From an uncultured Clostridia bacterium (GTDB lineage: Bacteria; Bacillota; Clostridia; Oscillospirales; Ruminococcaceae): 64,000 nucleotides of DNA. Shown here piece by piece: positions 1 through 64,000 of the stretch. The DNA lies in contig CALXBH010000007.1 in NCBI GenBank assembly GCA_944386475.1, positions 1-64,000 on the forward strand. Direction: 5' to 3'. Within the stretch, counting starts at the first letter, position 1. The number at the start of each line of letters is the position of its first letter. A program made the position numbers and the translations under genes. Under the pieces are notes generated by a model. That model did not search any database. It was not told the origin of the DNA and was given only the letters and a program-made list of their open reading frames with translations.

Positions 1-1
1 C

Positions 2-409
2 GCCACCATCGCCGACGACCGCGGCCTGATGGTGGATGCGCTGGCCGGCGCGCCGGGGGTGTATTCCGCCCGGTATGCCGGGCCGGGCGCCACCGACCGG
101 GACCGGTATGAAAAGCTTTTGCGGGAGATGGAAAATGTCCCGGAGGAGAAACGCACGGCTAAGTTTGTCTGCGTCATTCACATGATCCTGCCGGACGGAC
201 AGGAGATTTCCGTGCGGGGAGAATGCCCAGGCGTCATCGGCCGCGCCCCTTCCGGCGAAGGCGGGTTCGGTTATGATCCGGTGTTTTATGTGGGCGATAA
301 AAGCTTCGGGGAGCTGTCGCCGGAGCAAAAGGACGCGGTGAGTCATCGGGGCAACGCCCTGCGGCAGCTGACAAAAAAACTAGAGGAATTAGGTGACTTA
401 ACAAAATGA
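2..409 (+). CDS. rdgB: RdgB/HAM1 non-canonical purine NTP pyrophosphatase, C-terminal part
   Basis: The family hydrolyses dITP, XTP and similar non-canonical nucleotides to monophosphates, keeping them out of DNA and RNA. The open frame enters from the left edge, so the N-terminus is missing. The visible part carries the family block ADDRGLMVDAL followed by APGVYSARYAG, and later GRAPSGEGGFGYDPVFY and the C-terminal SHRGNALRQL, in the expected order. The stop codon overlaps the yhbY start (ATGA), so the two are translationally coupled at the head of the visible operon. Confidence 0.95.
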   Translation, partial: ATIADDRGLMVDALAGAPGVYSARYAGPGATDRDRYEKLLREMENVPEEKRTAKFVCVIHMILPDGQEISVRGECPGVIGRAPSGEGGFGYDPVFYVGDKSFGELSPEQKDAVSHRGNALRQLTKKLEELGDLTK

Positions 410-690
410 CAAGTAAGGAACGAGCCAAGTTACGAGGCCTTGCCAATCATATCGAAACCATTTTGCAGGTGGGGAAAAGCGGTATCACCGAGCCCCTTGT
501 CAAGCAGGCGGCCGATGCGCTGACAGCCAGAGAGCTTATCAAGGGAAAGGTGCTGGAAAACGCGCCCCTGCTCCCCCGGGAGGCGGCGGAGGAGCTGGCT
601 CAGGCGACAGGCGCTCAGGTGGTGCAGGTAATCGGCACCCGGTTTGTGCTGTATAAACGAAACGAAAAAAATCCCGTCATCCAGCTGTAG
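406..690 (+). CDS. yhbY: YhbY-family RNA-binding protein (CRM domain)
   Basis: A 94-residue protein made almost entirely of one CRS1-YhbY (CRM) RNA-binding domain, the usual bacterial form associated with the large ribosomal subunit. The start MTSKERAKLRGLANHIE and the block LQVGKSGITEPLVKQ fit the family; the end VQVIGTRFVLYKRN matches the last strand. Its ATG overlaps the rdgB stop by four bases, and nadD follows after 12 bp, the common clostridial order. Confidence 0.93.
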   Translation: MTSKERAKLRGLANHIETILQVGKSGITEPLVKQAADALTARELIKGKVLENAPLLPREAAEELAQATGAQVVQVIGTRFVLYKRNEKNPVIQL

Positions 691-702
691 GCGGGGGCTT
701 TT

Positions 703-1329
703 ATGGAGAAGATTGCGATTTTCGGCGGTGCGTTTAACCCCATTCACAAGGGGCACATCCATCTGGCGGAGAGTATGCGGGACCGGTACCATCTTGACCG
801 GGTGCTGTTAATTCCCTCCCACATCCCGCCCCACAAAGAGGCTCCCGATCTGGTTTCGGGGGAACACCGGCTTATGATGTGCGCCTTGGTGGCGAAAGAA
901 CATCCCGGCTTTCAGGCGGAGGATATTGAGCTTTCCCGGCCGGGGAAAAGCTACACCGTGGATACGGTACAGGCGCTTTCGGCGCGGTATCCCGGCAGCC
1001 GGTTGTATCTGATCGTGGGGAGCGATATGCTGTTTACCTTTGACGAATGGCGCCGGTATGAAGATATTTTGCGTTATGCGACGTTGCTGGCGGGAGCCAG
1101 AAATCCCGATGAGTACAAGCGCCTGTGCCAAAAGGCCGCTCAGCTGAAAGAAAAGGTCCCGGAAGGGGAGATCTTTGTGTCGGATATTCCAGTGGAGCCT
1201 ATGTCCTCCACTCAAATTCGAGAAGGATTCCGGCGCGGCGAAGATATGACAAATTATCTGGAACCGGCGGTGCTCCAGTACATCCGGGAGCGCGGCCTAT
1301 ATTCTCCCATGGAGGCGAGTGGGGCATGA
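703..1329 (+). CDS. nadD: Nicotinate-nucleotide adenylyltransferase
   Basis: Transfers AMP from ATP to nicotinate mononucleotide to give deamido-NAD in NAD synthesis. The 208 residues begin with the nucleotidyltransferase signature GGAFNPIHKGH and carry the second motif SSTQIREGFRRG near residue 168, which binds ATP phosphates. Length is normal for bacterial NadD. The ATG at 703 is the only in-frame start before the signature. It overlaps yqeK by four bases at its 3' end. Confidence 0.97.
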   Translation: MEKIAIFGGAFNPIHKGHIHLAESMRDRYHLDRVLLIPSHIPPHKEAPDLVSGEHRLMMCALVAKEHPGFQAEDIELSRPGKSYTVDTVQALSARYPGSRLYLIVGSDMLFTFDEWRRYEDILRYATLLAGARNPDEYKRLCQKAAQLKEKVPEGEIFVSDIPVEPMSSTQIREGFRRGEDMTNYLEPAVLQYIRERGLYSPMEASGA

Positions 1330-1904
1330 CCTATTCTGATTACGAGCAAGCGGTGCGAAATAAGCTTAAAGATAAGCGCTTTATCCATAGCGTCAATGTA
1401 GCCAACCAGGCTGAGGAGTTGGCTAAGCGTTTTGGGGCAGACCCCAATAAGGCAAAGATTGCAGGAATCTTACATGATATTACAAAACAGGATAATTCGT
1501 TCGAGCAGTTGCAAACGATCATAAATGGTGGTATAATTCTAACGAATGTCGAAAAATGCAGCCCGAATCTTTACCACGCCATCTCCGGCAGTGTCTATAT
1601 CCGGCAAAATCTAGGTGTAAACGATGAGGATATCATCCATGCGGTGCGGTATCACACCACCGGCCGGGCGGGGATGTCGCTGTTAGAAAAAATCATCTAT
1701 CTGGCGGACTTAACGTCGGCGGACAGGGATTATCCCGATGTGGACCGGATGCGCCGGATTGTGCGACAAGATCTGGATGAAGGAATGCGGGAATCTTTAC
1801 GGTTTATCATCCCTGACCTTATAGAGCGGAAGCTTTTGCTCCATCCGGATACGATAGAAGCTTATAACGAATATTTTCTGCCGCTGCTTGCCGCGGAAAA
1901 TTAG
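1326..1904 (+). CDS. yqeK: YqeK HD-domain hydrolase (symmetrical Ap4A hydrolase type)
   Basis: HD-superfamily phosphohydrolase of 192 residues. Members of this family cleave diadenosine tetraphosphate symmetrically to ADP. Metal-binding residues are visible: the early H in FIHSVNVANQAEEL, the HD pair in AGILHDITKQ, and later histidines in ENLYHAIS-like and AVRYHTT segments. The frame is open well upstream, but the ATG at 1326 overlaps the nadD stop and gives the standard family length, so the longer version (from 1125) is rejected. Confidence 0.92.
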   Translation: MTYSDYEQAVRNKLKDKRFIHSVNVANQAEELAKRFGADPNKAKIAGILHDITKQDNSFEQLQTIINGGIILTNVEKCSPNLYHAISGSVYIRQNLGVNDEDIIHAVRYHTTGRAGMSLLEKIIYLADLTSADRDYPDVDRMRRIVRQDLDEGMRESLRFIIPDLIERKLLLHPDTIEAYNEYFLPLLAAEN

Positions 1905-2008
1905 AAGAGACGGTATTGGATAAAAGCTTAAAGGCTTTTGACAACAGCGGAAAAGACCGTTTTTGCGGAAGCCTTGGGCGAGCGTGCAAATCTGAGAGGA
2001 AAGTGAAC

Positions 2009-3166
2009 ATGGCAAAACAAACCCAAAGAGACGAGTATGTTGATATTTTAAGTAATGTCCCGCCCAAGAGCAAGAAAAAGAAAAAAAAGAAGATGCGCCC
2101 CCGCGACCGGGTGATTATGACGGTCTCTATTCTTTTAATTATTGTATCAGTTTGCACGGTGGGTGTAATCGGGCTTTTAAACTGGCGGCCGCTGATCGGT
2201 GACGACAGTACCCTTGATCCTAATATTACGACACCAGACACCATTAAAGAGAAAAGCGTCAATTTCCTGCTTTGCGGTATTGATTTCGAAGAAGGTACTG
2301 CCCGAGGGCATCTAACCGATATTATCATGGTTGTCAACTTTGACGTAGCGGGCAATAAGGTGAACATTCTTCAGATCCCCCGGGATACGCTGGTGGGCGA
2401 CGATGAAACGCCTACCGGCAAGATCAACGCGGTGTACGGCCGCTCTTCCAGCTACGGGGAAAACGGGATGGCGGGCCTTGCCAGTGTCATTAATGAAATG
2501 CTGGGGATCACCATCGACCATTACGCTACTGTGACCATGACGGCTTTCCGCAATGTGGTAGACGGCTTGGGCGGGGTAGAAGTGGATGTGCCCCAGACGA
2601 TTAATTTGGACGGCGTCACCATTCAGGCGGGAAAACAGACCTTAAACGGCAAACAGGCGGAAAAGTTTGTCCGCGTGCGGTATGGCGGCGGCCTTTATGA
2701 CGGCAGCGATACCACCCGTGTAAAGATGCAGCGGATCTTTTTAGCAGCTCTGGCAAAAGAGCTTACCGAGGTGAGCAGCGGTGAACTGGTGGGCCTGATC
2801 ACCAAGGTGATCGGCGACGTCACTACCGACATGAGCGTGGGCGAGGTCATCAATTTCGCCGGCGTGATGCAGAAGGTGGACTTGTCCAATATGTCCATCG
2901 CCATGCTGCCGGGACAGGCTGACTATTATCAGACGTCTTCTTATGGTTCCCAGTCGGTATATTACCTCCACCTAAACGAGACGCTACAGCTCGTCAATAA
3001 GTATTTCAGGACCTATCAGGATCCCCTGACGCCGGAAGATCTCAATATTATTGAGTACAGCGGAACGAAAGTGGATTACAATGATGACAATGAAAACGAT
3101 TTCCAGGAGATTATTGACGGTGTTAAACCGGGTGAGCACGCTGAAAGCTCTTCTCCCGGAGAATAA
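2009..3166 (+). CDS. LytR-CpsA-Psr (LCP) family cell-wall glycopolymer ligase
   Basis: LCP proteins attach teichoic acids, polysaccharides or other anionic polymers to peptidoglycan outside the membrane. The 385 residues start with a very basic cytoplasmic stretch (a run of lysines near residue 20) and one transmembrane helix (about 38-58), then the LCP domain. Visible features are the acidic DIIMVVNFD strand, the IPRDT motif with its conserved Arg and Asp, and a later LDGVTIQAGKQ..GKQAEKFVRVRY segment. The tail (from about 345) is low-complexity and acidic. The ATG at 2009 has AGAGGA upstream; a TTG at 1916 would add 31 unlikely residues. Confidence 0.93.
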   Translation: MAKQTQRDEYVDILSNVPPKSKKKKKKKMRPRDRVIMTVSILLIIVSVCTVGVIGLLNWRPLIGDDSTLDPNITTPDTIKEKSVNFLLCGIDFEEGTARGHLTDIIMVVNFDVAGNKVNILQIPRDTLVGDDETPTGKINAVYGRSSSYGENGMAGLASVINEMLGITIDHYATVTMTAFRNVVDGLGGVEVDVPQTINLDGVTIQAGKQTLNGKQAEKFVRVRYGGGLYDGSDTTRVKMQRIFLAALAKELTEVSSGELVGLITKVIGDVTTDMSVGEVINFAGVMQKVDLSNMSIAMLPGQADYYQTSSYGSQSVYYLHLNETLQLVNKYFRTYQDPLTPEDLNIIEYSGTKVDYNDDNENDFQEIIDGVKPGEHAESSSPGE

Positions 3167-3181
3167 ATAACCGCTGACAGG

Positions 3182-3216
3182 CGGCTTCCGGCAAACAAAA
3201 TGCCGGAAGCCGTTTT
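3182..3216 (+). terminator. Hairpin with short T-run between the LCP gene and rsfS
   Basis: Two perfect 12-base arms (3182-3193 and 3201-3212) with a 7-base loop are followed by TTTT. This is terminator-like, but the T-run is short and the rsfS ribosome-binding site follows within 10 bases, so it may only attenuate read-through into rsfS-leuS. Confidence 0.6.
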
Positions 3217-3227
3217 GAGAAAGGAAG

Positions 3228-3587
3228 ATGCAGTTGACTTCGCAAGAACTGACAAAGCACATCGTCCGAATACTGGACAGCAAAAAAGCGGAGGATATTA
3301 CGGCGATTAAAGTGCGGGATTTAACCATTGTCGCCGATTACTTTATCATCGCGTCCGGTACCAGCACCACCCAGGTTAAAGCTTTGGCCGACGAGGTGGA
3401 ATTTCAAATGGGCAAACAGGATATCCATCCCCAGCGGACCGAGGGTTACCCTTCAGGCGAATGGGTGGTTTTGGACTATCAGGATGTGATCGTTCATGTG
3501 TTTTACCGGGCGACCAGGGAGTTTTATTCTCTGGAGCGCCTGTGGGCGGACGGTGAACAGGTAAATATTGAGGATATGCTGAAATAG
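3228..3587 (+). CDS. rsfS: Ribosomal silencing factor RsfS
   Basis: RsfS binds ribosomal protein uL14 and blocks subunit joining when nutrients are scarce. The 119 residues show the family core: ITAIKVRDLTIVADYFIIASG near residue 25-45 and GYPSGEWVVLDYQDVIVHVF near 75-95, ending with YSLERLWADG. AAAGGAAG precedes the ATG. The position between an LCP gene and leuS is the standard order in this group. Confidence 0.95.
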   Translation: MQLTSQELTKHIVRILDSKKAEDITAIKVRDLTIVADYFIIASGTSTTQVKALADEVEFQMGKQDIHPQRTEGYPSGEWVVLDYQDVIVHVFYRATREFYSLERLWADGEQVNIEDMLK

Positions 3588-3609
3588 CAATTATAGGAGT
3601 TGAGCATCG

Positions 3610-6015
3610 TTGAAGTACAATTTTTCCGAAGTGGAGAAAAAGTGGCAAAAGATCTGGGAGGATAACAACACCTTTGCCGCGACCAATGATTACACAAAGC
3701 CGAAATATTACGCGCTGGTGGAGTTTCCTTATCCTTCGGGACAGGGACTTCATGTAGGGCATCCCCGTTCTTATACGGCGCTGGATATCGTCGCCAGAAA
3801 GCGGCGGCTTGAGGGCTATAACGTTTTGTACCCCATGGGATGGGATGCGTTTGGCCTGCCCACCGAAAATTTTGCCATCAAAAACAAGATCCACCCGGAA
3901 ATTGTGACCGAAAAAAATGTGGCCCATTTTAAGGAGCAGTTAAAATCTCTGGGCCTTTCCTTTGACTGGAACCGGGAGGTAAATACCACCGATCCTAACT
4001 ACTATAAATGGACCCAGTGGATTTTCATTCAGCTGTTTAAAAAAGGCCTCGCTTATAAAAAAGAGATGTCGGTCAACTGGTGCACCTCCTGCAAGGTGGT
4101 GCTGGCCAACGAAGAGGTGGTAGGCGGCGTGTGTGAGCGCTGCGGCGGCGAGGTCGTCCACAAGGTAAAATCCCAGTGGATGTTAAAGATCACCGAATAT
4201 GCCCAGCGGCTGCTGGACGATCTGGATCTGGTAGATTACATCGACCGGGTCAAGGTGTCCCAGCGCAACTGGATCGGCCGTTCCACCGGTGCGGAGGTGG
4301 AGTTTGGAACCACTCTGGGCGACACCTTCACCATTTACACCACCCGGCCGGACACCCTGTTCGGCGCCACCTATATGGTCATTTCTCCCGAGCATCCGCT
4401 GATTGAAAAATGGGCGGATAAAATCGGGAATATGGACGAGATCCGCGCCTATCAGGAAAAGGCCGCCAGGAAATCGGATTTTGAGCGCACCGAGGTTGCC
4501 AAAGAGAAAACCGGCGTGAAAATAGACGGGGTGATGGGGATCAACCCGGTGAACAACAAGGAGATCCCGATCTTTATCTCCGACTATGTGCTCATGTCCT
4601 ACGGAACCGGCGCGATCATGGCTGTCCCGGCCCATGATACCCGTGACTACGATTTTGCCAAAGCCTTTGACCTTCCCATTGTGGAGGTTGTCGCCGGCGG
4701 CGATATAGAAAAGGAAGCCTTTACCGATTGTGAGACCGGTATCATGGTCAATTCCGGGATGTTAAACGGCCTGTCGGTGGAGGATGCCAAAAAGAAGATT
4801 ATCTCCTGGCTGGAAGAGACCGGCAAGGGTCATCCCAAGGTAAACTTTAAGCTCAGGGACTGGGTGTTCTCCCGCCAGCGGTACTGGGGCGAGCCGATTC
4901 CCATTGTTTACTGTGAAAAATGCGGGTATGTTCCCCTCCCGGAGGAGGAGCTCCCCCTGCGCCTGCCTGAGGTGGAGTCCTATGAGCCCACCGACGACGG
5001 CGAATCTCCCCTGGCGGCGATGGAGGATTTTGTCAACACCACCTGCCCGCACTGCGGCGGTCCCGCCAAGCGGGAGACCGACACCATGCCTCAGTGGGCC
5101 GGGTCGTCCTGGTATTTCCTGCGGTACTGCGATCCTCATAACGATAAAGAGCTTGCCTCCAAGGAGGCTCTGGACTACTGGATGCCGGTAGACTGGTACA
5201 ACGGCGGCATGGAGCATACCACCCTGCACCTTTTGTATTCCCGGTTCTGGCATAAGTTTTTATACGATATCGGCGTGGTCAGCTGCAAGGAGCCTTATCA
5301 AAAGCGCACCAGCCACGGCATGATTCTGGGGGAAAACGGCGAAAAGATGAGCAAGTCCCGGGGGAATGTGGTCAATCCCGACGACATTGTGCGGGAGTAC
5401 GGCGCGGACACCATGCGGCTGTATGAAATGTTCATCGGCGACTTTGAAAAATCCGCTCCCTGGAGCTCCGCCAGCATCAAGGGCTGCAAACGGTTTTTGG
5501 ACCGCATCTGGAATCTTCAGGAGATCGTCACCCCCGAGGAAGGCTACCGTTCCACGCTGGAAGCTTCTATGCATAAGACCATCAAAAAGGTCACGGAGGA
5601 TATCGAAAACCTGAAATTCAACACCGCTATTGCAGCGATGATGGCTCTGCTTAACGAGTTTGCGGATTCCGGCTCTTTGACAAGGGGCGAATACAAGGAC
5701 TTCTTAATTATGCTCAATCCCTTTGCCCCCCATATCACCGAGGAGATCTACGAGCGCATGGGCTATGAAGGAATGCTCAACCAGCAGAAGTGGGTCACCT
5801 ATGATGAGAGCAAATGCAAGGACGACACCATTGAGATCGTGGCCCAGGTAAACGGCAAGATTAAATCCAAGCTGACCGTGGCGGCCAACGTGTCCAAAGA
5901 GGACGCCATCGCCCTGGCTAAAGAAGACGGCAAGATGAAAGAGGCTATGGACGGGAAAACGGTGGTCAAAGAGATCTATGTCCCCGGCAAGCTTGTGAAT
6001 ATCGTCGTCAAATAG
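3610..6015 (+). CDS. leuS: Leucyl-tRNA synthetase
   Basis: Class I aminoacyl-tRNA synthetase of 801 residues, full length for the bacterial type. The catalytic HIGH-type motif is in [16 protein letters not shown] near residue 40-55 and the KMSKS loop is [10 protein letters not shown] near 577-586. A zinc-type cluster with two CxxC pairs (CTSC and CERC, about 158-178) and the editing domain (residues ~225-420, with the [12 protein letters not shown] segment) are present. The C-terminus carries [12 protein letters not shown]. The start is TTG at 3610, with TAGGAG placed correctly upstream; [13 protein letters not shown] is the normal N-terminus. Confidence 0.98.
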
Positions 6016-6087
6016 TGTTTGCTGTCGCTGCGTCAAAAAATAGTTCGCTGTAATTTTTGTGCAATTCGTATAATGTTTGGGAAGTAC

Positions 6088-6116
6088 TTGACAAGCTGAT
6101 GCCAGAATTGTATAAT
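6088..6116 (+). promoter_or_regulatory. Sigma-70/SigA promoter of rpsU
   Basis: Consensus TTGACA (6088-6093) and TATAAT (6111-6116) are separated by 17 bp. The predicted start lies near 6123, giving a leader of about 50 bases to rpsU. This separates rpsU from the leuS operon. Confidence 0.9.
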
Positions 6117-6176
6117 AGATTTTGTTACAGTGATTATTGAAACCTCTGCCGCTGAGGCAAAGGGAGGGAATAGAAA

Positions 6177-6353
6177 ATGGCAGAAATTCGTATCAAAGAC
6201 AACGAATCTTTGGACAGCGCTTTAAGACGTTTTAAAAGATCTTGTGCGAAATCCGGCGTGCTTGCAGAAGTCCGCAAACGGGAGCATTACGAGAAACCGT
6301 CTGTAAGACGCAAGAAAAAGTCTGAAGCTGCTCGCAAACGCAAATATAAATAA
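6177..6353 (+). CDS. rpsU: Small ribosomal subunit protein bS21
   Basis: A 58-residue, strongly basic protein of the 30S platform near the anti-Shine-Dalgarno end of 16S rRNA. The sequence [20 protein letters not shown], then [21 protein letters not shown], is typical of Firmicutes S21. AGGGAGGG precedes the ATG. The gene is monocistronic, between a consensus promoter and a strong terminator. Confidence 0.97.
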
Positions 6354-6377
6354 TTTGCATCTGACGAAAAGCAACAA

Positions 6378-6413
6378 AAAGGCACGGGCAAGTTGTTTGC
6401 CCGTGCCTTTTTC
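6378..6413 (+). terminator. Rho-independent terminator of rpsU
   Basis: A 14-base perfect stem (6378-6391 with 6397-6410), loop of five bases, then TTCT; the A-rich left arm and T-rich right arm make it work on both strands. Confidence 0.9.
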
Positions 6414-6444
6414 TGTGCTTGTTCTAATCATTCCCCGGATAGAC

Positions 6445-6480
6445 AAAAAGTGTGGACGCCCAAAAGCGTCCACACTTTTT
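6445..6480 (-). terminator. Terminator of hsp20
   Basis: A 15-base perfect stem with a short loop, flanked by A5 on the left and T5 on the right, lies 13 bp past the hsp20 stop. Read on the minus strand it ends in T-rich sequence. It is probably bidirectional with the rpsU terminator next to it. Confidence 0.88.
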
Positions 6481-6492
6481 GTAGTTTGAAGA

Positions 6493-6918
6493 TTAGTCGA
6501 TGTCGATCCGGCGGGTGGGGGATTTTTTCTCCGGCTCTTTTTTCGGGAGAGTCAGCTCCAAAATACCATTATTGTATTTGGCGGAAATCTCGTCCGCCTT
6601 GATACCGGAGATGTCAAAGCTGCGGCTGAAGCTCCCATACCGGCGCTCCTGTTTGACATAATTGTCCTTCTCGTTTTTGATATCTTCCTTGTGCTCCGCT
6701 TGAATCATCAAACGGTCGCCGTCAATGTCGATTTTAATATCTTCTTTGTTAAAGCCGGGAAGCTCCGCCTCCAGAACATATTTATCCCCTTTATCAAGGA
6801 TATCGGTGTTGAAGGAGGGGAAGAGATTCCCCATATCTCCGAAGAAATCCTTTTCCAGATCGTTAAAATAGTTCGCAAGGCTACGACGTCTGCGGTCAAA
6901 GGGTGTTAAATCAAACAT
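6493..6918 (-). CDS. Hsp20/alpha-crystallin small heat-shock protein
   Basis: ATP-independent holdase chaperone of 141 residues. After an N-terminal arm rich in Phe and Asp (MFDLTPFDRRRRSLANYFND) comes the alpha-crystallin domain from about residue 38, with YVLEAELPGFNKEDIKIDIDGDRLMI and the closing strand YNNGILELTLPKKEPEKK (the A-x-x-x-n-GIL-type motif). The charged tail is normal. AGGAGG lies 8 bp before the ATG. A promoter about 110 bp upstream and a CIRCE operator beyond it point to heat-stress control by HrcA. Confidence 0.95.
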   Translation of the reverse strand: MFDLTPFDRRRRSLANYFNDLEKDFFGDMGNLFPSFNTDILDKGDKYVLEAELPGFNKEDIKIDIDGDRLMIQAEHKEDIKNEKDNYVKQERRYGSFSRSFDISGIKADEISAKYNNGILELTLPKKEPEKKSPTRRIDID

Positions 6919-7020
6919 ACAGAAAACCTCCTAACAAGATTCATTTATTTTGTTTGTAAAAATTCAAAGGGTTGCTGCTGCCATCCTGTGGCAGCTACCT
7001 TCTTTTTCCTTTTTACAAGT
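6919..7020 (-). other. Leader region of hsp20 with a small hairpin
   Basis: About 100 bases lie between the likely transcription start and the hsp20 ATG. They hold a 7-base inverted repeat (GCTGCCA with TGGCAGC, 6973-6991) far from the Shine-Dalgarno (AGGAGG at 6927-6932). No clear pairing that would sequester the ribosome-binding site was seen, so an RNA thermometer is not claimed. Confidence 0.4.
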
Positions 7021-7023
7021 TTT

Positions 7024-7051
7024 ATTATAAAATCCAATTGTTATCAATCAA
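7024..7051 (-). promoter_or_regulatory. Probable promoter of hsp20
   Basis: On the minus strand TTGATT (7046-7051) and TATAAT (7024-7029) are 16 bp apart. The -10 is a perfect match. It lies between the CIRCE element and the gene. Confidence 0.65.
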
Positions 7052-7079
7052 CAGTTAAAGCGTGAATAAACTTTTAATT

Positions 7080-7106
7080 TTAGCACTTAAGATAACAGAG
7101 TGCTAA
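7080..7106. promoter_or_regulatory. CIRCE element (HrcA operator)
   Basis: TTAGCACTT, nine bases, GAGTGCTAA: 17 of 18 arm positions match the CIRCE consensus (TTAGCACTC-N9-GAGTGCTAA), and the symmetry extends into flanking AATT/AATT. HrcA represses class I heat-shock genes through this site. It sits just past the DUF1622 stop and upstream of the proposed hsp20 promoter, not between promoter and gene as is usual. Confidence 0.9.
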
Positions 7107-7114
7107 AATTAAAG

Positions 7115-7456
7115 CTAAAATAATGTATTTGCTAAATCCTCCTGATGGGATTCCTCGTTTTTGATCTCCCAGTGGATTAATAAGGTGAGGGCTGCCCGCA
7201 GGGCGATGATCGCCGCCACCGTGAGGATCTCGGAAAATTCCCGCACCACCACCGTGCGCAGAATTTCGCTGCCCAGCTTGAATTCCAGGGCTAAAGCCAT
7301 TCCCTTGGCCAGATTGAGCCGGGTAAATCTGCTGCGCTTTATCAGGCCAATGAGCCCCTTGATACCTGCCAGGATAATTACAAGCACGCCCAAAAGCTCA
7401 AATACTAAGATAGCGGCGTCGGTAATCTGGTTTAGAATCGTGTGAAGGAACTCCAT
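7115..7456 (-). CDS. DUF1622 family membrane protein
   Basis: A 113-residue integral membrane protein of the DUF1622 family; function unknown. Three hydrophobic segments are visible: about residues 13-36 (AAILVFELLGVLVIILAG), a middle amphipathic stretch with the conserved LARGM-like KGMALALEFKLGSEILRT, and a helix near 75-95. The ATG at 7454-7456 follows AGGAGG at 5 bp; the longer frame up to 7546 runs through the purL terminator and is rejected. Confidence 0.82.
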   Translation of the reverse strand: MEFLHTILNQITDAAILVFELLGVLVIILAGIKGLIGLIKRSRFTRLNLAKGMALALEFKLGSEILRTVVVREFSEILTVAAIIALRAALTLLIHWEIKNEESHQEDLANTLF

Positions 7457-7500
7457 ACTGTCCTCCTTTTTATAGCGTCCAACATTCCGGAAGAGATAAA

Positions 7501-7536
7501 AAAATAACGGAAAGCGAATTCGCTTTCCGTTATTTT
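7501..7536 (-). terminator. Terminator of purL
   Basis: A 36-base perfect palindrome (18-base arms, no separate loop) lies 39 bp past the purL stop and continues into T7 on the minus strand. Confidence 0.9.
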
Positions 7537-7574
7537 GTGTATTCATTGGGAGAAATATGTAACAGGCCTTTTCC

Positions 7575-10500
7575 TTACCGGAAATATTTTACGCCGTTTG
7601 CAAAGATTCGCTGATCCTTTTCACCAGGAACGTTTTGATACAGGCCCAAACCGGTGCGCTCGCTGTGGCCCATCTTGCCGAAGACCCGCCCGTCGGGGGA
7701 GGTGATGCCTTCGATGGCGCAGACCGAGGTGTTGGGGTTGTAGCGAATATCATAGGTGGGCTTCCCGGCGAGATCCACATACTGGGTGGCGATCTGGCCG
7801 TTTTCCGCCATCTGTGCGATCAGCTCGTCGGAGGCCACAAACCGCCCCTCGCCGTGGGAGATCGCCACGGTGTGGGTTTCGCCCACCTGCGCGTCGGCCA
7901 GCCAGGGGGATTTGTTGGAGCACACCCGGGTGTTTACCAGCATTGACTGGTGGCGATGGATGGTGTTAAAGGTCAGGGTGGGGGAGTGATCCTCCATATC
8001 CACGATCTTTCCAAAGGGAACCAGTCCCAATTTAATCAGCGCCTGGAACCCGTTGCAGATACCCAGCATCAGGCCGTCCCGGTTATTAAGCAGCTCATGC
8101 ACCGCCTCTTTGATAGAGGGGTTGCGGAAGAAAGCGGTGATGAATTTACCCGAGCCGTCCGGCTCGTCGCCGCCCGAGAAGCCGCCGGGGATCATGACGA
8201 TCTGGCTCTGCTTGATCTTTTGGGTGAAGGCTGCCACAGATTCTTCGATGTCCCGGCTGGTAAGGTTGCGGATGACGAAAATTTCCGGTTCGCCGCCGGC
8301 CTTTTCAAAGGCCCGGGCGGTGTCGTATTCGCAGTTGGTGCCGGGGAACACCGGGATAAGGACCCGGGGCTTGGCCGCTTTGATGGCGGCAGATTTCGCT
8401 TTGCCCTCAAAGGCGTACACAGGGGGAACGCTCTCTGTTTCTTCTACCCGGCAGGGGAAGATGGGTTCCAGCTTGTTTTGATAGCTGGGCAAAAGCTCCC
8501 CTAACGGCATCTGGCTGCCGCCGGCTTTGATGGCAGCCTCCGCCGTGGTTTCGCCCAGCAAAACAGCGCCCTCGGGGAGAGCGGCGTCTTTTTCCAGCTC
8601 GATGACAAAGCCGCCTGCGACACCGTTCCACAAAAGCTCCTGCTCCGGCAGGGAGGCAAAGGTAAAGCCGATGTCGTTACCAATGGCCATTTTAAACACC
8701 GCTTCGGCGGTGCCGCCGTAGGTAAGCGCCCAGACCGACAGGGCTTTTTTGTCTTTAATCAGCTCCTGCACAGCGGAGAAAACCGCTTTGACGCTGTCAA
8801 AGCAGGGCATGTTGTTTTCATACTTAGGCAGCAGCATAACGACCTTGTGGCCAGGGGCTTTAAACTCCGGCGAGACGATGTTGCCGGTGCCGGTGACCGA
8901 CACCGCAAAGGAGGTCAGGGTGGGGGGAACGTCCAGATCTTCAAAGCTTCCGCTCATGGAGTCCTTTCCGCCGATGGAGCCGATGCCCAGAGAAAGCTGG
9001 GCCTTTAACGCGCCCAGCAGGGCGGACATGGGCTGACCCCAACGCTTGGGATCCCCTTTGGTGCGCTCAAAGTATTCCTGAAAGGTGAGCCAGCTGTGCT
9101 GGTAGTCGCCGCCGATGGCGACCACCTTGGCCACCGACTCGATGACCGCGTACATGGCGCCGTAGAACGGATCCTGGGCGCTGATATAGGGATTATATCC
9201 CCAGCCCATCAAAGAGCAGGTGGTGGTCTCGCCGGTGAGCACCGGGAGCTTGGCCGCCATCGCCTGGGCGGGAGTCGTCTGGTTTTTGCCGCCGAAAGGC
9301 ATCAGCACCGTGCCCGCGCCAATGGTGGAGTCAAACCGTTCTACCAGCCCTTTCTGGGAGCAGGTGTTTAGGTCGGACAGATGCTCCTGCCAGCCCTCCA
9401 GGGTGTTGTCCCGGTGGTTGACAGGGGAAAGGGTGTGCCGGGGAATCTCAATTTCGGTGTGCTTGGAAGCGCCGTTGGAATTTAAAAATTCCCGGGACAG
9501 GTTGACGATCACGTTGCCCCGCCAGTCCATCACCAGCCGGGGCTCTTTAGTGACCACCGCCACCTTGGTGGCCATCAGGTTTTCCTCGTGGGCTTTGTCA
9601 ATAAACGCCTGGGTGTCCGCTTCCCGGATCACCACCGCCATGCACTCCTGGGATTCGCTGATGGCAAGCTCGGTGCCGTCTAATCCCTCGTATTTTTTGG
9701 GGACGGCGTCCAGATGGATGGAAAGCCCGTCCGCCAGCTCGCCGATAGCTACCGAAACGCCGCCGGCGCCGAAGTCGTTGCAGCGCTTAATCATCCGGGT
9801 GACCTCGGGGTTGCGGAACAGCCGCTGGAGTTTGCGCTCCTCCGGCGCGTTACCCTTCTGCACCTCTGCGCCGCAGCTCTCCAAGGATTCCAGCGTGTGG
9901 GATTTGGAAGAACCGGTGGCGCCGCCGCAGCCATCCCGGCCGGTTTTACCGCCCAGTAAGATCACTACATCGCCGGGGGCGGGAACCTCCCGGATGACGT
10001 TTTTAGCAGGGGCCGCGCCCACTACCGCGCCGATCTCCATGCGCTTGGCCGCATAGCCGGGGTGGTAAACCTCCGCCACATGGCCGGTGGCAAGGCCGAT
10101 CTGGTTGCCGTAGGAGCTGTATCCGGCCGCCGCGCCCACGGTGATCTTCCGCTGGGGGAGCTTTCCTTTCATGGTGTCTTTCACCGGCACCAAAGGATCC
10201 GCCGCGCCGGTGACCCGCATGGCCTGGTACACATAGCTGCGCCCCGAAAGAGGATCCCGGATAGCGCCGCCCAAACAGGTGGCCGCGCCGCCGAAGGGCT
10301 CGATCTCGGTGGGGTGGTTGTGGGTTTCGTTTTTAAACATTAAAAGCCAGTCTTCTTTTTGGCCGTCGATGTCCACGTCGATCTTCACCGAGCAGGCGTT
10401 GATCTCCTCCGACTCGTCCATATCCTTTAAAATGCCGTCTTTTTTGAGCTTTTTCGCGCCGATGACCGCCAGATCCATCAGGGTGATAGGCTTGTCCGTG

Positions 10501-11288
10501 CGGCCTTTATAAAGCTCCTCCCGGACCGAGAGGTATTCGTCATAAACCGCTTTAACCGCCGGATCCTCAATGGACACCTTGTCGATGTTGGTTAAAAAGG
10601 TGGTGTGGCGGCAGTGATCCGACCAGTAGGTGTCGATCATCCGGATCTCGGTAATGGTGGGATCCCGGTGCTCAGTGTTTTTAAAATAGTCCTGGCAGAA
10701 TTTGATGTCGTCCAGATCCATGGCCAGCCCATAGTGGTTCACAAATTCCTGCAAACCGGCCTCGTCAAGGGCGGTAAAGCCGTTCAGAGTCTCCACCGTG
10801 GTAGGCAGGTCGTAATTCATCTTCAGCGTCTCATAGGGCGCAAAAGCGGCCTCCCGGCTTTCCACGGGGTTGATGAGATAGTGCTTGATCTTTATAAAAT
10901 CCTCATCCGAGATCACACCGGACAACAGATAGACCTGGGCGGAACGCACGGTGGGGCGGTCTTTTTGGGTCATCAGGCTGATGCACTGCTCGCAGGAATC
11001 CGCCCGCTGGTCAAACTGGCCGGGGAGGTATTCCACCGCAAACATCCGCTGCCCCTGCTGGGGTTTGGGGAGCTCGCTGTAGGTGACGTCCACTGCCGGC
11101 TCGGAAAACACGGTGGTGGATGCCATGTTAAAAACGGTTTCGTCGATGCCTTCCACATCGTAGCGGTTGATCACCCGCACGTCGGTGACGCCCTTCATCT
11201 GCAGGGAGGAACGCAAATCGTGCAAAACGCTTTTGGCCTCCACGGCAAACGCCGGCTTTTTTTCCACATAGATACGAAAAACGCTCAT
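7575..11288 (-). CDS. purL: Phosphoribosylformylglycinamidine synthase (single-chain FGAM synthase)
   Basis: Converts FGAR, glutamine and ATP to FGAM in purine synthesis. The 1237-residue chain joins a PurS-like N-terminus (VFRIYVEKKPAFAVEA), a linker, the ATP-binding PurL core (HNHPTEIEPFGGAATCLGG; DFGAGGVSVAIGELADG) and a C-terminal class I glutaminase with PGTNCEYDTARAF and the nucleophile segment MLGICNGFQAL. This is the large fused form, also found in Proteobacteria and many Clostridia. The ATG at 11286-11288 follows GGAGA at 8 bp; an alternative ATG at 11303 adds five residues. mtaB ends 53 bp upstream with no terminator seen, so the two may be cotranscribed. Confidence 0.96.
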   Translation of the reverse strand: MSVFRIYVEKKPAFAVEAKSVLHDLRSSLQMKGVTDVRVINRYDVEGIDETVFNMASTTVFSEPAVDVTYSELPKPQQGQRMFAVEYLPGQFDQRADSCEQCISLMTQKDRPTVRSAQVYLLSGVISDEDFIKIKHYLINPVESREAAFAPYETLKMNYDLPTTVETLNGFTALDEAGLQEFVNHYGLAMDLDDIKFCQDYFKNTEHRDPTITEIRMIDTYWSDHCRHTTFLTNIDKVSIEDPAVKAVYDEYLSVREELYKGRTDKPITLMDLAVIGAKKLKKDGILKDMDESEEINACSVKIDVDIDGQKEDWLLMFKNETHNHPTEIEPFGGAATCLGGAIRDPLSGRSYVYQAMRVTGAADPLVPVKDTMKGKLPQRKITVGAAAGYSSYGNQIGLATGHVAEVYHPGYAAKRMEIGAVVGAAPAKNVIREVPAPGDVVILLGGKTGRDGCGGATGSSKSHTLESLESCGAEVQKGNAPEERKLQRLFRNPEVTRMIKRCNDFGAGGVSVAIGELADGLSIHLDAVPKKYEGLDGTELAISESQECMAVVIREADTQAFIDKAHEENLMATKVAVVTKEPRLVMDWRGNVIVNLSREFLNSNGASKHTEIEIPRHTLSPVNHRDNTLEGWQEHLSDLNTCSQKGLVERFDSTIGAGTVLMPFGGKNQTTPAQAMAAKLPVLTGETTTCSLMGWGYNPYISAQDPFYGAMYAVIESVAKVVAIGGDYQHSWLTFQEYFERTKGDPKRWGQPMSALLGALKAQLSLGIGSIGGKDSMSGSFEDLDVPPTLTSFAVSVTGTGNIVSPEFKAPGHKVVMLLPKYENNMPCFDSVKAVFSAVQELIKDKKALSVWALTYGGTAEAVFKMAIGNDIGFTFASLPEQELLWNGVAGGFVIELEKDAALPEGAVLLGETTAEAAIKAGGSQMPLGELLPSYQNKLEPIFPCRVEETESVPPVYAFEGKAKSAAIKAAKPRVLIPVFPGTNCEYDTARAFEKAGGEPEIFVIRNLTSRDIEESVAAFTQKIKQSQIVMIPGGFSGGDEPDGSGKFITAFFRNPSIKEAVHELLNNRDGLMLGICNGFQALIKLGLVPFGKIVDMEDHSPTLTFNTIHRHQSMLVNTRVCSNKSPWLADAQVGETHTVAISHGEGRFVASDELIAQMAENGQIATQYVDLAGKPTYDIRYNPNTSVCAIEGITSPDGRVFGKMGHSERTGLGLYQNVPGEKDQRIFANGVKYFR

Positions 11289-11341
11289 TCTCTCGGTCTC
11301 CATTCTGCCTTTTACGGCGATATCGTTATGATAGGGTACCC

Positions 11342-12703
11342 TTAACAGTCAGCGGCTCCGCCGGAAACCACCGCCGTGCAGCGTCCGCCGGACACTCCTG
11401 TTATTTTAACACATTTTACCTGGCCGCACAAGTTGGCCTCGGGGGTTTCCGCCTGTCCGCCGGAGGGGATAAAATCAGCGGGGGAGGCGGTAGCCACCCG
11501 GCAGGGGGTGTAGTTTTTGGTGTAGCCGTCGTAGATGCCGGGCGCTATTTTAGTTTCCAAAAGGACTTCCTCGGTCTTTCCCACCTGGGACTGCAAAAAA
11601 GCAAGGCGGGTTTCCTCGGTTTGCCGGATCATCTCGGCGCTGCGCCGCTCCTTTTCCCGCTGGGGGATCTGATCGGGATATCCGGCGGCCCGGGTGCCCT
11701 CCCGGCGGGAGTAGGCGAACACATGGACCTTGGCAAACCCGATTTGCTTGGCAAACTCTACCGACTGCAAAAACTCCTCTTCGGTTTCCCCGGGAAATCC
11801 CACCATGATGTCGGTGGTGATGGAGGCGTTTTCAAACCGGGCGCGCAGCCTGGCCACAATGTCCGCATATTCCTCGGGGGTGTAGTGGCGGTTCATCCGC
11901 TTCAGGGTGGAAGATGAGCCGCTTTGCAGGGACAGATGAAACTGGGGACAGAACTTGTCCTGGGCGGCAAACCGGTCCATATCCTTGTCGGTCAAAAGCT
12001 CCGGCTCCAAGGACCCCAGCCGCACCCGCGTGATACCGGGGACGCCGCAGGCGGCCTCCACCGCGTCGGCCAGCCGCAGGCCGCATTCCTTTCCATAGGA
12101 GGAAAGGTTGATCCCCACCAAGACGACTTCCTTATAGCCGTTTTGGGCCAGCTCGGTAAGCTCTTCGGTGAGATCCGGCAGCGCTTTGGAGCGGATGGGT
12201 CCCCGGGCGGTGGGGATGATGCAGTAGCTGCAATACCGGTCGCAGCCGTCTTCGATTTTTACAAACGCCCGGGTGTGCTCGGAAAAGCGGGGCGAGCTCA
12301 TTTTTTCAAAGGCCTCCCCCCGTTTGTGCGGGGTGATGGAAATGACCCTTTCCCCAGTGGCCATGGCTTTTTTGACGCAGTCGATCAGCGCCGCCCGGTT
12401 GTAAGAGCCGGTGATAACGTCCGCTTCGGGCAGGTGCTTTGCCGCATCGGGGAACGCCTGGGGAAAACAGCCGGTTAAGGCTACCACCGCCCCGGGATGC
12501 TCCCGCTTAAAGCGGCGGAGGATCTGCCGGGTCTTTTTGTCCCCCATGGCGGTGACGGTGCAGGAGTTAATCACATACGCCTCCGCCTCTTCCTCCGGCG
12601 GGACGACGGTAAAGCCCTCCTCCGCAAAACGGGAGGAAAGGGCTTCGGTTTCATATTGATTCACCTTGCAGCCCAAGGTGTAAAATGCGATCCGTTTGAC
12701 CAT
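11342..12703 (-). CDS. mtaB: tRNA N6-threonylcarbamoyladenosine (t6A37) methylthiotransferase
   Basis: Radical SAM enzyme that adds a methylthio group to t6A37 in tRNA. The 453 residues start with the MtaB-type MVKRIAFYTLGCKVNQYETE. The methylthiotransferase domain holds the auxiliary-cluster cysteines (Cys12, Cys48, Cys79) and the radical SAM domain has CDRYCSYC (Cys154, 158, 161). A short TRAM-like C-terminus follows from about 385. The LGCKVNQYE start and IIPTARG block favour MtaB over MiaB. The frame upstream of 12703 is open but unlike the family. Confidence 0.94.
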   Translation of the reverse strand: MVKRIAFYTLGCKVNQYETEALSSRFAEEGFTVVPPEEEAEAYVINSCTVTAMGDKKTRQILRRFKREHPGAVVALTGCFPQAFPDAAKHLPEADVITGSYNRAALIDCVKKAMATGERVISITPHKRGEAFEKMSSPRFSEHTRAFVKIEDGCDRYCSYCIIPTARGPIRSKALPDLTEELTELAQNGYKEVVLVGINLSSYGKECGLRLADAVEAACGVPGITRVRLGSLEPELLTDKDMDRFAAQDKFCPQFHLSLQSGSSSTLKRMNRHYTPEEYADIVARLRARFENASITTDIMVGFPGETEEEFLQSVEFAKQIGFAKVHVFAYSRREGTRAAGYPDQIPQREKERRSAEMIRQTEETRLAFLQSQVGKTEEVLLETKIAPGIYDGYTKNYTPCRVATASPADFIPSGGQAETPEANLCGQVKCVKITGVSGGRCTAVVSGGAADC

Positions 12704-12782
12704 ATAAAGGAAACCCTTTCTAAAATCTGTCGTAAAAATGTTTCCTAGGAAATATCCACAAAGAAAAATTTCTTCCTTTAGT

Positions 12783-12811
12783 ATTATAATAGATTTACGC
12801 AGCCTTGACAA
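12783..12811 (-). promoter_or_regulatory. Promoter of mtaB (and possibly purL)
   Basis: Minus-strand TTGTCA (12806-12811) and TATAAT (12783-12788) are 17 bp apart, with a leader of about 70 bases to mtaB. Confidence 0.8.
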
Positions 12812-12820
12812 TGATATTTG

Positions 12821-12849
12821 TTGACTAAAATAAAAGGGGGTGGTATAGT
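12821..12849 (+). promoter_or_regulatory. Promoter of the HPr-like gene
   Basis: TTGACT (12821-12826) and TATAGT (12844-12849) are 17 bp apart. The predicted leader of about 80 bases holds two small hairpins (near 12869-12882 and 12891-12904) and then TTGGAGGG before the ATG. No known riboswitch fold was recognised. Confidence 0.75.
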
Positions 12850-12938
12850 ATAACTATCGGAAATGTCTGCTGACGGCAGGAAAGTTTTCCGCTGGCAAGC
12901 GGACAGTTCTAATCTTACACAATTTGGAGGGTTTATCC

Positions 12939-13169
12939 ATGAAGAGTTTTACGATCATGCTCAATACTATTAATGACGTTAAAGATTTTGTCAACATCGT
13001 CGCCAAGTACGATTATGACATCGATCTGATCTCCGGAAGATACGCTATCGACGCCAAATCCATCATGGGTATTTTCAGCCTGGATCTTTCCAAGCCCATT
13101 ACAGTCAAGGCCCACACGGACAACGGCGATGATCTGGCAGAAGAACTTAAAAAATTTGTTGCTGAATAA
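12939..13169 (+). CDS. HPr-like protein lacking the phosphorylatable histidine
   Basis: A 76-residue HPr-fold protein. The segment KYDYDIDL...GRYAIDAKSIMGIFSL aligns with HPr around the regulatory serine, and Ser41 in AKSIMG corresponds to Ser46. The loop that carries His15 in phosphocarriers (GIHARPA) reads NTINDVKDF here, about three residues shorter and without histidine. It therefore cannot pass phosphate in the phosphotransferase system as HPr does. By analogy with Crh it could act as a regulatory partner of HPr kinase or CcpA (inference). The ATG at 12939 follows TTGGAGGG. Monocistronic. Confidence 0.85.
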   Translation: MKSFTIMLNTINDVKDFVNIVAKYDYDIDLISGRYAIDAKSIMGIFSLDLSKPITVKAHTDNGDDLAEELKKFVAE

Positions 13170-13179
13170 AGAAAATGCG

Positions 13180-13206
13180 GCGCGCTGTTTTTACAGCGCG
13201 CTTTTT
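13180..13206 (+). terminator. Terminator of the HPr-like gene
   Basis: Perfect 8-base GC-rich stem (GCGCGCTG with CAGCGCGC) 10 bp after the stop, then T5. Confidence 0.9.
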
Positions 13207-13310
13207 ATTTAGTCATAACCGCCTCCAAGAGAGGTTATGGCTTTCCTTCATCTGTGCCGGTTTCTCTCGCATCGGACAGGAAAGACACATTTTTTGACGG
13301 AGATAAGGCC

Positions 13311-13985
13311 ATGTCAAAAAGAAAGAAGATCATCTTATCGCTTGCAATACTGCTTATACTTACAGCAGGCTGCTGCCTGTACGCCATGTGGTATTATTTC
13401 ATCGGCACCAGCAGCGCGCCGGTGGAGGCTAAAGGAAACGCCGATTTTCACATCGCGGATTTTCACAGCGCGGTGGACAAGGACGGGGACGGGATTGACG
13501 ATCAGTCGGATATCCTCATGGGAGCCAGGGAATATATCGCCACCCAGCCCAGATACAAAAGCAAGTATTATGACACAGGCTATCCCGACGACGGATATGG
13601 GGTGTGCACCGACGTGGTGGCTAACGCCCTGCGCAGCGCGGGCTATGATTTGATGCAGCTGGTTTACGAGGATGTTACGGAAAATCCGGAGGGATATGCT
13701 ATCGATCAGCCGGATAAAAACATCGATTTCCGCCGGGTGCGGAACCTAAAGGTCTATTTAAAACACACGGCTGTCTCCCTCACCACCGATATCCAGCAGA
13801 TCGACCAGTGGCAGGGCGGGGATATCGTGGTTTTTGACACTCACATCGGTATTGTTTCAGACAAGCGCAACGACCGGGGCGTGCCCTATGTCATCCATCA
13901 TAACGACCCGTTCCAGGCCTCCTACGAGCAAGATATCCTGGAGAGCCGGGACGATATCACCGGCCATTACCGGATCAGCGAGTAA
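13311..13985 (+). CDS. DUF1287 family secreted or membrane-anchored protein
   Basis: A 224-residue protein of the DUF1287 family (NlpC/P60-like fold by family relation; function not established). A basic N-terminus and one hydrophobic segment (about 7-27) suggest a signal anchor. The body carries GVCTDVVANALRSAGYD, with the likely catalytic Cys, and later GDIVVFDTHIGIVSDKR, with the His of a Cys/His pair, so it may be a hydrolase acting on the cell wall. The ATG at 13311 follows GGAGATAAGG. A D,D-carboxypeptidase gene starts 73 bp downstream. Confidence 0.85.
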   Translation: MSKRKKIILSLAILLILTAGCCLYAMWYYFIGTSSAPVEAKGNADFHIADFHSAVDKDGDGIDDQSDILMGAREYIATQPRYKSKYYDTGYPDDGYGVCTDVVANALRSAGYDLMQLVYEDVTENPEGYAIDQPDKNIDFRRVRNLKVYLKHTAVSLTTDIQQIDQWQGGDIVVFDTHIGIVSDKRNDRGVPYVIHHNDPFQASYEQDILESRDDITGHYRISE

Positions 13986-14058
13986 TGCCCCGCCGCCGGG
14001 CATGGAATGCCCTTTTCCCGCATATAGTTTCAAAAAAGGGGAAAGGAACGTCTGCGCT

Positions 14059-15291
14059 ATGAAATCGGCTTTTAAGCGAACGCCACATCGGACAAAAGAC
14101 GTCTTTAAAAAAGGCATGGCGGCCTTATTGTGCGGGTGCCTAGCTTGGGGGAGCGTTTTTGTCACGCCTGCCCTGGCTGCGGACGAAGCGGCAGAGGACG
14201 CCGCAGCCAGCGAGGAATCTTCTCAGGCCCAGCTTGACCTGACCGCCAAATCGGCGATTCTTATCGAGGGCGCTACCGGCAAGGTATTGTACGAGCAAAA
14301 CGCCGATGAAAAGATGCCCCCGGCCTCAATCACCAAGGTGATGACTCTTTTGCTGGTGATGGAGGCTTTGGACGAGGGCACCATCAAGCTCACCGATCAG
14401 GTGACGGCTTCCGCCCACGCCTGTTCCATGGGCGGAACCCAGATCTGGCTGGAGGAAAACGAACAGATGTCGGTGGAGGATCTTTTAAAGGCTACCGCCG
14501 TGGTATCCGCCAACGACGCCTCGGTGGCGTTAGGGGAGTTTTTGTCCGGCAGCGAAGAGGCGTTTGTCAAGCGGATGAACGACCGCGCCAGGGAGCTGGG
14601 GATGACAAACACCACCTTTAAAAACGCCACTGGCCTGGATGCAGAGGGCCATCTTTCCACGGCACGGGATATTTCCATTATGTCCCGGGAGCTTTTAAAG
14701 CACAAGGATATCACAAAATACACCACCATCTGGATGGATAGCCTGCGGGATGGAAAAAGCTCTTTGGTCAACACCAACAAGCTGGTGCGGTTTTATGAGG
14801 GGGCTACCGGCCTGAAAACCGGTACCACCGATGGGGCGGGCGCTTGTCTGAGCGCTTCGGCCACCCGAAACGGCATGGAATTGATTGCCGTCACCATGGG
14901 ATCGGCTACCTCTGACGAGCGGTTTGCCTCCGCCCGAAAACTGTTGGACTACGGGTTTGGAAACTTTACCGTTTATACCCCCCAGGTGGACCAAACGCAG
15001 CTTTTGCCGGTGAAGGTTTTAAGAGGAGTAGAGTCCGGCGTGGCGGTAGAAGCGCCGGAGCTTTCCAGCGTCGTGGTTCAAAAGGGCAAGGAAAAAGAGA
15101 TCACCCAGTCCCTCACCATGGTGGAGGATGTCCAGGCGCCGGTGGAAAAAGGCCAGGTGGTGGGCAAGATCACCGTCTCTATGGGGGAGGAAAAACTGGG
15201 GGAATACCCAGTCAAGACGGTGTCGGCTGTTAAAAAGCTGGACATCTGGACGGCCCTGGGGCGTCTGTGGACAGCGCTATTAAGCTCCTAG
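14059..15291 (+). CDS. D-alanyl-D-alanine carboxypeptidase (PBP5/DacF type)
   Basis: Removes the terminal D-Ala from peptidoglycan stem peptides outside the membrane. The 410 residues begin with a signal peptide (basic start, hydrophobic core, cleavage likely after ALAA near 41). Active-site motifs are complete: SITK (Ser90, Lys93), SAN (150-152) and KTG (253-255). A C-terminal beta domain (from about 300) and an amphipathic end (LDIWTALGRLWTALLSS) for membrane attachment follow. Sporulating relatives carry DacF or DacB types; the paralogue is not decided here. GGAAAGGAACG precedes the ATG. Confidence 0.95.
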   Translation: MKSAFKRTPHRTKDVFKKGMAALLCGCLAWGSVFVTPALAADEAAEDAAASEESSQAQLDLTAKSAILIEGATGKVLYEQNADEKMPPASITKVMTLLLVMEALDEGTIKLTDQVTASAHACSMGGTQIWLEENEQMSVEDLLKATAVVSANDASVALGEFLSGSEEAFVKRMNDRARELGMTNTTFKNATGLDAEGHLSTARDISIMSRELLKHKDITKYTTIWMDSLRDGKSSLVNTNKLVRFYEGATGLKTGTTDGAGACLSASATRNGMELIAVTMGSATSDERFASARKLLDYGFGNFTVYTPQVDQTQLLPVKVLRGVESGVAVEAPELSSVVVQKGKEKEITQSLTMVEDVQAPVEKGQVVGKITVSMGEEKLGEYPVKTVSAVKKLDIWTALGRLWTALLSS

Positions 15292-15375
15292 AGGGCCGAA
15301 AGATGAGAATCAACGCATAACAGCGGTTTTATTTATGCAGATTTTACAACTTTATCGATTTTTAAGAATTCATTC

Positions 15376-15404
15376 TTGAAAATTTTAACAAGATAGGGTA
15401 CAAT
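15376..15404 (+). promoter_or_regulatory. Promoter of pgi
   Basis: TTGAAA (15376-15381) and TACAAT (15399-15404) with 17 bp between, about 28 bases before the AGGAGG of pgi. Confidence 0.75.
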
Positions 15405-15438
15405 ATAGACAAGACATAAGAAAACAGGAGGACTTGCG

Positions 15439-16776
15439 ATGGCTGTTGCATTGGATCTTAGACACATTAAAAATTTTGTTGCGGAACAGGAACTTACCGG
15501 GATTCTTCCGCAGCTGGAGGCAGCACACAACACATTACATAACAAAAGCGGCCTGGGTAACGATTTTTTGGGCTGGCTCACCCTTCCCACCGACTATGAT
15601 AAAGAAGAATTTGCCCGTATTAAGGCGGCGGCAAAAAAAATCCAGTCGGATTCCCAGGTGCTGGTGGTCATCGGCATCGGCGGCTCCTATCTGGGGGCCA
15701 GGGCGGCGATCGAGTTTTTGCGCTCCCCCTTTTACAACAACCTGAAAAAAGAAACGCCGGAGATCTATTTTGCAGGAAACAACTTAAATCCCACTTATTT
15801 AAACGAGATTCTCTCCCTCTGCGAGGGAAAAGAGGTATCGGTCAATGTGATCTCCAAATCCGGCACCACCACCGAACCGGCTTTGGCCTTCCGAGTGTTC
15901 CGGGAGTATTTGGAAAGCCGGTATGGAAAAGAAGGGGCCAAGGGCCGGATCTACTGCACCACCGCCAAGGCAAAAGGCACCCTTAAACAGCTGGCGGACA
16001 GCGAAGGGTACGAGTGCTTTGTGATCCCTGACGACGTAGGCGGCCGTTATTCCGTCCTTACGGCGGTAGGGCTTTTGCCCATCGCGGCGGCAGGATGCGA
16101 CATCGACCAGCTGATGGAGGGCGCAAAAGCCGCTCAGCAGGCCTATGCCGTATGCGATCTCGATAAAAACGACTGTTACCGGTATGCAGCGGTGCGCAAT
16201 ATCCTTTACCGCAAGGGCAAGGCGATTGAGCTTTTGGTGAGCTACGAACCCGCCTTTGCCATGATGGCGGAGTGGTTTAAGCAGCTGTTCGGCGAGAGCG
16301 AGGGAAAAGACAACAAGGGCCTGTTCCCGGCGTCGGTGACCTTCTCCACCGATCTGCACTCCATGGGACAGTTTATCCAAAGCGGCTCCCGCACCATGTT
16401 TGAAACGGTGGTTTTGTTTGATAAACCTAAACAGGACTTCTTTATTAAAGATGATCCCAACAATTTTGACGGGCTCAACTTTCTGTCCAATCAGGAGATG
16501 TCGGTGGTTAACCGCAAGGCCTTTGAAGGGACGGTTTTGGCTCACACCGAGGGCGGTGTTCCCAACCTGGTGGTCAAAGTGCCGGAGTGCAATGAGTACG
16601 AGTTGGGATATCTCATTTACTTCTTTGAAAAAGCCTGTGGAATCTCGGGCTATCTGCTGGGGGTTAATCCCTTTGACCAGCCGGGTGTGGAAAGCTATAA
16701 AAAGAACATGTTTGCCCTGCTGGGAAAACCGGGATATGAGTCTCAGAAGCAGGAGCTGGAAGAAAAACTCCGATAA
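15439..16776 (+). CDS. pgi: Glucose-6-phosphate isomerase
   Basis: Interconverts glucose 6-phosphate and fructose 6-phosphate in glycolysis. The 445-residue length is that of the Gram-positive type. Visible signatures: [19 protein letters not shown] near 72, the phosphate-binding [16 protein letters not shown] near 137, [17 protein letters not shown] near 195, the Glu-bearing [15 protein letters not shown], and the C-terminal [20 protein letters not shown]-like segment. AACAGGAGG precedes the ATG. Confidence 0.98.
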
Positions 16777-16861
16777 GGAACAGGAAAAAGGGAAGAATAA
16801 AAAAGGATTATGTTGCGCCGGTTCCGGCGTGAAATAGACATAATAAACAGGAGGAATAAAC

Positions 16862-17269
16862 ATGATAAAATTAATCATCGGGAACAAAGGCAGCGGAAAA
16901 ACCAAAATTTTAATCGACCTGATTAATCATGCTCTTCAGACCACCGACGGCAATGTGGTTTGCATCGAGCGGGGCATGAAACTCACCTATGAGATCAACC
17001 ACAACGTCCGCCTGATCGACGCGGAGGAATACGGCGTGGAAGGCTTTGACATGTTCTTCGGCTTCCTGTCGGGGCTGTTGGCAGGCAACTACGACATCAA
17101 GGATGTGTTTGTAGACGGTATTTTAAAGATCGGCGGCCGGGATTACGACAAATTGGGCGAGCTGTTTGACAAGGTGGACGCTCTTGCCAATAAAGCCGGC
17201 GTCAGCGTGGTGTTTACCGTTTCGGCGGACGCCAGCGAACTCCCCGAAAGCGTCAAGAAATTTGCTTAA
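16862..17269 (+). CDS. Small P-loop ATP-binding protein of unknown function
   Basis: A 135-residue protein starting with a clear Walker A motif, LIIGNKGSGKTKILIDLI. A hydrophobic strand ending in acid (DVFVDGILKIGG) may act as Walker B, and NKAGVSVVFTVSADASELP may be the next strand. It is about the size of a minimal nucleotide-binding domain with nothing attached. I do not recognise a characterised family. It follows pgi by 85 bp with its own AACAGGAGG, and is followed by a terminator. Confidence 0.75.
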   Translation: MIKLIIGNKGSGKTKILIDLINHALQTTDGNVVCIERGMKLTYEINHNVRLIDAEEYGVEGFDMFFGFLSGLLAGNYDIKDVFVDGILKIGGRDYDKLGELFDKVDALANKAGVSVVFTVSADASELPESVKKFA

Positions 17270-17339
17270 TTTTATCTGGTTTTCTCTATAGGTATAAAGG
17301 GAGTGCCGCGGTTTCACGGCGCTCCTCACAAAAGCACTT

Positions 17340-17367
17340 GCAGCCCATGCAATATGGGCTGCATTTT
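17340..17367 (+). terminator. Terminator after the P-loop gene
   Basis: Perfect 8-base stem (GCAGCCCA with TGGGCTGC) then ATTTT. A second, imperfect hairpin lies just upstream (about 17301-17326). Confidence 0.7.
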
Positions 17368-17452
17368 GTGCGTATAAAGCACAAGATTATGTTTTTTACT
17401 TCTGTTTATATGTTACAGCGTCGTTTCATGTGTGAAGGGGAAGAGACAAGGG

Positions 17453-17890
17453 ATGAATAAGATAAAACAGCTCAGCATTGTTTTAGCGGTTTTGCTTGTG
17501 GCGATGTTGATAGGGCTTTCCGGCTGCACCGGCGGAAAGGACGGAAACGGACAAGCCAGTAGCGCGGCGCTGACAGCGGTGCCGGAATATGTCTCCCAGT
17601 GGCCGGAAAACGACATGACAGCCCTTATCCCGCAGCCTTCCAATGGAACGATCGACTATGTATGCGATGATTCCCATCAGGGGCGGTATCAAATCGTGAT
17701 GAAAGATATAAGCCGGGAGGAATCGGCCGCTTATATCACAGAGCTTGAAGACCAAGGCTACACCAAGGTGGCCTCCGACCAAAATGATGCTTCAGGCGGG
17801 GCGCTGCTGCAAAAAGAGAATATGACGGTAAGCGTGGCCTACTCGGGAAACATCTTAAACATCCTGCTTACCCAAAGCGGGGAAAAATAG
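17453..17890 (+). CDS. Putative lipoprotein of unknown function
   Basis: A 145-residue exported protein with a basic start, a hydrophobic helix and a lipobox LSGC (Cys at residue 24), after which a Gly/Ser-rich linker follows. The mature part (about 45-145) reads as a compact alpha/beta domain with ISREESAAYITELEDQGYTKVA, resembling small clostridial lipoproteins without assigned function. The ATG at 17453 follows GACAAGGG; a GTG at 17432 is possible. Confidence 0.75.
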   Translation: MNKIKQLSIVLAVLLVAMLIGLSGCTGGKDGNGQASSAALTAVPEYVSQWPENDMTALIPQPSNGTIDYVCDDSHQGRYQIVMKDISREESAAYITELEDQGYTKVASDQNDASGGALLQKENMTVSVAYSGNILNILLTQSGEK

Positions 17891-17965
17891 CCTTTTGGCA
17901 ATTAGGGGATCTGGGAGAAGACAAAACGTCCTTTATGTAGTGTTTGAAAAAATTGCAGGTGAGTA

Positions 17966-17994
17966 TTGACTAACTTGCAAAAATCGAGTATAGT
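17966..17994 (+). promoter_or_regulatory. Promoter of ddh
   Basis: TTGACT (17966-17971), 17 bp, TATAGT (17989-17994), about 35 bases before the ddh start. Confidence 0.8.
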
Positions 17995-18036
17995 ATAAAA
18001 GTTGTACTTTCATTGTAACAGAAAGGAAGGATTTTG

Positions 18037-18933
18037 ATGATAAAAGCGGCAGTTGTCGGTTACGGCAACATCGGAAAAAGTGTTTTGCAGGCTCTGGCGG
18101 CAGCGCCGGATTTTGAACTGGTTGGCGTTGTCCGCCGCAGCGGCAATGCTGACGGCGCGCCGGAGCTTTCCGGCGTACAGGTGGTGGATGACATCCAAAA
18201 GCTGTCCGTAAAGCCCGACGTGGCGATTTTGTGCACTCCTACCCGCAAGGTGCCTGAGTATGCCGAACAGTATCTGGCTATGGGCATTCACACGGTGGAC
18301 AGCTATGATATCCACACCGGCATCTGGGATTTAAAGCAGAAATTAGATCCGATCGCCAAGCAAAACGGCACGGTATCGATCATTTCCGCCGGCTGGGATC
18401 CTGGTTCGGACTCCATGGTGCGCGCCTTGATGGAGGCCTGCGCTCCCAAGGGAATTACCTATACAGACTTCGGCCCCGGCATGAGCATGGGTCACACGGT
18501 GGCGGTCAAGGCCATTGAGGGCGTGAAAAAAGCTTTGTCTATGACCATTCCTCTGGGCACCGGCATCCATCGCCGGATGGTTTACATCGAGCTGGAAAAC
18601 GGCTATGCCTATGAGGACGTTGCCGCCCGCATCAAAGCGGACGACTACTTTGCCCATGACGAGACCCATGTGATCGCGGTGGACGATGTAGACGCGTTGT
18701 TGGACATGGGCCACGGCGTTCATATGGAGCGCAAGGGCGTTTCGGGCACCACCCAGAACCAGCGGCTGGAATTTAACATGTCCATCAACAACCCGGCGCT
18801 GACCGCGCAGATTTTGGTGGGGGTCGCCCGGGCGTCCATGAAACAGCAGCCCGGCTGCTACACCATGGTGGAGATCGCTCCCATCGACCTTTTGTACGGA
18901 GATAAAGAGGCTTTGATCCGGAAATTGGTCTAA
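18037..18933 (+). CDS. ddh: meso-Diaminopimelate D-dehydrogenase
   Basis: NADPH-dependent one-step conversion between tetrahydrodipicolinate and meso-diaminopimelate, for lysine and peptidoglycan. The 298 residues show an N-terminal Rossmann motif (AVVGYGNIGKSVLQAL), CTPTRKVPEYAEQYL, VDSYDIHTGIWDLK, and the substrate-domain segments SAGWDPGSDSMVRAL and FGPGMSMGHTVAVKAIEGV, all typical. The ATG at 18037 follows GGAAGG at about 7 bp; a TTG just upstream would add one residue. Confidence 0.96.
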   Translation: MIKAAVVGYGNIGKSVLQALAAAPDFELVGVVRRSGNADGAPELSGVQVVDDIQKLSVKPDVAILCTPTRKVPEYAEQYLAMGIHTVDSYDIHTGIWDLKQKLDPIAKQNGTVSIISAGWDPGSDSMVRALMEACAPKGITYTDFGPGMSMGHTVAVKAIEGVKKALSMTIPLGTGIHRRMVYIELENGYAYEDVAARIKADDYFAHDETHVIAVDDVDALLDMGHGVHMERKGVSGTTQNQRLEFNMSINNPALTAQILVGVARASMKQQPGCYTMVEIAPIDLLYGDKEALIRKLV

Positions 18934-18942
18934 AAACCGGGG

Positions 18943-18980
18943 CTTTCCACAACCGGTTGTGGGAAAAGATAAAACTTTTT
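18943..18980 (+). terminator. Probable terminator after ddh
   Basis: An inverted repeat around CACAACC/GGTTGTG (18948-18961), extended with one bulge by CTTTC/GAAAAG, ends just before an A/T-rich stretch with TTTTT at 18976-18980. The T-run is not immediately adjacent, so strength is uncertain. Confidence 0.5.
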
Positions 18981-18992
18981 CCAAACTTTGTG

Positions 18993-19021
18993 TTGACAAG
19001 CGGCCTTTTTACCGGTATAAT
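18993..19021 (+). promoter_or_regulatory. Consensus promoter of yceD-rpmF
   Basis: Perfect TTGACA (18993-18998) and TATAAT (19016-19021) separated by 17 bp, giving a leader of about 20 bases. The strength suits a ribosomal protein operon. Confidence 0.9.
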
Positions 19022-19049
19022 AATATCCGTGACGTTATGGGGTGTCGAT

Positions 19050-19553
19050 ATGGTGCTTGCGTTAAAACAGATTTTTGATGTGGTGGGCGAAAGCCAGTCC
19101 ATCGATTATCCGCTGGTGATTTCCGACTGTGAAATCGGCGGGCTTCCTGTTTTTGAAAAGCCCATTCCTGTCAAAGGACGGGTTTATAACCGCGCGGGCA
19201 TCGTGATGCTGGAGGTCTCCTGTGAGGTGACCATGCATCTTTGCTGTGACCGCTGTCTGACGGTGTTTGACCGCAGTCAGACTCTTCCGGTTTCCCACAT
19301 CCTGGTGACGGAGCTTCATTCCGATGCCGACACCGACGACGAATACGTCGTGGTGGAGGAAGATATGACCCTCGATCTGGACGAGCTTTTGCGGGCGGAC
19401 ATTTTGCTCAGCCTGCCTTCCAAGATCCTCTGCAAGGAGGACTGCAAGGGCTTGTGCAGCGTGTGCGGCGGCAACCGCAACGAAAAAGAGTGTCACTGCG
19501 AAGAGAAATCCATTGATCCCAGGCTTCAAATCCTGGGGGATTTACTAAAATAA
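19050..19553 (+). CDS. yceD: YceD/DUF177 family protein
   Basis: A 167-residue DUF177 protein; the family is coupled to L32 and, in plants and E. coli, linked to 23S rRNA accumulation. A conserved CDRCL segment (LCCDRCLTVFDRS) and a C-terminal zinc-type cluster (LCKEDCKGLCSVCGGNRNEKECHC) are visible. The frame is open to 18957, but that would start inside the promoter, so ATG 19050 is used. rpmF follows after 59 bp, the standard pair. Confidence 0.9.
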   Translation: MVLALKQIFDVVGESQSIDYPLVISDCEIGGLPVFEKPIPVKGRVYNRAGIVMLEVSCEVTMHLCCDRCLTVFDRSQTLPVSHILVTELHSDADTDDEYVVVEEDMTLDLDELLRADILLSLPSKILCKEDCKGLCSVCGGNRNEKECHCEEKSIDPRLQILGDLLK

Positions 19554-19612
19554 GATTACCGTTAAGGCGGTTGGGCTTTCCAATCGCTCTGCCATACAAA
19601 GGAGGTGCTGAG

Positions 19613-19795
19613 ATGGCGGTACCAAAGAGAAAAGTTTCGAAAGCGAGACGTGACAAAAGACGTTCCAATGTTTGGAAACTGGAAACCCCTGCATTCTCCA
19701 GATGCACACAGTGCGGAGAACTGAAATTGCCTCATCGCGTATGCGGTAATTGCGGGTTCTACAAAGGCGTAGAGGTTATTAAAAAAGAAGCGTAA
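19613..19795 (+). CDS. rpmF: Large ribosomal subunit protein bL32
   Basis: A 60-residue ribosomal protein starting MAVPKRKVSKARRDKRRSN. It is the zinc-ribbon form, with CTQC at about 31-34 and CGNC at about 44-47. AAAGGAGGTG precedes the ATG. The plsX gene that often follows is absent here; a terminator ends the unit. Confidence 0.97.
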   Translation: MAVPKRKVSKARRDKRRSNVWKLETPAFSRCTQCGELKLPHRVCGNCGFYKGVEVIKKEA

Positions 19796-19810
19796 GCGCG
19801 GCTTCTTAAA

Positions 19811-19845
19811 AAAGGTAGGGAGGGCGAAACCTTCTCTACCTTTTA
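19811..19845 (+). terminator. Terminator of yceD-rpmF
   Basis: An 11-base stem with G-T pairs (AAGGTAGGGAGGG region with CCTTCTCTACCTT) and a CGAAA loop, then TTTTATTCTT. Confidence 0.8.
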
Positions 19846-19884
19846 TTCTTGTCTGTCGTTTTTTAACGGAAAGGGGGAGGCAAC

Positions 19885-21198
19885 ATGGCGGTTGTAATTG
19901 CAGCGGTGGAAAAGGGCTCCTATGCCAAAAAGGCAGGGATCAAACCGGGGGAGACCCTTGTTTCCATCAACGGGAACGAGATTTTAGACGTGCTGGACTA
20001 CCGGTTTTACATGACCGAGGAAAAGCTCCGGCTGCAACTGGAGGATCAGGACGGGAAAACCCGGGAAGTCGTCATCAAAAAGCAGGAGTATGACGACATC
20101 GGCCTTGATTTTGACACCTATCTGATGGACAAGCAGCAGACCTGCCGCAACAAGTGCATCTTCTGCTTTATCGACCAGATGCCCAAGGGGATGCGGGAAA
20201 GCCTGTATTTTAAAGACGACGACGCCCGTATGAGCTTTTTGTTCGGCAACTATGTCACCCTGACGAACCTTTCCGACCACGACATCGACCGGATTATTAA
20301 GATGCACATCAGCCCCATCAATATCTCGGTGCACACCACGAATCCCGAGCTCCGGTGCAGGATGATGAACAACCGCTTTGCCGGGGACAGTTTGCGGTAT
20401 ATGTACCGGCTGGCCCAGGCGGGGATCGCTATCAACTGCCAGCTTGTTCTCTGCCCCGGCATCAATGACGGGGAGGAGCTTAAAAGAAGCCTTGACGATC
20501 TGGGAAAGCTCTATCCCAGCGTGCAGAGCATCGCCTGCGTCCCGGTGGGGCTGACCGATCACCGGGAGGGACTGTATCCTCTGGAGCCCTATACCCCCGC
20601 CTCAGCGGCGGATGTCATCCGCATCATCGACGAGTTTTCTGACCGGACGAAACGGGAGTACGGCGCCCGGCTGTGCTACCCGGCGGATGAGTTTTTCCTG
20701 ACCGCGGGAATCCCCATCCCCGAAGGGGCGTACTACGGGGATTTTAACCAGCTGGAAAATGGCGTGGGGATGCTGGCTTCCATGCGGGACGAGTTTTCCG
20801 AGGCCCTCCGCCTGGCGGGGGACGAGCCCTGCAAAAGCAGGAAGCTCACCATCGCCACGGGGGTTGCCGCCGCCGGTTTTATTGACGGCCTGGTTGACGA
20901 GGCGAAGAAAAAATGGCATAATTTAGATTGTACGGTATATGCTGTAAAAAATGATTTCTTCGGGCATAAAATCACGGTGACAGGGCTTTTAACAGCCCGG
21001 GATTTAATCGCCCAGCTTTCGGAAAAGCCTTTGGGGGACACGCTGCTTTTGTCCTCCTCCATGCTCCGGCGGGATACCGACCTGTTTTTGGACGACTTAA
21101 CGGTATCCGATGTGGAAAAGGCGCTGGGGGTAACTGTGCGGGTCACCGATAACGACGGCTTTGATTTTCTGGACGCCCTGCTGGGCGTGGAGCAATAG
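19885..21198 (+). CDS. DUF512 radical SAM protein with N-terminal PDZ-like domain
   Basis: A 437-residue protein of the DUF512 family, conserved in Clostridia and usually beside der; the reaction is not established. Residues 1-60 form a PDZ-like fold (GSYAKKAGIKPGETLVSINGNEI). The radical SAM cluster is CRNKCIFC (Cys87, 91, 94), with VTLTNL and NISVHTTNPELRC following. The C-terminal DUF512 part holds ATGVAAAGFIDGL and VTGLLTARDLIAQL. It is the first gene of a unit with der, plsY and gpsA (gaps of 44, 54 and 16 bp). Confidence 0.92.
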   Translation: MAVVIAAVEKGSYAKKAGIKPGETLVSINGNEILDVLDYRFYMTEEKLRLQLEDQDGKTREVVIKKQEYDDIGLDFDTYLMDKQQTCRNKCIFCFIDQMPKGMRESLYFKDDDARMSFLFGNYVTLTNLSDHDIDRIIKMHISPINISVHTTNPELRCRMMNNRFAGDSLRYMYRLAQAGIAINCQLVLCPGINDGEELKRSLDDLGKLYPSVQSIACVPVGLTDHREGLYPLEPYTPASAADVIRIIDEFSDRTKREYGARLCYPADEFFLTAGIPIPEGAYYGDFNQLENGVGMLASMRDEFSEALRLAGDEPCKSRKLTIATGVAAAGFIDGLVDEAKKKWHNLDCTVYAVKNDFFGHKITVTGLLTARDLIAQLSEKPLGDTLLLSSSMLRRDTDLFLDDLTVSDVEKALGVTVRVTDNDGFDFLDALLGVEQ

Positions 21199-21242
21199 GA
21201 TCCTCTGTTCACAGAGGGAAAAAACAGAGAAAGGATTTTAAC

Positions 21243-22568
21243 ATGGGAAAACCGATTGTTGCTGTGGTGGGCCGCCCCAATGTGGGGAAATCCACCCTGT
21301 TTAATAAGCTGATCGGCCAGCGGCTGTCCATTGTGGAGGACACGCCGGGGGTGACCAGGGACCGGATCTACTCCGAAAGTGAATGGCGGGGCCGCACCTT
21401 TATGCTGGTGGACACCGGCGGCATCGAGCCTTCCAGCGACGATGTGATCTTGTCCCAGATGCGCCGCCAGGCGGAGCTTGCCATCCAAAGCGCCCAGGTG
21501 ATTGTTTTGGTGGTGGATATGCAGTCAGGGGTGACTGCCACCGACGCGGATGTGGCCGCCATGCTGCAAAAAAGCGGCAAGCCGGTGGTTCTGTGCGTCA
21601 ATAAATGCGACCGGATCGGCGCCCCGGAGCCGGAGTTTTATGAGTTTTATAATTTAGGCCTGGGGGATCCCGTGGCGGTATCCGCTGTCCACGGCCATGG
21701 CACCGGCGATTTGTTGGACGAGGTGTTCCGCTATTTCCCCGAGGAGGATGAGGAGGAGGAAGACGGCGACGCCATCAAGGTGGCGGTCATCGGCAAGCCT
21801 AACGCGGGCAAATCCTCCCTCATCAATAAAATCGCCGGGGAAGAACGGCTGATCGTCTCGGACGTGGCGGGAACCACCCGGGACGCAGTGGACACGGTAA
21901 TCGAAAACGACAAGGGGAAATTTATCTTTATTGACACAGCGGGCATTCGGCGCAAGTCCAAGGTACTGGAAAATATCGAGCGCTACAGCGTTTTGCGGGC
22001 GTATATGGCGGTTGACCGGGCGGATGTGTGCGTAGTGGTGATCGACGCCACCGTGGGCTTTACCGAGCAGGACAGCAAGGTGGCCGGTTACGCCCATGAG
22101 CAGGGGAAGGCCTGCGTGATCGCGGTGAACAAATGGGATGCGGTGGAAAAGGAAACGGGCACCATGAACCAGTACCGCAAAAAGCTGGAGCAGGATTTCA
22201 GCTTTATGTCCTATGCTCCCATCGTGTTTATTTCGGCCAAAACCGGCCAGCGCATTGACAAGCTGTTTGAGACAATCGCGCTGGTTAACCAGCAAAACGC
22301 CATGCGGATCTCCACCGGCATGCTCAACGACATGCTGGCGGACGCCACGGCCAGGGTGCAGCCTCCCTCTGACAAAGGGCGCAGGCTGAAGATCTATTAT
22401 ATGACCCAGCCCTCCACTCGTCCGCCCACGTTTGTGGTGTTTGTCAACCGGGCGGACCTGTTTCATTTTTCCTATCAGCGGTATTTGGAAAACCAGATCC
22501 GGGAGACCTTTTCTTTGACGGGGACGCCGGTGCGGTTTATCGTCCGGGAGCGGGAGAAAAAACAATAA
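21243..22568 (+). CDS. der: Ribosome-assembly GTPase Der (EngA)
   Basis: Double-GTPase needed for 50S subunit maturation. The 441 residues hold two G domains: GRPNVGKST with DTPGVTRD, NKCD (about 1-165), then GKPNAGKSS with DTAGIRRKSK and NKWD (about 178-345). A KH-like C-terminal domain (STRPPTFVVFVNRADLFHFSYQRYLEN) follows. A small hairpin lies before its AGAAAGGA ribosome site. Confidence 0.98.
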   Translation: MGKPIVAVVGRPNVGKSTLFNKLIGQRLSIVEDTPGVTRDRIYSESEWRGRTFMLVDTGGIEPSSDDVILSQMRRQAELAIQSAQVIVLVVDMQSGVTATDADVAAMLQKSGKPVVLCVNKCDRIGAPEPEFYEFYNLGLGDPVAVSAVHGHGTGDLLDEVFRYFPEEDEEEEDGDAIKVAVIGKPNAGKSSLINKIAGEERLIVSDVAGTTRDAVDTVIENDKGKFIFIDTAGIRRKSKVLENIERYSVLRAYMAVDRADVCVVVIDATVGFTEQDSKVAGYAHEQGKACVIAVNKWDAVEKETGTMNQYRKKLEQDFSFMSYAPIVFISAKTGQRIDKLFETIALVNQQNAMRISTGMLNDMLADATARVQPPSDKGRRLKIYYMTQPSTRPPTFVVFVNRADLFHFSYQRYLENQIRETFSLTGTPVRFIVREREKKQ

Positions 22569-22622
22569 GCCCGGCACTTTGAGGGAAATTACAGTTTATC
22601 TTGAAAGGAATTGACGGAATCT

Positions 22623-23294
22623 ATGGAGCTTTTCCGGATCATCTGCGCCTGTGTGCTGTCCTCGGCAGTCGCCTACCTGCTGGGGAGCATCAACTTTGCC
22701 ATCATCATTACCAAAGCGGTTCTTCATAAGGATATCCGGGATTTCGGAAGCGGCAACGCGGGGATGACCAACGTCCTGCGCACCGTGGGGAAGGGCCCGG
22801 CCGCTTTGACCCTGCTGGGGGACTTTTTAAAAGGCGCGGCGGCTGTTTTATTGGGGCATCTGATCTTTGCCTATATCGGGAATCAGCCGGACTGGCTGCT
22901 GGGCGGCTACCTTTCGGGATTTTTCGCCCTGCTGGGGCATCTGTTCCCTTTGTATTACGGTTTTAAAGGCGGAAAGGGGATCGCCACCTGCGCCGGCGTG
23001 CTGGCGGTGCTGGACTGGCGGGTGCTGCTGATTATTTTAGCGGTGTTTTTGATCGTCACGGCGATTTCCCGCTATGTGTCGCTGGGGTCGGTGTGCGCCG
23101 CAGTAGCGTATCCGATTTCCACCCTCTGCCTGCGGCTATGGGAAGAAAGCCCGGCGATCTGGAGCGATACGGCGATGGCGGTTTTAATCGCCGCCGTGGT
23201 GATTATCATGCACCGGCAGAACATCAAACGGCTGCTTTCCGGGACGGAAAACAAGATTGGGCAGAAAAAGAAACAGCCGGACACAGAGAAATAG
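22623..23294 (+). CDS. plsY: Glycerol-3-phosphate acyltransferase PlsY
   Basis: Membrane enzyme that transfers an acyl group from acyl-phosphate to glycerol 3-phosphate, the first step of phospholipid synthesis. The 223 residues are strongly hydrophobic with about five helices. The three conserved loops are visible: GSINFAIII, DFGSGNAGMTNVLRTVGK, and GFKGGKGIATCAGV. The end is basic and cytoplasmic. The ATG at 22623 is preferred; a TTG at 22611 has its ribosome site too close. gpsA, which makes its substrate, follows. Confidence 0.95.
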   Translation: MELFRIICACVLSSAVAYLLGSINFAIIITKAVLHKDIRDFGSGNAGMTNVLRTVGKGPAALTLLGDFLKGAAAVLLGHLIFAYIGNQPDWLLGGYLSGFFALLGHLFPLYYGFKGGKGIATCAGVLAVLDWRVLLIILAVFLIVTAISRYVSLGSVCAAVAYPISTLCLRLWEESPAIWSDTAMAVLIAAVVIIMHRQNIKRLLSGTENKIGQKKKQPDTEK

Positions 23295-23310
23295 AAAGGG
23301 ATGGATCGCT

Positions 23311-24330
23311 ATGGCGAAAATTGCAGTGCTGGGCTCCGGAGGATTTGGAACCTCTCTGGCGGTGATGGCACACCGGTATGGCCATCAGGTGCTTTTGTGG
23401 TCGAAATTCCCGGAGGAAATCGCGCAGATCCGGAAGGATGGGGAAAACCGGAAGCTTTTGCCGGGCATCCCGGTGGATTCCGCTATCTGCCTTACCTCTG
23501 ATCTTAACGATATTGATGGGGCGCAGATCGTTCTGTTTGCCGTTCCTTCCCGGTTTGTGCGGGAGACGGCAAGGGCAGCTGCTTCCTTTATCCCCGCTAA
23601 AGCCACGGTGGTCAATGTGGCCAAGGGCCTGGAAGAGGGCAGCTTAAAGCGGCTGTCCCAGGTGCTGGAGGAAGAGCTTGCCGGCCATTCGGTAGTGGTA
23701 TTGTCCGGCCCCTCCCACGCGGAGGAGGTCGCCCGGGGCGTTCCCACCACCATCGTGTCGGCCTCCAAGGATCTGGCGGCAGCGGAGCTTGTCCAGGATG
23801 AGCTGATGAACAAAACCCTGCGTATTTATGTGAGCGAAGACGTCACCGGTGTGGAGCTTGGCGGCGCGTTAAAAAATATTATCGCCCTGTGCGCCGGTAT
23901 CTGCGACGGCATGGGGTTGGGCGACAACACCAAAGCGGCTTTGATGACCAGGGGAATCGCCGAGATGTCCCGCTTAGGGCGGGCACTGGGCGGAAAGGAC
24001 GCCACTTTTGCGGGCTTAACCGGTATGGGCGACTTGATCGTCACCTGCACCAGTATGCACAGCCGCAACCGCCGGGCCGGTATTTTGATCGGCCAGGGGG
24101 TTTCCAGCAAGGAAGCTGTGGAGCGCGTGGGCACGGTAGAAGGCTATTTTGCGGCCAAAACCGGCTGGGAGCTGGCGCAGAAATACGGGGTGTCCATGCC
24201 CATCACCGAGCAGCTGTACAAGGTGCTGTATGAGGGCGCAAATTTATATCAAAGTCTGGAGGCGCTGATGGACCGGCCCAAACGCCATGAAAGCGAACCC
24301 GCCTGGGAGCCTGCGCCGCGCATGGAATAG
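23311..24330 (+). CDS. gpsA: NAD(P)-dependent glycerol-3-phosphate dehydrogenase
   Basis: Makes sn-glycerol 3-phosphate from dihydroxyacetone phosphate for phospholipids. The 339 residues begin MAKIAVLGSGGFGTSLAVM, a Rossmann motif, and carry NVAKGLEEGSLKRLSQVL, VVLSGPSHAEEVARGVPT, the catalytic Lys in GGALKNIIALCAGI, and GLTGMGDLIVTCTSMHSRNRR. The ATG at 23311 gives the correct start; the frame from 23257 adds sequence that overlaps plsY. Cotranscribed with plsY. Confidence 0.97.
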   Translation: MAKIAVLGSGGFGTSLAVMAHRYGHQVLLWSKFPEEIAQIRKDGENRKLLPGIPVDSAICLTSDLNDIDGAQIVLFAVPSRFVRETARAAASFIPAKATVVNVAKGLEEGSLKRLSQVLEEELAGHSVVVLSGPSHAEEVARGVPTTIVSASKDLAAAELVQDELMNKTLRIYVSEDVTGVELGGALKNIIALCAGICDGMGLGDNTKAALMTRGIAEMSRLGRALGGKDATFAGLTGMGDLIVTCTSMHSRNRRAGILIGQGVSSKEAVERVGTVEGYFAAKTGWELAQKYGVSMPITEQLYKVLYEGANLYQSLEALMDRPKRHESEPAWEPAPRME

Positions 24331-24380
24331 CGGCTGCCCGTCTTTAGGGGGAAATGGCTTCTAAATATCAATGGGAATGC

Positions 24381-24411
24381 TGGCGCTCCGCCTTTGCGGA
24401 GCGCCATTTTG
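24381..24411 (+). terminator. Terminator of the DUF512-der-plsY-gpsA unit
   Basis: An 11-base perfect stem (TGGCGCTCCGC with GCGGAGCGCCA) 50 bp past the gpsA stop, then TTTTGT. Confidence 0.88.
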
Positions 24412-24492
24412 TATAGGCGCATGCCTTTGACGGTACACGGCGAAGCGGCGCCGCCGGGAATAATATTTTCGTTTAATTTTGTTATGTTTTCC

Positions 24493-24541
24493 TTGACAAG
24501 AACAAACGTTCTATGCTATACTCCAATTAGAACGAATGTTC
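24493..24541 (+). promoter_or_regulatory. SOS promoter with two LexA boxes
   Basis: TTGACA (24493-24498) and TATACT (24517-24522) are 18 bp apart. Two perfect Gram-positive LexA/DinR half-site pairs, GAAC-N4-GTTC, are present: GAACAAACGTTC (24500-24511), between -35 and -10, and GAACGAATGTTC (24530-24541), at or just after the start point. LexA bound to either would block RNA polymerase. The -10 element lies between the two boxes. Confidence 0.9.
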
Positions 24542-24561
24542 TTTTAGGAGAAGGCGATCAA

Positions 24562-25863
24562 ATGGATATAATGGAAAAGCTTACGATCCTCACAAATTCT
24601 GCAAAATACGATGTAGCCTGTACCTCCAGCGGGGTGGACCGGGGCGGCGCTCCCGGCTCGATGGGGTCCACGGTAGGATGTGGCATCTGCCACAGCTTTG
24701 CGTCGGACGGGCGGTGCATCTCGCTGTTAAAGGTGCTGATGACCAACTACTGCATCTACGACTGCCAGTACTGTGTCAACCGGTGTTCCAACGATACGAA
24801 GCGGGTTGCCTTTACGCCGGAGGAACTGGCGGAACTGACCATGGCGTTTTACCGCCGCAATTATATCGAAGGGCTGTTTTTAAGCTCAGGGATTTTAAAA
24901 AGCCCGGATTACACCAGCGAAAGGCTGTTAAAAACCCTGCTGCTTATACGGAACAAATACCATTTCCGCGGGTATATCCACGTGAAAGCGATACCGGGAA
25001 CCGATCCGGCGCTGTTAACAAAGCTGGGGATGCTGGCCGACAGGATGAGCGTGAACATCGAGCTCCCCTCCCAAAAAAGCCTCAGGCAATTAGCGCCCAA
25101 TAAATCCAAAAACGACATCTTTGCCCCCATGAAACTGCTGACCAGCTCCATCCGGCAAAACAGCTATGATCTGGCCCATTATAAAAGCGCTCCCGCCTTT
25201 GCTCCCAGCGGCCAGAGCACCCAGATGATCGTGGGCGCCAGCCCGGAATCCGATTTTCAGATTTTGTCTCTGGCCCAGGGGCTGTATCAAAAGTACCGCC
25301 TAAAGCGGGTGTTTTATTCCGCCTATATGCCGGTTTCAGACAATCCGCTGCTGCCGGCCAGAGGAACCAAGCCGCCCCTTTTGCGGGAACACCGTTTGTA
25401 TCAGGCGGACTGGCTGCTGCGGTTTTACGGGTTTAAAGCCGAGGAGCTTTTGGACGAAGAGCATCCCAACATGAATCCATTGATGGATCCCAAATGCAAC
25501 TGGGCCCTTAATCATCTGGAGCTGTTTCCTCAGGAGGTAAACACGGCGCCCTATGAAATGCTGCTGCGGATTCCCGGCGTAGGGGTCAAAAGCGCCAAGC
25601 GGATCATGACCGCCCGGCGAAACGGCAGCCTGTCCTTTGAGGACTTAAAAAAGATCGGTGTGGTGTTAAAGCGCGCCCAGTATTTTATCACCTGCTCGGG
25701 AAAATTGGCGTGCGGGCTTAAAATCACCCAGGACGGGGTAATGAGGGCGCTGATCGGAGATAAACTCCCGGCAGAGAACAAACCGGAACAGTTATCCCTG
25801 TTTGCCCCTTCGGCTATGCTTTTGAAAGGAGAGATACGGCAATGCCTTGGCGTACGGACGTAG
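24562..25863 (+). CDS. Putative DNA modification/repair radical SAM protein (TIGR03916 type)
   Basis: A 433-residue radical SAM protein of the class annotated as putative DNA modification/repair. The cluster motif is CIYDCQYC (Cys64, 68, 71); extra cysteines lie before it (CGICHSF, about 40-43) and just after (CVNRC). The C-terminal part has a helix-hairpin-helix DNA-binding motif (LLRIPGVGVKSAKRIMTAR, about 337-355). The usual partner family gene follows with a 22-bp overlap. The promoter has two LexA boxes, so it is induced by DNA damage (inference from sites). ATG 24562 follows TAGGAGAAGG. Confidence 0.9.
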   Translation: MDIMEKLTILTNSAKYDVACTSSGVDRGGAPGSMGSTVGCGICHSFASDGRCISLLKVLMTNYCIYDCQYCVNRCSNDTKRVAFTPEELAELTMAFYRRNYIEGLFLSSGILKSPDYTSERLLKTLLLIRNKYHFRGYIHVKAIPGTDPALLTKLGMLADRMSVNIELPSQKSLRQLAPNKSKNDIFAPMKLLTSSIRQNSYDLAHYKSAPAFAPSGQSTQMIVGASPESDFQILSLAQGLYQKYRLKRVFYSAYMPVSDNPLLPARGTKPPLLREHRLYQADWLLRFYGFKAEELLDEEHPNMNPLMDPKCNWALNHLELFPQEVNTAPYEMLLRIPGVGVKSAKRIMTARRNGSLSFEDLKKIGVVLKRAQYFITCSGKLACGLKITQDGVMRALIGDKLPAENKPEQLSLFAPSAMLLKGEIRQCLGVRT

Positions 25864-26648
25864 TATATCTTTATGACGGCACTCTTCAGGGCCTTTTAAC
25901 CTGTGTATTTGAAAGCTTTTCCTGCAAGGAGCTTCCCATGCACATCTACACTCAGGAGGAATGCGAGCTTTCCCTGTTTACCGCCAAATGGGTGGACACC
26001 GATGAGGAAAAGGCCCGGCGGGTATGGGAATCCATCCCGAAAAAAATTTCCACCCGGGCAAGACAGCTTGTGCTGCAGAGCTTTTATACCTGCCTGCCGG
26101 ACAAGGAACGGCATATTTTGGACTTTCTGCGGCTGGGATACGCCGCAGGGCCGTCGGTGACCGAGCGGATCACCGACGAGCGGGTTTTTGTGCTGCAAAA
26201 GGCGGTGAAGCATCTGCTAAACGAGGCCCATCTGCTCAAAGGTTTTTTGCGCTTTTCCATCCACGGCAACGTGATGGTCGGGGTGATCGAGCCAAAAAAT
26301 TACGCCCTCTCCCTGATCGCGGAGCATTTTTGCAACCGGTATCCCGAGGAATCCTTTCTGATCTATGACAAGACCCACAAACAGGCGCTGGTGTACCAGT
26401 CCTACCAGGCGGTCATCCTCCAGCTGGACAGCTTTGAAATCCCCAAGGAAGGGGAGGAAGAGCTCCGCTACCAGCGTCTGTGGCAGCGGTTTTACGACAC
26501 GGTGGGCGTGGAAGGCCGGTATAATCCCAAATGCCGCATGACCCATATGCCCAAGCGCTATTGGGGGAACATGGTGGAGATGGCGCCCCGGGAAAACCAC
26601 AGCGATGCTTATGCGGATAAACCCGCTTTCACCAGCCTTACAGCCTAA
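25842..26648 (+). CDS. TIGR03915/DUF4130-type putative DNA metabolism protein
   Basis: A 268-residue protein of the family that pairs with the upstream radical SAM class. In some Proteobacteria the same domain is fused to a uracil-DNA-glycosylase-type domain. Visible family features: YLYDGTLQGLLTCVFESF at the start, LQKAVKHLLNEAHLLKGFLRF in the middle, and RMTHMPKRYWGNMVEM at the end. The reaction is unknown. It overlaps the preceding gene by 22 bp and has its own AAAGGAGAG, so the two are coupled and share SOS control. Confidence 0.9.
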   Translation: MPWRTDVVYLYDGTLQGLLTCVFESFSCKELPMHIYTQEECELSLFTAKWVDTDEEKARRVWESIPKKISTRARQLVLQSFYTCLPDKERHILDFLRLGYAAGPSVTERITDERVFVLQKAVKHLLNEAHLLKGFLRFSIHGNVMVGVIEPKNYALSLIAEHFCNRYPEESFLIYDKTHKQALVYQSYQAVILQLDSFEIPKEGEEELRYQRLWQRFYDTVGVEGRYNPKCRMTHMPKRYWGNMVEMAPRENHSDAYADKPAFTSLTA

Positions 26649-26664
26649 ACATCTGCCTATAGAC

Positions 26665-26700
26665 AAAAACGTCCCCGGCTGCATGCAGCCGGGGACGTTT
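26665..26700. terminator. Bidirectional terminator
   Basis: A 36-base perfect palindrome (GC-rich core, AAAA/TTTT ends) between the SOS operon and the convergent DUF454 gene. Confidence 0.92.
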
Positions 26701-26702
26701 TG

Positions 26703-27077
26703 CTATTCTTTTTTGTCATCAGGGAGCGTTTTGATCCGGAAGAAAAAGTAGTAATACTGAATCAGGACAACCCCCACAAGGATCACCCGGACGGCTAAAA
26801 TATCCACCAAAAGAAAGGAGATGAAAATCGCCAGGGTGGAAACAGCCAGGATGCGAAGCTTCACCCTCATGGTCATGCCTCGGGTTTCCATAAAGGACTT
26901 TAAGTTTTTCTCATACAGCTTGGTGCTACAAAACCAACGGTGAAACCGCTGGGAGCTTTTGGCAAAACAGGCGGAGGACAACAGCAAAAAGGGAGCTGTC
27001 GGCAGCACCGGCACAAACGCGCCCACTGCGCCTAAGCCTAAAAAGACAAATGCCAAAATCCACAGCAGCAGTTTCAT
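26703..27077 (-). CDS. YbaN/DUF454 family inner-membrane protein
   Basis: A 124-residue membrane protein of the DUF454 family, function unknown. The start LLWILAFVFLGLGAVGAFVPVLPTAPFLLLS-type segment with its GxVLPxxPTAPF core, then CFAKSSQRFHRWF, is the family signature. A second hydrophobic region spans about 75-112. The gene lies 47 bp downstream of hndD and may be the last gene of that operon. Confidence 0.9.
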   Translation of the reverse strand: MKLLLWILAFVFLGLGAVGAFVPVLPTAPFLLLSSACFAKSSQRFHRWFCSTKLYEKNLKSFMETRGMTMRVKLRILAVSTLAIFISFLLVDILAVRVILVGVVLIQYYYFFFRIKTLPDDKKE

Positions 27078-27124
27078 TACTCATCCTCTTTCAGTATCAA
27101 ATAAGGTTCCCTAAAGCATCCGGA

Positions 27125-28867
27125 TTAATAGACGCTGCGTTTGACATATTTGGTGTGCAAAATCTCATGAGCCTTGTGGCTGCCGGGCTTCTCCAAAAAC
27201 TCGCTGTACAGCGTTTTGATAACCGGGCTTTCATGGGATTTGCGCAGAGGCATGTTGCGGTCTTCTTCATACAGCGCCGCTGCCCGTTTGGCCTTTAAGT
27301 CCACAAAGTTGCGGACCGAAGCGGGCTGGGTAGGCTGGCCGCCGCCGTTGACACAGCCGCCCGGGCAGGCCATCACTTCGATAAAGTGATAGTTTTTCTT
27401 GCCCGCTTTTACGTCGTCAAGAAGCTTGCGGGCGTTGGCCAGGCCGGAAACGACCGCCACATTGACGTCCATGCCCGCCACCTGATAGGTGGCCTCCTTG
27501 ATGTCCTTGGTGCCGCGGACTTCCTCGAAATCGAGCTTTTTCAGTTCCTCGCCGGTGAGGGTCTCCACAGCGGTGCGCAGGGCGGCTTCCATGACGCCGC
27601 CAGTGGCGCCGAAGATTGCGCCTGCACCGGTAGAGTCTCCTAAAGGAGAATCAAAGTCCTCATCGGGCAGCTCGTTAAACAGAAGGCCCGCCCGGTTAAT
27701 CATCCGGGCCAGTTCCCGGGTGGTCAGGGAGATGTCTACATCCGGCACGCCCGCCGCGCTTTGGAAGTCTCGTTTAACCTCGAATTTCTTGGCGGTGCAG
27801 GGCATGATGCTGACGCATACGATGTCTTTGGGATCAATGCCCATCTTCTGGGCGTAATAGGTTTTAATGATCGCGCCGGACATCTGCTGGGGAGATTTGC
27901 AGGAGGACAGATTATCCAGCATATCGGGATAATAATGCTCGCAGAATTTGACCCATCCGGGAGAGCAGGATGTAATCATCGGCAGCTTGCCGCCGTTTTT
28001 CACCCGCTCGATAAACTCGTTAGCCTCTTCCATAATGGTCAGATCCGCGCCAAAGTCGGTGTCAAACACCTTATCAAAGCCCAGACGGCGCAGAGCATCC
28101 ACCATCTTGCCCTTGACGTTGGTGCCGATGGGAAGCCCGAAAGCCTCGCCTAAAGTTGCGCGGATGGAGGGAGCGGTGTGGACCACCACATGCTTATTGG
28201 GATCGTGCAACGCATCCCATACAGCCTGGGTGTCGTCCTTTTCGCTGAGAGCGCCGGTGGGGCAGGCAACGATACACTGGCCGCAGGATACACAGCTGGT
28301 CTCTGCAAGATCCTTTTCAAAGGCGCAGCCGATGTGGGTACTGAATCCTCTTTCATTGGCGTCGATAACGCCGATGCCCTGCATTTTGGAGCAGGCGGCC
28401 ACACACCGGCGGCAGAGAATACATTTGTTGTTGTCCCGGTACATATGCGCGGCGGAATCATCAATGTCGTAGTGGATTTTTTCGCCTTCAAAATAGGTTT
28501 CATCATCCACCTTGTAATCATAGCAAAGCTTTTGCAGTTCGCAGCTGCCGCTGCGAACGCAGGACAGACATTTGCGCTCATGGGTGGAGAGGATCAGTTC
28601 CAGCGTCAGCTTGCGGGCGTTGAGCACCTTGGGGGAGTTGGTGATGACCTCCATTCCCTCGTTAACAGGATATACGCAGGCGGTGACAAGGCTTTTAGCG
28701 CCCTTTACCTCCACCATGCAGATACGGCAGGCGCCGATCTCGTTGATCTCTTTGAGATAGCAAAGAGTGGGGATATCGATGCCGGCTGAACGTGCCGCTT
28801 CCAAAATCGTGCTGTTTTTGGGCACGGTCAGAGGCATACCATTAATTTTAATATTTACAGTTTCCAT
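27125..28867 (-). CDS. hndD: [FeFe] hydrogenase catalytic subunit of NAD(P)-linked complex (HndD type)
   Basis: Catalytic subunit of a multimeric hydrogenase that exchanges electrons between H2 and NAD(P)H/ferredoxin. The 580 residues hold an N-terminal [2Fe-2S] domain (GACRICMVE), a His/Cys [4Fe-4S] segment (HERKCLSCVRSGSCELQKLC), two [4Fe-4S] motifs (CILCRRCVAAC; CVSCGQCIVACP) and the H-cluster domain: TSCSPGW, MPCTAKKFE and MACPGGCVNGGGQP. The first motif has Ser where the textbook form is TSCCPGW. A C-terminal small-subunit-like tail follows. ATG 28867 follows GAGGAG. Confidence 0.95.
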   Translation of the reverse strand: METVNIKINGMPLTVPKNSTILEAARSAGIDIPTLCYLKEINEIGACRICMVEVKGAKSLVTACVYPVNEGMEVITNSPKVLNARKLTLELILSTHERKCLSCVRSGSCELQKLCYDYKVDDETYFEGEKIHYDIDDSAAHMYRDNNKCILCRRCVAACSKMQGIGVIDANERGFSTHIGCAFEKDLAETSCVSCGQCIVACPTGALSEKDDTQAVWDALHDPNKHVVVHTAPSIRATLGEAFGLPIGTNVKGKMVDALRRLGFDKVFDTDFGADLTIMEEANEFIERVKNGGKLPMITSCSPGWVKFCEHYYPDMLDNLSSCKSPQQMSGAIIKTYYAQKMGIDPKDIVCVSIMPCTAKKFEVKRDFQSAAGVPDVDISLTTRELARMINRAGLLFNELPDEDFDSPLGDSTGAGAIFGATGGVMEAALRTAVETLTGEELKKLDFEEVRGTKDIKEATYQVAGMDVNVAVVSGLANARKLLDDVKAGKKNYHFIEVMACPGGCVNGGGQPTQPASVRNFVDLKAKRAAALYEEDRNMPLRKSHESPVIKTLYSEFLEKPGSHKAHEILHTKYVKRSVY

Positions 28868-28885
28868 TCGGTACACTCCTCTTCC

Positions 28886-30673
28886 TTACTTCTTCTCGAT
28901 AGCGCCGAAGCGGCATTTTTCCATACAGGCGCCGCACTTGATACACTTATTTTTATCAATGTGGTGCGGGTTCTTCACGTCTCCCGTGATGGCGCCGGCA
29001 GGGCAGACACGGGCGCAAAGAGTACAGCCTTTACATTTGTTTTCGTCGATTTCGTAGCTGAGGAGCGCTTTACATACCCCGGCAGGACATTTTTTGTCTA
29101 CCACATGGGCGATGTATTCATCCCGGAAATACCGAAGGGTGGACAAAACAGGGTTGGGAGCCGTCTGCCCCAGGCCGCACAGGGAGTTTGCCTTTACATG
29201 ATAGCAAAGCTCTTCCAGACGGTCCAAGTCCTCCATGGTAGCGGTGCCATGGGTGATCTTGGTGAGCAGCTCCAGCATCCGCTTGGTACCGACCCGGCAG
29301 GGAGTACATTTGCCGCAGCTTTCGTCCACGGTGAATTCCAGGAAGAATTTAGCGATATCCACCATACAGGTGTCCTCGTCCATGACAATCAGGCCGCCGG
29401 AGCCCATCATGGAGCCGATGGCGATCAGGTTGTCATAGTCGATGGGAATGTCGATATGCTCTGCGGGGATGCAGCCGCCGGAAGGACCGCCGGTCTGGGC
29501 CGCTTTAAACTTCTTGCCGTCGGGGATGCCGCCGCCGATCTCTTCGATGATCTCCCGCAGGGTGGTGCCCATGGGAACCTCCACCAGACCGGTGTTGTGG
29601 ATCTTACCGCCCAGGGCGAACACCTTGGTGCCTTTGGATTTTTCGGTTCCCATCGAGGAGAACCAATCCGCGCCCTTGAGGATGATCTGGGGGATGTTGG
29701 CGTAGGTTTCCACGTTGTTTAAGATGGTGGGCTTTTGGAACAATCCCTTGACCGCCGGGTAGGGAGGGCGGGGATGGGGTTCGCCCCGGTGGCCTTCGAT
29801 GGAGGTCATCAGCGCGGTTTCCTCGCCGCAGACAAACGCGCCCGCGCCCAAACGCAGGTCAATATCAAAATCAAAGCCGGAATCAAAGATATTTTTGCCT
29901 AACAGGCCGTATTCCCGGGCCTGTTTGATAGCGATTTCCAAACGCTTAACAGCGATAGGATACTCCGCCCGGACATATATGTAACCTTGGGTCGCGCCGA
30001 TGGCGTAACCGGCGATGGCCATCGCCTCCAACACGGCATGGGGATCGCCCTCCAGAATAGAGCGGTCCATAAACGCGCCCGGGTCGCCCTCGTCGGCGTT
30101 GCAGCAGACGTATTTTTGGTCGGCGTCGTTCATCCGGGCAAGGCCCCATTTTACGCCGGTGGGGAAGCCGCCGCCGCCCCGGCCACGCAGGCCGCTGTCC
30201 TTGATCACCTGGATAACCTGCTCGGGGGTGTACTCGGTGAGCACCTTGCCCAGAGCCTCATAGCCGTCCATGGCGATGTATTCGTCGATGTTTTCCGGGT
30301 TAATCACGCCGCAGTTGCGCAGAGCCACCCGGTGCTGTTTTTTATAAAACGTCGTGTCGTTTAAGGACTTCACGCCGTCGTCCGCCACCGTCTCCTGATA
30401 CAGAAGGCGCTGGACAATACGGCCTTTTAACAGATGCTCCGACACGATCTCCGGGATGTCGTCCGGCTTGACCCGGGAATAAAAGCTCCCCTCCGGATAG
30501 ACGATCATGATGGGGCCTAAGGCGCACAGGCCGAAGCATCCGGTTTTAATCACTTTAATTTCTTTATCAAGGCCCTGTTTTTTGATCTCCTCTTCCAGGA
30601 CGTTGATGATCTGCTGACTGCCCGAGGAAGTACATCCGGTACCACCGCAGACCAGTACGTGAGAACGATACAT
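28886..30673 (-). CDS. hndC: NADH-binding flavoprotein subunit of the hydrogenase (NuoF/HndC type)
   Basis: Carries FMN and the NAD(P)H site of the complex. Of 595 residues, the N-terminus is a thioredoxin-like [2Fe-2S] domain (CGGTGCTSSG, later CFGLCALGP). The NuoF core has GLRGRGGGGFPTGVKW (NAD), CNADEGDPGAFMDR, and GAFVCGEETALMTSIEG (FMN), followed by a [4Fe-4S] site ESCGKCTPCRVG. Two C-terminal ferredoxin motifs (CKGCTLCARVCP; CIKCGACMEKC) end the chain. The set of clusters is that expected of electron-bifurcating HydB/HndC, but bifurcation itself is not shown by sequence. ATG 30673 follows AAGGAGG. Confidence 0.95.
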   Translation of the reverse strand: MYRSHVLVCGGTGCTSSGSQQIINVLEEEIKKQGLDKEIKVIKTGCFGLCALGPIMIVYPEGSFYSRVKPDDIPEIVSEHLLKGRIVQRLLYQETVADDGVKSLNDTTFYKKQHRVALRNCGVINPENIDEYIAMDGYEALGKVLTEYTPEQVIQVIKDSGLRGRGGGGFPTGVKWGLARMNDADQKYVCCNADEGDPGAFMDRSILEGDPHAVLEAMAIAGYAIGATQGYIYVRAEYPIAVKRLEIAIKQAREYGLLGKNIFDSGFDFDIDLRLGAGAFVCGEETALMTSIEGHRGEPHPRPPYPAVKGLFQKPTILNNVETYANIPQIILKGADWFSSMGTEKSKGTKVFALGGKIHNTGLVEVPMGTTLREIIEEIGGGIPDGKKFKAAQTGGPSGGCIPAEHIDIPIDYDNLIAIGSMMGSGGLIVMDEDTCMVDIAKFFLEFTVDESCGKCTPCRVGTKRMLELLTKITHGTATMEDLDRLEELCYHVKANSLCGLGQTAPNPVLSTLRYFRDEYIAHVVDKKCPAGVCKALLSYEIDENKCKGCTLCARVCPAGAITGDVKNPHHIDKNKCIKCGACMEKCRFGAIEKK

Positions 30674-30686
30674 GGGTAAATCCTCC

Positions 30687-31058
30687 TTACTTTGCGTTTG
30701 CACCGATGGTGTACTCGCTGACCACGTTGCCGTTGACCAGATGGTCGGCTACGACCCGGGCAGCTTTTTCGGGGGTCATTTTTACATAGGTTGTCTTTTG
30801 TCCGTCGGGGGTAAAGATCTCCACCACGGGTTCATACTGGCAGATGCCGATGCAGCCGGTCTGGGTGACCGCCACATTGTTTAAATTGCGCTTAGCCACT
30901 TCTTCGGTAAACGCGTTGAGCACCGGGCGGGCGCCGGCGGCGATCCCGCAGGTAGCCATACCCACAACCACGCGGATGCAGTCGTTTCCTTCCTGCCGCA
31001 CATGGACGCTGTTTTTGGCTTTATCCCGAATGGCCTTTAATTCTTCCAGACTTTTCAT
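30687..31058 (-). CDS. hndB: Thioredoxin-like [2Fe-2S] subunit of the hydrogenase (HndB type)
   Basis: A 123-residue [2Fe-2S] protein. Cluster ligands are likely in MATCGIAAGARPV and TGCIGICQYEP, separated as in thioredoxin-like ferredoxins. It starts with a helical MKSLEELKAIRDKAKNSV. It lies 13 bp before hndC in the same orientation, as in other HndABCD operons, and probably passes electrons between subunits. Confidence 0.9.
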   Translation of the reverse strand: MKSLEELKAIRDKAKNSVHVRQEGNDCIRVVVGMATCGIAAGARPVLNAFTEEVAKRNLNNVAVTQTGCIGICQYEPVVEIFTPDGQKTTYVKMTPEKAARVVADHLVNGNVVSEYTIGANAK

Positions 31059-31073
31059 AAGTTAAGCACCACC

Positions 31074-31625
31074 TTATTCTTCGTTAAGTTCTAGTTGAGC
31101 CTCATGTTCATTGATATAATCCCGGATAAACAACAGCACATCCGGGGAATTGATGGGGACGCCTTCTAAAATCTCTTTGATCTGGCGGGTGTCCATCACA
31201 AATTCCCGGCCGTCCAGCCGGCTTTGATACACAAAGTCGATGGAGGGGTTAACCGAGATTAAAGAGGTCATCGTCGCCGTCATATCCCCCACCGGCAGCA
31301 TGTCGATGTGGTCGGTGTGGTAAAAGGCGGATACCACCGTCCCTTTTCCGGGCTGGGAGGTAATAGAAAAGCTTCCTCCCGTCATTTCAGCGGTCATTTT
31401 AAACAGGGGGACGCCGAGCCCCACCTTCCGGGTCGTCCGGGTGGTAAAAAAAGGATCGGTTACCCGGGCAATCTGCTGTTCATCCATTCCGCAGCCGTCG
31501 TCGCTGATGACGATGGAAAGGGTATTGTCCGCTGTGGAACGCTCCATCGTGATTCCGATGAGCGACGCGCCGGCCTTAATAGAATTCTGCGCAATGTCCA
31601 GAACGTTCAGTGAAAGCTCCTGCAT
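31074..31625 (-). CDS. GHKL ATPase-domain protein in the hydrogenase operon
   Basis: A 183-residue protein with a histidine-kinase-type ATPase domain but no phospho-acceptor histidine domain or sensor. The N-box (LDIAQNSIKAGA) and G-boxes (SDDGCGMD, GLGVPLFKMTAEMTGG, GKGTVVSAFY) are in order. It is placed between hndA and hndB, a gene order known in clostridial hydrogenase clusters. A regulatory role with the sensory-type hydrogenase on the opposite strand is inferred. It ends with a short helical tail. Confidence 0.85.
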   Translation of the reverse strand: MQELSLNVLDIAQNSIKAGASLIGITMERSTADNTLSIVISDDGCGMDEQQIARVTDPFFTTRTTRKVGLGVPLFKMTAEMTGGSFSITSQPGKGTVVSAFYHTDHIDMLPVGDMTATMTSLISVNPSIDFVYQSRLDGREFVMDTRQIKEILEGVPINSPDVLLFIRDYINEHEAQLELNEE

Positions 31626-31627
31626 GG

Positions 31628-32125
31628 CTATTCAGCGTATTTCGCCAAAATGTCGTCGATGTCGTCCACTTCCAGACGGCCGTATACATCGTCGTTGACG
31701 GTGATAACGGGCGCGAGGCCGCAGGCGCCGATGCAGCGGCAGGCCTCTAACGAGAACTTGCCGTCAGGGGTGCATTCGCCTCCCTGAATCCCCAGCTTTT
31801 GCTGAAGCCGGTTGTAGACAGCACCCGAGCCTTTGACGTAGCAGGCGGTGCCAAGACATACAGAAATTTTGTATTTTCCTTTGGGGTTTAAAGCGAATTG
31901 GGAATAAAAAGTCACCACCCCGTAGATTTCCGCCATGGGAACGCCGGTTTCGGTGGCGATTTTCTCCAGCACCTCCTCCGGGAGGTAACCGTAAATTTCC
32001 TGGGCCTTTTGAAGAATGGGCATTAAAAATCCTTTTTCTTCTTTATGCTCATGGATGACGCGCATTAACTCCTCTTCCTGTTCGGGGGTTCCTGTAAAAG
32101 GAATCGCGCATTTTTTGTTTGCCAT
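31628..32125 (-). CDS. hndA: NuoE-like [2Fe-2S] subunit of the hydrogenase (HndA type)
   Basis: A 165-residue NuoE-type protein. The helical N-terminal half (LMPILQKAQEIYGYLPEEVLEKIA) leads into the thioredoxin-like [2Fe-2S] half with ISVCLGTACYVKG and EACRCIGACGLAPV, giving the four cysteine ligands. First gene of the minus-strand operon. ATG 32125 follows AAGGAGGC; a start at 32146 would skip this site. Confidence 0.94.
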   Translation of the reverse strand: MANKKCAIPFTGTPEQEEELMRVIHEHKEEKGFLMPILQKAQEIYGYLPEEVLEKIATETGVPMAEIYGVVTFYSQFALNPKGKYKISVCLGTACYVKGSGAVYNRLQQKLGIQGGECTPDGKFSLEACRCIGACGLAPVITVNDDVYGRLEVDDIDDILAKYAE

Positions 32126-32208
32126 ACAAAGAGCCTCCTTAAACAATTAAAGTGCCGGACACTGCTGGACGCTGCAAAAGGACAGCCAAAGTCCGCACAT
32201 TTACTAAA

Positions 32209-32217
32209 ATTATAACA
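32209..32217 (-). promoter_or_regulatory. Extended -10 promoter of the hnd operon
   Basis: On the minus strand TG-T-TATAAT forms a perfect extended -10; no good -35 is seen at 17 bp (TGGATT at 32232-32237). It gives a leader of about 75 bases to hndA. Confidence 0.6.
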
Positions 32218-32312
32218 TTTAGAAATGACAAAATCCATATAGGACAGTAGATAAATATCTGTTCTTTTTTTGTTTATTTATCACAAAAATAAAATGACTT
32301 TCTTGCCCTAAG

Positions 32313-32341
32313 TTGCTATTGACGTGTACAACATATATAAT
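32313..32341 (+). promoter_or_regulatory. Promoter of the DRTGG-sensory hydrogenase operon
   Basis: TTGCTA (32313-32318), 17 bp, TATAAT (32336-32341). An imperfect inverted repeat (CCATAT with ATATGG, 32351-32372) follows just downstream and could be an operator. Confidence 0.6.
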
Positions 32342-32409
32342 ATTGATAAGACCATATGTCGAAAAATATATGGGGAAAACACCGGTTTGACCAACACAGG
32401 AGGCTTTGT

Positions 32410-32754
32410 ATGAACATAAGGAACGCAAAAGAGATTTTGGACTGCCAGGTGGTCTGCGGGGAAGAGCTTTTGGATCAGGAAATCCACACGGCCTGCGGGT
32501 CGGATATGATGAGCGACGTGCTGGCTTTTGTGAAGGATCAGTCCATCCTGCTCACCGGCCTTGTCAACCCCCAGGTGATCCGCACGGCGGATATGATGGA
32601 CATGCTGTGCATCGTGTTCGTCCGGGGGAAATGTCCCGATCAGGCGATGATCGACCTGGCCAACGAGCGGGGAATCGTTTTGATGACCACCGGTCACCGG
32701 ATGTTTACCGCCTGCGGCCTTTTATGGGAAAACGGTCTGAGAGGAGGAAACTGA
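32410..32754 (+). CDS. DRTGG-domain protein 1
   Basis: A 114-residue single DRTGG-type domain, a fold found beside CBS domains and in phosphotransacetylase N-termini, and usually without catalytic activity. Typical segments: LDCQVVCGEELLDQEIHTACGSDMMSDVLAF and later IVFVRGKCPDQAMIDLANERGIVLMTTGHRMFTACG. A related copy lies at 34579. ATG 32410 follows CAGGAGG. First gene of the operon divergent from hndA. Confidence 0.82.
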   Translation: MNIRNAKEILDCQVVCGEELLDQEIHTACGSDMMSDVLAFVKDQSILLTGLVNPQVIRTADMMDMLCIVFVRGKCPDQAMIDLANERGIVLMTTGHRMFTACGLLWENGLRGGN

Positions 32755-32760
32755 CTCCTC

Positions 32761-33186
32761 ATGGAAAATACGCTGACACTCCGCTACGAGGTGGACGGGG
32801 AGGATTTTACCCGGGCAGGGGAGGCCTCCGCCGCCGTCAAACGGGCGCTAAAAAAGATGGGAGTATCCCCCGAGGTTGTGCGCAAGGTGGCCATCGCCCT
32901 GTATGAGGGGGAGATCAACATGGTTATCCACGCCGATGGCGGCGTCATCACCGTGGAGGTGACCCCCAAAGAAGTGCGCATGGAGCTTGCCGATCACGGC
33001 AAGGGGATTGAAAACATCGAGCTCGCCATGCAGGAGGGGTATTCCACCGCTCCCGACGAGGTGCGGTCCCTGGGCTTCGGCGCGGGAATGGGGCTTCCCA
33101 ACATGAAAAAATGCTCGGATGAAATGAAGATCGAGAGCACGGTGGGCGTGGGAACCACCGTGACCATGACGGTCTATATCCAGTAG
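32761..33186 (+). CDS. RsbW-like ATP-binding anti-sigma/serine kinase-type protein
   Basis: A 141-residue stand-alone GHKL ATPase domain of the RsbW/SpoIIAB kind. The N-box (VRKVAIALYEGEINMVIHA) and G-boxes (LADHGKGIENIE, GFGAGMGLPNMKKCSD, GVGTTVTMTVYI) are complete. Proteins of this kind phosphorylate an STAS partner or bind a sigma factor. Neither partner lies nearby, so its target is open. Starts 6 bp after the first DRTGG gene. Confidence 0.85.
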   Translation: MENTLTLRYEVDGEDFTRAGEASAAVKRALKKMGVSPEVVRKVAIALYEGEINMVIHADGGVITVEVTPKEVRMELADHGKGIENIELAMQEGYSTAPDEVRSLGFGAGMGLPNMKKCSDEMKIESTVGVGTTVTMTVYIQ

Positions 33187-33248
33187 GAATCAAAGGGCCG
33201 TGAAAGGCCCTTATCTCCCACAATGGTAGGAAGAAAGGAGGACGACAG

Positions 33249-34592
33249 ATGGAAGAATTTTTTCATTCTGTGACGCTGGATACCGAAAAGTGCATGGGCT
33301 GCACCAACTGTATCAAGCGCTGTCCTACCGAAGCGATTCGGGTGCGGAATAAAAAAGCGTTTATTATTAAAGAGCGCTGTATCGACTGCGGGGAATGTAT
33401 CCGCGTATGTCCCCACCACGCAAAAAAACCCATTTATGACCACCTGGACGAGGTGTTAAACCAGTACAAGTACCGGATCGCCCTGCCGGCGCCCGCGCTG
33501 TACGCGCAGTTTAACAATCTCGACGATGTGGATATTGTTTTAAACGCCCTGCTGATGCTGGGCTTTGACGATGTGTACGAAGTTGCCCGGGCGGCGGAGA
33601 TCGTGTCGGACAGCACCCGGCGGCTGATGGCGGCGGGGACGCTTAAAAAGCCCATTATCAGTTCGGCCTGCCCGGCGGTCACCCGGCTTATCCGGGTGCG
33701 GTTCCCGGGGCTTGTGGACAATGTGTTGCCCCTTAATGCACCGGTGGAGGTGGCGGCAAGGCTCGCCAAAAAGGAGGCGGCCGAAAAAACAGGCCTTCCC
33801 CCCGAGCAGATCGGGGCGGTGTTTATCTCTCCCTGTGCGGCCAAGGTGACCGCCTCCAAGATGCCCTTGGGCACCGAAAGATCCCAGGTGTCCGCCGTGG
33901 TGGCCATCAGCGAGGTGTACCCAAAACTCCTGCCCTTGATGAAGCAGGTTAAAGAGCCCAAGGAGCTTTCCAAGGCCGGCAAGATCGGCGTCAACTGGGG
34001 GAGCAGCACGGGGGAGGCTTCGGCTCTTTTAAACGACAGCTACCTGGCAGCGGACGGAATCGAAAACGTCATCAAGGTGCTGGAGGATTTAGAGGACGAA
34101 AAGTTCGGAAATCTGGATTTTATCGAGCTTAATGCCTGTAATGCCGGCTGTGTGGGCGGGGTGCTGACGGTGGAAAATCCCTATATCGCCCGCACCAAGC
34201 TCAAGCGGCTGCGGAAATACCTGCCGGTGTCCTTAAACCATGTGGATAAAATCCCGGCGGAGGCCAAATGGGACGAGCCGCTGGAATATGCGCCGGTGCT
34301 AAAATTGGACCCGGATATGGGCAAGGCGCTGTCCAAGCTGGAGCAGATGGAGGAGATCGAACGCTCCCTGCCGGGGCTGGACTGCGGCTCCTGCGGGGCG
34401 CCTTCCTGCAAGGCGCTGGCGGAGGATGTGGTGCGGGGGATCGCCTCCACCGACGACTGCATCTTTAAATTTAAGGAGAACATGACCTCGCTGTTCAGCG
34501 AGCTTCACCGGCTGGAGGGGCTTATCCCGTCCTCTTACATACAGGAAAATCCGGACGGCGTAAAAAAGGAGGAACCCGATGACACCCATTGA
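33249..34592 (+). CDS. Sensory-type [FeFe] hydrogenase-like protein (HydS-like)
   Basis: A 447-residue protein with two N-terminal [4Fe-4S] motifs (CMGCTNCIKRCP at 15-26; CIDCGECIRVCP at 44-55), an H-cluster domain, and a C-terminal four-cysteine cluster (CGSCGAPSC...DDC, about 377-405). The H motifs diverge from catalytic enzymes: SSACPAV (Ala140, Cys141) for TSCCPxW, SPCAAK for MPCxxK, and NACNAGCVGG for MACxGGCxxGGG. The Ala replaces the cysteine that relays protons in catalytic enzymes, a change known in group C sensory hydrogenases. The neighbouring DRTGG, ATPase and PHP genes fit signalling. No PAS domain is seen. Confidence 0.88.
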   Translation: MEEFFHSVTLDTEKCMGCTNCIKRCPTEAIRVRNKKAFIIKERCIDCGECIRVCPHHAKKPIYDHLDEVLNQYKYRIALPAPALYAQFNNLDDVDIVLNALLMLGFDDVYEVARAAEIVSDSTRRLMAAGTLKKPIISSACPAVTRLIRVRFPGLVDNVLPLNAPVEVAARLAKKEAAEKTGLPPEQIGAVFISPCAAKVTASKMPLGTERSQVSAVVAISEVYPKLLPLMKQVKEPKELSKAGKIGVNWGSSTGEASALLNDSYLAADGIENVIKVLEDLEDEKFGNLDFIELNACNAGCVGGVLTVENPYIARTKLKRLRKYLPVSLNHVDKIPAEAKWDEPLEYAPVLKLDPDMGKALSKLEQMEEIERSLPGLDCGSCGAPSCKALAEDVVRGIASTDDCIFKFKENMTSLFSELHRLEGLIPSSYIQENPDGVKKEEPDDTH

Positions 34593-34917
34593 TCTGGCAA
34601 ATGCTCTGGGGCTTCAGGTGGCAAACCAGGGAGGCGGCGATGTGCGGGAGGTTTCCGGCATCTACTGCGGCGACCTTTTGAGCATTGTGATGAGCCACGC
34701 CCAGGCGGATAACGTGTGGATCACCGTTATGGCCAACGTCAACACCCTGGCGGTGGCGGAGCTTACCGACGTGGCCTGCGTCATCCTGTCCGAGGGCATG
34801 AGCTTGGACGATTCCCTGATGGCCAAGGCCAAAGAGCAGGAGATCTGCATCCTGCAAACAGATGAACCCACCTTTGAGACGGCGCTGGCGGTGTGGAAGC
34901 TGTTGGAGCAGTCATGA
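34579..34917 (+). CDS. DRTGG-domain protein 2
   Basis: A 112-residue DRTGG-type protein related to the one at 32410 (shared layout: short N-terminus, VREVSGIYCGDLLSIVMSHA, IVxxA-type strand VACVILSEGMSLDDSLMAKAKEQEICIL). It overlaps the hydrogenase-like gene by 14 bp and the PHP gene by 4 bp, so it is tightly coupled to both. Confidence 0.8.
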   Translation: MTPIDLANALGLQVANQGGGDVREVSGIYCGDLLSIVMSHAQADNVWITVMANVNTLAVAELTDVACVILSEGMSLDDSLMAKAKEQEICILQTDEPTFETALAVWKLLEQS

Positions 34918-35603
34918 AGCTGTTTTACGATCTGCATATCCACTCCTGCCTGTCCCCCTGCGGGGATATGGATATGACGCCTAACAACATCGTCAACATG
35001 GCAAAGCTGCTGGAGCTGGACGTCATTGCGGTCAGCGACCACAACTCTGCCAAAAACCTTCCGGCGGTGCGGGAGGCGGCGGAAAGGGAGGGGCTTTTGC
35101 TCATCCCCGCCATCGAGGCTTCCTCGGCGGAGGAGGTGCATCTCCTCTGCCTGTTTGACAGCTTTGAAGGGGCTTATGCCTGCTCGGATTTCTTTTATGA
35201 GCATCTTCCTCCTATCGTTAACGACCCGGAGGTGTTCGGCCGCCAGGTGGTGATGGACGGGGAGGACCGGGAGGTGGACGAGGTGGATAAGCTCCTTATC
35301 AACGCCATGGATCTGGGAATTGACGCACTTCTCCCCGCCGTCAAGGAATACGGCGGCTTGGTAATCCCCGCCCATGTGGATAAAAACGCCTATTCGATTA
35401 TCTCCAACCTGGGCTATCTGCCGCCGGAGTACGGCTTTTCCTGTATCGAGGTGAAAAATCCTCCCTTTGACTGCGGCTTTCCAGGAAAGGTTATCACCGA
35501 TTCCGACGCCCATTACCTGGAGCATATTTCCGAGCGGGAGCATTTTATAGAGGTGGAGGAAAAATCCATCGCCGGGGTGCTCCGCGCTTTGGGGAAAATA
35601 TAG
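34914..35603 (+). CDS. PHP-domain phosphoesterase
   Basis: A 229-residue PHP protein with the metal-site motifs DLHIHSCLSPCG at the start, VSDHNSAKN near 42, IEASS near 67, IPAHVDK near 145 and TDSDAHYLEHI near 198. Similar proteins hydrolyse phosphate esters; one subgroup is recurrent beside sensory hydrogenases. The substrate is unknown. ATGA overlap with the DRTGG gene. Last gene of the operon. Confidence 0.88.
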   Translation: MKLFYDLHIHSCLSPCGDMDMTPNNIVNMAKLLELDVIAVSDHNSAKNLPAVREAAEREGLLLIPAIEASSAEEVHLLCLFDSFEGAYACSDFFYEHLPPIVNDPEVFGRQVVMDGEDREVDEVDKLLINAMDLGIDALLPAVKEYGGLVIPAHVDKNAYSIISNLGYLPPEYGFSCIEVKNPPFDCGFPGKVITDSDAHYLEHISEREHFIEVEEKSIAGVLRALGKI

Positions 35604-35636
35604 GCCTTGGGTTTTGGAAAAGACAGGAGGATTTTT

Positions 35637-36245
35637 TTGGAAAACGAATCCGTTATTATAACAAAGCGCCTTGTGCTGCGCCCCTTTGAGATGGGAGACG
35701 CACAGGCGCTGTTTTCTCTGCTGCGCGACCGGGAGGTTAACCGCTTTCTGCCCTGGTTTCCCTTAAACACGCTGGAGGAAGCAAAGCAGTATTTGTGTGA
35801 TCGCCTTGTCGGCCGCGTTAGCCCCGCCAGCGGGTTTTCTTATGCGGTCTGCCTGAAACCGGAGGATGCCCCTATTGGCTATGTAAACGTCAGCGGGGAG
35901 GAAAGCCGCGACTTAGGGTATGCCTTAGTAAAAGAGCATTGGGGGCAGGGGATTGTCACCGAAGCCTGCCGTGCGGTAATCGAGAAGATGAAAGCGGAGG
36001 GGCTGCCTTTCCTGACGGCGACCCACGATGTCCAGAATCCCGCCAGCGGGCGGGTGATGCAAAAGCTGGGGATGACCTACCAGTATTCCTATGAGGAGCT
36101 GTGGCAGCCCAAAAACAAGCTGGTCACCTTCCGGATGTATCAGCTAAATCTGGATGGGCAAACCGGCCGGGTGTACCGGAAATACTGGGAGCAGTATCCC
36201 GTCCACTTTGTGGAGCCTGGGATCAACGAAGGCGGAAAGGAATAA
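35637..36245 (+). CDS. GNAT-family N-acetyltransferase (RimJ/RimL type)
   Basis: A 202-residue acetyltransferase of the RimJ/RimL kind: TKRLVLRPFEMGDAQALFSLL at the start, RDLGYALVKEHWGQGIVTEAC (acetyl-CoA site) near 92-112, and NPASGRVMQKLGM near 135. Substrate unknown. The TTG at 35637 follows AGGAGG at 6 bp; the upstream in-frame TTG at 35607 has no such site. Nine bases separate it from the next acetyltransferase gene. Confidence 0.85.
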   Translation: MENESVIITKRLVLRPFEMGDAQALFSLLRDREVNRFLPWFPLNTLEEAKQYLCDRLVGRVSPASGFSYAVCLKPEDAPIGYVNVSGEESRDLGYALVKEHWGQGIVTEACRAVIEKMKAEGLPFLTATHDVQNPASGRVMQKLGMTYQYSYEELWQPKNKLVTFRMYQLNLDGQTGRVYRKYWEQYPVHFVEPGINEGGKE

Positions 36246-36253
36246 AGCCGTTT

Positions 36254-37021
36254 ATGACCAACCGGGACATTCTAAAAACAGCGATGGAGCAGTCGGCGCT
36301 GGATTCCCATTGCCGGGCAGAGGATTTTTTGAAGGATGAAAATGTGGTTGTAATCTCCCGCAAAAGGGATGGCGCCAGGAAATATCTTGCGCTCCCTTTT
36401 GACTGCGACCTGGTCTCCTATGGAAACAATATCGTCGCCTCGGTACGGGAGGATCTGGCCGGTTTTGTAAAGGAATACATCCAAAAGTATCCGGTGGAGC
36501 ATTGTTTTGAAACACCATATCTGCATGTGCTAAACGACGAGCTTTATCGGCATCATCTGCGCGTCTGCTTTATGGCGGAGTATTTTCTGCCGGATGTTGA
36601 CCTTTTACGGCCGCTGCCCTGCCGCTATGAGGTCAAGGCGTTTTCCGCCTCCCAGCTGGAGGGGCTTTATGGGCCGGAATGGGAAAACGCTCTTAACGGG
36701 GAAACGAAACAGCGCCATGTGCTCGCCCTGGGAGCCTATGACAAAGGCCGGCTGGTGGGGCTTGCCGGCGCTGAGGCGGACTGTGAAACCATGTGGCAGA
36801 TTGGGATCGACGTTTTACCCGCTTACCGGAGGCAGGGTGTCGCTTGTGCTTTGACCAGCCGGATCGCTCTGGAAATTTTGGATAGGGGGAAAGTGCCGTT
36901 TTACTGTGCCGCATGGTCCAATATACGCTCTGTGCGAAACGCCATCAAAAGCGGATTTCGTCCGGCGTGGGTCCAGTTAACGGCAAAATCCGATGAATTT
37001 GTAGACCGCATCATTCTTTGA
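36254..37021 (+). CDS. GNAT-family N-acetyltransferase, two-domain form
   Basis: A 255-residue protein whose C-terminal half is a GNAT fold (residues ~120-250) with IDVLPAYRRQGVACALTSRI as the acetyl-CoA site. The N-terminal half (about 1-115) has no motif I recognise and may bind the substrate. The ATG at 36254 follows CGGAAAGGAA; the longer frame starting at 36101 lies inside the previous gene. It ends at a terminator. Confidence 0.8.
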   Translation: MTNRDILKTAMEQSALDSHCRAEDFLKDENVVVISRKRDGARKYLALPFDCDLVSYGNNIVASVREDLAGFVKEYIQKYPVEHCFETPYLHVLNDELYRHHLRVCFMAEYFLPDVDLLRPLPCRYEVKAFSASQLEGLYGPEWENALNGETKQRHVLALGAYDKGRLVGLAGAEADCETMWQIGIDVLPAYRRQGVACALTSRIALEILDRGKVPFYCAAWSNIRSVRNAIKSGFRPAWVQLTAKSDEFVDRIIL

Positions 37022-37040
37022 CGGCGAAAACGAGCCATAA

Positions 37041-37080
37041 AAAACATCCGAAGTTTCTGTTTGGAAACTGCGGATGTTTT
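37041..37080. terminator. Bidirectional terminator
   Basis: A 10-base perfect outer stem (AAAACATCCG with CGGATGTTTT) and an inner paired stretch, between convergent acetyltransferase genes. Confidence 0.85.
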
Positions 37081-37097
37081 CCACTAAAAATATGAAT

Positions 37098-37532
37098 TCA
37101 TCGTTCAAACTTCATCGGTGTATATCTTATGCCATCAGTCAGTTGTTCACTGTCCATATCCATAAATCCCAAGCGATGATAAAAGGGTACGGCATATGGT
37201 GAAGAATTAACCGTAAATAATACGTTTGGGCTATTGTTTAAAATATACTGCCAAAGTTTTCTGCCGATACCTTGCCTATGATATTTTGCTTGAACAAAAA
37301 AACAGCAAATATGCTTTCTGTTTTCATTTGTGGCAATGACGCCTCTTAACTCATCGTTTTCGTATGCCCCAAAGAATTCTAAATGTTTAATTGTTTCTTC
37401 GTTTTCAATAAAATCTCTAAATGAATGTATCCCCTCATCCGTATAATCAGGAGCTTCAAATTGCAAAAATGTTGTCCAAATAAGGTCAATAGCACTCGCA
37501 ATTTGAGCATTGTCTATTTTTTTAATTTCCAT
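37098..37532 (-). CDS. GNAT-family N-acetyltransferase, AT-rich
   Basis: A 144-residue GNAT protein: IASAIDLIWTTFLQFEAPDY at the start, the acetyl-CoA site FVQAKYHRQGIGRKLWQYIL near 86-105, and SPYAVPFYHRLGF near 118. The codons are A/T-rich (ATT, AAA, AAT, TTT) compared with its neighbours, a sign of recent transfer. ATG 37532 follows GAGGAGG. It ends 23 bp beyond a bidirectional terminator and starts 25 bp after murC in the same direction. Confidence 0.85.
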   Translation of the reverse strand: MEIKKIDNAQIASAIDLIWTTFLQFEAPDYTDEGIHSFRDFIENEETIKHLEFFGAYENDELRGVIATNENRKHICCFFVQAKYHRQGIGRKLWQYILNNSPNVLFTVNSSPYAVPFYHRLGFMDMDSEQLTDGIRYTPMKFER

Positions 37533-37557
37533 ACAGCAACCCCTCCTCAAGGCTTAT

Positions 37558-38952
37558 TTACTGAGGAAGGGCGTCCTTTTTAGGGTGTTTGAGCATCAGC
37601 TTGGCAGCCTTGTAAATATCCCCGCAGCCTAACGTGATGACGAGATCCCCCGGCTGGGCGTTTTCCATCACATAATCGCTGATCTCCTGGAAGGTGGGGA
37701 ACCACACGCAGCCGTCGATCTTGCAGGCTAAGTCCTTGGAGTAGATGTTATAGGTATTCTTTTCCCGGGAGCCCATGATCTCGGACAAAACTACCCGGTC
37801 GGCGATGGAAAGAGCGGTGGCGAAATCGTCCAGCAGCATGGCGGTGCGGGAGTAGGTGAAAGGCTGGAACACCGCCCAAACCTTGTGAAAGCCCATTTTT
37901 TGCGCCGCGTTCAGCGTGGCGGTGAGCTCCGCGGGATGGTGGGCGTAATCGTCTGCAATGGTAACGCCGTTTACTTCGCCCAAAATTTCAAACCGGCGGC
38001 CGGCGCCGGTAAACTGCGGGACTGACGCCGCGATCTGCTCGATCGAAGCGCCCGCCTTTAAGGCGGCGGCGCAGGCGGCGACGGTATTTAAGATATTGTG
38101 GTCGCCGGGAATGTGGATGGTGATCTCCGAGAGCTTTTTGCCCCGGTACATCAGATCAAACGCCGTACAGGCGCCGCCCTGATGGCGGATGTTGGCGGGA
38201 TAATAATCATTTTTCTCGGAGTAGCCGAAGGTGATAAGCTCCTTTTGCTGGCCTTCCACCGCTTTCATGGAGTTTTCGTCGTCCCCGTTGACAATGATGC
38301 ACCGGGTGGTCAGATCGCAGAACTTGTGGAAGGATTTAATGATGTTGTCCACCGTTTTAAAATAGTCCAGATGGTCGGCGTCAATGTTTAAGATCACCGC
38401 GATATCCGGGGCGAGTTTTAAAAAGGTGTCCACAAATTCGCAGGCCTCGCAGACCATCAGCTCGGTTTTTCCCACCCGGCCGTTTCCGCCGATCTTTTTA
38501 AGCTTTCCGCCGATCACCGCCGTGGGGTCCAATCCCGCGTCCATGAGGATCTGGGTGAGCATGGCGCTGACAGTGGTTTTGCCGTGGGTTCCGCTGACAC
38601 AGATGGTGTCGGAATATTCCCGGGTTAAAATCCCCAGCATCTCGCTGCGTTCCAGCACCGGCACACCGCTGGCCCGGGCGGCGATCAGCTCCGGGTTGTC
38701 ATCCATAATGGCGGCGGTGTGAACGATTAAGTCAGCGCCTTTGATGTTTTCCGCCGCTTGTCCCAGGGTGACGGGAATCCCCAGTTTGCGCACCAAAGCC
38801 AGAGTGTCGGTTTCGTTGTTGTCGCTTCCGGTGAGGTAATAGCCTTCCTCATGTAAAATCTGGGCGATGGGGAACATCCCGGAACCCCCGATGCCGATAA
38901 AATGAATATGTTTCTTCCCTTTTAAGATTTCGTCGGATAACACAGCCGCCAT
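37558..38952 (-). CDS. murC: UDP-N-acetylmuramate--L-alanine ligase
   Basis: Adds the first amino acid to UDP-N-acetylmuramic acid in peptidoglycan synthesis. The 464 residues contain the nucleotide-binding start HFIGIGGSGMFPIAQIL, the ATP loop VSGTHGKTTVSAMLTQIL, NIDADHLDYF and IADDYAHHPAELTATL. The frame is open for 49 more codons upstream, but ATG 38952 gives the family start. A promoter lies about 75 bp upstream. Confidence 0.97.
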   Translation of the reverse strand: MAAVLSDEILKGKKHIHFIGIGGSGMFPIAQILHEEGYYLTGSDNNETDTLALVRKLGIPVTLGQAAENIKGADLIVHTAAIMDDNPELIAARASGVPVLERSEMLGILTREYSDTICVSGTHGKTTVSAMLTQILMDAGLDPTAVIGGKLKKIGGNGRVGKTELMVCEACEFVDTFLKLAPDIAVILNIDADHLDYFKTVDNIIKSFHKFCDLTTRCIIVNGDDENSMKAVEGQQKELITFGYSEKNDYYPANIRHQGGACTAFDLMYRGKKLSEITIHIPGDHNILNTVAACAAALKAGASIEQIAASVPQFTGAGRRFEILGEVNGVTIADDYAHHPAELTATLNAAQKMGFHKVWAVFQPFTYSRTAMLLDDFATALSIADRVVLSEIMGSREKNTYNIYSKDLACKIDGCVWFPTFQEISDYVMENAQPGDLVITLGCGDIYKAAKLMLKHPKKDALPQ

Positions 38953-39025
38953 ACTCCCATGTCCTTTCCTGTTTATTATATCGTCAAGCATACAGCCGGA
39001 TAAACCGGATAAAATCGATGAATAG

Positions 39026-39054
39026 TCTATACCTATTATATTGCATTTTGTCAA
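39026..39054 (-). promoter_or_regulatory. Promoter of murC
   Basis: Minus-strand TTGACA (39049-39054), 17 bp, TATAGA (39026-39031). Confidence 0.75.
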
Positions 39055-39143
39055 GAAAATAAACACCTTTTCAAGAGATAGGCTGTTTGAAGAAAACATT
39101 TTCAGAAAGTAGACAGCAAAATTATTGTAGAATTATTGTAGAA

Positions 39144-39172
39144 TTGACAATTTTTAAAGGTGGTTTTACACA
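39144..39172 (+). promoter_or_regulatory. Possible promoter of the XRE regulator
   Basis: TTGACA (39144-39149), 17 bp, TACACA (39167-39172); the -10 is weak and the leader would be about 105 bases. Confidence 0.45.
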
Positions 39173-39284
39173 TAATCGCCAAAATTTACAAGATTTTTTC
39201 AGATGTCTTTTTATAGGACGCATTACAGTCCGGAATACGGTACACTGGATTCGTCTTGAATGTAGACAGGAAGGAAGTGTAAAC

Positions 39285-39554
39285 ATGATGGACGTGCAAA
39301 ACGCTGCTTTGACCGATCTGCCGGAAGAGGGCCCTATCAACATTGTGGGCGATACGATCCGCAGGCTGCGCAGGAAAAGAAACATGAGCCAGCAGGATCT
39401 TTCCATCAAGCTTGAGACCATGGCTGTTTATGTGTGCCGCGGATCTATTTCCCGGATCGAGGACAAAAGCAGAAAGGTTTCCGACAAGGAGCTCCGGGCA
39501 TTTTCCAAAATATTCGGTGTCCCCATGGAGGAACTGATCGACGAGGGGTATTAA
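39285..39554 (+). CDS. Small XRE-family DNA-binding protein
   Basis: An 89-residue protein that is essentially one helix-turn-helix domain: IRRLRRKRNMSQQDLSIKL, then GSISRIEDKSRKVSDKELRAFSKIFGVPMEELID, the usual phage-repressor-like fold. The start at 39285 follows GGAAGGAAG; the frame upstream is open but unlike coding sequence. No target is evident. Monocistronic, with a strong terminator. Confidence 0.85.
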   Translation: MMDVQNAALTDLPEEGPINIVGDTIRRLRRKRNMSQQDLSIKLETMAVYVCRGSISRIEDKSRKVSDKELRAFSKIFGVPMEELIDEGY

Positions 39555-39595
39555 GATTGGCTTTTGCTTTCCCGCCTGTCCGGCGGTTGGGGGAT

Positions 39596-39631
39596 AAAAA
39601 AAGGACCGGTGACTTCACCGGTCCTTTTTTT
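39596..39631 (+). terminator. Terminator of the XRE gene
   Basis: A 16-base perfect stem including A7/T7 ends and an ACTT loop. Confidence 0.92.
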
Positions 39632-39699
39632 ACCTTGCAGTAATTTTGAGGCTGCTATAACTGTCAGAATGGAATGGTCAAGATCCCTATAAGCGGTTT

Positions 39700-39728
39700 T
39701 TGCATAAAAACAGCGTTTGTGATATAAT
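39700..39728 (+). promoter_or_regulatory. Promoter of the DHH phosphoesterase gene
   Basis: TTGCAT (39700-39705), 17 bp, TATAAT (39723-39728), about 35 bases before AGGAGG. Confidence 0.75.
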
Positions 39729-39770
39729 TAACTTAAAAATACGTTAAAACTCCGAAATCAGGAGGCGCCT

Positions 39771-40760
39771 ATGACCGCTTATCAACAACTGCTCGCCCGT
39801 TGCCGCGGAAAAACGGTATATGTACAAACCCACAACTTTCCCGATCCGGATGCATTAGCCTCCGGCTTTGGTCTTTGCGCCTGGTTCGAGCAGCAGGGAT
39901 TTTCTCCTGTTCTGTGCTATGACGGCCAGTTGGATAAGCGGGCCTGCAAAAAAATGGTGGAACAGTTTCATATTCAGGCGGCGCCGGTGTCCCAGCTTCC
40001 CGAACTTACGGAAAATGATTTTTTGATCTGTGTGGACACCCAGAAAAAGGCGGGCAATATCACCTTGCTGCCCCATGAGATCGACGCCTGCATTGACCAT
40101 CATCCCACCTTTTCCCCGGCCTTTTATCAGTATGAGGATCTGCGGAAAACCGGTTCCTGCGCGTCGATTGTTGCGGATTATTTTGATAAGGCCGGGCTGA
40201 CTCCCAGCGGCAATGTGGCCAGTGCCTTATTGTATGGAATTAAAATTGACACCCGCAATTTTACCAGGGGTGTGACCGAGCTGGATATTCAGATGTTCCA
40301 GTTTTTAAACCGGGTGTGCGATGGGGACTCCCTTCGCAGGGTAAGTTCCAACACTCTGTCGTTTACTGATTTAAAGGCGTATTCCAGCGCTATCGAATCC
40401 CTGCAGGTTTACGGTTTGGTGGGGTTTGCAGAGATTGATTTTCCCTGCTCCGACGACCTGATTGCCATGATTTCAGATTTTTTTCTCTCACTGGCGGAAA
40501 TCGAGCTGTCGGTGGTGTTCAGCCGCCGGGAGGACGGCATCAAGATTTCTATCCGTTCTGAGAGCGAGGCGGTTCACGCAGGGAATTGGGCCAGCCGTGC
40601 TTTGGCAGGATATGGCACCGGAGGCGGACACCCCTATATGGCGGGAGGGGTAATTCCTCCGGAAAATATTAGCCTTTTGGGACAGTATCCAGATGAGACG
40701 ATCCGCAACCTGTTTTTGCAGGCCCTGCCTGCAGTTGGAGGAGGCGCTTTTGCCCGGTAA
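39771..40760 (+). CDS. DHH/DHHA1 phosphoesterase (NrnA-like)
   Basis: A 329-residue DHH-family protein, similar in layout to NrnA enzymes that degrade nanoRNA, pAp or cyclic dinucleotide products. Metal-binding motifs: THNFPDPDALASG (about 20-32), ICVDTQ (near 86), and CIDHHP (near 108). The DHHA1 domain ends with YGTGGGHPYMAGG (near 284-296). The substrate cannot be told from sequence alone. AGGAGGCGCC precedes the ATG. Confidence 0.88.
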   Translation: MTAYQQLLARCRGKTVYVQTHNFPDPDALASGFGLCAWFEQQGFSPVLCYDGQLDKRACKKMVEQFHIQAAPVSQLPELTENDFLICVDTQKKAGNITLLPHEIDACIDHHPTFSPAFYQYEDLRKTGSCASIVADYFDKAGLTPSGNVASALLYGIKIDTRNFTRGVTELDIQMFQFLNRVCDGDSLRRVSSNTLSFTDLKAYSSAIESLQVYGLVGFAEIDFPCSDDLIAMISDFFLSLAEIELSVVFSRREDGIKISIRSESEAVHAGNWASRALAGYGTGGGHPYMAGGVIPPENISLLGQYPDETIRNLFLQALPAVGGGAFAR

Positions 40761-40951
40761 AAGAAAAAACGGACAAGCGGCACGATCGCCAGCTTTGCGA
40801 AAATATCGATGTGAAGGGCCGGTGGGAATAAGTCTTTTTTGGAACCTCTTCCTGTTTTTGCATTTCTTTTGCAATTTTTTGATGACATGATGAAAAGGAC
40901 GGCAGTAAGATAAAAAAGAACCAAAACTTGTGAAAAGGGGGGCTCTTTACC

Positions 40952-41770
40952 GTGGCCAGAGCAAAAAATCTTCCCTTGCCTGCCGTCAAGCGTTCATTGT
41001 TTATTGTATTGTGTTTGCTGTTGGGAGCTCTGTTGGGAGGCGGCTTTGTGTGGCGCTTTTTCAGTGGAGAGGAAGCAGCCGGTAACCGCGCCTTGGCAAG
41101 TACTGCCGGGAGCGGCATTTCAGTTCTGACTGAGATAGGGAGCCTGGAGAATTCAAAGAACCCATCGGTGCATCTGGATGTGCCGTATCTAAGCCAGATG
41201 CCGGAGTATCCTACCGGATGTGAGAGCATCAGCGCCATGATGCTGCTGGAATACTGGGGTGTTTCCCTTGATACCGACGATTTCATCGAACTTTATTTAG
41301 AGCGGGGAGAGCTGTATGAGCAGGATGGCGTCCTGTATGGGCCGAATCCCAACGATCTTTTTATCGGGGATCCCCGCAGTGTTAATGGCTATGGATGCTA
41401 TGCGCCGGTGATCCAGCGTGCCCTTACCAGGTGCCTGCCCCAAGGGTATGAGGTGATAAACGAAACGGGGAAAGAACTGTCTAAGCTGGCGGAAACCTAT
41501 CTGCCTGAGGGGATTCCTCTGATGATCTGGGTGACAATAGAGATGCAGGAACCGGCAGAGGGCACTCAATGGATCGATGAAAGCACGGGGGAGCTTTTTC
41601 AGTGGATTGCCAGAGAGCATTGTGTGGTGCTGGCCGGTTATGACAGCGAGAACTATTATGTAAACGATCCCCTCGATAGTGAAGGGGTGGTCTCCTATCC
41701 CCGAGAACTGGTGGAAAGCCGTTTTAAACAGCTTGGCTCCCAGGCGCTGGCGGTTGTTCCGTCCGCATGA
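40952..41770 (+). CDS. C39-like cysteine peptidase, membrane-anchored
   Basis: A 272-residue protein with a signal anchor (about 14-37) and a papain-like C39-type domain. The nucleophile is in PTGCESISAMMLLEYWG (Cys90) and the His in REHCVVLAGYD (His223), followed by YYVNDPL with the Asp. It would act outside the cell; the substrate is unknown. Start GTG at 40952 with AAAAGGGGGG upstream. The two-component system downstream begins 136 bp after its stop, so a shared function is possible but not shown. Confidence 0.82.
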   Translation: MARAKNLPLPAVKRSLFIVLCLLLGALLGGGFVWRFFSGEEAAGNRALASTAGSGISVLTEIGSLENSKNPSVHLDVPYLSQMPEYPTGCESISAMMLLEYWGVSLDTDDFIELYLERGELYEQDGVLYGPNPNDLFIGDPRSVNGYGCYAPVIQRALTRCLPQGYEVINETGKELSKLAETYLPEGIPLMIWVTIEMQEPAEGTQWIDESTGELFQWIAREHCVVLAGYDSENYYVNDPLDSEGVVSYPRELVESRFKQLGSQALAVVPSA

Positions 41771-41906
41771 TCCTTCACCGGAGCTGGCTGGCTTCGGTGA
41801 GGCTGTTCTGTCCGGGGCGTGTAGGAATGATAATGAAAAAGTTTGTCCCCTTTTTCCCATGCTGGACAGAGAGGACAAGGATGTTTGCGGAATGGGAGGG
41901 GCCCTT

Positions 41907-42569
41907 TTGATCCGGATTTTAATTGTGGAGGACGACGCGCATATCGCGAAACTATTGCAGGCGACGCTGGCGATGGTTCAGTACGAAAGCGACTGGTGCC
42001 CGGATGGACAGGAAGCTCTGGCTAAAATCCAGGGGGAAAGCTATGATTTAATCCTCCTGGATGTGATGCTTCCGGGGATGGACGGCTTTTCTTTGATGGA
42101 GCAAATCGGTCAGGGAGGGACGCCGGTGATCTTCCTCACCGCCCGGCAGGATGTGACGGATAAAGTCCACGGCCTGCGGCTGGGGGCAGAGGACTATATC
42201 GTCAAGCCTTTTGAGACGGTGGAGTTGTTAGCCAGGATCGAGGTGGTGCTCCGCCGGGCGAACAAAAGCAAAAGTGTTTTGCGTTACCGGGATATCACAG
42301 TGGACCGGCAGGAGCACACCGTTAAGCGGGGCGGGGAGCCGGTCAGCCTGACCCCCAAGGAGTTTGAGGTGCTGGCCTTTTTTATCGAGCATCAGGACAT
42401 GGCCCTGACAAGGGAGCGGCTTTTGTCCGCCATATGGGGCTATGAGTTTGAGGGGGAAAGCCGGACGGTGGATATTCATGTCCAGCAGGTGCGGAAAAAG
42501 ATGGGATTAAAAGACTGCCTGGTGACCATTCCCAAACTGGGGTACCGGTTGGAAAGCGGGGACAAGTAA
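41907..42569 (+). CDS. OmpR-family response regulator
   Basis: A 220-residue regulator: receiver domain (IRILIVEDDAH, phospho-acceptor Asp52 in ILLDVMLPGMDG, Lys in DYIVKPFE), then a winged-helix DNA-binding domain (SLTPKEFEVLAFFIEH, SRTVDIHVQQVRKKM, GYRLES). The TTG at 41907 follows GGGAGGGG; an ATG at 41892 lacks such a site. Four bases separate it from the kinase gene. Confidence 0.93.
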   Translation: MIRILIVEDDAHIAKLLQATLAMVQYESDWCPDGQEALAKIQGESYDLILLDVMLPGMDGFSLMEQIGQGGTPVIFLTARQDVTDKVHGLRLGAEDYIVKPFETVELLARIEVVLRRANKSKSVLRYRDITVDRQEHTVKRGGEPVSLTPKEFEVLAFFIEHQDMALTRERLLSAIWGYEFEGESRTVDIHVQQVRKKMGLKDCLVTIPKLGYRLESGDK

Positions 42570-42573
42570 CGCC

Positions 42574-44019
42574 ATGAAGCTTTGGCAAAAGGTGTTTTTC
42601 AGCGCCATGGCGCTGCTGCTCATCGCCATCAACGTCACGGCTGGTGTGCTCATCGGCGGAAGCTACCGGCTTTTGCTGGAACAGGAGTGGGAGCGGGCCG
42701 TTTCGGAACACCAGTATTTTACGGCTAGTGTCAAAAACCAGATTCTCGCCCAGCGCCTGCGGCAGGGAGAAATCCTCCTGAAAACAGAGGAAGTGTCCGC
42801 GCTGCTTCCGTCGGTGCTGCAAAACCCGGGCGGCCACATCCAGGGGATGGCGGTTTATTTCGGGGACAAACAGCTGCAAAGCACAAACGCAGATGCGCTC
42901 TCCGGAGAGCTTGTGGACGCTGTGAAGGAAGCGAAAGACAGCAGCTGCCGGACGCTGATACAGGATGTAAACGGCGTTTCCTATCTGATGGTGGGCTCTA
43001 CTGTCAAGCTGGAAGGGATAGACTATCATTTTTTCACTTTGTCGGATATTTCCGCCACTTTTCAGGCTCTGAACCGGCAGTTATTTTTTGCACAGGTGGC
43101 CGGTATTTTGTTTGCGCTGCTCATCGGCAGCGTTTTAATGCTGATCGTGATCCGGTTATTCAAGCCCTTTCATCAGGTGGTGGACGGCCTGCAAACATTG
43201 GCGGATGGAGACTACACCCTGCGCCTGCCTGAAACAGGGGGAGAGGAGTTTAAGCTTTTATCCCGCAACATCAACACCATGGCGGCCTCGGTGGAGGAAA
43301 ATATCGGCCGGGTAAAGGCTTTGGCGGATAACCGCAAGCAGTTTATCGACAATCTGGCCCATGAGATGAAAACGCCCCTTACCTCGATTTTGGGGTTTGC
43401 CGATCTTTTAAGAGTGCAGAAAAACGTGGAGGAAAAAAAGCGGCAGGAATACGCCGGGATTATTCTGGAGGAGACCAGACGTCTTCAAAGCCTGTCCGGC
43501 AAGCTGATGGAGCTTATCACCACCGGCAACACCGAACTGGAAATGGAGCGGGTTTTTGTTCCCGATCTGTTTCAGGAAATCATCCAGACCGCCGGCCCGA
43601 TTCTGGAGCGCAGCGGTATGACGCTGATCAGCAAGCCGGCGGATAAAACGGTGCTCATCGATCGGGCTTTGTTTAAATCCCTTCTTTACAACCTGATCGA
43701 CAATGGTATGAAAGCGTCCTCGAAAGGGGACAAGGTCTGCCTGTTTTACCGGGATACAGAAGAGGAATTTTCCGTCGGCGTGGCCGATCAGGGCATCGGC
43801 ATGTCCAAAGAAACCATCGAGAAGGCCGCCGAGCCTTTTTACATGGCGGATAAGTCCCGTACCCGCAAAGCGGGCGGCGCGGGGTTAGGCCTTGCCCTGT
43901 GTGCTGAGATCGCCCGCAGGCACGGCGCTTCGTTAAACATCCAAAGCGAGCTTCACAAAGGGAGCATCGTCTCGGTAGTCTGGAAAAAAGGGGAGAGCAG
44001 CGATGAATCTCAAAGCTAA
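42574..44019 (+). CDS. Membrane sensor histidine kinase
   Basis: A 481-residue kinase paired with the upstream regulator. Two helices (about 8-30 and 172-194) flank an extracytoplasmic sensor region of some 140 residues without recognised domain. HAMP follows (about 195-247), then the HisKA domain with His263 in FIDNLAHEMKTPL and the ATPase domain (N-box NLIDNGMKAS, G-boxes ADQGIGMS and GAGLGLALC). It overlaps the next gene by 17 bp. Confidence 0.94.
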   Translation: MKLWQKVFFSAMALLLIAINVTAGVLIGGSYRLLLEQEWERAVSEHQYFTASVKNQILAQRLRQGEILLKTEEVSALLPSVLQNPGGHIQGMAVYFGDKQLQSTNADALSGELVDAVKEAKDSSCRTLIQDVNGVSYLMVGSTVKLEGIDYHFFTLSDISATFQALNRQLFFAQVAGILFALLIGSVLMLIVIRLFKPFHQVVDGLQTLADGDYTLRLPETGGEEFKLLSRNINTMAASVEENIGRVKALADNRKQFIDNLAHEMKTPLTSILGFADLLRVQKNVEEKKRQEYAGIILEETRRLQSLSGKLMELITTGNTELEMERVFVPDLFQEIIQTAGPILERSGMTLISKPADKTVLIDRALFKSLLYNLIDNGMKASSKGDKVCLFYRDTEEEFSVGVADQGIGMSKETIEKAAEPFYMADKSRTRKAGGAGLGLALCAEIARRHGASLNIQSELHKGSIVSVVWKKGESSDESQS

Positions 44020-45169
44020 AGAAGCCGCTTTGCCAAAACAGGAGCAGGACGGCGAGAAAGCGCTTCGCCCCCATTCCGGCGGGAAAAAGGCGCGTCGGGG
44101 AAATATCCTCTTTTTGGCTTTGATCGCTGCGATCTTGGCGGCGGGGATCGCCAGCATGGCGGTTTTGCAGTACTGGCTTCCCTCCCTTTACAAAAATAAC
44201 CTCAGGACGGCGGAGGCGTCCCCCAATACCGGGGCGGTTTTGGACATGGCCGGGGATGAGACTTTGACCTTTTATCCATGGACAAAGTATTCTTCCCAAA
44301 ACAGCATCTCCTTTGATGCTCTTTATGAGCAGAGCGTTCACGACAGTGCGGCCATGCGGTCAAAGGAGGAGATTTCAGGGACGATCGACGATCTGATCTG
44401 GACAGGCGTTTCCCAGTTCGGCCCCACGCTCTCCCTAAAAAAGGCGGAAGGGGTCGCGAACAGCATGCGTTTTGATTCTGTGACCAATATTTGGTATCTC
44501 TCAAAATTCCCTATGAAGGGATCCCAGTTCACAGGAGACTATTGGATTGACGCCTCCATGTGGAACATGTCGTTTTTGTCCTTTCACATGTACCGGCAGG
44601 ACAAAACGGCAGACAACACGGATAAAACGTCTGCCACCGAAAAACTGCAGAGGGAGCTGCAGGCGTTTCAAGCCCTTTATCAGAATTATTTGGCCAGCAT
44701 GGACTGGACCCTTGCCAGCTGTGAGGAATTCCTTTTTTATCAAACGGGGGCCTATCAAGCCGGCGAAGATATTTCTGCCTGGATGAAGTTGTTGAATACG
44801 CTCTATGACCTTAGCGACTACAACACGATCTATCGTCCCGAGCAGTACAGTGAATTCGACTATCATCTGTGCGACGGCGCGTTGGGATTGATGGGCGCCG
44901 GGGAATATAACATCGTATCCTATGAAGGGGAGCTTCTGATCTTGTTCACCCTGCCTGTTCAGGAAAGCCAGGCGGATGTCGGCGGGACGGTACCCCAAGA
45001 ACAAGAAACTGATGAGACGTCCGTGGCCTGGCCGGAGCAGGCGGCCAAGGTGGTGTCCGAGACAGTGAGTTCCTTTTATCTCCCGGGAGACGGCCGACTG
45101 GCCGGAATGCTGTTTTACTACAGTCTGGAGGACCAGTGTTTTACAGGCTTTAGCTATCTTTCGGAATAA
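44003..45169 (+). CDS. Single-pass membrane protein of unknown function, coupled to the kinase
   Basis: A 388-residue protein. Residues 1-34 are basic and hydrophilic, one helix spans about 35-57, and the rest is predicted outside. The exported part is rich in aromatic residues (FYPWTKYSS, YWIDASMWNMSFLSFHMY) with no motif I recognise. The 17-bp overlap with the kinase gene suggests it is an accessory or target of that signalling system. Function not assigned. Confidence 0.75.
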   Translation: MNLKAKEAALPKQEQDGEKALRPHSGGKKARRGNILFLALIAAILAAGIASMAVLQYWLPSLYKNNLRTAEASPNTGAVLDMAGDETLTFYPWTKYSSQNSISFDALYEQSVHDSAAMRSKEEISGTIDDLIWTGVSQFGPTLSLKKAEGVANSMRFDSVTNIWYLSKFPMKGSQFTGDYWIDASMWNMSFLSFHMYRQDKTADNTDKTSATEKLQRELQAFQALYQNYLASMDWTLASCEEFLFYQTGAYQAGEDISAWMKLLNTLYDLSDYNTIYRPEQYSEFDYHLCDGALGLMGAGEYNIVSYEGELLILFTLPVQESQADVGGTVPQEQETDETSVAWPEQAAKVVSETVSSFYLPGDGRLAGMLFYYSLEDQCFTGFSYLSE

Positions 45170-45287
45170 CAGGCATCTGCCCCCATTTGCCTGTTATGAA
45201 CAAGGGGGCGCTGTAAACGGTTTCGTTTGCAGCGCTGCCTTTATGTCCGCTATTTGTATGTTGCAGGATCTTCTTGGTTTTAGGCGG

Positions 45288-45329
45288 TATAACATAAGCC
45301 CCGGCAATCATGCCGGGGCTTATGTTATA
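45288..45329. terminator. Bidirectional terminator
   Basis: A 19-base perfect stem with an ATCA loop between the plus-strand signalling operon and the convergent suf-like genes. A weaker C6/G6 hairpin lies at about 45180-45210. Confidence 0.88.
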
Positions 45330-45374
45330 AAAACTATTTTTCTGCTCTTGGCAAAATCAAAGCAACCCGGGCGG

Positions 45375-46292
45375 TTACTTTAAGAATCCTTCGATGATTT
45401 TCTGCTCCGCCTGGGTTTCATTCAGGCCCAGAGTCATCAGCTTGGTGATCTGCTCGCCTGCAATCTTGCCGATGGCGGCCTCGTGGATCAGCGCCGCGTC
45501 GATGTCGTGCGCCGTCAGCTCCGGGATCGCCTGGACAACACCGTGATCCATAATGATCGCGTCGCATTCCGAATGGCCGGAACACTGGGTGTTGCCGTTG
45601 ATAATGGAACGGAACACCTGATGGGAATGCCCTTTGGCCACCGACCGGGAGAGAAGGTGCGCTCCGGAGCCTTCGCCGTCAAGATCCACTTCGAAGTTTG
45701 TCTTAGCCACCTGGGAGCCGTCGGTCATGATCTTTTCTTTAATGACCACTTTAGCCCCTTTTTGCAGGATCGCTTTGGTCTGCCGGTTGGTGGAGTCCAC
45801 CCCTTTGATCTGGGTGGTATCCATCTCCATATAGCTGTCCTCGGCAAGCTCCATATAGGTCTGGGGATTGATAATCCGCTCTCCCGTACCGCCGCCGATG
45901 CCGATATGTTTTTCCAGGTATAACACCCTGGCACCTTTTTCCAGGAAAAAGCGGTGGATGCCGTTGTGCTGGGAGCTTTCCTCTCCCTCGGTGTGTACGC
46001 CGCATCCTGCTACAATCACCACGTCGGCGCCTTCTCCGATATAAAAGTCATTGTAAACCAGATCGTTTACGTCACTGTGGGTGACGCAGGCGGGGATATA
46101 CACCTTTTCGCCCACGGTGTGAGGGGCAACCTTAATATCAATCCCGGGCTTGTCCGTTTTGCTGATGATCTGGATATGTTCGGTGGACTGCCGCCCGGCG
46201 CACTGGGAATCCTCCCGGATGTTAAAAGCGCCGTCAAAGCTTCCTTTAAAATCCGACACGATCTCCAAAAGTTGTTCCGTAATATTATTCAT
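45375..46292 (-). CDS. SufB/SufD-like Fe-S cluster assembly protein, short form
   Basis: Scaffold-type partner of SufC in iron-sulfur cluster building. At 305 residues it is much shorter than SufB (about 465) and lacks most of the N-terminal part, but keeps the beta-helix core and C-terminal segment: GSGAHLLSRSVAKGHSHQVFRS, NTQCSGHSECDAIIMDHG, ELTAHDIDAALIHEAAIGKIAGEQITKLMTLGL. Only sufC accompanies it (7-bp overlap); sufS, sufU and sufD are absent here. This matches the minimal two-gene systems of anaerobes. ATG 46292 follows AAAGGAGG. Confidence 0.88.
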   Translation of the reverse strand: MNNITEQLLEIVSDFKGSFDGAFNIREDSQCAGRQSTEHIQIISKTDKPGIDIKVAPHTVGEKVYIPACVTHSDVNDLVYNDFYIGEGADVVIVAGCGVHTEGEESSQHNGIHRFFLEKGARVLYLEKHIGIGGGTGERIINPQTYMELAEDSYMEMDTTQIKGVDSTNRQTKAILQKGAKVVIKEKIMTDGSQVAKTNFEVDLDGEGSGAHLLSRSVAKGHSHQVFRSIINGNTQCSGHSECDAIIMDHGVVQAIPELTAHDIDAALIHEAAIGKIAGEQITKLMTLGLNETQAEQKIIEGFLK

Positions 46293-47028
46293 GAGCTTGT
46301 CCTCCTTTCCCCATGGGGCAGAAACCGGCGTGTTCTTCCGCCAGCAGGGTGGGGAGGATGTCCTCCCGCTTCCCCTGGGCGGTGATTTTGCCGCTGGACA
46401 GCACGACGATTTCGTCGGCAATTTCCAAAATCCGCTCCTGATGGGAGATGATGATAATCGAACCGCCGGATTCCTCCCGCAGCCGTTTGAAGATATCGAT
46501 TAAATTGTTAAAGCTCCACAGGTCGATGCCGGCCTCCGGCTCGTCGAAAATGGTGAGCTTTGATTTGCGGGCCATGGCCATAGCGATCTCAATGCGCTTG
46601 ATCTCGCCCCCCGAAAGGCTTGCGTTAACCTCCCGGTCCAGGTAATCGGGGGCGCAAAGGCCCACGTCACATAGATAATCGCTGATCGGCCGGGATTCCT
46701 GATTGTCCTTGGCGGCCAGCTCCAGCAGATCCCGGACGGTAAGCCCCTTAAAGCGCACCGGCTGCTGAAAAGCGTACGCCATTCCTAAGTCCGCCCGTTC
46801 GTTCACGGTTAGGGAAGTGATCTCCTTTCCGTCAAAAAAGATCGAGCCGCTGGTGGGCTTTTCGATACCGGCGATGATTTTCGCCAAGGTGGATTTTCCT
46901 CCGCCGTTGGGGCCGGTGATGACCAGGAATTTTTTATCGTCGACCGCAAGGTCGATGTTTTTTAAAATTTCTTTTCGGGAAGCGGCGCTGCCGTCAACCT
47001 GAAAAGAAATGTCCGTTAATTTCAGCAT
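46285..47028 (-). CDS. sufC: SufC-like ABC ATPase for Fe-S assembly
   Basis: A 247-residue ABC ATPase: Walker A GPNGGGKSTLAK, Q-loop region YAFQQPVRFKGLTV, signature LSGGEIKRIEIAMAMA, Walker B LTIFDEPEAGIDLW and switch His in IIISHQERIL. The layout fits SufC rather than an exporter, and no permease is nearby. ATG 47028 has AGGTG at 6 bp; a GTG at 47037 is possible. Precedes the SufB-like gene. Confidence 0.9.
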   Translation of the reverse strand: MLKLTDISFQVDGSAASRKEILKNIDLAVDDKKFLVITGPNGGGKSTLAKIIAGIEKPTSGSIFFDGKEITSLTVNERADLGMAYAFQQPVRFKGLTVRDLLELAAKDNQESRPISDYLCDVGLCAPDYLDREVNASLSGGEIKRIEIAMAMARKSKLTIFDEPEAGIDLWSFNNLIDIFKRLREESGGSIIIISHQERILEIADEIVVLSSGKITAQGKREDILPTLLAEEHAGFCPMGKGGQAHE

Positions 47029-47102
47029 AACATGCACCTATTGCCTTTCATAACCGCTGCTGCGGCAAAGGCCGTTCCTTTCTCTTGTATTTTTAGCAGG
47101 AG

Positions 47103-47120
47103 ACAGGAAACCATTCCTGT
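47103..47120. promoter_or_regulatory. Palindrome in the suf leader
   Basis: ACAGGAA-ACCA-TTCCTGT is a perfect 7-base inverted repeat about 75 bp upstream of sufC, within the predicted transcript. It may be an RNA hairpin or an operator for an Fe-S regulator. No matching known consensus was recognised. Confidence 0.45.
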
Positions 47121-47170
47121 TAAAAGGAATTTTTTGAATCCTACTAAATTGGTATATAATGATTTTCTTT

Positions 47171-47199
47171 ATTATAGCGCAAATCCTCCCGGATGGCAA
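47171..47199 (-). promoter_or_regulatory. Promoter of sufC-sufB
   Basis: Minus-strand TTGCCA (47194-47199), 17 bp, TATAAT (47171-47176), leaving a leader of about 135 bases. Confidence 0.75.
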
Positions 47200-47267
47200 T
47201 AGGGAAAGGAAAGAATTCGGAAAAAAACATGTCTAAAAATGTTTTTTTAAAAAAGAGGATTTTTGTA

Positions 47268-47330
47268 TTGACAACAGAAGTAAAGCTGCATATAATAAAC
47301 ATGTAATCAATTAAACAATCGCTTAATTGA
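47268..47330 (+). promoter_or_regulatory. Promoter and palindromic operator of the metal-efflux genes
   Basis: TTGACA (47268-47273) and TATAAT (47291-47296) are 17 bp apart. Downstream, TCAATTAA-N8-TTAATTGA (47307-47330) is a perfect inverted repeat that would cover the start of transcription. Its A/T-rich arms resemble ArsR/SmtB-type operators, which release DNA on binding Cd, Zn or similar ions (family knowledge). No such regulator gene is adjacent. Confidence 0.8.
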
Positions 47331-47345
47331 AAGGAGATGCTTGTG

Positions 47346-47564
47346 ATGAAAAAAACCTTTGCTTTACAGGATCTGGACTGCGCCAACTGCGCGGCTAAGA
47401 TTGAAAACGCTTTAAATAACCTGGAGGGGATGACCAAGGCTACAGTCAGCTTTATGTCCCAGCGGATGACGGTGGAAGCGCCGGACGACAAATTTGACGA
47501 TTTGATGAAGCAGGTGAAAAAGACCGTCCGCAAGCTGGAGCCGGATGTAATCATCAAGGCGTAG
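47346..47564 (+). CDS. Stand-alone heavy-metal-associated (HMA) domain protein
   Basis: A 72-residue ferredoxin-like HMA domain with the metal-binding motif LDCANCAAKIENAL. The DCANCA form is the one found at the N-terminus of Cd/Zn/Pb P-type ATPases. Here that domain is a separate gene 30 bp before an ATPase that lacks it. ATG 47346 is 9 bp after AAGGAG; an ATG at 47337 abuts the ribosome site. Probably hands metal to the pump. Confidence 0.88.
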   Translation: MKKTFALQDLDCANCAAKIENALNNLEGMTKATVSFMSQRMTVEAPDDKFDDLMKQVKKTVRKLEPDVIIKA

Positions 47565-47594
47565 GACGAAAAGGAAGAAAGGCGGGCCGTAACC

Positions 47595-49463
47595 ATGAGC
47601 AAGCAGACCAAGCGTTTGATACGTATTATCATAGCTGGCGCCGCACTGCTGGGCGTGGCGCTGATCCCCAGGCTTTTAGGGCATCCGCTCACCGGATGGT
47701 GGGAGCTGGGGGCGTATTTGGCGGTATATGCGCTGATCGGCTGGGATATCCTTTGGAAAGCCCTGCGCAATATTATAAGAGGCCAGGTCTTTGATGAAAA
47801 CTTTTTGATGGCGGTGGCCACCATAGGCGCGTTATGCCTGCGGGAATATTCCGAAGCGGTGGCTGTGATGCTGTTTTACCAGGTGGGCGAGTGGTTTCAG
47901 TCGGCGGCGGTCAATAAATCTCGCCGGTCGATTGCCAGCCTGATGAATATCCGGCCGGATTACGCCAACGTCATGCGGGACGGCGAACTTGTCCAGGTGG
48001 ACCCGGAACAAGTGGCCGTGGGCGAACAGATCGTCATAAAGCCCGGGGAGCGCATCCCCTTAGACGGGCAGGTGGTGGAGGGGAGCTCCACACTGGATAC
48101 TTCCGCTTTGACAGGGGAATCCGTGCCCCGCAAGGTGGATGCCGGCAAGGACGTCATCAGCGGCTGCATCAACCTCACGGGGATGCTCACGGTACAGGTG
48201 GCAAAGGAATACGGGGAGTCCACCGTGGCGAAGATTTTGGATCTGGTGGAAAACTCCAGCAGCAAAAAGGCCAAGGCGGAAAACTTTATCACCAAGTTCG
48301 CCCGGTATTATACCCCGGCAGTGGTGATTGCCGCGGTAATCCTGGCGGTGGTACCGCCGCTGTTTTTGCCGGGCTTCCCCTTTGGCGAGTGGATCTCCCG
48401 GGCGCTTACCTTCCTGGTTATTTCCTGCCCCTGTGCATTGGTGATCTCCATCCCCCTTTCCTTCTTCGGCGGGATCGGCGGCGCTTCCAAACAGGGCGTT
48501 TTGGTAAAGGGCAGCAACTATCTGGAGGCGTTGGCAAATACCGAAATCGTGGTATTCGATAAAACAGGCACGCTGACGAAGGGAACCTTTGCAGTCACAA
48601 AGGTGGAGAGTAAGCTTAACTCGAAAGAAGAACTGCTGGCAGTCGCCGCCTATGGGGAGAGCTATTCCAACCACCCCATCTCCCAGTCCATCCAAAAAGC
48701 CTATGGGCAGGAGATCGACCGCAGCCGGGTGGAAAAAGCGGAGGAGCTTTCCGGCTTAGGCATCCGCGCTGTAGTGGACGGGAAGACCGTCCTGGCGGGC
48801 AACAGCAAGCTGATGGACAAATTCGGTATCGCCTATGATTCTCCCGACACGGCGGGAACGGTGGTCCATATCGCCGTGGACGGCGTTTACGGCGGCTATC
48901 TGCTCATTGAGGATGAGATCAAGGCGGACTCCGCCAAAGCGGTGGAAGACCTGAAAAAAGTCGGCGTCAAAGAAACGGTGATGCTCACCGGGGACAACGA
49001 CGCCGTGGGCCGCCGGGTGGCGGAAACACTTCATCTGGACAAGGCTTATACCGAGCTTTTGCCGGCGGATAAAGTGGAGAAGATGGAACAGCTGATGACC
49101 GAAAAATCGCCTAAAGGCAAGCTTGTGTTTGTGGGCGACGGCATCAACGACGCGCCGGTGCTGGCCAGGGCGGATATCGGCATCGCCATGGGCGGCCTTG
49201 GTTCCGACGCGGCCATCGAGGCGGCGGACGTGGTCATCATGACCGACGAGCCCAGCCGGATCGCCACGGTGATGAAGATTTCCCGGAAGACTCTGCGGAT
49301 CGTGCGGCAGAACATCGTCTTTGCCCTGGCGGTAAAAGCGATTGTGCTGGTGCTGGGCGCCCTTGGGTTTGCCAGCATGTGGGCGGCGGTGTTTGCCGAT
49401 GTGGGCGTGTCGGTCATTGCGATTTTAAATGCCATGCGGGCGCTGCGGGTAAAAAACGGATAG
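47595..49463 (+). CDS. Heavy-metal P1B-type ATPase (Cd/Zn/Pb efflux type)
   Basis: A 622-residue metal-exporting ATPase. Its start has no HMA domain. Visible: GESVPRKV (actuator), the transmembrane SCPCALVISIPLSFFGG (metal site Cys-Pro-Cys), DKTGTLTKG (phosphorylated Asp), SYSNHPISQSI with the conserved HP dipeptide, and GDGINDAPVLARADIGIAMG. The CPC motif and DCANCA chaperone favour Cd/Zn/Pb over copper. Preceded by a palindromic operator and the HMA gene. Confidence 0.92.
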   Translation: MSKQTKRLIRIIIAGAALLGVALIPRLLGHPLTGWWELGAYLAVYALIGWDILWKALRNIIRGQVFDENFLMAVATIGALCLREYSEAVAVMLFYQVGEWFQSAAVNKSRRSIASLMNIRPDYANVMRDGELVQVDPEQVAVGEQIVIKPGERIPLDGQVVEGSSTLDTSALTGESVPRKVDAGKDVISGCINLTGMLTVQVAKEYGESTVAKILDLVENSSSKKAKAENFITKFARYYTPAVVIAAVILAVVPPLFLPGFPFGEWISRALTFLVISCPCALVISIPLSFFGGIGGASKQGVLVKGSNYLEALANTEIVVFDKTGTLTKGTFAVTKVESKLNSKEELLAVAAYGESYSNHPISQSIQKAYGQEIDRSRVEKAEELSGLGIRAVVDGKTVLAGNSKLMDKFGIAYDSPDTAGTVVHIAVDGVYGGYLLIEDEIKADSAKAVEDLKKVGVKETVMLTGDNDAVGRRVAETLHLDKAYTELLPADKVEKMEQLMTEKSPKGKLVFVGDGINDAPVLARADIGIAMGGLGSDAAIEAADVVIMTDEPSRIATVMKISRKTLRIVRQNIVFALAVKAIVLVLGALGFASMWAAVFADVGVSVIAILNAMRALRVKNG

Positions 49464-49491
49464 GTATTTTCCAGGGAATAAATAAACGACT

Positions 49492-49524
49492 AAAAGCCAG
49501 CGCCCATTTAGGACGCTGGCTTTT
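49492..49524 (+). terminator. Terminator of the metal-efflux genes
   Basis: An 11-base perfect stem (AAAAGCCAGCG with CGCTGGCTTTT), reading into TTTT, 28 bp past the ATPase stop. Confidence 0.88.
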
Positions 49525-49554
49525 GTCAATGCTGTTTTACCAGGGAGGAGAAAG

Positions 49555-49848
49555 CTAATTGGAGCCTTGCGCGGGACTTTCGTTTGTATATTTTTGTTTT
49601 GCCTGATCCACCTTTTGCTGCTCGGCGGCCTCTACCTGATACCAGCCGCGCTTTTGCATCTCGGTGAAGATATCCTGCTGGATCTGGTGTTCCTCGTTTA
49701 AGATGTTCATAAACTCATCCCGGACAGCGGGGTGGGCGCATTCACTGGCAAAGGCGTTATAGTCGCCGGTTAAAAATTTCTGGGTGGAAAGGGCGTCGTT
49801 TAACATCTCTTTGTCATCGAAGGACTGGGTGTTGATTTTTACTTCCAT
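49555..49848 (-). CDS. CotF-family spore coat-like protein
   Basis: A 97-residue helical protein of the coat F type: LNDALSTQKFLTGDYNAFASECAHPAVRDEFMNILNEEHQIQQDIFTEM, with a C-terminal KRGWYQVEAAEQQKVDQAKQKY. Such proteins have a ferritin-like helical form and occur in the coats of sporulating Firmicutes. ATG 49848 follows AGAGGTG. The next coat-like gene lies 30 bp upstream in the same orientation. Confidence 0.88.
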   Translation of the reverse strand: MEVKINTQSFDDKEMLNDALSTQKFLTGDYNAFASECAHPAVRDEFMNILNEEHQIQQDIFTEMQKRGWYQVEAAEQQKVDQAKQKYTNESPAQGSN

Positions 49849-49878
49849 CAAAATCACCTCTACTTTCTTATTTCCGCT

Positions 49879-50064
49879 TTAGCCAAGCTGGCTGAGCAGC
49901 CGGGTGTAGTGGTTCTGGTGTTTGGCGGCGATCTGCTCACACTTGGTTTTCAGCTGGGGATCGGTCATTTTTTCGGCGTACATCTTGTACTTTTTAACCA
50001 TTGTCTCCTCTTTGCTGAGCTGGTCCGAGATGGCGCTCAGCTCCTTGGAAGTCAGTTCTGCCAT
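49879..50064 (-). CDS. Small helical coat-associated protein
   Basis: A 61-residue protein predicted almost fully helical (SKELSAISDQLSKEETMVKKYKMYAEKM, then KCEQIAAKHQNHYTRLLSQL). It resembles the short partners that precede CotF-like genes in clostridia. ATG 50064 is 8 bp after AAGGAGG; the ATG six bases upstream is too close to the site. It forms a pair with the CotF-like gene. Confidence 0.8.
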   Translation of the reverse strand: MAELTSKELSAISDQLSKEETMVKKYKMYAEKMTDPQLKTKCEQIAAKHQNHYTRLLSQLG

Positions 50065-50173
50065 GCTCATTACCTCCTTGTTTTTGGTTGATCGGGCTAT
50101 CGTTTGCCCACAGGATTAGTATGGCATGGTAAAATAAGGATTATGCAGCACTGCACTTTTTTCGGAAAAGTCA

Positions 50174-50209
50174 AAAGGGCGTATGGCCGCATGCGGCCAT
50201 ACGCCCTTT
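50174..50209. terminator. Bidirectional terminator
   Basis: A 36-base perfect palindrome (18-base arms) between the coat genes' promoter region and the AraC gene's 3' end. Probably ends the AraC transcript. Confidence 0.85.
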
Positions 50210-50245
50210 GGTCTGTAAGTCCTTTTGGCAGCCGGCTGAAAAAAA

Positions 50246-51094
50246 TCAGGTGTGGCTTTCATTGCACCGGGCTTTAAACTGCGCCGGAGTCATCCCGGTT
50301 TTTGCGATAAACACCCGGTAAAAATTGGAGTAGTCGGAAAACCCGCACTGGGCACAGGCGTCCGAGGCGGAGAATCCTTTGCGGATCAGCTGCCTAGCAT
50401 AGACAATCCGCTTGGCCAAAATATAGTCGTGGATGGTGGAACTGGTGTAGTTTTTAAACTGCCGGAGCAGATGGTATTTGCTGACAAAAAAGCGGGAGCA
50501 AAGATCGTCCAGCGTCAGCGGTTCCCGGAAGTGGGCGTTTAAATACCGGATGATGCCGGGGATCAGGTCGGTACGGGTCTCCGGCTCTTTTCCCGGGCTG
50601 GAAAGCTGGGGGGGAAGGCTTTGGATAAAAACATTTGCCAGGGATTTTTGAAATCCCCGATTGTCCGGCGAGGCAGCCATTCGCTTAAACAGTTCGGTGT
50701 AAAACACAAGATCTTTTCCCGCCAGGGTAATCCGGTAGCCGTTTTGGCGGTAAAAAGCGTGCAGGCAGGGGAGGATCTCGCCGGGAGTCTGCTCCACAGC
50801 GCGCAGGTAGTCGCTGTCCACCTCGAACACGATCCGCTCATAGACGCCGCCCTCCCGCACCGCCGGGCGGTGCATCCGTCCCGGAGGGATGATAAGCATA
50901 TCTCCCGGCATCAAATCATAAATCTGATCCTCCACATAATAGGTAACGCCGCCGTCCAAAAACAGGTAGAACTCATAAAAATCATGAGAGTGAAAATCCA
51001 TGGGAGAAAAATGGGTGTTCCGCTGATAGGAAATCTCAAATTCCCTGCGGAGGACGACCTGCTGCCGGCCGTTTTCAATGCTATTGCTGTCCAT
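50246..51094 (-). CDS. AraC-family regulator, probably of the hexuronate operon
   Basis: A 282-residue regulator. Residues ~10-95 form a cupin-like sugar-sensing domain (HSHDFYEFYLFLDGGVTYYVEDQ, PGDMLIIPPGRMHRP). The C-terminal ~100 residues hold the two helix-turn-helix motifs: LTLDDLCSRFFVSKYHLLRQFKNYTS and SASDACAQCGFSDYSNFYRVFIAKTGMTPAQFK. It is divergent from uxaC with 150 bp between them, so it very likely controls that operon. ATG 51094 follows GGGTGG. Confidence 0.92.
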   Translation of the reverse strand: MDSNSIENGRQQVVLRREFEISYQRNTHFSPMDFHSHDFYEFYLFLDGGVTYYVEDQIYDLMPGDMLIIPPGRMHRPAVREGGVYERIVFEVDSDYLRAVEQTPGEILPCLHAFYRQNGYRITLAGKDLVFYTELFKRMAASPDNRGFQKSLANVFIQSLPPQLSSPGKEPETRTDLIPGIIRYLNAHFREPLTLDDLCSRFFVSKYHLLRQFKNYTSSTIHDYILAKRIVYARQLIRKGFSASDACAQCGFSDYSNFYRVFIAKTGMTPAQFKARCNESHT

Positions 51095-51244
51095 GAAACC
51101 ACCCTTTTTATAAAAAATCAGCTTGTTTTTATTTTAAAGCAATTTTTACAAACTTTCAAGCAATCAAGACTATTTATTTTGCTGAAAATTATGATACTCT
51201 TAAACTGTATTTTGTCAATAAACTTTCCATAAGGAGTTTTTTGT

Positions 51245-52606
51245 ATGGATTCCCATCTGTTTTTGACTACTAAAGAGGCAGAGACCCTTTATCGCTATGC
51301 CAAGGATCTGCCGATTGTGGACTATCACTGTCATCTTTCTCCAAAAGAAATTTATGAGGACCGGCCTTTTGAGAATTTAGCGCAGCTCTGGCTGGGGCAC
51401 GACCACTATAAATGGCGGCTGATGCGCCAGTTCGGCATCCCGGAGGAAAAGGTCACCGGGGATGCGCCGGATTTTGAAAAATTCTGCGCCTACGGGGAGT
51501 GCATCGGCCTTGCAGCGGGCAACCCCCTTTACCACTGGACGATGATGGAACTCTCCGAGTATTTTGGCGTGGAAGAGCCTTTAAACCGCCACACCGCCCC
51601 GGAAATCTGGGAAAAGACCTGCCAGGTGATTAGAGAAAAGGCCCTTTCCCCCCGCAAGCTGATGACCGGCTCCCGGGTGGAGAAAATCGCCACCACCGAC
51701 GACCCGGCGGAGGAGCTTACCTATCACAAGCTGTTAAAGGAGGACGATTCCTTCCCGATAGAAGTTACGCCCACCTTCCGCACCGATAAGCTTGTGAACA
51801 TTAAAGCGGCGGATTATCCGGAATATCTCCACAAGCTCAGCCGGACAAGCGGCGTTGGGATCCGGGATTTTGACAGCTTTTTGCAGGCAATCCAAAAGCG
51901 GATGGATGATTTTGTGGCTATGGGATGCCGCTTTTCCGACGTGGGGATCGAGGATTTCCCCGGGCTTTCCGGCACAAGGGAGCAGGCTAAAAGGGCGTTT
52001 TTAGCGGCCAAAGAGGGAAAAGCTGTAGAAAAACAGGAATACGAGGCGTTTTTGTTTTACATATACCGCTTTTTGGCGGGGGAATACCGCAAACGGAACA
52101 TGACCATGCAGCTTCATCTGGCGGTGACCCGAAACGCCAACCGGCCGATGTTCACGGCTTTGGGGCCGGACTGCGGCGGCGACTGCGTGGGAGAGCCTAT
52201 TCCCGTTTCCCGGATGATCGCTTTGTTTAATGCTGTTTTGGAGGACGGCGGCCTGCCGGACACCATTTTATACACCTTAAACCCCGCCATGTATATGACC
52301 ATGGCCACCGCCGCAGGGAGCTTTCGGAACCTCCACCTGGGGGCGGCCTGGTGGTTTAACGATCACAAGGCGGGGATCGAGGAACAGCTTCGCCTTTGCG
52401 CCCAGTGCGGGCATTTAGCGGCGTTCCCCGGCATGCTCACCGACAGCAGGAGCTTTTTGTCCTATGCGCGGCACGACTATTTCCGGCGGATTTTCTGTAA
52501 CCTCCTGGGCGAGTGGGTGAACAAGGGCGAATACCCCGACATGGAAAGCGCCAAAGAGGTGGTGCGCCGGGTGTGCTACCAAAACAGCGCTGACCGGATG
52601 AAATAA
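51245..52606 (+). CDS. uxaC: Glucuronate/galacturonate isomerase
   Basis: First step of hexuronate breakdown: glucuronate to fructuronate and galacturonate to tagaturonate. The 453 residues contain the metal-site start LPIVDYHCHLSPKEI and LTDSRSFLSYARHDYFRRI near the end, with GNPLYHWTMMEL in between. Length is that of the family. First gene of an operon whose spacing suggests eight cotranscribed genes up to 59028. AAGGAG lies before the ATG. Confidence 0.97.
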   Translation: MDSHLFLTTKEAETLYRYAKDLPIVDYHCHLSPKEIYEDRPFENLAQLWLGHDHYKWRLMRQFGIPEEKVTGDAPDFEKFCAYGECIGLAAGNPLYHWTMMELSEYFGVEEPLNRHTAPEIWEKTCQVIREKALSPRKLMTGSRVEKIATTDDPAEELTYHKLLKEDDSFPIEVTPTFRTDKLVNIKAADYPEYLHKLSRTSGVGIRDFDSFLQAIQKRMDDFVAMGCRFSDVGIEDFPGLSGTREQAKRAFLAAKEGKAVEKQEYEAFLFYIYRFLAGEYRKRNMTMQLHLAVTRNANRPMFTALGPDCGGDCVGEPIPVSRMIALFNAVLEDGGLPDTILYTLNPAMYMTMATAAGSFRNLHLGAAWWFNDHKAGIEEQLRLCAQCGHLAAFPGMLTDSRSFLSYARHDYFRRIFCNLLGEWVNKGEYPDMESAKEVVRRVCYQNSADRMK

Positions 52607-52641
52607 TAAACGCCGTTAGGCGGTGAAAGGATTTAGGTATC

Positions 52642-53682
52642 ATGAAACTTACTTTTCGCTGGTATGGGGAAAATGATCCCGTTACCCTGTCGGATATCCG
52701 GCAGATCCCCGGGATGACCGGCGTTGTCTCGGCGGTGTACGACACCCCGCCGGGGGAGGTCTGGCCCCGGGAGAGCATCGCCCGCTTAAAACAACAGGCG
52801 GAGCAAAACGGCCTTGCCTTTGAGGTGGTGGAAAGCGTCCCGGTCCATGAGGAAATCAAGCTGGGCGGCTCGCAAACGGGGCAGCTTTTGGACAATTACT
52901 GCGAAAACCTTCTGCGTCTGGGAGAGGCGGGGGTGAAGGTCGTCTGCTATAACTTTATGCCGGTGTTCGACTGGCTTCGCAGCGACCTTTCCCACCAAAA
53001 TTCGGACGGATCTTTTTCCTTAGCTTATGAGGACAAAACGGTGCTCGCCATGAACCCGCTGGAGGGCGGCTTGTCCCTTCCCGGCTGGGACGAAAGCTAC
53101 CGGGGGGATGAGCTTAAAGAGCTGATGGCCCGGTGGCAGGACACTACCGAGCAGGATCTGTGGCGCAATTTTGAGCGCTTTTTGCAGGCGGTGATCCCGG
53201 CGGCGGAGCAGGCGGGCATCCGCATGGCCATCCATCCGGACGATCCGCCGTGGGGGATCTTTGGCCTTCCCCGGATCATCACCGGCGCCCAAAGCGTGCG
53301 GAAGATGCGTGAAATCATGCCAAGCCACGCCAACGGTTTGACCTTGTGTACCGGATCGTTAGGCGCCAGCGGGGAAAATGATGTTACCGCCATGGCGGAG
53401 GAGTTTTGCGACTATATCCCCTTTGTCCACCTGCGCAACGTGCGCCGGTCAGGGGAGAAGGATTTTACCGAAACGGCGCATTTAAGCGAATGCGGTTCTC
53501 TGGATATGTACGCCATCGTCAAGGCCCTTGTAAAAAACGGGTTTGACGGTTATGTGCGTCCCGACCACGGCCGGATGATCTGGGGCGAAAAAGGCCGTCC
53601 CGGTTACGGGCTGTTTGACCGGGCGCTGGGGGCCGCTTATGTAAACGGCTTGTTCGAGGCCGCGCAAAAGGAAACAAACTAG
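52642..53682 (+). CDS. uxuA: Mannonate dehydratase
   Basis: Dehydrates D-mannonate to 2-keto-3-deoxygluconate. The 346 residues carry the TIM-barrel family blocks FRWYGENDPVTLSDIRQIPG at the start, CYNFMPVFDWLRSDL near 102, MAIHPDDPPWGIFGLPRII near 195 and DHGRMIWGEKGRPGYGLFDR near 305. Sits 35 bp after uxaC. Confidence 0.97.
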   Translation: MKLTFRWYGENDPVTLSDIRQIPGMTGVVSAVYDTPPGEVWPRESIARLKQQAEQNGLAFEVVESVPVHEEIKLGGSQTGQLLDNYCENLLRLGEAGVKVVCYNFMPVFDWLRSDLSHQNSDGSFSLAYEDKTVLAMNPLEGGLSLPGWDESYRGDELKELMARWQDTTEQDLWRNFERFLQAVIPAAEQAGIRMAIHPDDPPWGIFGLPRIITGAQSVRKMREIMPSHANGLTLCTGSLGASGENDVTAMAEEFCDYIPFVHLRNVRRSGEKDFTETAHLSECGSLDMYAIVKALVKNGFDGYVRPDHGRMIWGEKGRPGYGLFDRALGAAYVNGLFEAAQKETN

Positions 53683-53706
53683 GAAAACAGAGAGGAAGAA
53701 AGTTTT

Positions 53707-54525
53707 ATGGAAAAAACAGTGGTGATTACCGGCGCGGCAGGCGTTCTTTGTTCGGCGTTTGCCAAGGCGATGGCTCAAGACGGGCACAAAGTAGCGCTTC
53801 TTGATAAAAACGGCGAAGCTGCGTCAAAGCTTGCGGAGGAGATCGCCGCCGAAGGGGGAAAAGCGCTGGCGGTAGAGACCGACGTGCTTGACAAACAAAG
53901 CCTTTTGGCGGCCCGGGAAAAGGTGGAGGAGGCCTTCGGCCCCTGCGAGATTTTAATTAACGGCGCAGGGGGAAACCATCCCCGGGGAACCACCGACGGG
54001 GAGCAATTTACCCCCGGCGATCTGGACGCGGGGACGAGAACCTTTTTTGACCTTGACAAAGAAGATCTCGCCTTTGTGTTTGACTTAAACTTTATCGGGA
54101 CGCTGCTGACCACCCAGGTGTTTGCACAGGGAATGACAAAAAGCGGCGGCTGCATCCTCAATATTTCCTCTATGAACGCCTTCCGGCCGCTGACCAAGAT
54201 CCCCGCCTACAGCGCGGCCAAGGCGGCGGTGTCAAACTTTACCCAATGGCTGGCGGTTCACTTCGCCCCCAGTGGCATCCGGGTCAATGCCATGGCTCCG
54301 GGATTTTTTGCCACCAACCAGAACAAATCCCTTTTGTTTGATGAAAACGGAGAGCTCACCCCCCGCAGCCAGAAAATCATCGCCCACACGCCTATGGGAC
54401 GGTTCGGTGTGCCGGAAGATTTGTTGGGTGCCCTGCGCTTTTTGACGGATGACAAAGCCTCGGGTTTTATCACCGGGGTCGTCCTTCCCGTTGACGGCGG
54501 ATTTTCCGCTTATTCGGGCGTATAA
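53707..54525 (+). CDS. SDR-family fructuronate reductase (UxuB type)
   Basis: A 272-residue short-chain dehydrogenase: TGAAGVLCSAFAKAM at the N-terminus (a TGxxxxxG-type NAD site with variation), NGAGG, catalytic Ser in NISSMNAF and YSAAK. With uxuA on one side and eda on the other, it most likely reduces D-fructuronate to D-mannonate, as in Bacillus-type uxuB. Symbol left blank because the name is shared with an unrelated enterobacterial enzyme. Confidence 0.88.
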   Translation: MEKTVVITGAAGVLCSAFAKAMAQDGHKVALLDKNGEAASKLAEEIAAEGGKALAVETDVLDKQSLLAAREKVEEAFGPCEILINGAGGNHPRGTTDGEQFTPGDLDAGTRTFFDLDKEDLAFVFDLNFIGTLLTTQVFAQGMTKSGGCILNISSMNAFRPLTKIPAYSAAKAAVSNFTQWLAVHFAPSGIRVNAMAPGFFATNQNKSLLFDENGELTPRSQKIIAHTPMGRFGVPEDLLGALRFLTDDKASGFITGVVLPVDGGFSAYSGV

Positions 54526-54556
54526 CGGACAGGGAAGAAAGGAGTGCTGTGCCTTG

Positions 54557-55204
54557 ATGAAAAAAGAAGGGGTATTAGCGGATATGAAATCTTTGGGGGC
54601 GGTGGCGGTCGTTCGCGCCCAAGATGAGGATGAGGCGCTGGAGCAGGTGTGGGGATGCGTAAAGGGCGGCCTAAACGCTATCGAGCTCACCTTTACCACC
54701 CCGTTTGCCCACCGGGTGCTGGAACGGCTGGCCCGGGAATTTGGCCCCCGTATTTTGCTGGGAGCGGGAACGGTGCTGGACAGTGAGATGGCCCGGGTGG
54801 CCATGCTCTCGGGAGCGGATTTTATCGTCTCCCCCCATTTTGATGAGGAGATTGTCAAAACCTGTAGACTTAGCCGCAAGGCGGTTATCTGCGGCGTGGT
54901 CACGCCCACCGAGGTTATGAGGGCGATGGAGGCCGGCTGCGACATTTTAAAGCTGTTCCCCGCGGGGCCGCTGGGGCCGGATTATTTAAAAGCGCTGCTG
55001 GGGCCGTTTCCCTACGCGCAGATCATGCCCACCGGCGGTATCAGCACGGAAAACGCCGGCGACTGGATCAAAGCGGGCGCAGTGGCCGTAGGTGCGGGCG
55101 GCAGTTTAATGAAAGGGGATATCACCCAAAACGCCCGGGAGCTTTTGGCGCGTATCCGTGCGGCAAGGGAGGAAAAGAAGTGTTTGTATCGTTCGGGGAA
55201 ATGA
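54557..55204 (+). CDS. eda: 2-keto-3-deoxy-6-phosphogluconate aldolase
   Basis: Splits KDPG into pyruvate and glyceraldehyde 3-phosphate. The 215 residues show the Schiff-base lysine in GCDILKLFPAGPLG (Lys132) and the Glu in NAIELTFTTPFA (Glu43), plus IMPTGGIST. ATG 54557 gives the usual start; a TTG one codon earlier is also possible. Its end overlaps the kinase gene by 25 bp. Confidence 0.95.
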   Translation: MKKEGVLADMKSLGAVAVVRAQDEDEALEQVWGCVKGGLNAIELTFTTPFAHRVLERLAREFGPRILLGAGTVLDSEMARVAMLSGADFIVSPHFDEEIVKTCRLSRKAVICGVVTPTEVMRAMEAGCDILKLFPAGPLGPDYLKALLGPFPYAQIMPTGGISTENAGDWIKAGAVAVGAGGSLMKGDITQNARELLARIRAAREEKKCLYRSGK

Positions 55205-56193
55205 TGATGCGCTTGTCGCCCCCCGGTGTGGAGCGGTTTGAACAGGCGGAGGGATTTGTCCGCTATTTCGGCGGGGCGGAGGCCAACACCGCCATCGCCC
55301 TCTCCCAGTGGGGGGAGGAGACCTCCTTTGTATCGGTATTACCGGATAATCCCTTGGGGCGCGCCTGCAAAAACGAGCTCCGGCGCTGGGGCGTCGGGGT
55401 GAAGGATGTACATATGGACGCTTCCAGCGGAGCAAGACTCGGCCTTTATTTTTGTGAAAACGGCGTTTCCAAGCGGCCGTCCCAGGTGGTGTACGACCGG
55501 GCGGGCTCCTCTTTTGCAGGCAGCAAAGCCATCTGCTTTGACTGGAACCGGATTTTGCAGGGAGCCGGATGGTTTCATTTTACCGGCATTACCCCCGCTT
55601 TGGGGAAGGAGCAGCAAACGGCTGTATTAAACGCCTGCCGCACGGCCAAGGGGATGGGAATTCCCGTTTCCTGCGATTTAAACTACCGCTCCGCCTTGTG
55701 GGGGACAAAGGAAGCATCCGAAGTGATGCAAAGCTATCTTCCGTATATCACCCTTTTGATCGCCAATGCGGGCAGCGCTAGGGACGTGCTGGGCATCGGC
55801 GGGGGCCTGGACGCAAAAGAGCCGCTTAAGGAAGCCGCTAAGGCCGCCCGGGAGATCGCTGAGCAATACTCCCTACCGGCGGTGGCCATGACGGCTCGCC
55901 GCTCCTATTCTGCCAGCCACAACGGCTGGCAGGGCCTTTTGCTGACCGAAGGAAAGGAGTATTATTCCAAAGCCTATGACATCGAGGTAGCGGAGCGCAT
56001 CGGCGGCGGCGACAGCTTTGCCGCCGGGCTGATTTACGGGCTCAAACAGCAAAAAGGGCCCCAGTACGCAGTGGATTTTGCCGCCGCCGCGTCCTGTTTA
56101 AAGCACACGGTGCCGGGGGATTATCTGGTGGCAAGTGTGCAGGAAGCGGAACAGCTGATGGCTTCGGACACCGTCATTATGCCAAAACGGTGA
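55180..56193 (+). CDS. kdgK: 2-keto-3-deoxygluconate kinase (PfkB family)
   Basis: Phosphorylates KDG to KDPG. The 337-residue ribokinase-fold protein has FGEMMMRLSPP at the start, FGGAEANTAIALSQWG near 30 and the ATP/catalytic segment ERIGGGDSFAAGLIYGL near 270 with its Asp. A GTG start at 55180 follows AAGGGAGG; it overlaps eda, so the two are coupled. Position supports the KDG assignment. Confidence 0.92.
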   Translation: MFVSFGEMMMRLSPPGVERFEQAEGFVRYFGGAEANTAIALSQWGEETSFVSVLPDNPLGRACKNELRRWGVGVKDVHMDASSGARLGLYFCENGVSKRPSQVVYDRAGSSFAGSKAICFDWNRILQGAGWFHFTGITPALGKEQQTAVLNACRTAKGMGIPVSCDLNYRSALWGTKEASEVMQSYLPYITLLIANAGSARDVLGIGGGLDAKEPLKEAAKAAREIAEQYSLPAVAMTARRSYSASHNGWQGLLLTEGKEYYSKAYDIEVAERIGGGDSFAAGLIYGLKQQKGPQYAVDFAAAASCLKHTVPGDYLVASVQEAEQLMASDTVIMPKR

Positions 56194-56215
56194 TGTAAAA
56201 GGGAGGGCGCAGAAC

Positions 56216-56995
56216 ATGAAAATCGGCGCGCAAGGATATACCATCCGGGAATACGCAAAAACCGAGGCGGATATCGCCAAATCCCTGAAAAAGATTTCCG
56301 ATATCGGGTACCGGTATTTGCAGGTGTCGGCCTTTGGACCTATTGACCCCCACCGGCTGCGGGAACTAGCGGATGAAAACAAACTGCAAATTGTGGTCAC
56401 CCACACGCCGCCTGACCGGATTTTACAGGAAACAAAACAGGTGATTTACGAGCACGATATCCTGGGCTGCCGCCATGTAGGGATCGGCTGTATGCCGGAA
56501 AAGTATACCGGTTCTTTGGAAGGCCTGCGGGCGTTTTTAAAGGATTTTTCTCCTGCGGCCAAAATGCTGCGGGAATACGGCATGAAGCTGCAATACCACA
56601 ACCATTATTGGGAGTATCTGCGGGCGGAAGGCAAAGCGCTTATCGACATCATGGCGGAGGAGACCGACCCGGAGGAATGGGGCTTTATCCTGGATGTCTA
56701 CTGGACCCAGTACAGCGGGCGCTGTCCGGCCAAGCAGATCTGGGATCTGGCCGGGCGGATCGATGTCTGCCACTTTAAGGATCTGGCGATGCACGGCAAG
56801 GAACAGCGCACCGCTCCGGTGATGGAGGGGAATCTCTCCTGGGAGGAGATCATCCCGGCCTGTCAGGAATCCGGCGTAGCCTACGCCATGGTGGAGCAGG
56901 ATGACACCTATGGAAAAGACCCCTTTGAGGAACTTGCCGTCAGCTACCGGAACCTGCAAAGCAAGATTTTATTACCATTTCCTGAGGAGGAATAA
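56216..56995 (+). CDS. Sugar phosphate isomerase/epimerase-like TIM-barrel protein 1
   Basis: A 259-residue protein of the AP-endonuclease-2-like TIM-barrel group. Metal-site residues are likely in LQYHNHYWEYL, GFILDVYWTQYSG, DVCHFKDLAMHGK and VEQDDTYG. Substrate not known. It starts 23 bp after kdgK and is followed within a few bases by a second member of the group. The pair with a Gfo/Idh/MocA oxidoreductase suggests oxidation and rearrangement of another sugar or sugar acid. Confidence 0.85.
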   Translation: MKIGAQGYTIREYAKTEADIAKSLKKISDIGYRYLQVSAFGPIDPHRLRELADENKLQIVVTHTPPDRILQETKQVIYEHDILGCRHVGIGCMPEKYTGSLEGLRAFLKDFSPAAKMLREYGMKLQYHNHYWEYLRAEGKALIDIMAEETDPEEWGFILDVYWTQYSGRCPAKQIWDLAGRIDVCHFKDLAMHGKEQRTAPVMEGNLSWEEIIPACQESGVAYAMVEQDDTYGKDPFEELAVSYRNLQSKILLPFPEEE

Positions 56996-56999
56996 GAAT

Positions 57000-57860
57000 A
57001 TGACTGATTTTGTTTTGTCCGCCTTTGCGGATGAAGCCAGCGAGTCTTTAGAAGGCCAGATCACCGCGTTAAAGCGAAACGGCATCTCCCATATGGAGAT
57101 CCGGGGCGTGGGAGGAAAACCGGTAATCGATTATTCGGAAGAGGAGATAAAGAAGATCGCCGGGGCACTTTCCAAAGAAGGAATCTCTGTTTCGGCGGTG
57201 GGATCTCCCATTGGCAAGGTGAATATTACCGATGATCTGGAAGCTCATTTTAAGCGCTTTTGCCACACGGTGGAAGCGGCCCGGATTTTAGGTGCGAACC
57301 GTATCAGGATGTTTAGCTTTTATCTGCCGGAGGGAGCTGATCCGGAGGATTATGCCGAAAAGGTTTATGGGGAAGTCAGCCGGATGTGCGATTATGCCGG
57401 GAAAAAAGGCGTTATCTGCTGCCACGAAAACGAAAAGGGGATTTTCGGCGATACAGCGCCGCGGGTAAAACAACTGTACGATCATTGCGCGGGCCTGCGG
57501 GGAGTATTCGACCCGGCGAACTTTGTCCAGTGCGGGGAAGTCCCGGGGACGTTTTATAAAACCCTGCTCCCTTACACCGAATATCTGCACATTAAAGACG
57601 CTTATCAAGCGGACGGCTGCGTGGTTCCCGCCGGAGAGGGCGACGGCAGCGTGCCGGAGGTTATCGAAGGGTTTTATAGTAAAAACAGCGGGCGCGTTTT
57701 GTCGGTAGAACCACACCTGACCCATTTTGTGGGACTGTCGTCCCTGCAAAAAGAGGAACTGAAAGGGCGGGAAGGCTACCAAAATGCAGATGAAGCCTTT
57801 GACGCGGCGGTAAACGCTTTAAAAACGATCTTGGACAAGAGAGGGTATTGCTATGAATAA
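57000..57860 (+). CDS. Sugar phosphate isomerase/epimerase-like TIM-barrel protein 2
   Basis: A 286-residue member of the same group, only distantly like the preceding one. Metal-site segments: GISHMEIRGVGG, VICCHENEKGIFG, GVFDPANFVQCG, YLHIKDAY and LSVEPHL. The ATG at 57000 sits 5 bases after the previous stop and follows GAGGAGG inside that gene's end. It overlaps the next gene by 8 bp. Substrate unknown. Confidence 0.85.
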   Translation: MTDFVLSAFADEASESLEGQITALKRNGISHMEIRGVGGKPVIDYSEEEIKKIAGALSKEGISVSAVGSPIGKVNITDDLEAHFKRFCHTVEAARILGANRIRMFSFYLPEGADPEDYAEKVYGEVSRMCDYAGKKGVICCHENEKGIFGDTAPRVKQLYDHCAGLRGVFDPANFVQCGEVPGTFYKTLLPYTEYLHIKDAYQADGCVVPAGEGDGSVPEVIEGFYSKNSGRVLSVEPHLTHFVGLSSLQKEELKGREGYQNADEAFDAAVNALKTILDKRGYCYE

Positions 57861-59028
57861 GGTGAGAATCGGTATTATCGGAATCGGCAACATGGGCAGC
57901 GCCCATTCCAAGAGTATTTTGGACGGGAATATCCCCCGCATGGAACTGGGAGCGGTGTGTGATATCGAGCCGTCCAAGCTTTCCTGGGCAAAGGAAAACC
58001 TGCCCGGTGTGCCGCAGTTTCAGCAGTATGAAGATTTGTTGGACAGCGGTCTTGTGGACGCGGTGTTAATTGCAACGCCTCACTATCTCCATCCGGTGAT
58101 CGCTGTGAAGGCGTTTCAAAAAGGCCTGCATGTGCTGACCGAAAAACCCGCCGGGGTGTATACCGCCCAGGTGGAGGAGATGAACGAGGCGGCGAAAGCT
58201 TCCGGCAAGGTGTTCGGCATCATGTATAATCAGCGCACGAACCCGCTGTTCCAGAAAATGCGCCAGATCATCAAGGAAGGAAAATTAGGGGAACTAAAAC
58301 GCTGTGTGTGGATCATCACCAATTGGTACCGCACCCAGACCTATTATGACTCCGGCACCTGGCGCGCCACCTGGGACGGAGAAGGCGGCGGCGTGCTGAT
58401 TAACCAGTGCCCCCACAATCTGGATTTGTGGCAGTGGATATTCGGAATGCCTAACCGGGTGCGGGGCTTTTGCCATTACGGAAAATGGCATGACATCGAG
58501 GTGGAGGATGATGTAACCGCTTATGCGGAATATCCCAACGGCGCTACAGCGGTGTTTATCACCACCACCGGCGAATATCCGGGCACCAACCGCTTGGAGA
58601 TTTCCGGCGACCGTGGCAAGCTTGTATGGGAACAGGGAAAGCTTACCTTCTGGGAGCTTGATGAGCCGGAGCGCAAGCTCTGCTTTGAAAGCAAGGAGGG
58701 CTTTGCCCATCCGGAGGTCAGTGTCCATGAAATCCAGCCGGAAGGGGAGGAGACTGCTCACAACGGCATCCTCAAAAACTTTACCGAGGCGATTTTGGAC
58801 GGCGCCGAGCTGCTGGCCCCTGGTTATGAGGGAATCAACGGCCTGACTATCTCCAACGCCATCCACCTGTCCGACTGGACCAACGACTGGGTGGAGCTTC
58901 CCATCGACAAGGAGCTTTACAAAAGGCTGCTGGATGAGCGCCGGGCTACCTCCCGCCATAAGGACCATGTGGTGTCCGAGATCTCCGACCTGCGGGGCAC
59001 CTACAACAGCCGGTGGGACGTGCGGTAA
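57853..59028 (+). CDS. Gfo/Idh/MocA-family oxidoreductase
   Basis: A 391-residue NAD(P)-dependent oxidoreductase. The Rossmann start is IGIIGIGNMGSAHSKSIL; the EKP motif is VLTEKPAGV near 97; the catalytic His region is GGGVLINQCPHNLDLWQWIFG near 180-198. Such enzymes oxidise or epimerise sugars. As the last gene of the hexuronate operon it may act on a related sugar or a glycoside (inference). Confidence 0.88.
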   Translation: MNKVRIGIIGIGNMGSAHSKSILDGNIPRMELGAVCDIEPSKLSWAKENLPGVPQFQQYEDLLDSGLVDAVLIATPHYLHPVIAVKAFQKGLHVLTEKPAGVYTAQVEEMNEAAKASGKVFGIMYNQRTNPLFQKMRQIIKEGKLGELKRCVWIITNWYRTQTYYDSGTWRATWDGEGGGVLINQCPHNLDLWQWIFGMPNRVRGFCHYGKWHDIEVEDDVTAYAEYPNGATAVFITTTGEYPGTNRLEISGDRGKLVWEQGKLTFWELDEPERKLCFESKEGFAHPEVSVHEIQPEGEETAHNGILKNFTEAILDGAELLAPGYEGINGLTISNAIHLSDWTNDWVELPIDKELYKRLLDERRATSRHKDHVVSEISDLRGTYNSRWDVR

Positions 59029-59056
59029 ATAGATTGTTTATTAGTTGACAGTAAAA

Positions 59057-59099
59057 AAGAGGGCCGGTGCAAAATTTCACATTTTGCACCGGCCCTCTT
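59057..59099. terminator. Bidirectional terminator between the uxa operon and the rubrerythrin array
   Basis: A 19-base perfect stem (AAGAGGGCC... with ...GGCCCTCTT) with a 5-base loop, 28 bp past the oxidoreductase stop. On the minus strand it also ends the last unit of the rubrerythrin-tail array. Confidence 0.9.
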
Positions 59100-59117
59100 G
59101 AACGTTTTCTGTAAAGC

Positions 59118-59141
59118 TTATTGTCTAAAATACCGTTTCGG
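59118..59141 (-). repeat. Rubrerythrin 3'-end remnant 4 (most degenerate)
   Basis: 24 bases that match the other remnants at about 19 positions and encode PKRYFRQ-stop on the minus strand, against LKRYFGK-stop in copies 1 and 2. It lies between a small membrane protein gene and a terminator. Confidence 0.5.
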
Positions 59142-59170
59142 TCACTATGCAGAAACCCGATTCTACAGTT

Positions 59171-59446
59171 TTATTGTTTCAGCGATTGGGTATGGAATTT
59201 TTGATATAGAAATGCAATGCCGGAAACGGCAAAGAGCAGAAAAGCCGCGATTCCAACAACAAAAAGGGGAGAATGAAATAAAACCGTACTCATTACATAG
59301 GCGGCGGTGGGAGAGTCTTTGCCGCCGATAATCGCAGCATTCGGCTGCTGCAAGGCTGACAGGATCATCACAACAGAAATTCCGGCAACAATTAGCAGCA
59401 CGGCAGCGGATACCATACAGATTATAAGTGGAATTTTTTTCTTCAA
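59171..59446 (-). CDS. Small two-helix membrane protein, unknown function
   Basis: A 91-residue protein with two hydrophobic helices (about 5-30 and 58-82) joined by a short loop; no family recognised. Start is TTG at 59446, with GGGAGG at 9 bp. It is the farthest of four unrelated genes downstream of rubrerythrin, and is followed by remnant 4 and a terminator. Confidence 0.6.
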   Translation of the reverse strand: MKKKIPLIICMVSAAVLLIVAGISVVMILSALQQPNAAIIGGKDSPTAAYVMSTVLFHSPLFVVGIAAFLLFAVSGIAFLYQKFHTQSLKQ

Positions 59447-59563
59447 AAGCAGATGCCTCCCTTTTTCGACCTATTTTTATCATTGTAACACAACGATTCA
59501 CACTAGTAAAGGAATTTATTATGCTATGATTAGAAGAGCCATAAAATAAGCCGGCGAACACAA

Positions 59564-59593
59564 AAAAGAGGACAGCGCACACTGTCCTCTTTT
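59564..59593 (-). terminator. Terminator after rubrerythrin remnant 3
   Basis: A 12-base perfect stem (AAAAGAGGACAG with CTGTCCTCTTTT); on the minus strand it runs into T6. Confidence 0.85.
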
Positions 59594-59618
59594 CAATATA
59601 ATTCACTGTGTGTAGGAA

Positions 59619-59666
59619 GTATTTGCCCAAATACCGTTTCAGCAGCCGGAAAACGCTTTGCCATGG
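59619..59666 (-). repeat. Rubrerythrin 3'-end remnant 3
   Basis: About 48 bases encoding HGKAFSG...LLKRYLGK on the minus strand, with a one-base deletion in the middle and the stop codon changed to TAC. Similar to copy 2 at about 43 of 49 positions. Lies directly after the SGNH hydrolase gene. Confidence 0.8.
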
Positions 59667-59678
59667 ATTTTAAGCGGT

Positions 59679-60332
59679 TTATCTGGCAACGAAATACTTG
59701 GCGATCTCCTGCGCCACCAGCTGATGGCCTGCCGCAGTCGGATGATTGACATGGGAGAGATACCGTGTTAGCTCCTCCGGTTCCGAAATATTGCGCTCGA
59801 ACGCCCTGAAGCTGTCAGCCAGAGCTACGTCATACTGGCCGGCAATGTCTCGCACCTGTTGGGCGTGCTGTACAAGCTGCTGCCAAAGTTCATTTTGTTC
59901 ATAATAGGAATTGTCCCAGGTAGGGGTACACAAAATCACCTTGCTGTTTTGCTCCAAAGCTCTTTGGAGCATACTCTCCCATGCGCTGCGGGCCTTGCTT
60001 AAACCAATGTGGCGATCGTTTAAGCTGTAGTCAATGACCAGTACATCCGGCTTGTGAGGCAGGACATCGCTTTCAAAACGCTCTGCTCCGCCTGCGGAGG
60101 TTTCGCCGCCGATAGCGGTTACGATCATGTTGATGACCGCAAAGGGAAACCGCTCCTTTACCATCGTATGCAATAGATGGGGGTAGGCGTGAAACGTGTC
60201 AATATACGGTGTTGCAAAATAGCCGGCAGGCACACTATGCCCGTGGCATACGATATTGATAGTGCGGTTATGGGGCCACTGTTTTGCCATTTCGTCCAGC
60301 AAAGAGTTTAGATAGGAAATTCCCTGTATCAT
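59679..60332 (-). CDS. SGNH/GDSL-type hydrolase
   Basis: A 217-residue SGNH-family esterase or lipase-like protein. Block I reads NIVCHGHSVPAGY (catalytic Ser in GHS instead of GDS), block II TAIGGETSAGGAERF, block III DYSLNDRH with the Asn, and block V LSHVNHPTAAGHQLVA with the Asp/His pair reading NHP. No signal peptide is seen, so it is probably cytoplasmic. ATG 60332 follows CGGAGG. Unit 3 of the rubrerythrin-tail array. Confidence 0.85.
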   Translation of the reverse strand: MIQGISYLNSLLDEMAKQWPHNRTINIVCHGHSVPAGYFATPYIDTFHAYPHLLHTMVKERFPFAVINMIVTAIGGETSAGGAERFESDVLPHKPDVLVIDYSLNDRHIGLSKARSAWESMLQRALEQNSKVILCTPTWDNSYYEQNELWQQLVQHAQQVRDIAGQYDVALADSFRAFERNISEPEELTRYLSHVNHPTAAGHQLVAQEIAKYFVAR

Positions 60333-60413
60333 AGCGTCCTCCGATTATTACAGATTGATAGCGCAGGGCAGAACGGTCAGACCTGTTTAACATTGCCTTG
60401 CAGCTCATGACAA

Positions 60414-60449
60414 AAAGGCGGATGGTTCTAAACAGAATCATCCGCCTTT
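60414..60449 (-). terminator. Terminator after rubrerythrin remnant 2
   Basis: A 10-base perfect outer stem (AAAGGCGGAT with ATCCGCCTTT) and partly paired inner part, running into CTTTTTG on the minus strand. Confidence 0.85.
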
Positions 60450-60490
60450 CTCCGGATAAAATCCGGCTATTATTTCTCAACGTATTTCGC

Positions 60491-60550
60491 TTATTTGCCG
60501 AAATACCGTTTCAGCAGGCCGGCAAACGCTCTGCCATGCCGTGCTTCGTC
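60491..60550 (-). repeat. Rubrerythrin 3'-end remnant 2
   Basis: 60 bases encoding DEARHGRAFAGLLKRYFGK and stop on the minus strand, without the rest of the gene. Matches remnant 1 at 57 of 60 bases. The resident intact gene ends GLLKRYFK with quite different codons. Confidence 0.92.
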
Positions 60551-60567
60551 ATAAAAATCCGAATGGC

Positions 60568-61017
60568 TTAATGTTCTGTCTGTCTTTTTGTGTAATCAAT
60601 ATGTCCTAATAACTCGATGCTGTCCATATATTTGTCATAGGCATGTTTCCCGGACTTTTTGATAGCTTTGTCCCTAACCACCTGCACTAAGCATCGATTC
60701 GTTTGGTTGTAAAACATAATTCTCATAGACACTTCCATAATAGCAGAGTAGCCTGAAATTGCAATCGTTCCCATCTCTTCCTTGGCGACTGAAGAGTAAT
60801 GAATTTCGTTATTTGCTCTTTTCAACGCCGCTGTTACATCTTTCAAACCACTGCCCGCAATTTTTTCCACTTCCAGTGCCTGTATAGTGGATTTTGAGAA
60901 ATCATCCTCAATCACAGCATTTATCATGGATAACATTTGTTCCCAGCCGATTGGCCAAGTTAGCTCATAATACAGTGTTGTAAACACTTTTCCTTTTTCA
61001 ATTTTTAGAAGTTGCAT
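60568..61017 (-). CDS. Protein of unknown function (unit 2)
   Basis: A 149-residue soluble protein with no motif I recognise. It begins MQLLKIEKGKVFTTLYYELTWPIGWEQML, carries an alternating helix/strand pattern, and ends with CLVQVVRDKAIKKSGKHAYDKYMDSIELLG. Codon use is A/T-richer than the housekeeping genes. ATG 61017 is 6 bp after GAGGTG. It sits between two terminators and is followed by rubrerythrin remnant 2. Confidence 0.65.
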   Translation of the reverse strand: MQLLKIEKGKVFTTLYYELTWPIGWEQMLSMINAVIEDDFSKSTIQALEVEKIAGSGLKDVTAALKRANNEIHYSSVAKEEMGTIAISGYSAIMEVSMRIMFYNQTNRCLVQVVRDKAIKKSGKHAYDKYMDSIELLGHIDYTKRQTEH

Positions 61018-61162
61018 TGAACTCACCTCAACAAAAAATAGGTTGCCTTCATGACAGCACGACCTAATGGTTTTGCACCCCTTACGATCCTATTCATCAG
61101 ATATCGTAATCAATTCTACAAACGCTGTAATGAGCCACAAGAACCCCTTTTTATATAAAAAG

Positions 61163-61190
61163 AGTATGCCATCAAAAATGATAGCATACT
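61163..61190 (-). terminator. Terminator after rubrerythrin remnant 1
   Basis: A 12-base stem with one mismatch (AGTATGCCATCA with TGATAGCATACT). Its left half and the bases up to the remnant stop are nearly the same as those after the intact rubrerythrin gene. Confidence 0.85.
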
Positions 61191-61223
61191 CCCTCATTTT
61201 TTGCAAGAAAGTTGATTTATTTG
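61180..61223 (-). repeat. 44-bp block duplicated downstream of rubrerythrin (copy A)
   Basis: Matches 61974-62017 at 42 of 44 bases: half of the terminator stem, the spacer TTGCAAGAAAGTTGAT, the stop codon and one more codon. Beyond this the coding part changes to a different allele. Confidence 0.92.
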
Positions 61224-61279
61224 CCGAAATACCGTTTCAGAAGGCCGGCAAACGCTCTGCCGTGGCGTGCTTCGTCGCG
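61217..61279 (-). repeat. Rubrerythrin 3'-end remnant 1
   Basis: 63 bases encoding RDEARHGRAFAGLLKRYFGK and stop on the minus strand, equivalent to the last 20 codons of rubrerythrin ([19 protein letters not shown] in the intact gene). Nothing upstream in the frame resembles rubrerythrin. Follows the zinc-ribbon membrane protein gene by about 60 bp. Confidence 0.92.
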
Positions 61280-61337
61280 GAATAACAATGAAAAAATCGC
61301 ATAGAATAAGCATTTTATAAAATAACTCACACTCGAC

Positions 61338-61934
61338 TCACACCAAAAGTTTGCCATTTCCAACACATTTCTTATCATCATAAATTAAAAATTCCGTAGG
61401 TGCAAAGGTGCAGTCTATGGGTTTGATTACTCTCACAAAGTATTTATTCAAATTATCATTCGTTATTTCTGCAATGTATTCTCTATGGATATTTACTTTA
61501 TTTAATTCATTGCTTGTCGGCTTTAACATATACACGCTACCTGAAGTTATTTCTTTAGAATCAATTTCTACAGGAAATAATATATCATTATAATCTCCGT
61601 CAAGGCGGGTAAGGACACAGTTTTTTCCCGAAATAAGAGTCAAAGCAAAAGAAAATAGAATCATAAAGAGGAGTAATATGAAAACAAATATGTACATTTT
61701 AGCAATTAACAAAACAACCAATGCAAACGCCAAAATCAAATAAATCGGTATAAGGTATTTCAGTATTTTTTTCCCTTGTAAAGTGCTCCTTCTTTCAATT
61801 TCACGGTGGCAATGCGGACAGTTGAAAAATATAGTATTTCTTATAAATGCGCCAATTCCATAATCTTTACCGGTATATTTTTGATAATTAGAAAATGTAG
61901 GTTCTCCGCAATATGGACAGTAGTATTTTTTCAA
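61338..61934 (-). CDS. Zinc-ribbon membrane protein, unknown function (unit 1)
   Basis: A 198-residue protein: an N-terminal zinc ribbon with CPYCG (6-9) and CPHCH (39-43), two adjacent transmembrane helices (about 57-78 and 80-100), and a C-terminal domain of about 95 residues without known motif. Strongly A/T-rich, unlike the surrounding genes, so likely acquired. TTG start at 61934 with AGGAGG at 8 bp. It starts only 24 bp after the rubrerythrin terminator with no room for a promoter, so it depends on read-through from rubrerythrin. Confidence 0.8.
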   Translation of the reverse strand: MKKYYCPYCGEPTFSNYQKYTGKDYGIGAFIRNTIFFNCPHCHREIERRSTLQGKKILKYLIPIYLILAFALVVLLIAKMYIFVFILLLFMILFSFALTLISGKNCVLTRLDGDYNDILFPVEIDSKEITSGSVYMLKPTSNELNKVNIHREYIAEITNDNLNKYFVRVIKPIDCTFAPTEFLIYDDKKCVGNGKLLV

Positions 61935-61957
61935 AAAACATCCCTCCTAAAATAAAA

Positions 61958-61984
61958 AGTATGCTATCTAAAGGATAGCATACT
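61958..61984 (-). terminator. Terminator of rubrerythrin
   Basis: An 11-base perfect stem (AGTATGCTATC with GATAGCATACT), running into T5ATTTT on the minus strand. Confidence 0.9.
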
Positions 61985-62017
61985 CCCTAATATTTTGCAA
62001 GAAAGTTGATTTATTTG
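61974..62017 (-). repeat. 44-bp block downstream of rubrerythrin (copy B)
   Basis: Counterpart of 61180-61223, identical at 42 of 44 bases, covering the 3' end of the intact rubrerythrin gene and its terminator. Confidence 0.92.
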
Positions 62018-62553
62018 AAGTATCTCTTCAGCAGACCCTCAAATGCCTTGCCGTGACGGGCCTCGTCACGAGCCATCTCATGAACAGTGTCATGGATTGC
62101 ATCCAGATTCAAAGCTTTAGCGCGTTTTGCCAGATCGGTTTTGCCAGCGGTAGCGCCGTTTTCAGCCTCTACGCGCATCTGCAGGTTTTTCTCGGTGCTG
62201 TCGGTGACAACTTCGCCCAGAAGCTCGGCAAATTTCGCGGCATGCTCCGCCTCTTCCCAAGCGGCTTTCTCCCAGTACAGGCCGATCTCAGGATAGCCTT
62301 CCCGATGGGCAACCCGGGCCATCGCCAGGTACATACCAACCTCGGTGCATTCGCCGTTAAAGTTAGCGCGCAGATCTTCCAGGATATCCTCCGGAACGCC
62401 TTTGGCAACGCCCACAACATGCTCGGAAGCCCAAGTCATATCGCCGCCCTGCTCAACAAATTTCTCTTTGGGAGCTTTACACTGGGGGCAAAAATCGGGA
62501 GCCTCTGCTCCTTCATAAACATAACCACATACAGAACATACGAACTTTTTCAT
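62011..62553 (-). CDS. Reverse-type rubrerythrin
   Basis: A 180-residue peroxide-reducing protein of anaerobes. The rubredoxin domain is at the N-terminus (CSVC at 6-9 and CPQC at 22-25), the reverse of classical rubrerythrin. The di-iron ferritin-like domain follows, with [24 protein letters not shown] and the C-terminal [18 protein letters not shown] 62553 follows TGGAGGAA. Its 3' end seeds a series of remnant copies further downstream. Confidence 0.95.
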
Positions 62554-62615
62554 GAACGATTCCTCCATTCAGTGTTGTCGTTTTAGTCATCCAGAATCAC
62601 ATCTGGTTTACTAAA

Positions 62616-62644
62616 AATATACCACAAAAGTATAGTTTTTGCAA
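62616..62644 (-). promoter_or_regulatory. Promoter of rubrerythrin
   Basis: Minus-strand TTGCAA (62639-62644), 17 bp, TATATT (62616-62621), about 55 bp before the start. A PerR-type box was not recognised. Confidence 0.7.
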
Positions 62645-62825
62645 GGAGTTTTTAAAAAAATCTATTCACAATTTTGAAGCTGATTATTTTTTGTAATTTA
62701 TGCAATATGTCAAAATATGATGAAAAAGCTGAAATGTTTCCTTTTCCCAGGCAGTCAGTTGCATCGGCGGCAGTTTTTGTGTTAGGATAAAAGCGTATTA
62801 TCAAAAAGGACAGGAAGTTTTTGTT

Positions 62826-64000
62826 ATGCGTGTTTTACTCACCGGCATCAACGCCAAATTTATTCATGCAAATCTGGCCATCCGTCTGCTGCAAGCCGCA
62901 GCAGAGCGTCAGGGAATCCCTGTCACCATCCGGGAATTTACCATTAATCAGCATCTGGAGATGATCTTCGGCGAGCTGTTAGAGGCTTCCCCGGACGTTT
63001 TGGGAATCTCCTGCTACATCTGGAACTGGGAGATGGTCAAAAAGCTGGTGCCGGAGCTGAAAAAAGTTTTGCCGCACACCACCATCCTCCTGGGCGGGCC
63101 GGAGGTAAGCTATGAAAGCGAGAAGGCTTTAAAACAAACCGGCGCGGATATAATCTTAAAAGGGGAGGGGGAGGAAAGCTTTCCCCTTGTTTTAAAAGAG
63201 CTTTCAAAGCCTGTTCCCGATCTGTCAAAGGTTCCTGGGATTGTCTTTCGGAAAGAGGGGGGCACGCAGGAAACTGCCTGTGCCGCTTTGCCTTATATGG
63301 ACGACGTCCCCTTCGTTTACACCGAAGAGGACATGCCCTCTTATCAGCACCGGATTCTTTACTATGAAACTATGCGGGGCTGTCCTTTTCAGTGCCAGTA
63401 CTGCTTATCTTCTACTACCAGAGGGGTTCGGCTGAGAAGCCTTTCCAAAGTCCTGCCGGAGCTGCAGTTTTTCCTGGATCACCGGGTGCGGCAGGTCAAA
63501 TTTGTAGACCGCACCTTTAACTGCAATAAAGCTCATGCCGCCGCCATCTGGCGCTACCTGATCGAACATGACAACGGGTATACCAATTTTCACTTTGAAA
63601 TCGCCGCCGATCTTTTGGACGACGAGCTGATTCGGTTATTATCCCAAGCGCGGCCGGGGCTTTTTCAGATGGAAATCGGCGTGCAGTCCACCAACGGGGA
63701 GACATTGGACGCCATCCAGCGGCAATCTGACTTTGCAAAGCTGTCGGAAATTGTGCGCCGGCTGCAACAGCCGGGAAATATTCACCTGCACTTGGATTTG
63801 ATCGCCGGGCTTCCCTTTGAAGACTACGATCGTTTTAAGCAATCCTTTAACGACCTGTACGCTCTGCATCCCGATCAATTGCAGCTGGGGTTTTTAAAGT
63901 TGTTAAAAGGCTCAGGCCTATACCGGGATCGGGAACAATACGGGCTTGTCTGCCGGGATTACGCTCCGTATGAGGTACTGTGTACCAGCTGGATTAACCC
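62826..64000 (+). CDS. B12-binding radical SAM protein (DUF4080 type), C-terminus beyond the window
   Basis: At least 391 residues. A cobalamin-binding-like Rossmann domain (about 1-140: LLTGINAKFIHANLAIRLL, DVLGISCYIWN, ILLGGPEVSYESEKAL) precedes the radical SAM domain with RGCPFQCQYCLSS (three cluster cysteines). KFVDRTFNCN, FHFEIAADLLDDELI and MEIGVQSTN match the family of B12-binding radical SAM proteins that often end in DUF4080. Substrate unknown. The frame is open at 64000, so the last part is missing. Confidence 0.88.
   Translation, partial: MRVLLTGINAKFIHANLAIRLLQAAAERQGIPVTIREFTINQHLEMIFGELLEASPDVLGISCYIWNWEMVKKLVPELKKVLPHTTILLGGPEVSYESEKALKQTGADIILKGEGEESFPLVLKELSKPVPDLSKVPGIVFRKEGGTQETACAALPYMDDVPFVYTEEDMPSYQHRILYYETMRGCPFQCQYCLSSTTRGVRLRSLSKVLPELQFFLDHRVRQVKFVDRTFNCNKAHAAAIWRYLIEHDNGYTNFHFEIAADLLDDELIRLLSQARPGLFQMEIGVQSTNGETLDAIQRQSDFAKLSEIVRRLQQPGNIHLHLDLIAGLPFEDYDRFKQSFNDLYALHPDQLQLGFLKLLKGSGLYRDREQYGLVCRDYAPYEVLCTSWIN

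Follow-up and report, generated by a model that had tools for sequence, protein, structure and literature searches.

Rubrerythrin gene 3′ ends as a probable attachment site for tyrosine-integrase elements and stacked single-gene units in Ruminococcaceae

Tandem accretion and cis-mobilizable elements have already been described; according to PMC5704250, CIMEs are decayed ICEs or IMEs that keep attL and attR and are formed by accretion. According to the same source, elements inserted in tRNA genes or in the 3′ ends of protein genes supply their target with a new end, and IMEs are known in the 3′ ends of the protein genes rplL, rpmE, rpmG, rpsI, guaA, and trmE. In addition, 15 of the ssrA genomic islands of Dehalococcoides are without an integration module and have been proposed to be cis-mobilizable (PMC3146451). 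Here, we analyzed a window (i.e., the whole 64,000-nucleotide stretch of DNA, from an uncultured Clostridia bacterium of the Ruminococcaceae) in which displaced copies of the end of a rubrerythrin gene (rbr) lie behind the intact gene. Our data suggest that the 3′ end of rbr (~60 bases) is very probably an integrase attachment site, at which elements supply new ends, stack, and displace the old ones.

Displaced rubrerythrin ends in the window

The features of the locus are listed below in the direction of rbr transcription, with G numbers designating the genomes used for comparison.

62011..62568, minus strand: rubrerythrin gene (rbr), the probable integration target; ORF with rubrerythrin/nigerythrin and rubredoxin-like NCBIfam matches below the cut-offs; sole full-length copy of its type
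62011..62067, minus strand: current 3′ end of rbr (GACGA to stop), which may have been supplied by the newest unit, e1; nearest of 53 intact genes is the element-supplied end of G180; groups with the G180 and G045 ends
61935..62010, minus strand: e1 left arm, with spacer, terminator-like hairpin (z -4.6), and ribosome-binding site; close alignment of ~80 bases with the left arm of G045
61338..61934, minus strand: e1 cargo, a 198-aa protein with N-terminal CxxC zinc-ribbon-like motifs and hydrophobic stretches (ORF and profile searches)
61277..61345, minus strand: e1 right arm, in which GTGTGAG is present twice at an 11-base spacing (candidate integrase arm sites); aligned with the G045 right arm
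61217..61276, minus strand: T1, displaced rbr 3′ end beginning at GACGA, apparently supplied earlier by unit e2
61139..61216, minus strand: e2 left arm with terminator-like hairpin (z -7.0), homologous to the G045 and e1 left arms
61064..61138, minus strand: start of a DUF3795 gene, decayed in e2, with an intact counterpart in G045 (PF12675), from the alignment with the G045 gene; BLASTN 78% over window positions 61098-61276
60568..61026, minus strand: e2 cargo, a 152-aa protein with no family match (ORF and profile searches)
60491..60550, minus strand: T2, older displaced rbr 3′ end beginning at GACGA; nearest of 53 is the G083 rbr end (BLASTN 85%)
59679..60332, minus strand: SGNH/GDSL hydrolase gene between T2 and T3 (PF13472, E 8e-22), possibly native; 68% DNA homologue on another contig in G083
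59620..59665, minus strand: T3, degenerate tail with a one-base deletion; score 75 against a background of 31
59118..59139, minus strand: possible tail T4, very degenerate and not significant; score 28, at background

T1 and T2 are identical at 57 of 60 bases (95%), and both translate as DEARHGRAFAGLLKRYFGK-stop, the GK-stop form; the C-terminus of the resident rbr differs, with an identity in the same register of 65% without gaps and 72% with gaps. A first-pass annotation had reported this pairing, together with 42 identical bases out of 44 over the stop codon and terminator arm between the first tail and the intact gene, and all of these figures were confirmed; the 44 bases lie inside a repeat family, D3, whose copies at 61176-61223 and 61970-62017 agree at 45 of 48 positions. 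When the T2 60-mer was scored across the window, it gave 120 for itself, 108 for T1, 75 for T3, 49 for the resident rbr, and at most 31 elsewhere, and T3 is clearly real against that background. T4, proposed as a fourth tail from repeat family D2, was rejected at its background score.

Every tail lies downstream of rbr on the same strand, and each interval holds a single gene, coding for the 198-aa protein (rbr to T1), the 152-aa protein (T1 to T2), and the GDSL hydrolase (T2 to T3). Decay of the tails grows with distance from rbr, T1 and T2 being intact and T3 frameshifted. Apart from GDSL, the cargo proteins of the window gave no notable defence, phage, NCBIfam, or PDB match. The G083 homologue of the GDSL gene lies at C26:51707-51984, and the window copy may thus be a native gene caught between tails. 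Rfam matches were limited to sub-threshold hits to eukaryotic families, which we took as chance. The window genome contains one full-length rbr of the resident type, its remaining matches being distant, and a second, locally duplicated rbr gene with the GK-stop end, which the first-pass annotation had named as the finding that would refute its reading, is excluded in this 97%-complete assembly.

An integrase clade beside the tails, and the small units

A C-terminal peptide search of 198 family genomes revealed additional same-strand tails in G024, G045, G120, and G180, and a wider tail search added G230, G301, and G284; genomes with two tail matches at E ≤ 1 but a weak second match (E > 0.05) were left out of the count. 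A tyrosine integrase adjoins the distal tail in G024, G180, G230, and G301, and in these same four genomes a full-length rbr stands beside the element (i.e., the target gene was restored after insertion). In several full elements, short direct repeats are present at one end and again at the other. When the G180 integrase was searched against 397 family genomes (E ≤ 1e-45), five matched (G180, G301, G230, G381, and G024); all five adjoin a displaced rbr tail, which strongly supports rbr as the target of this integrase clade. Four of the five genomes had already been found independently by the tail search, G381 being the exception. PF00589/PF14659 domains were detected in G024 and G180, and a phrog_1 integrase in G024, G180, G230, and G381; the G301 integrase is 84% identical to that of G180. 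Four of the elements are islands. In the fifth, G381, the rbr tail directly adjoins the integrase and an endolysin gene lies further inward, and since an endolysin gene accompanies the integrase, we regard this element as a prophage. Within the family, the rbr 3′ end is in all likelihood the attachment site of this tyrosine-integrase clade.

The individual loci show further features. The G381 prophage at the rbr 3′ end (locus L101, G381:C185:30000-44000, positions 6452-14001) carries an integrase that shares 53% identity with the one in the G180 island. The rbr-to-tail element of G230 (L091, G230:C8:54500-68000, positions 1788-11663) hosts an apparently complete phosphate uptake and sensing cluster (PstSCAB, PhoU, and PhoB/PhoR-like, with functions taken from translations only), which adjoins the integrase and a helicase-like gene. 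The G180 element (L043, G180:C22, ~11000-11270 and 2180-2345) supplies the rbr end plus the rubredoxin gene that follows, and a displaced copy of both persists at its far end. G120 (L045, G120:C36, 105-2198) has two additional rbr tails, which enclose a glycosidase-like gene, a GNAT-like gene, and no integrase; its first tail contains a ~30-40-base insertion with a small inverted repeat.

We postulate that the attachment site comprises the last ~60 bases of rbr, from the Asp-Glu-Ala-Arg codons to the stop. An incoming element would recombine within the first ~32 bases after GACGA, providing rbr with a new 3′ end and with the element's terminator, and the old end would be shifted to the opposite side of the element. 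In the window, at least two insertions, and probably three, would have taken place, always at rbr, with the T3 side first, then e2, and then e1, and with decay increasing away from rbr; the product would be a tandem of short integrase-less units (cis-mobilizable-like) parted by the displaced ends T1, T2, and T3. The observations behind this scheme are the fixed tail starts, the integrase clade at the tails, an element-free sister genome that matches a displaced end, and arms conserved in two genera.

An integrase of the rbr clade may have placed the window units. Several findings count against the scheme. The units e1 and e2 have one ORF each, neither matching integrase or mobilization families, and the window genome contains only two distant integrases (27% and 22% identical to the rbr-type integrase). 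The right arm is not recognizable in e2. T1 and T2 are near-identical, yet the DNA past their stops differs; because of their 95% identity, e2 would have come from a near relative or have captured a local end.

The small units are recognizable by their arms. The left arm consists of a spacer, a strong hairpin, a T run, and the ribosome-binding site AGGAGGGAT (the latter in e1 and G045), and it occurs in e1, e2, and one unit of G045 (Candidatus Falkowella caecavicola), with no others in the 397 family genomes or the genome collection. The e1 and G045 units have common left and right arms with different genes between them, in two genera; in the ~400-bp G045 unit, a DUF3795 gene occupies the place of the e1 cargo. 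Their right arms align with a score of 51, against a maximum of 32 in 2000 shuffles. The e1 gene begins where the left arm ends, and it terminates within the right arm, with its stop codon in the first GTGTGAG there. In e2, the left arm and the decayed start of the same DUF3795 gene are kept, with no recognizable right arm. A viral collection scanned with the arm pattern, two integrases, and two cargo proteins contained no useful relatives.

Judged by their arms, the e1, e2, and G045 units could be either remnants of one element that decayed differently or cassettes with exchangeable genes. Within the attachment-site scheme, we see an even chance that they are dead remnants of integrase-bearing islands, stripped in place to one gene each, that never moved as single-gene units. 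This would agree with the general CIME model (PMC5704250), with the decayed DUF3795 start and missing right arm of e2, and with the degenerate state of part of the tails; what it explains less readily is that e1 and the G045 unit both have one tightly fitted gene and have both kept their two arms, since it is less probable that each decayed separately into the same frame. It seems unlikely that the units are true mobile gene cassettes, in which fixed arms (left terminator and ribosome-binding site, right paired arm sites) would surround one exchangeable ORF, and which would be moved in trans by rbr integrases and stacked behind rubrerythrin, integron-like but independent of integrons. Should single-gene units indeed be mobile in trans, few cassettes with a phage-type integrase would be as small.

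Crossover position and the origin of the ends

The first-pass annotation had placed a recombination point at the stop codon. The apparent switch between T1 and the resident gene is indeed at the stop, as their alignment falls apart upstream of CAAATAA, but the crossover itself appears to lie elsewhere. The tails of T1, T2, G024, G045, G180, and G381 share one start, GACGA(A/G)GC (codons Asp-Glu-Ala-Arg), 57-60 bases upstream of the stop, with unrelated DNA further upstream, and because six element ends share this start, we place the crossover in the GACGA region and not at the stop. Identity between rbr and tail begins at GACGA in G024, where it continues past the stop, and in G180, where it spans 32 bases; it reaches slightly further upstream in G230 and G301, and the att identity blocks of these four genomes intersect in the 32 bases after GACGA.

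A crossover at the stop, by which rbr would keep its native end and each unit would bring a distal mimic tail of a foreign lineage, could account for a switch within one codon of the stop and for the post-stop arm conserved in e1, e2, and G045. We nevertheless consider it distinctly unlikely given the single start base of the six tails, the G180 tails, which differ in codons already ahead of the stop and of which the distal one is matched by the sister genome G094, and T2, which is nearest to the native end of the sister species G083. In the attachment-site scheme, the switch at the stop is the place where a selected coding end meets element DNA that is free to differ. The arms of e1 and e2 match because they come from one element family, and the coding ends of T1 and the resident gene differ because they come from different rbr lineages. 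T1 would be the end supplied by e2, followed by the e2 arm, and the resident end would be that supplied by e1, followed by the e1 arm, with both coding ends held to a working C-terminus as far as the stop and not beyond. Local duplication of rbr ends, or homologous recombination between them, with no site-specific enzyme would fit the homology of tails and gene and the near-identity of T1 and T2, but is very improbable in view of the start base fixed across genera, the integrases adjoining tails, the unrelated DNA between the copies, and a tail next to the gene that is 72% identical to it and not identical.

G094, an element-free genome of the same genus as G180, matches the G180 distal tail at GGACTxCTCAACCG and in the bases immediately behind the stop, a match that rests on few sites in tails of only 57-60 bases. 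Given this match, we interpret the distal tail of G180 as the host's own end, now displaced, and the end that its rbr has today as element-supplied. In the window, T2 has its nearest counterpart among 53 intact genes in G083 (0.85), whose rbr ends NRYFGK-stop, the native GK-stop form, and an intact gene in G029 has the identical 19-residue end. The resident rbr end is nearest, among the same 53, to the end that the element supplied in G180 (0.912), although the identity of the two gene bodies is only 0.67; the pair gives the second largest of 1540 tail-versus-body identity residuals (z 3.5, on 57 bases and hence few sites), which is suggestive rather than conclusive of an element-supplied resident end. 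A short tree, with many forks unresolved, groups T1 with T2 (support 97/91) and the resident end with those of G180 and G045 (95/94). The resident rbr's present end is probably the newcomer.

A tree with the rbr 3′ ends of relatives and a GK-stop rbr gene in another genome are what the first-pass annotation had proposed to look for, and both were obtained. Its view that the tails form a lineage of their own has to be turned around: they are not foreign to the genus, and the resident end is the odd one. Its broader idea, that units carry an rbr 3′ tail with them and that recombination is involved, was borne out, in that tails mark mobile units and point to site-specific recombination at rbr. 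The genus sample, with one other genome, contained no strain of the window species that is free of the elements. The largest of the 1540 residuals (body 0.67, tail 0.91) belongs to G010 and G139 (loci L017 and L025) and may mark another element-supplied rbr end.

Relation to known systems

If this scheme holds, islands and a prophage in Clostridia would repeatedly have docked at the 3′ end of rubrerythrin, an oxidative-stress gene that is widespread among anaerobes. A displaced tail beginning at GACGA offers a clean diagnostic for insertion at rbr. In addition, foreign DNA can make up the last ~20 codons of an intact gene, and gene trees and comparisons of gene ends are misled by it.

Like CIMEs, as these are described in PMC5704250, the window units lie in tandem at one attachment site in a gene 3′ end, carry no integration or transfer genes (one ORF per unit), and leave their target intact via a supplied end. 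More specifically, the rbr end, T1, and T2, all starting from GACGA, flank e1 and e2 as attL and attR copies would, and five integrase-bearing rbr elements in the family represent autonomous relatives at the same site. In contrast to CIMEs, the target is rubrerythrin, and the units measure only ~0.4-0.7 kb and contain a single gene. Membership of the window units among the rbr-integrase elements themselves would call for a clade integrase in the unit or genome; the units contain none, and the best match in the genome is 27% identical.

The rbr elements of G024, G180, G230, G301, and G381, in which a tyrosine integrase domain lies beside the att site, are comparable to protein-gene IMEs, which likewise use a tyrosine integrase and restore the 3′ end of a conserved gene (PMC5704250). 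Rubrerythrin is not among the IME target genes in the table of PMC5704250, as far as the available part goes, and a full-text literature search for rubrerythrin and integration, with most subscription journals outside its coverage, returned no attachment-site report.

The Dehalococcoides ssrA islands also form a tandem series downstream of one target, each bounded by a 3′-end repeat (PMC3146451). They involve a serine recombinase, a tmRNA target, and a 20-bp repeat, and are larger (PMC3146451), whereas the rbr case involves tyrosine integrases, a protein-coding target, and a ~60-bp repeat. Integron cassettes resemble the window units as arrays of co-oriented one-gene units, with one site per unit, added beside a fixed site. 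Unlike in integrons, however, no integron integrase accompanies the array (positions 56-64 kb of the window contain no integrase ORF at all), the unit ends are rbr tails and arms that by eye are not attC-like, and the units bring their own terminator-like hairpin and ribosome-binding site, with arms that resemble phage-type att arms. Rubrerythrin as a docking gene and the one-gene unit size appear to be undescribed; the process is known in kind.
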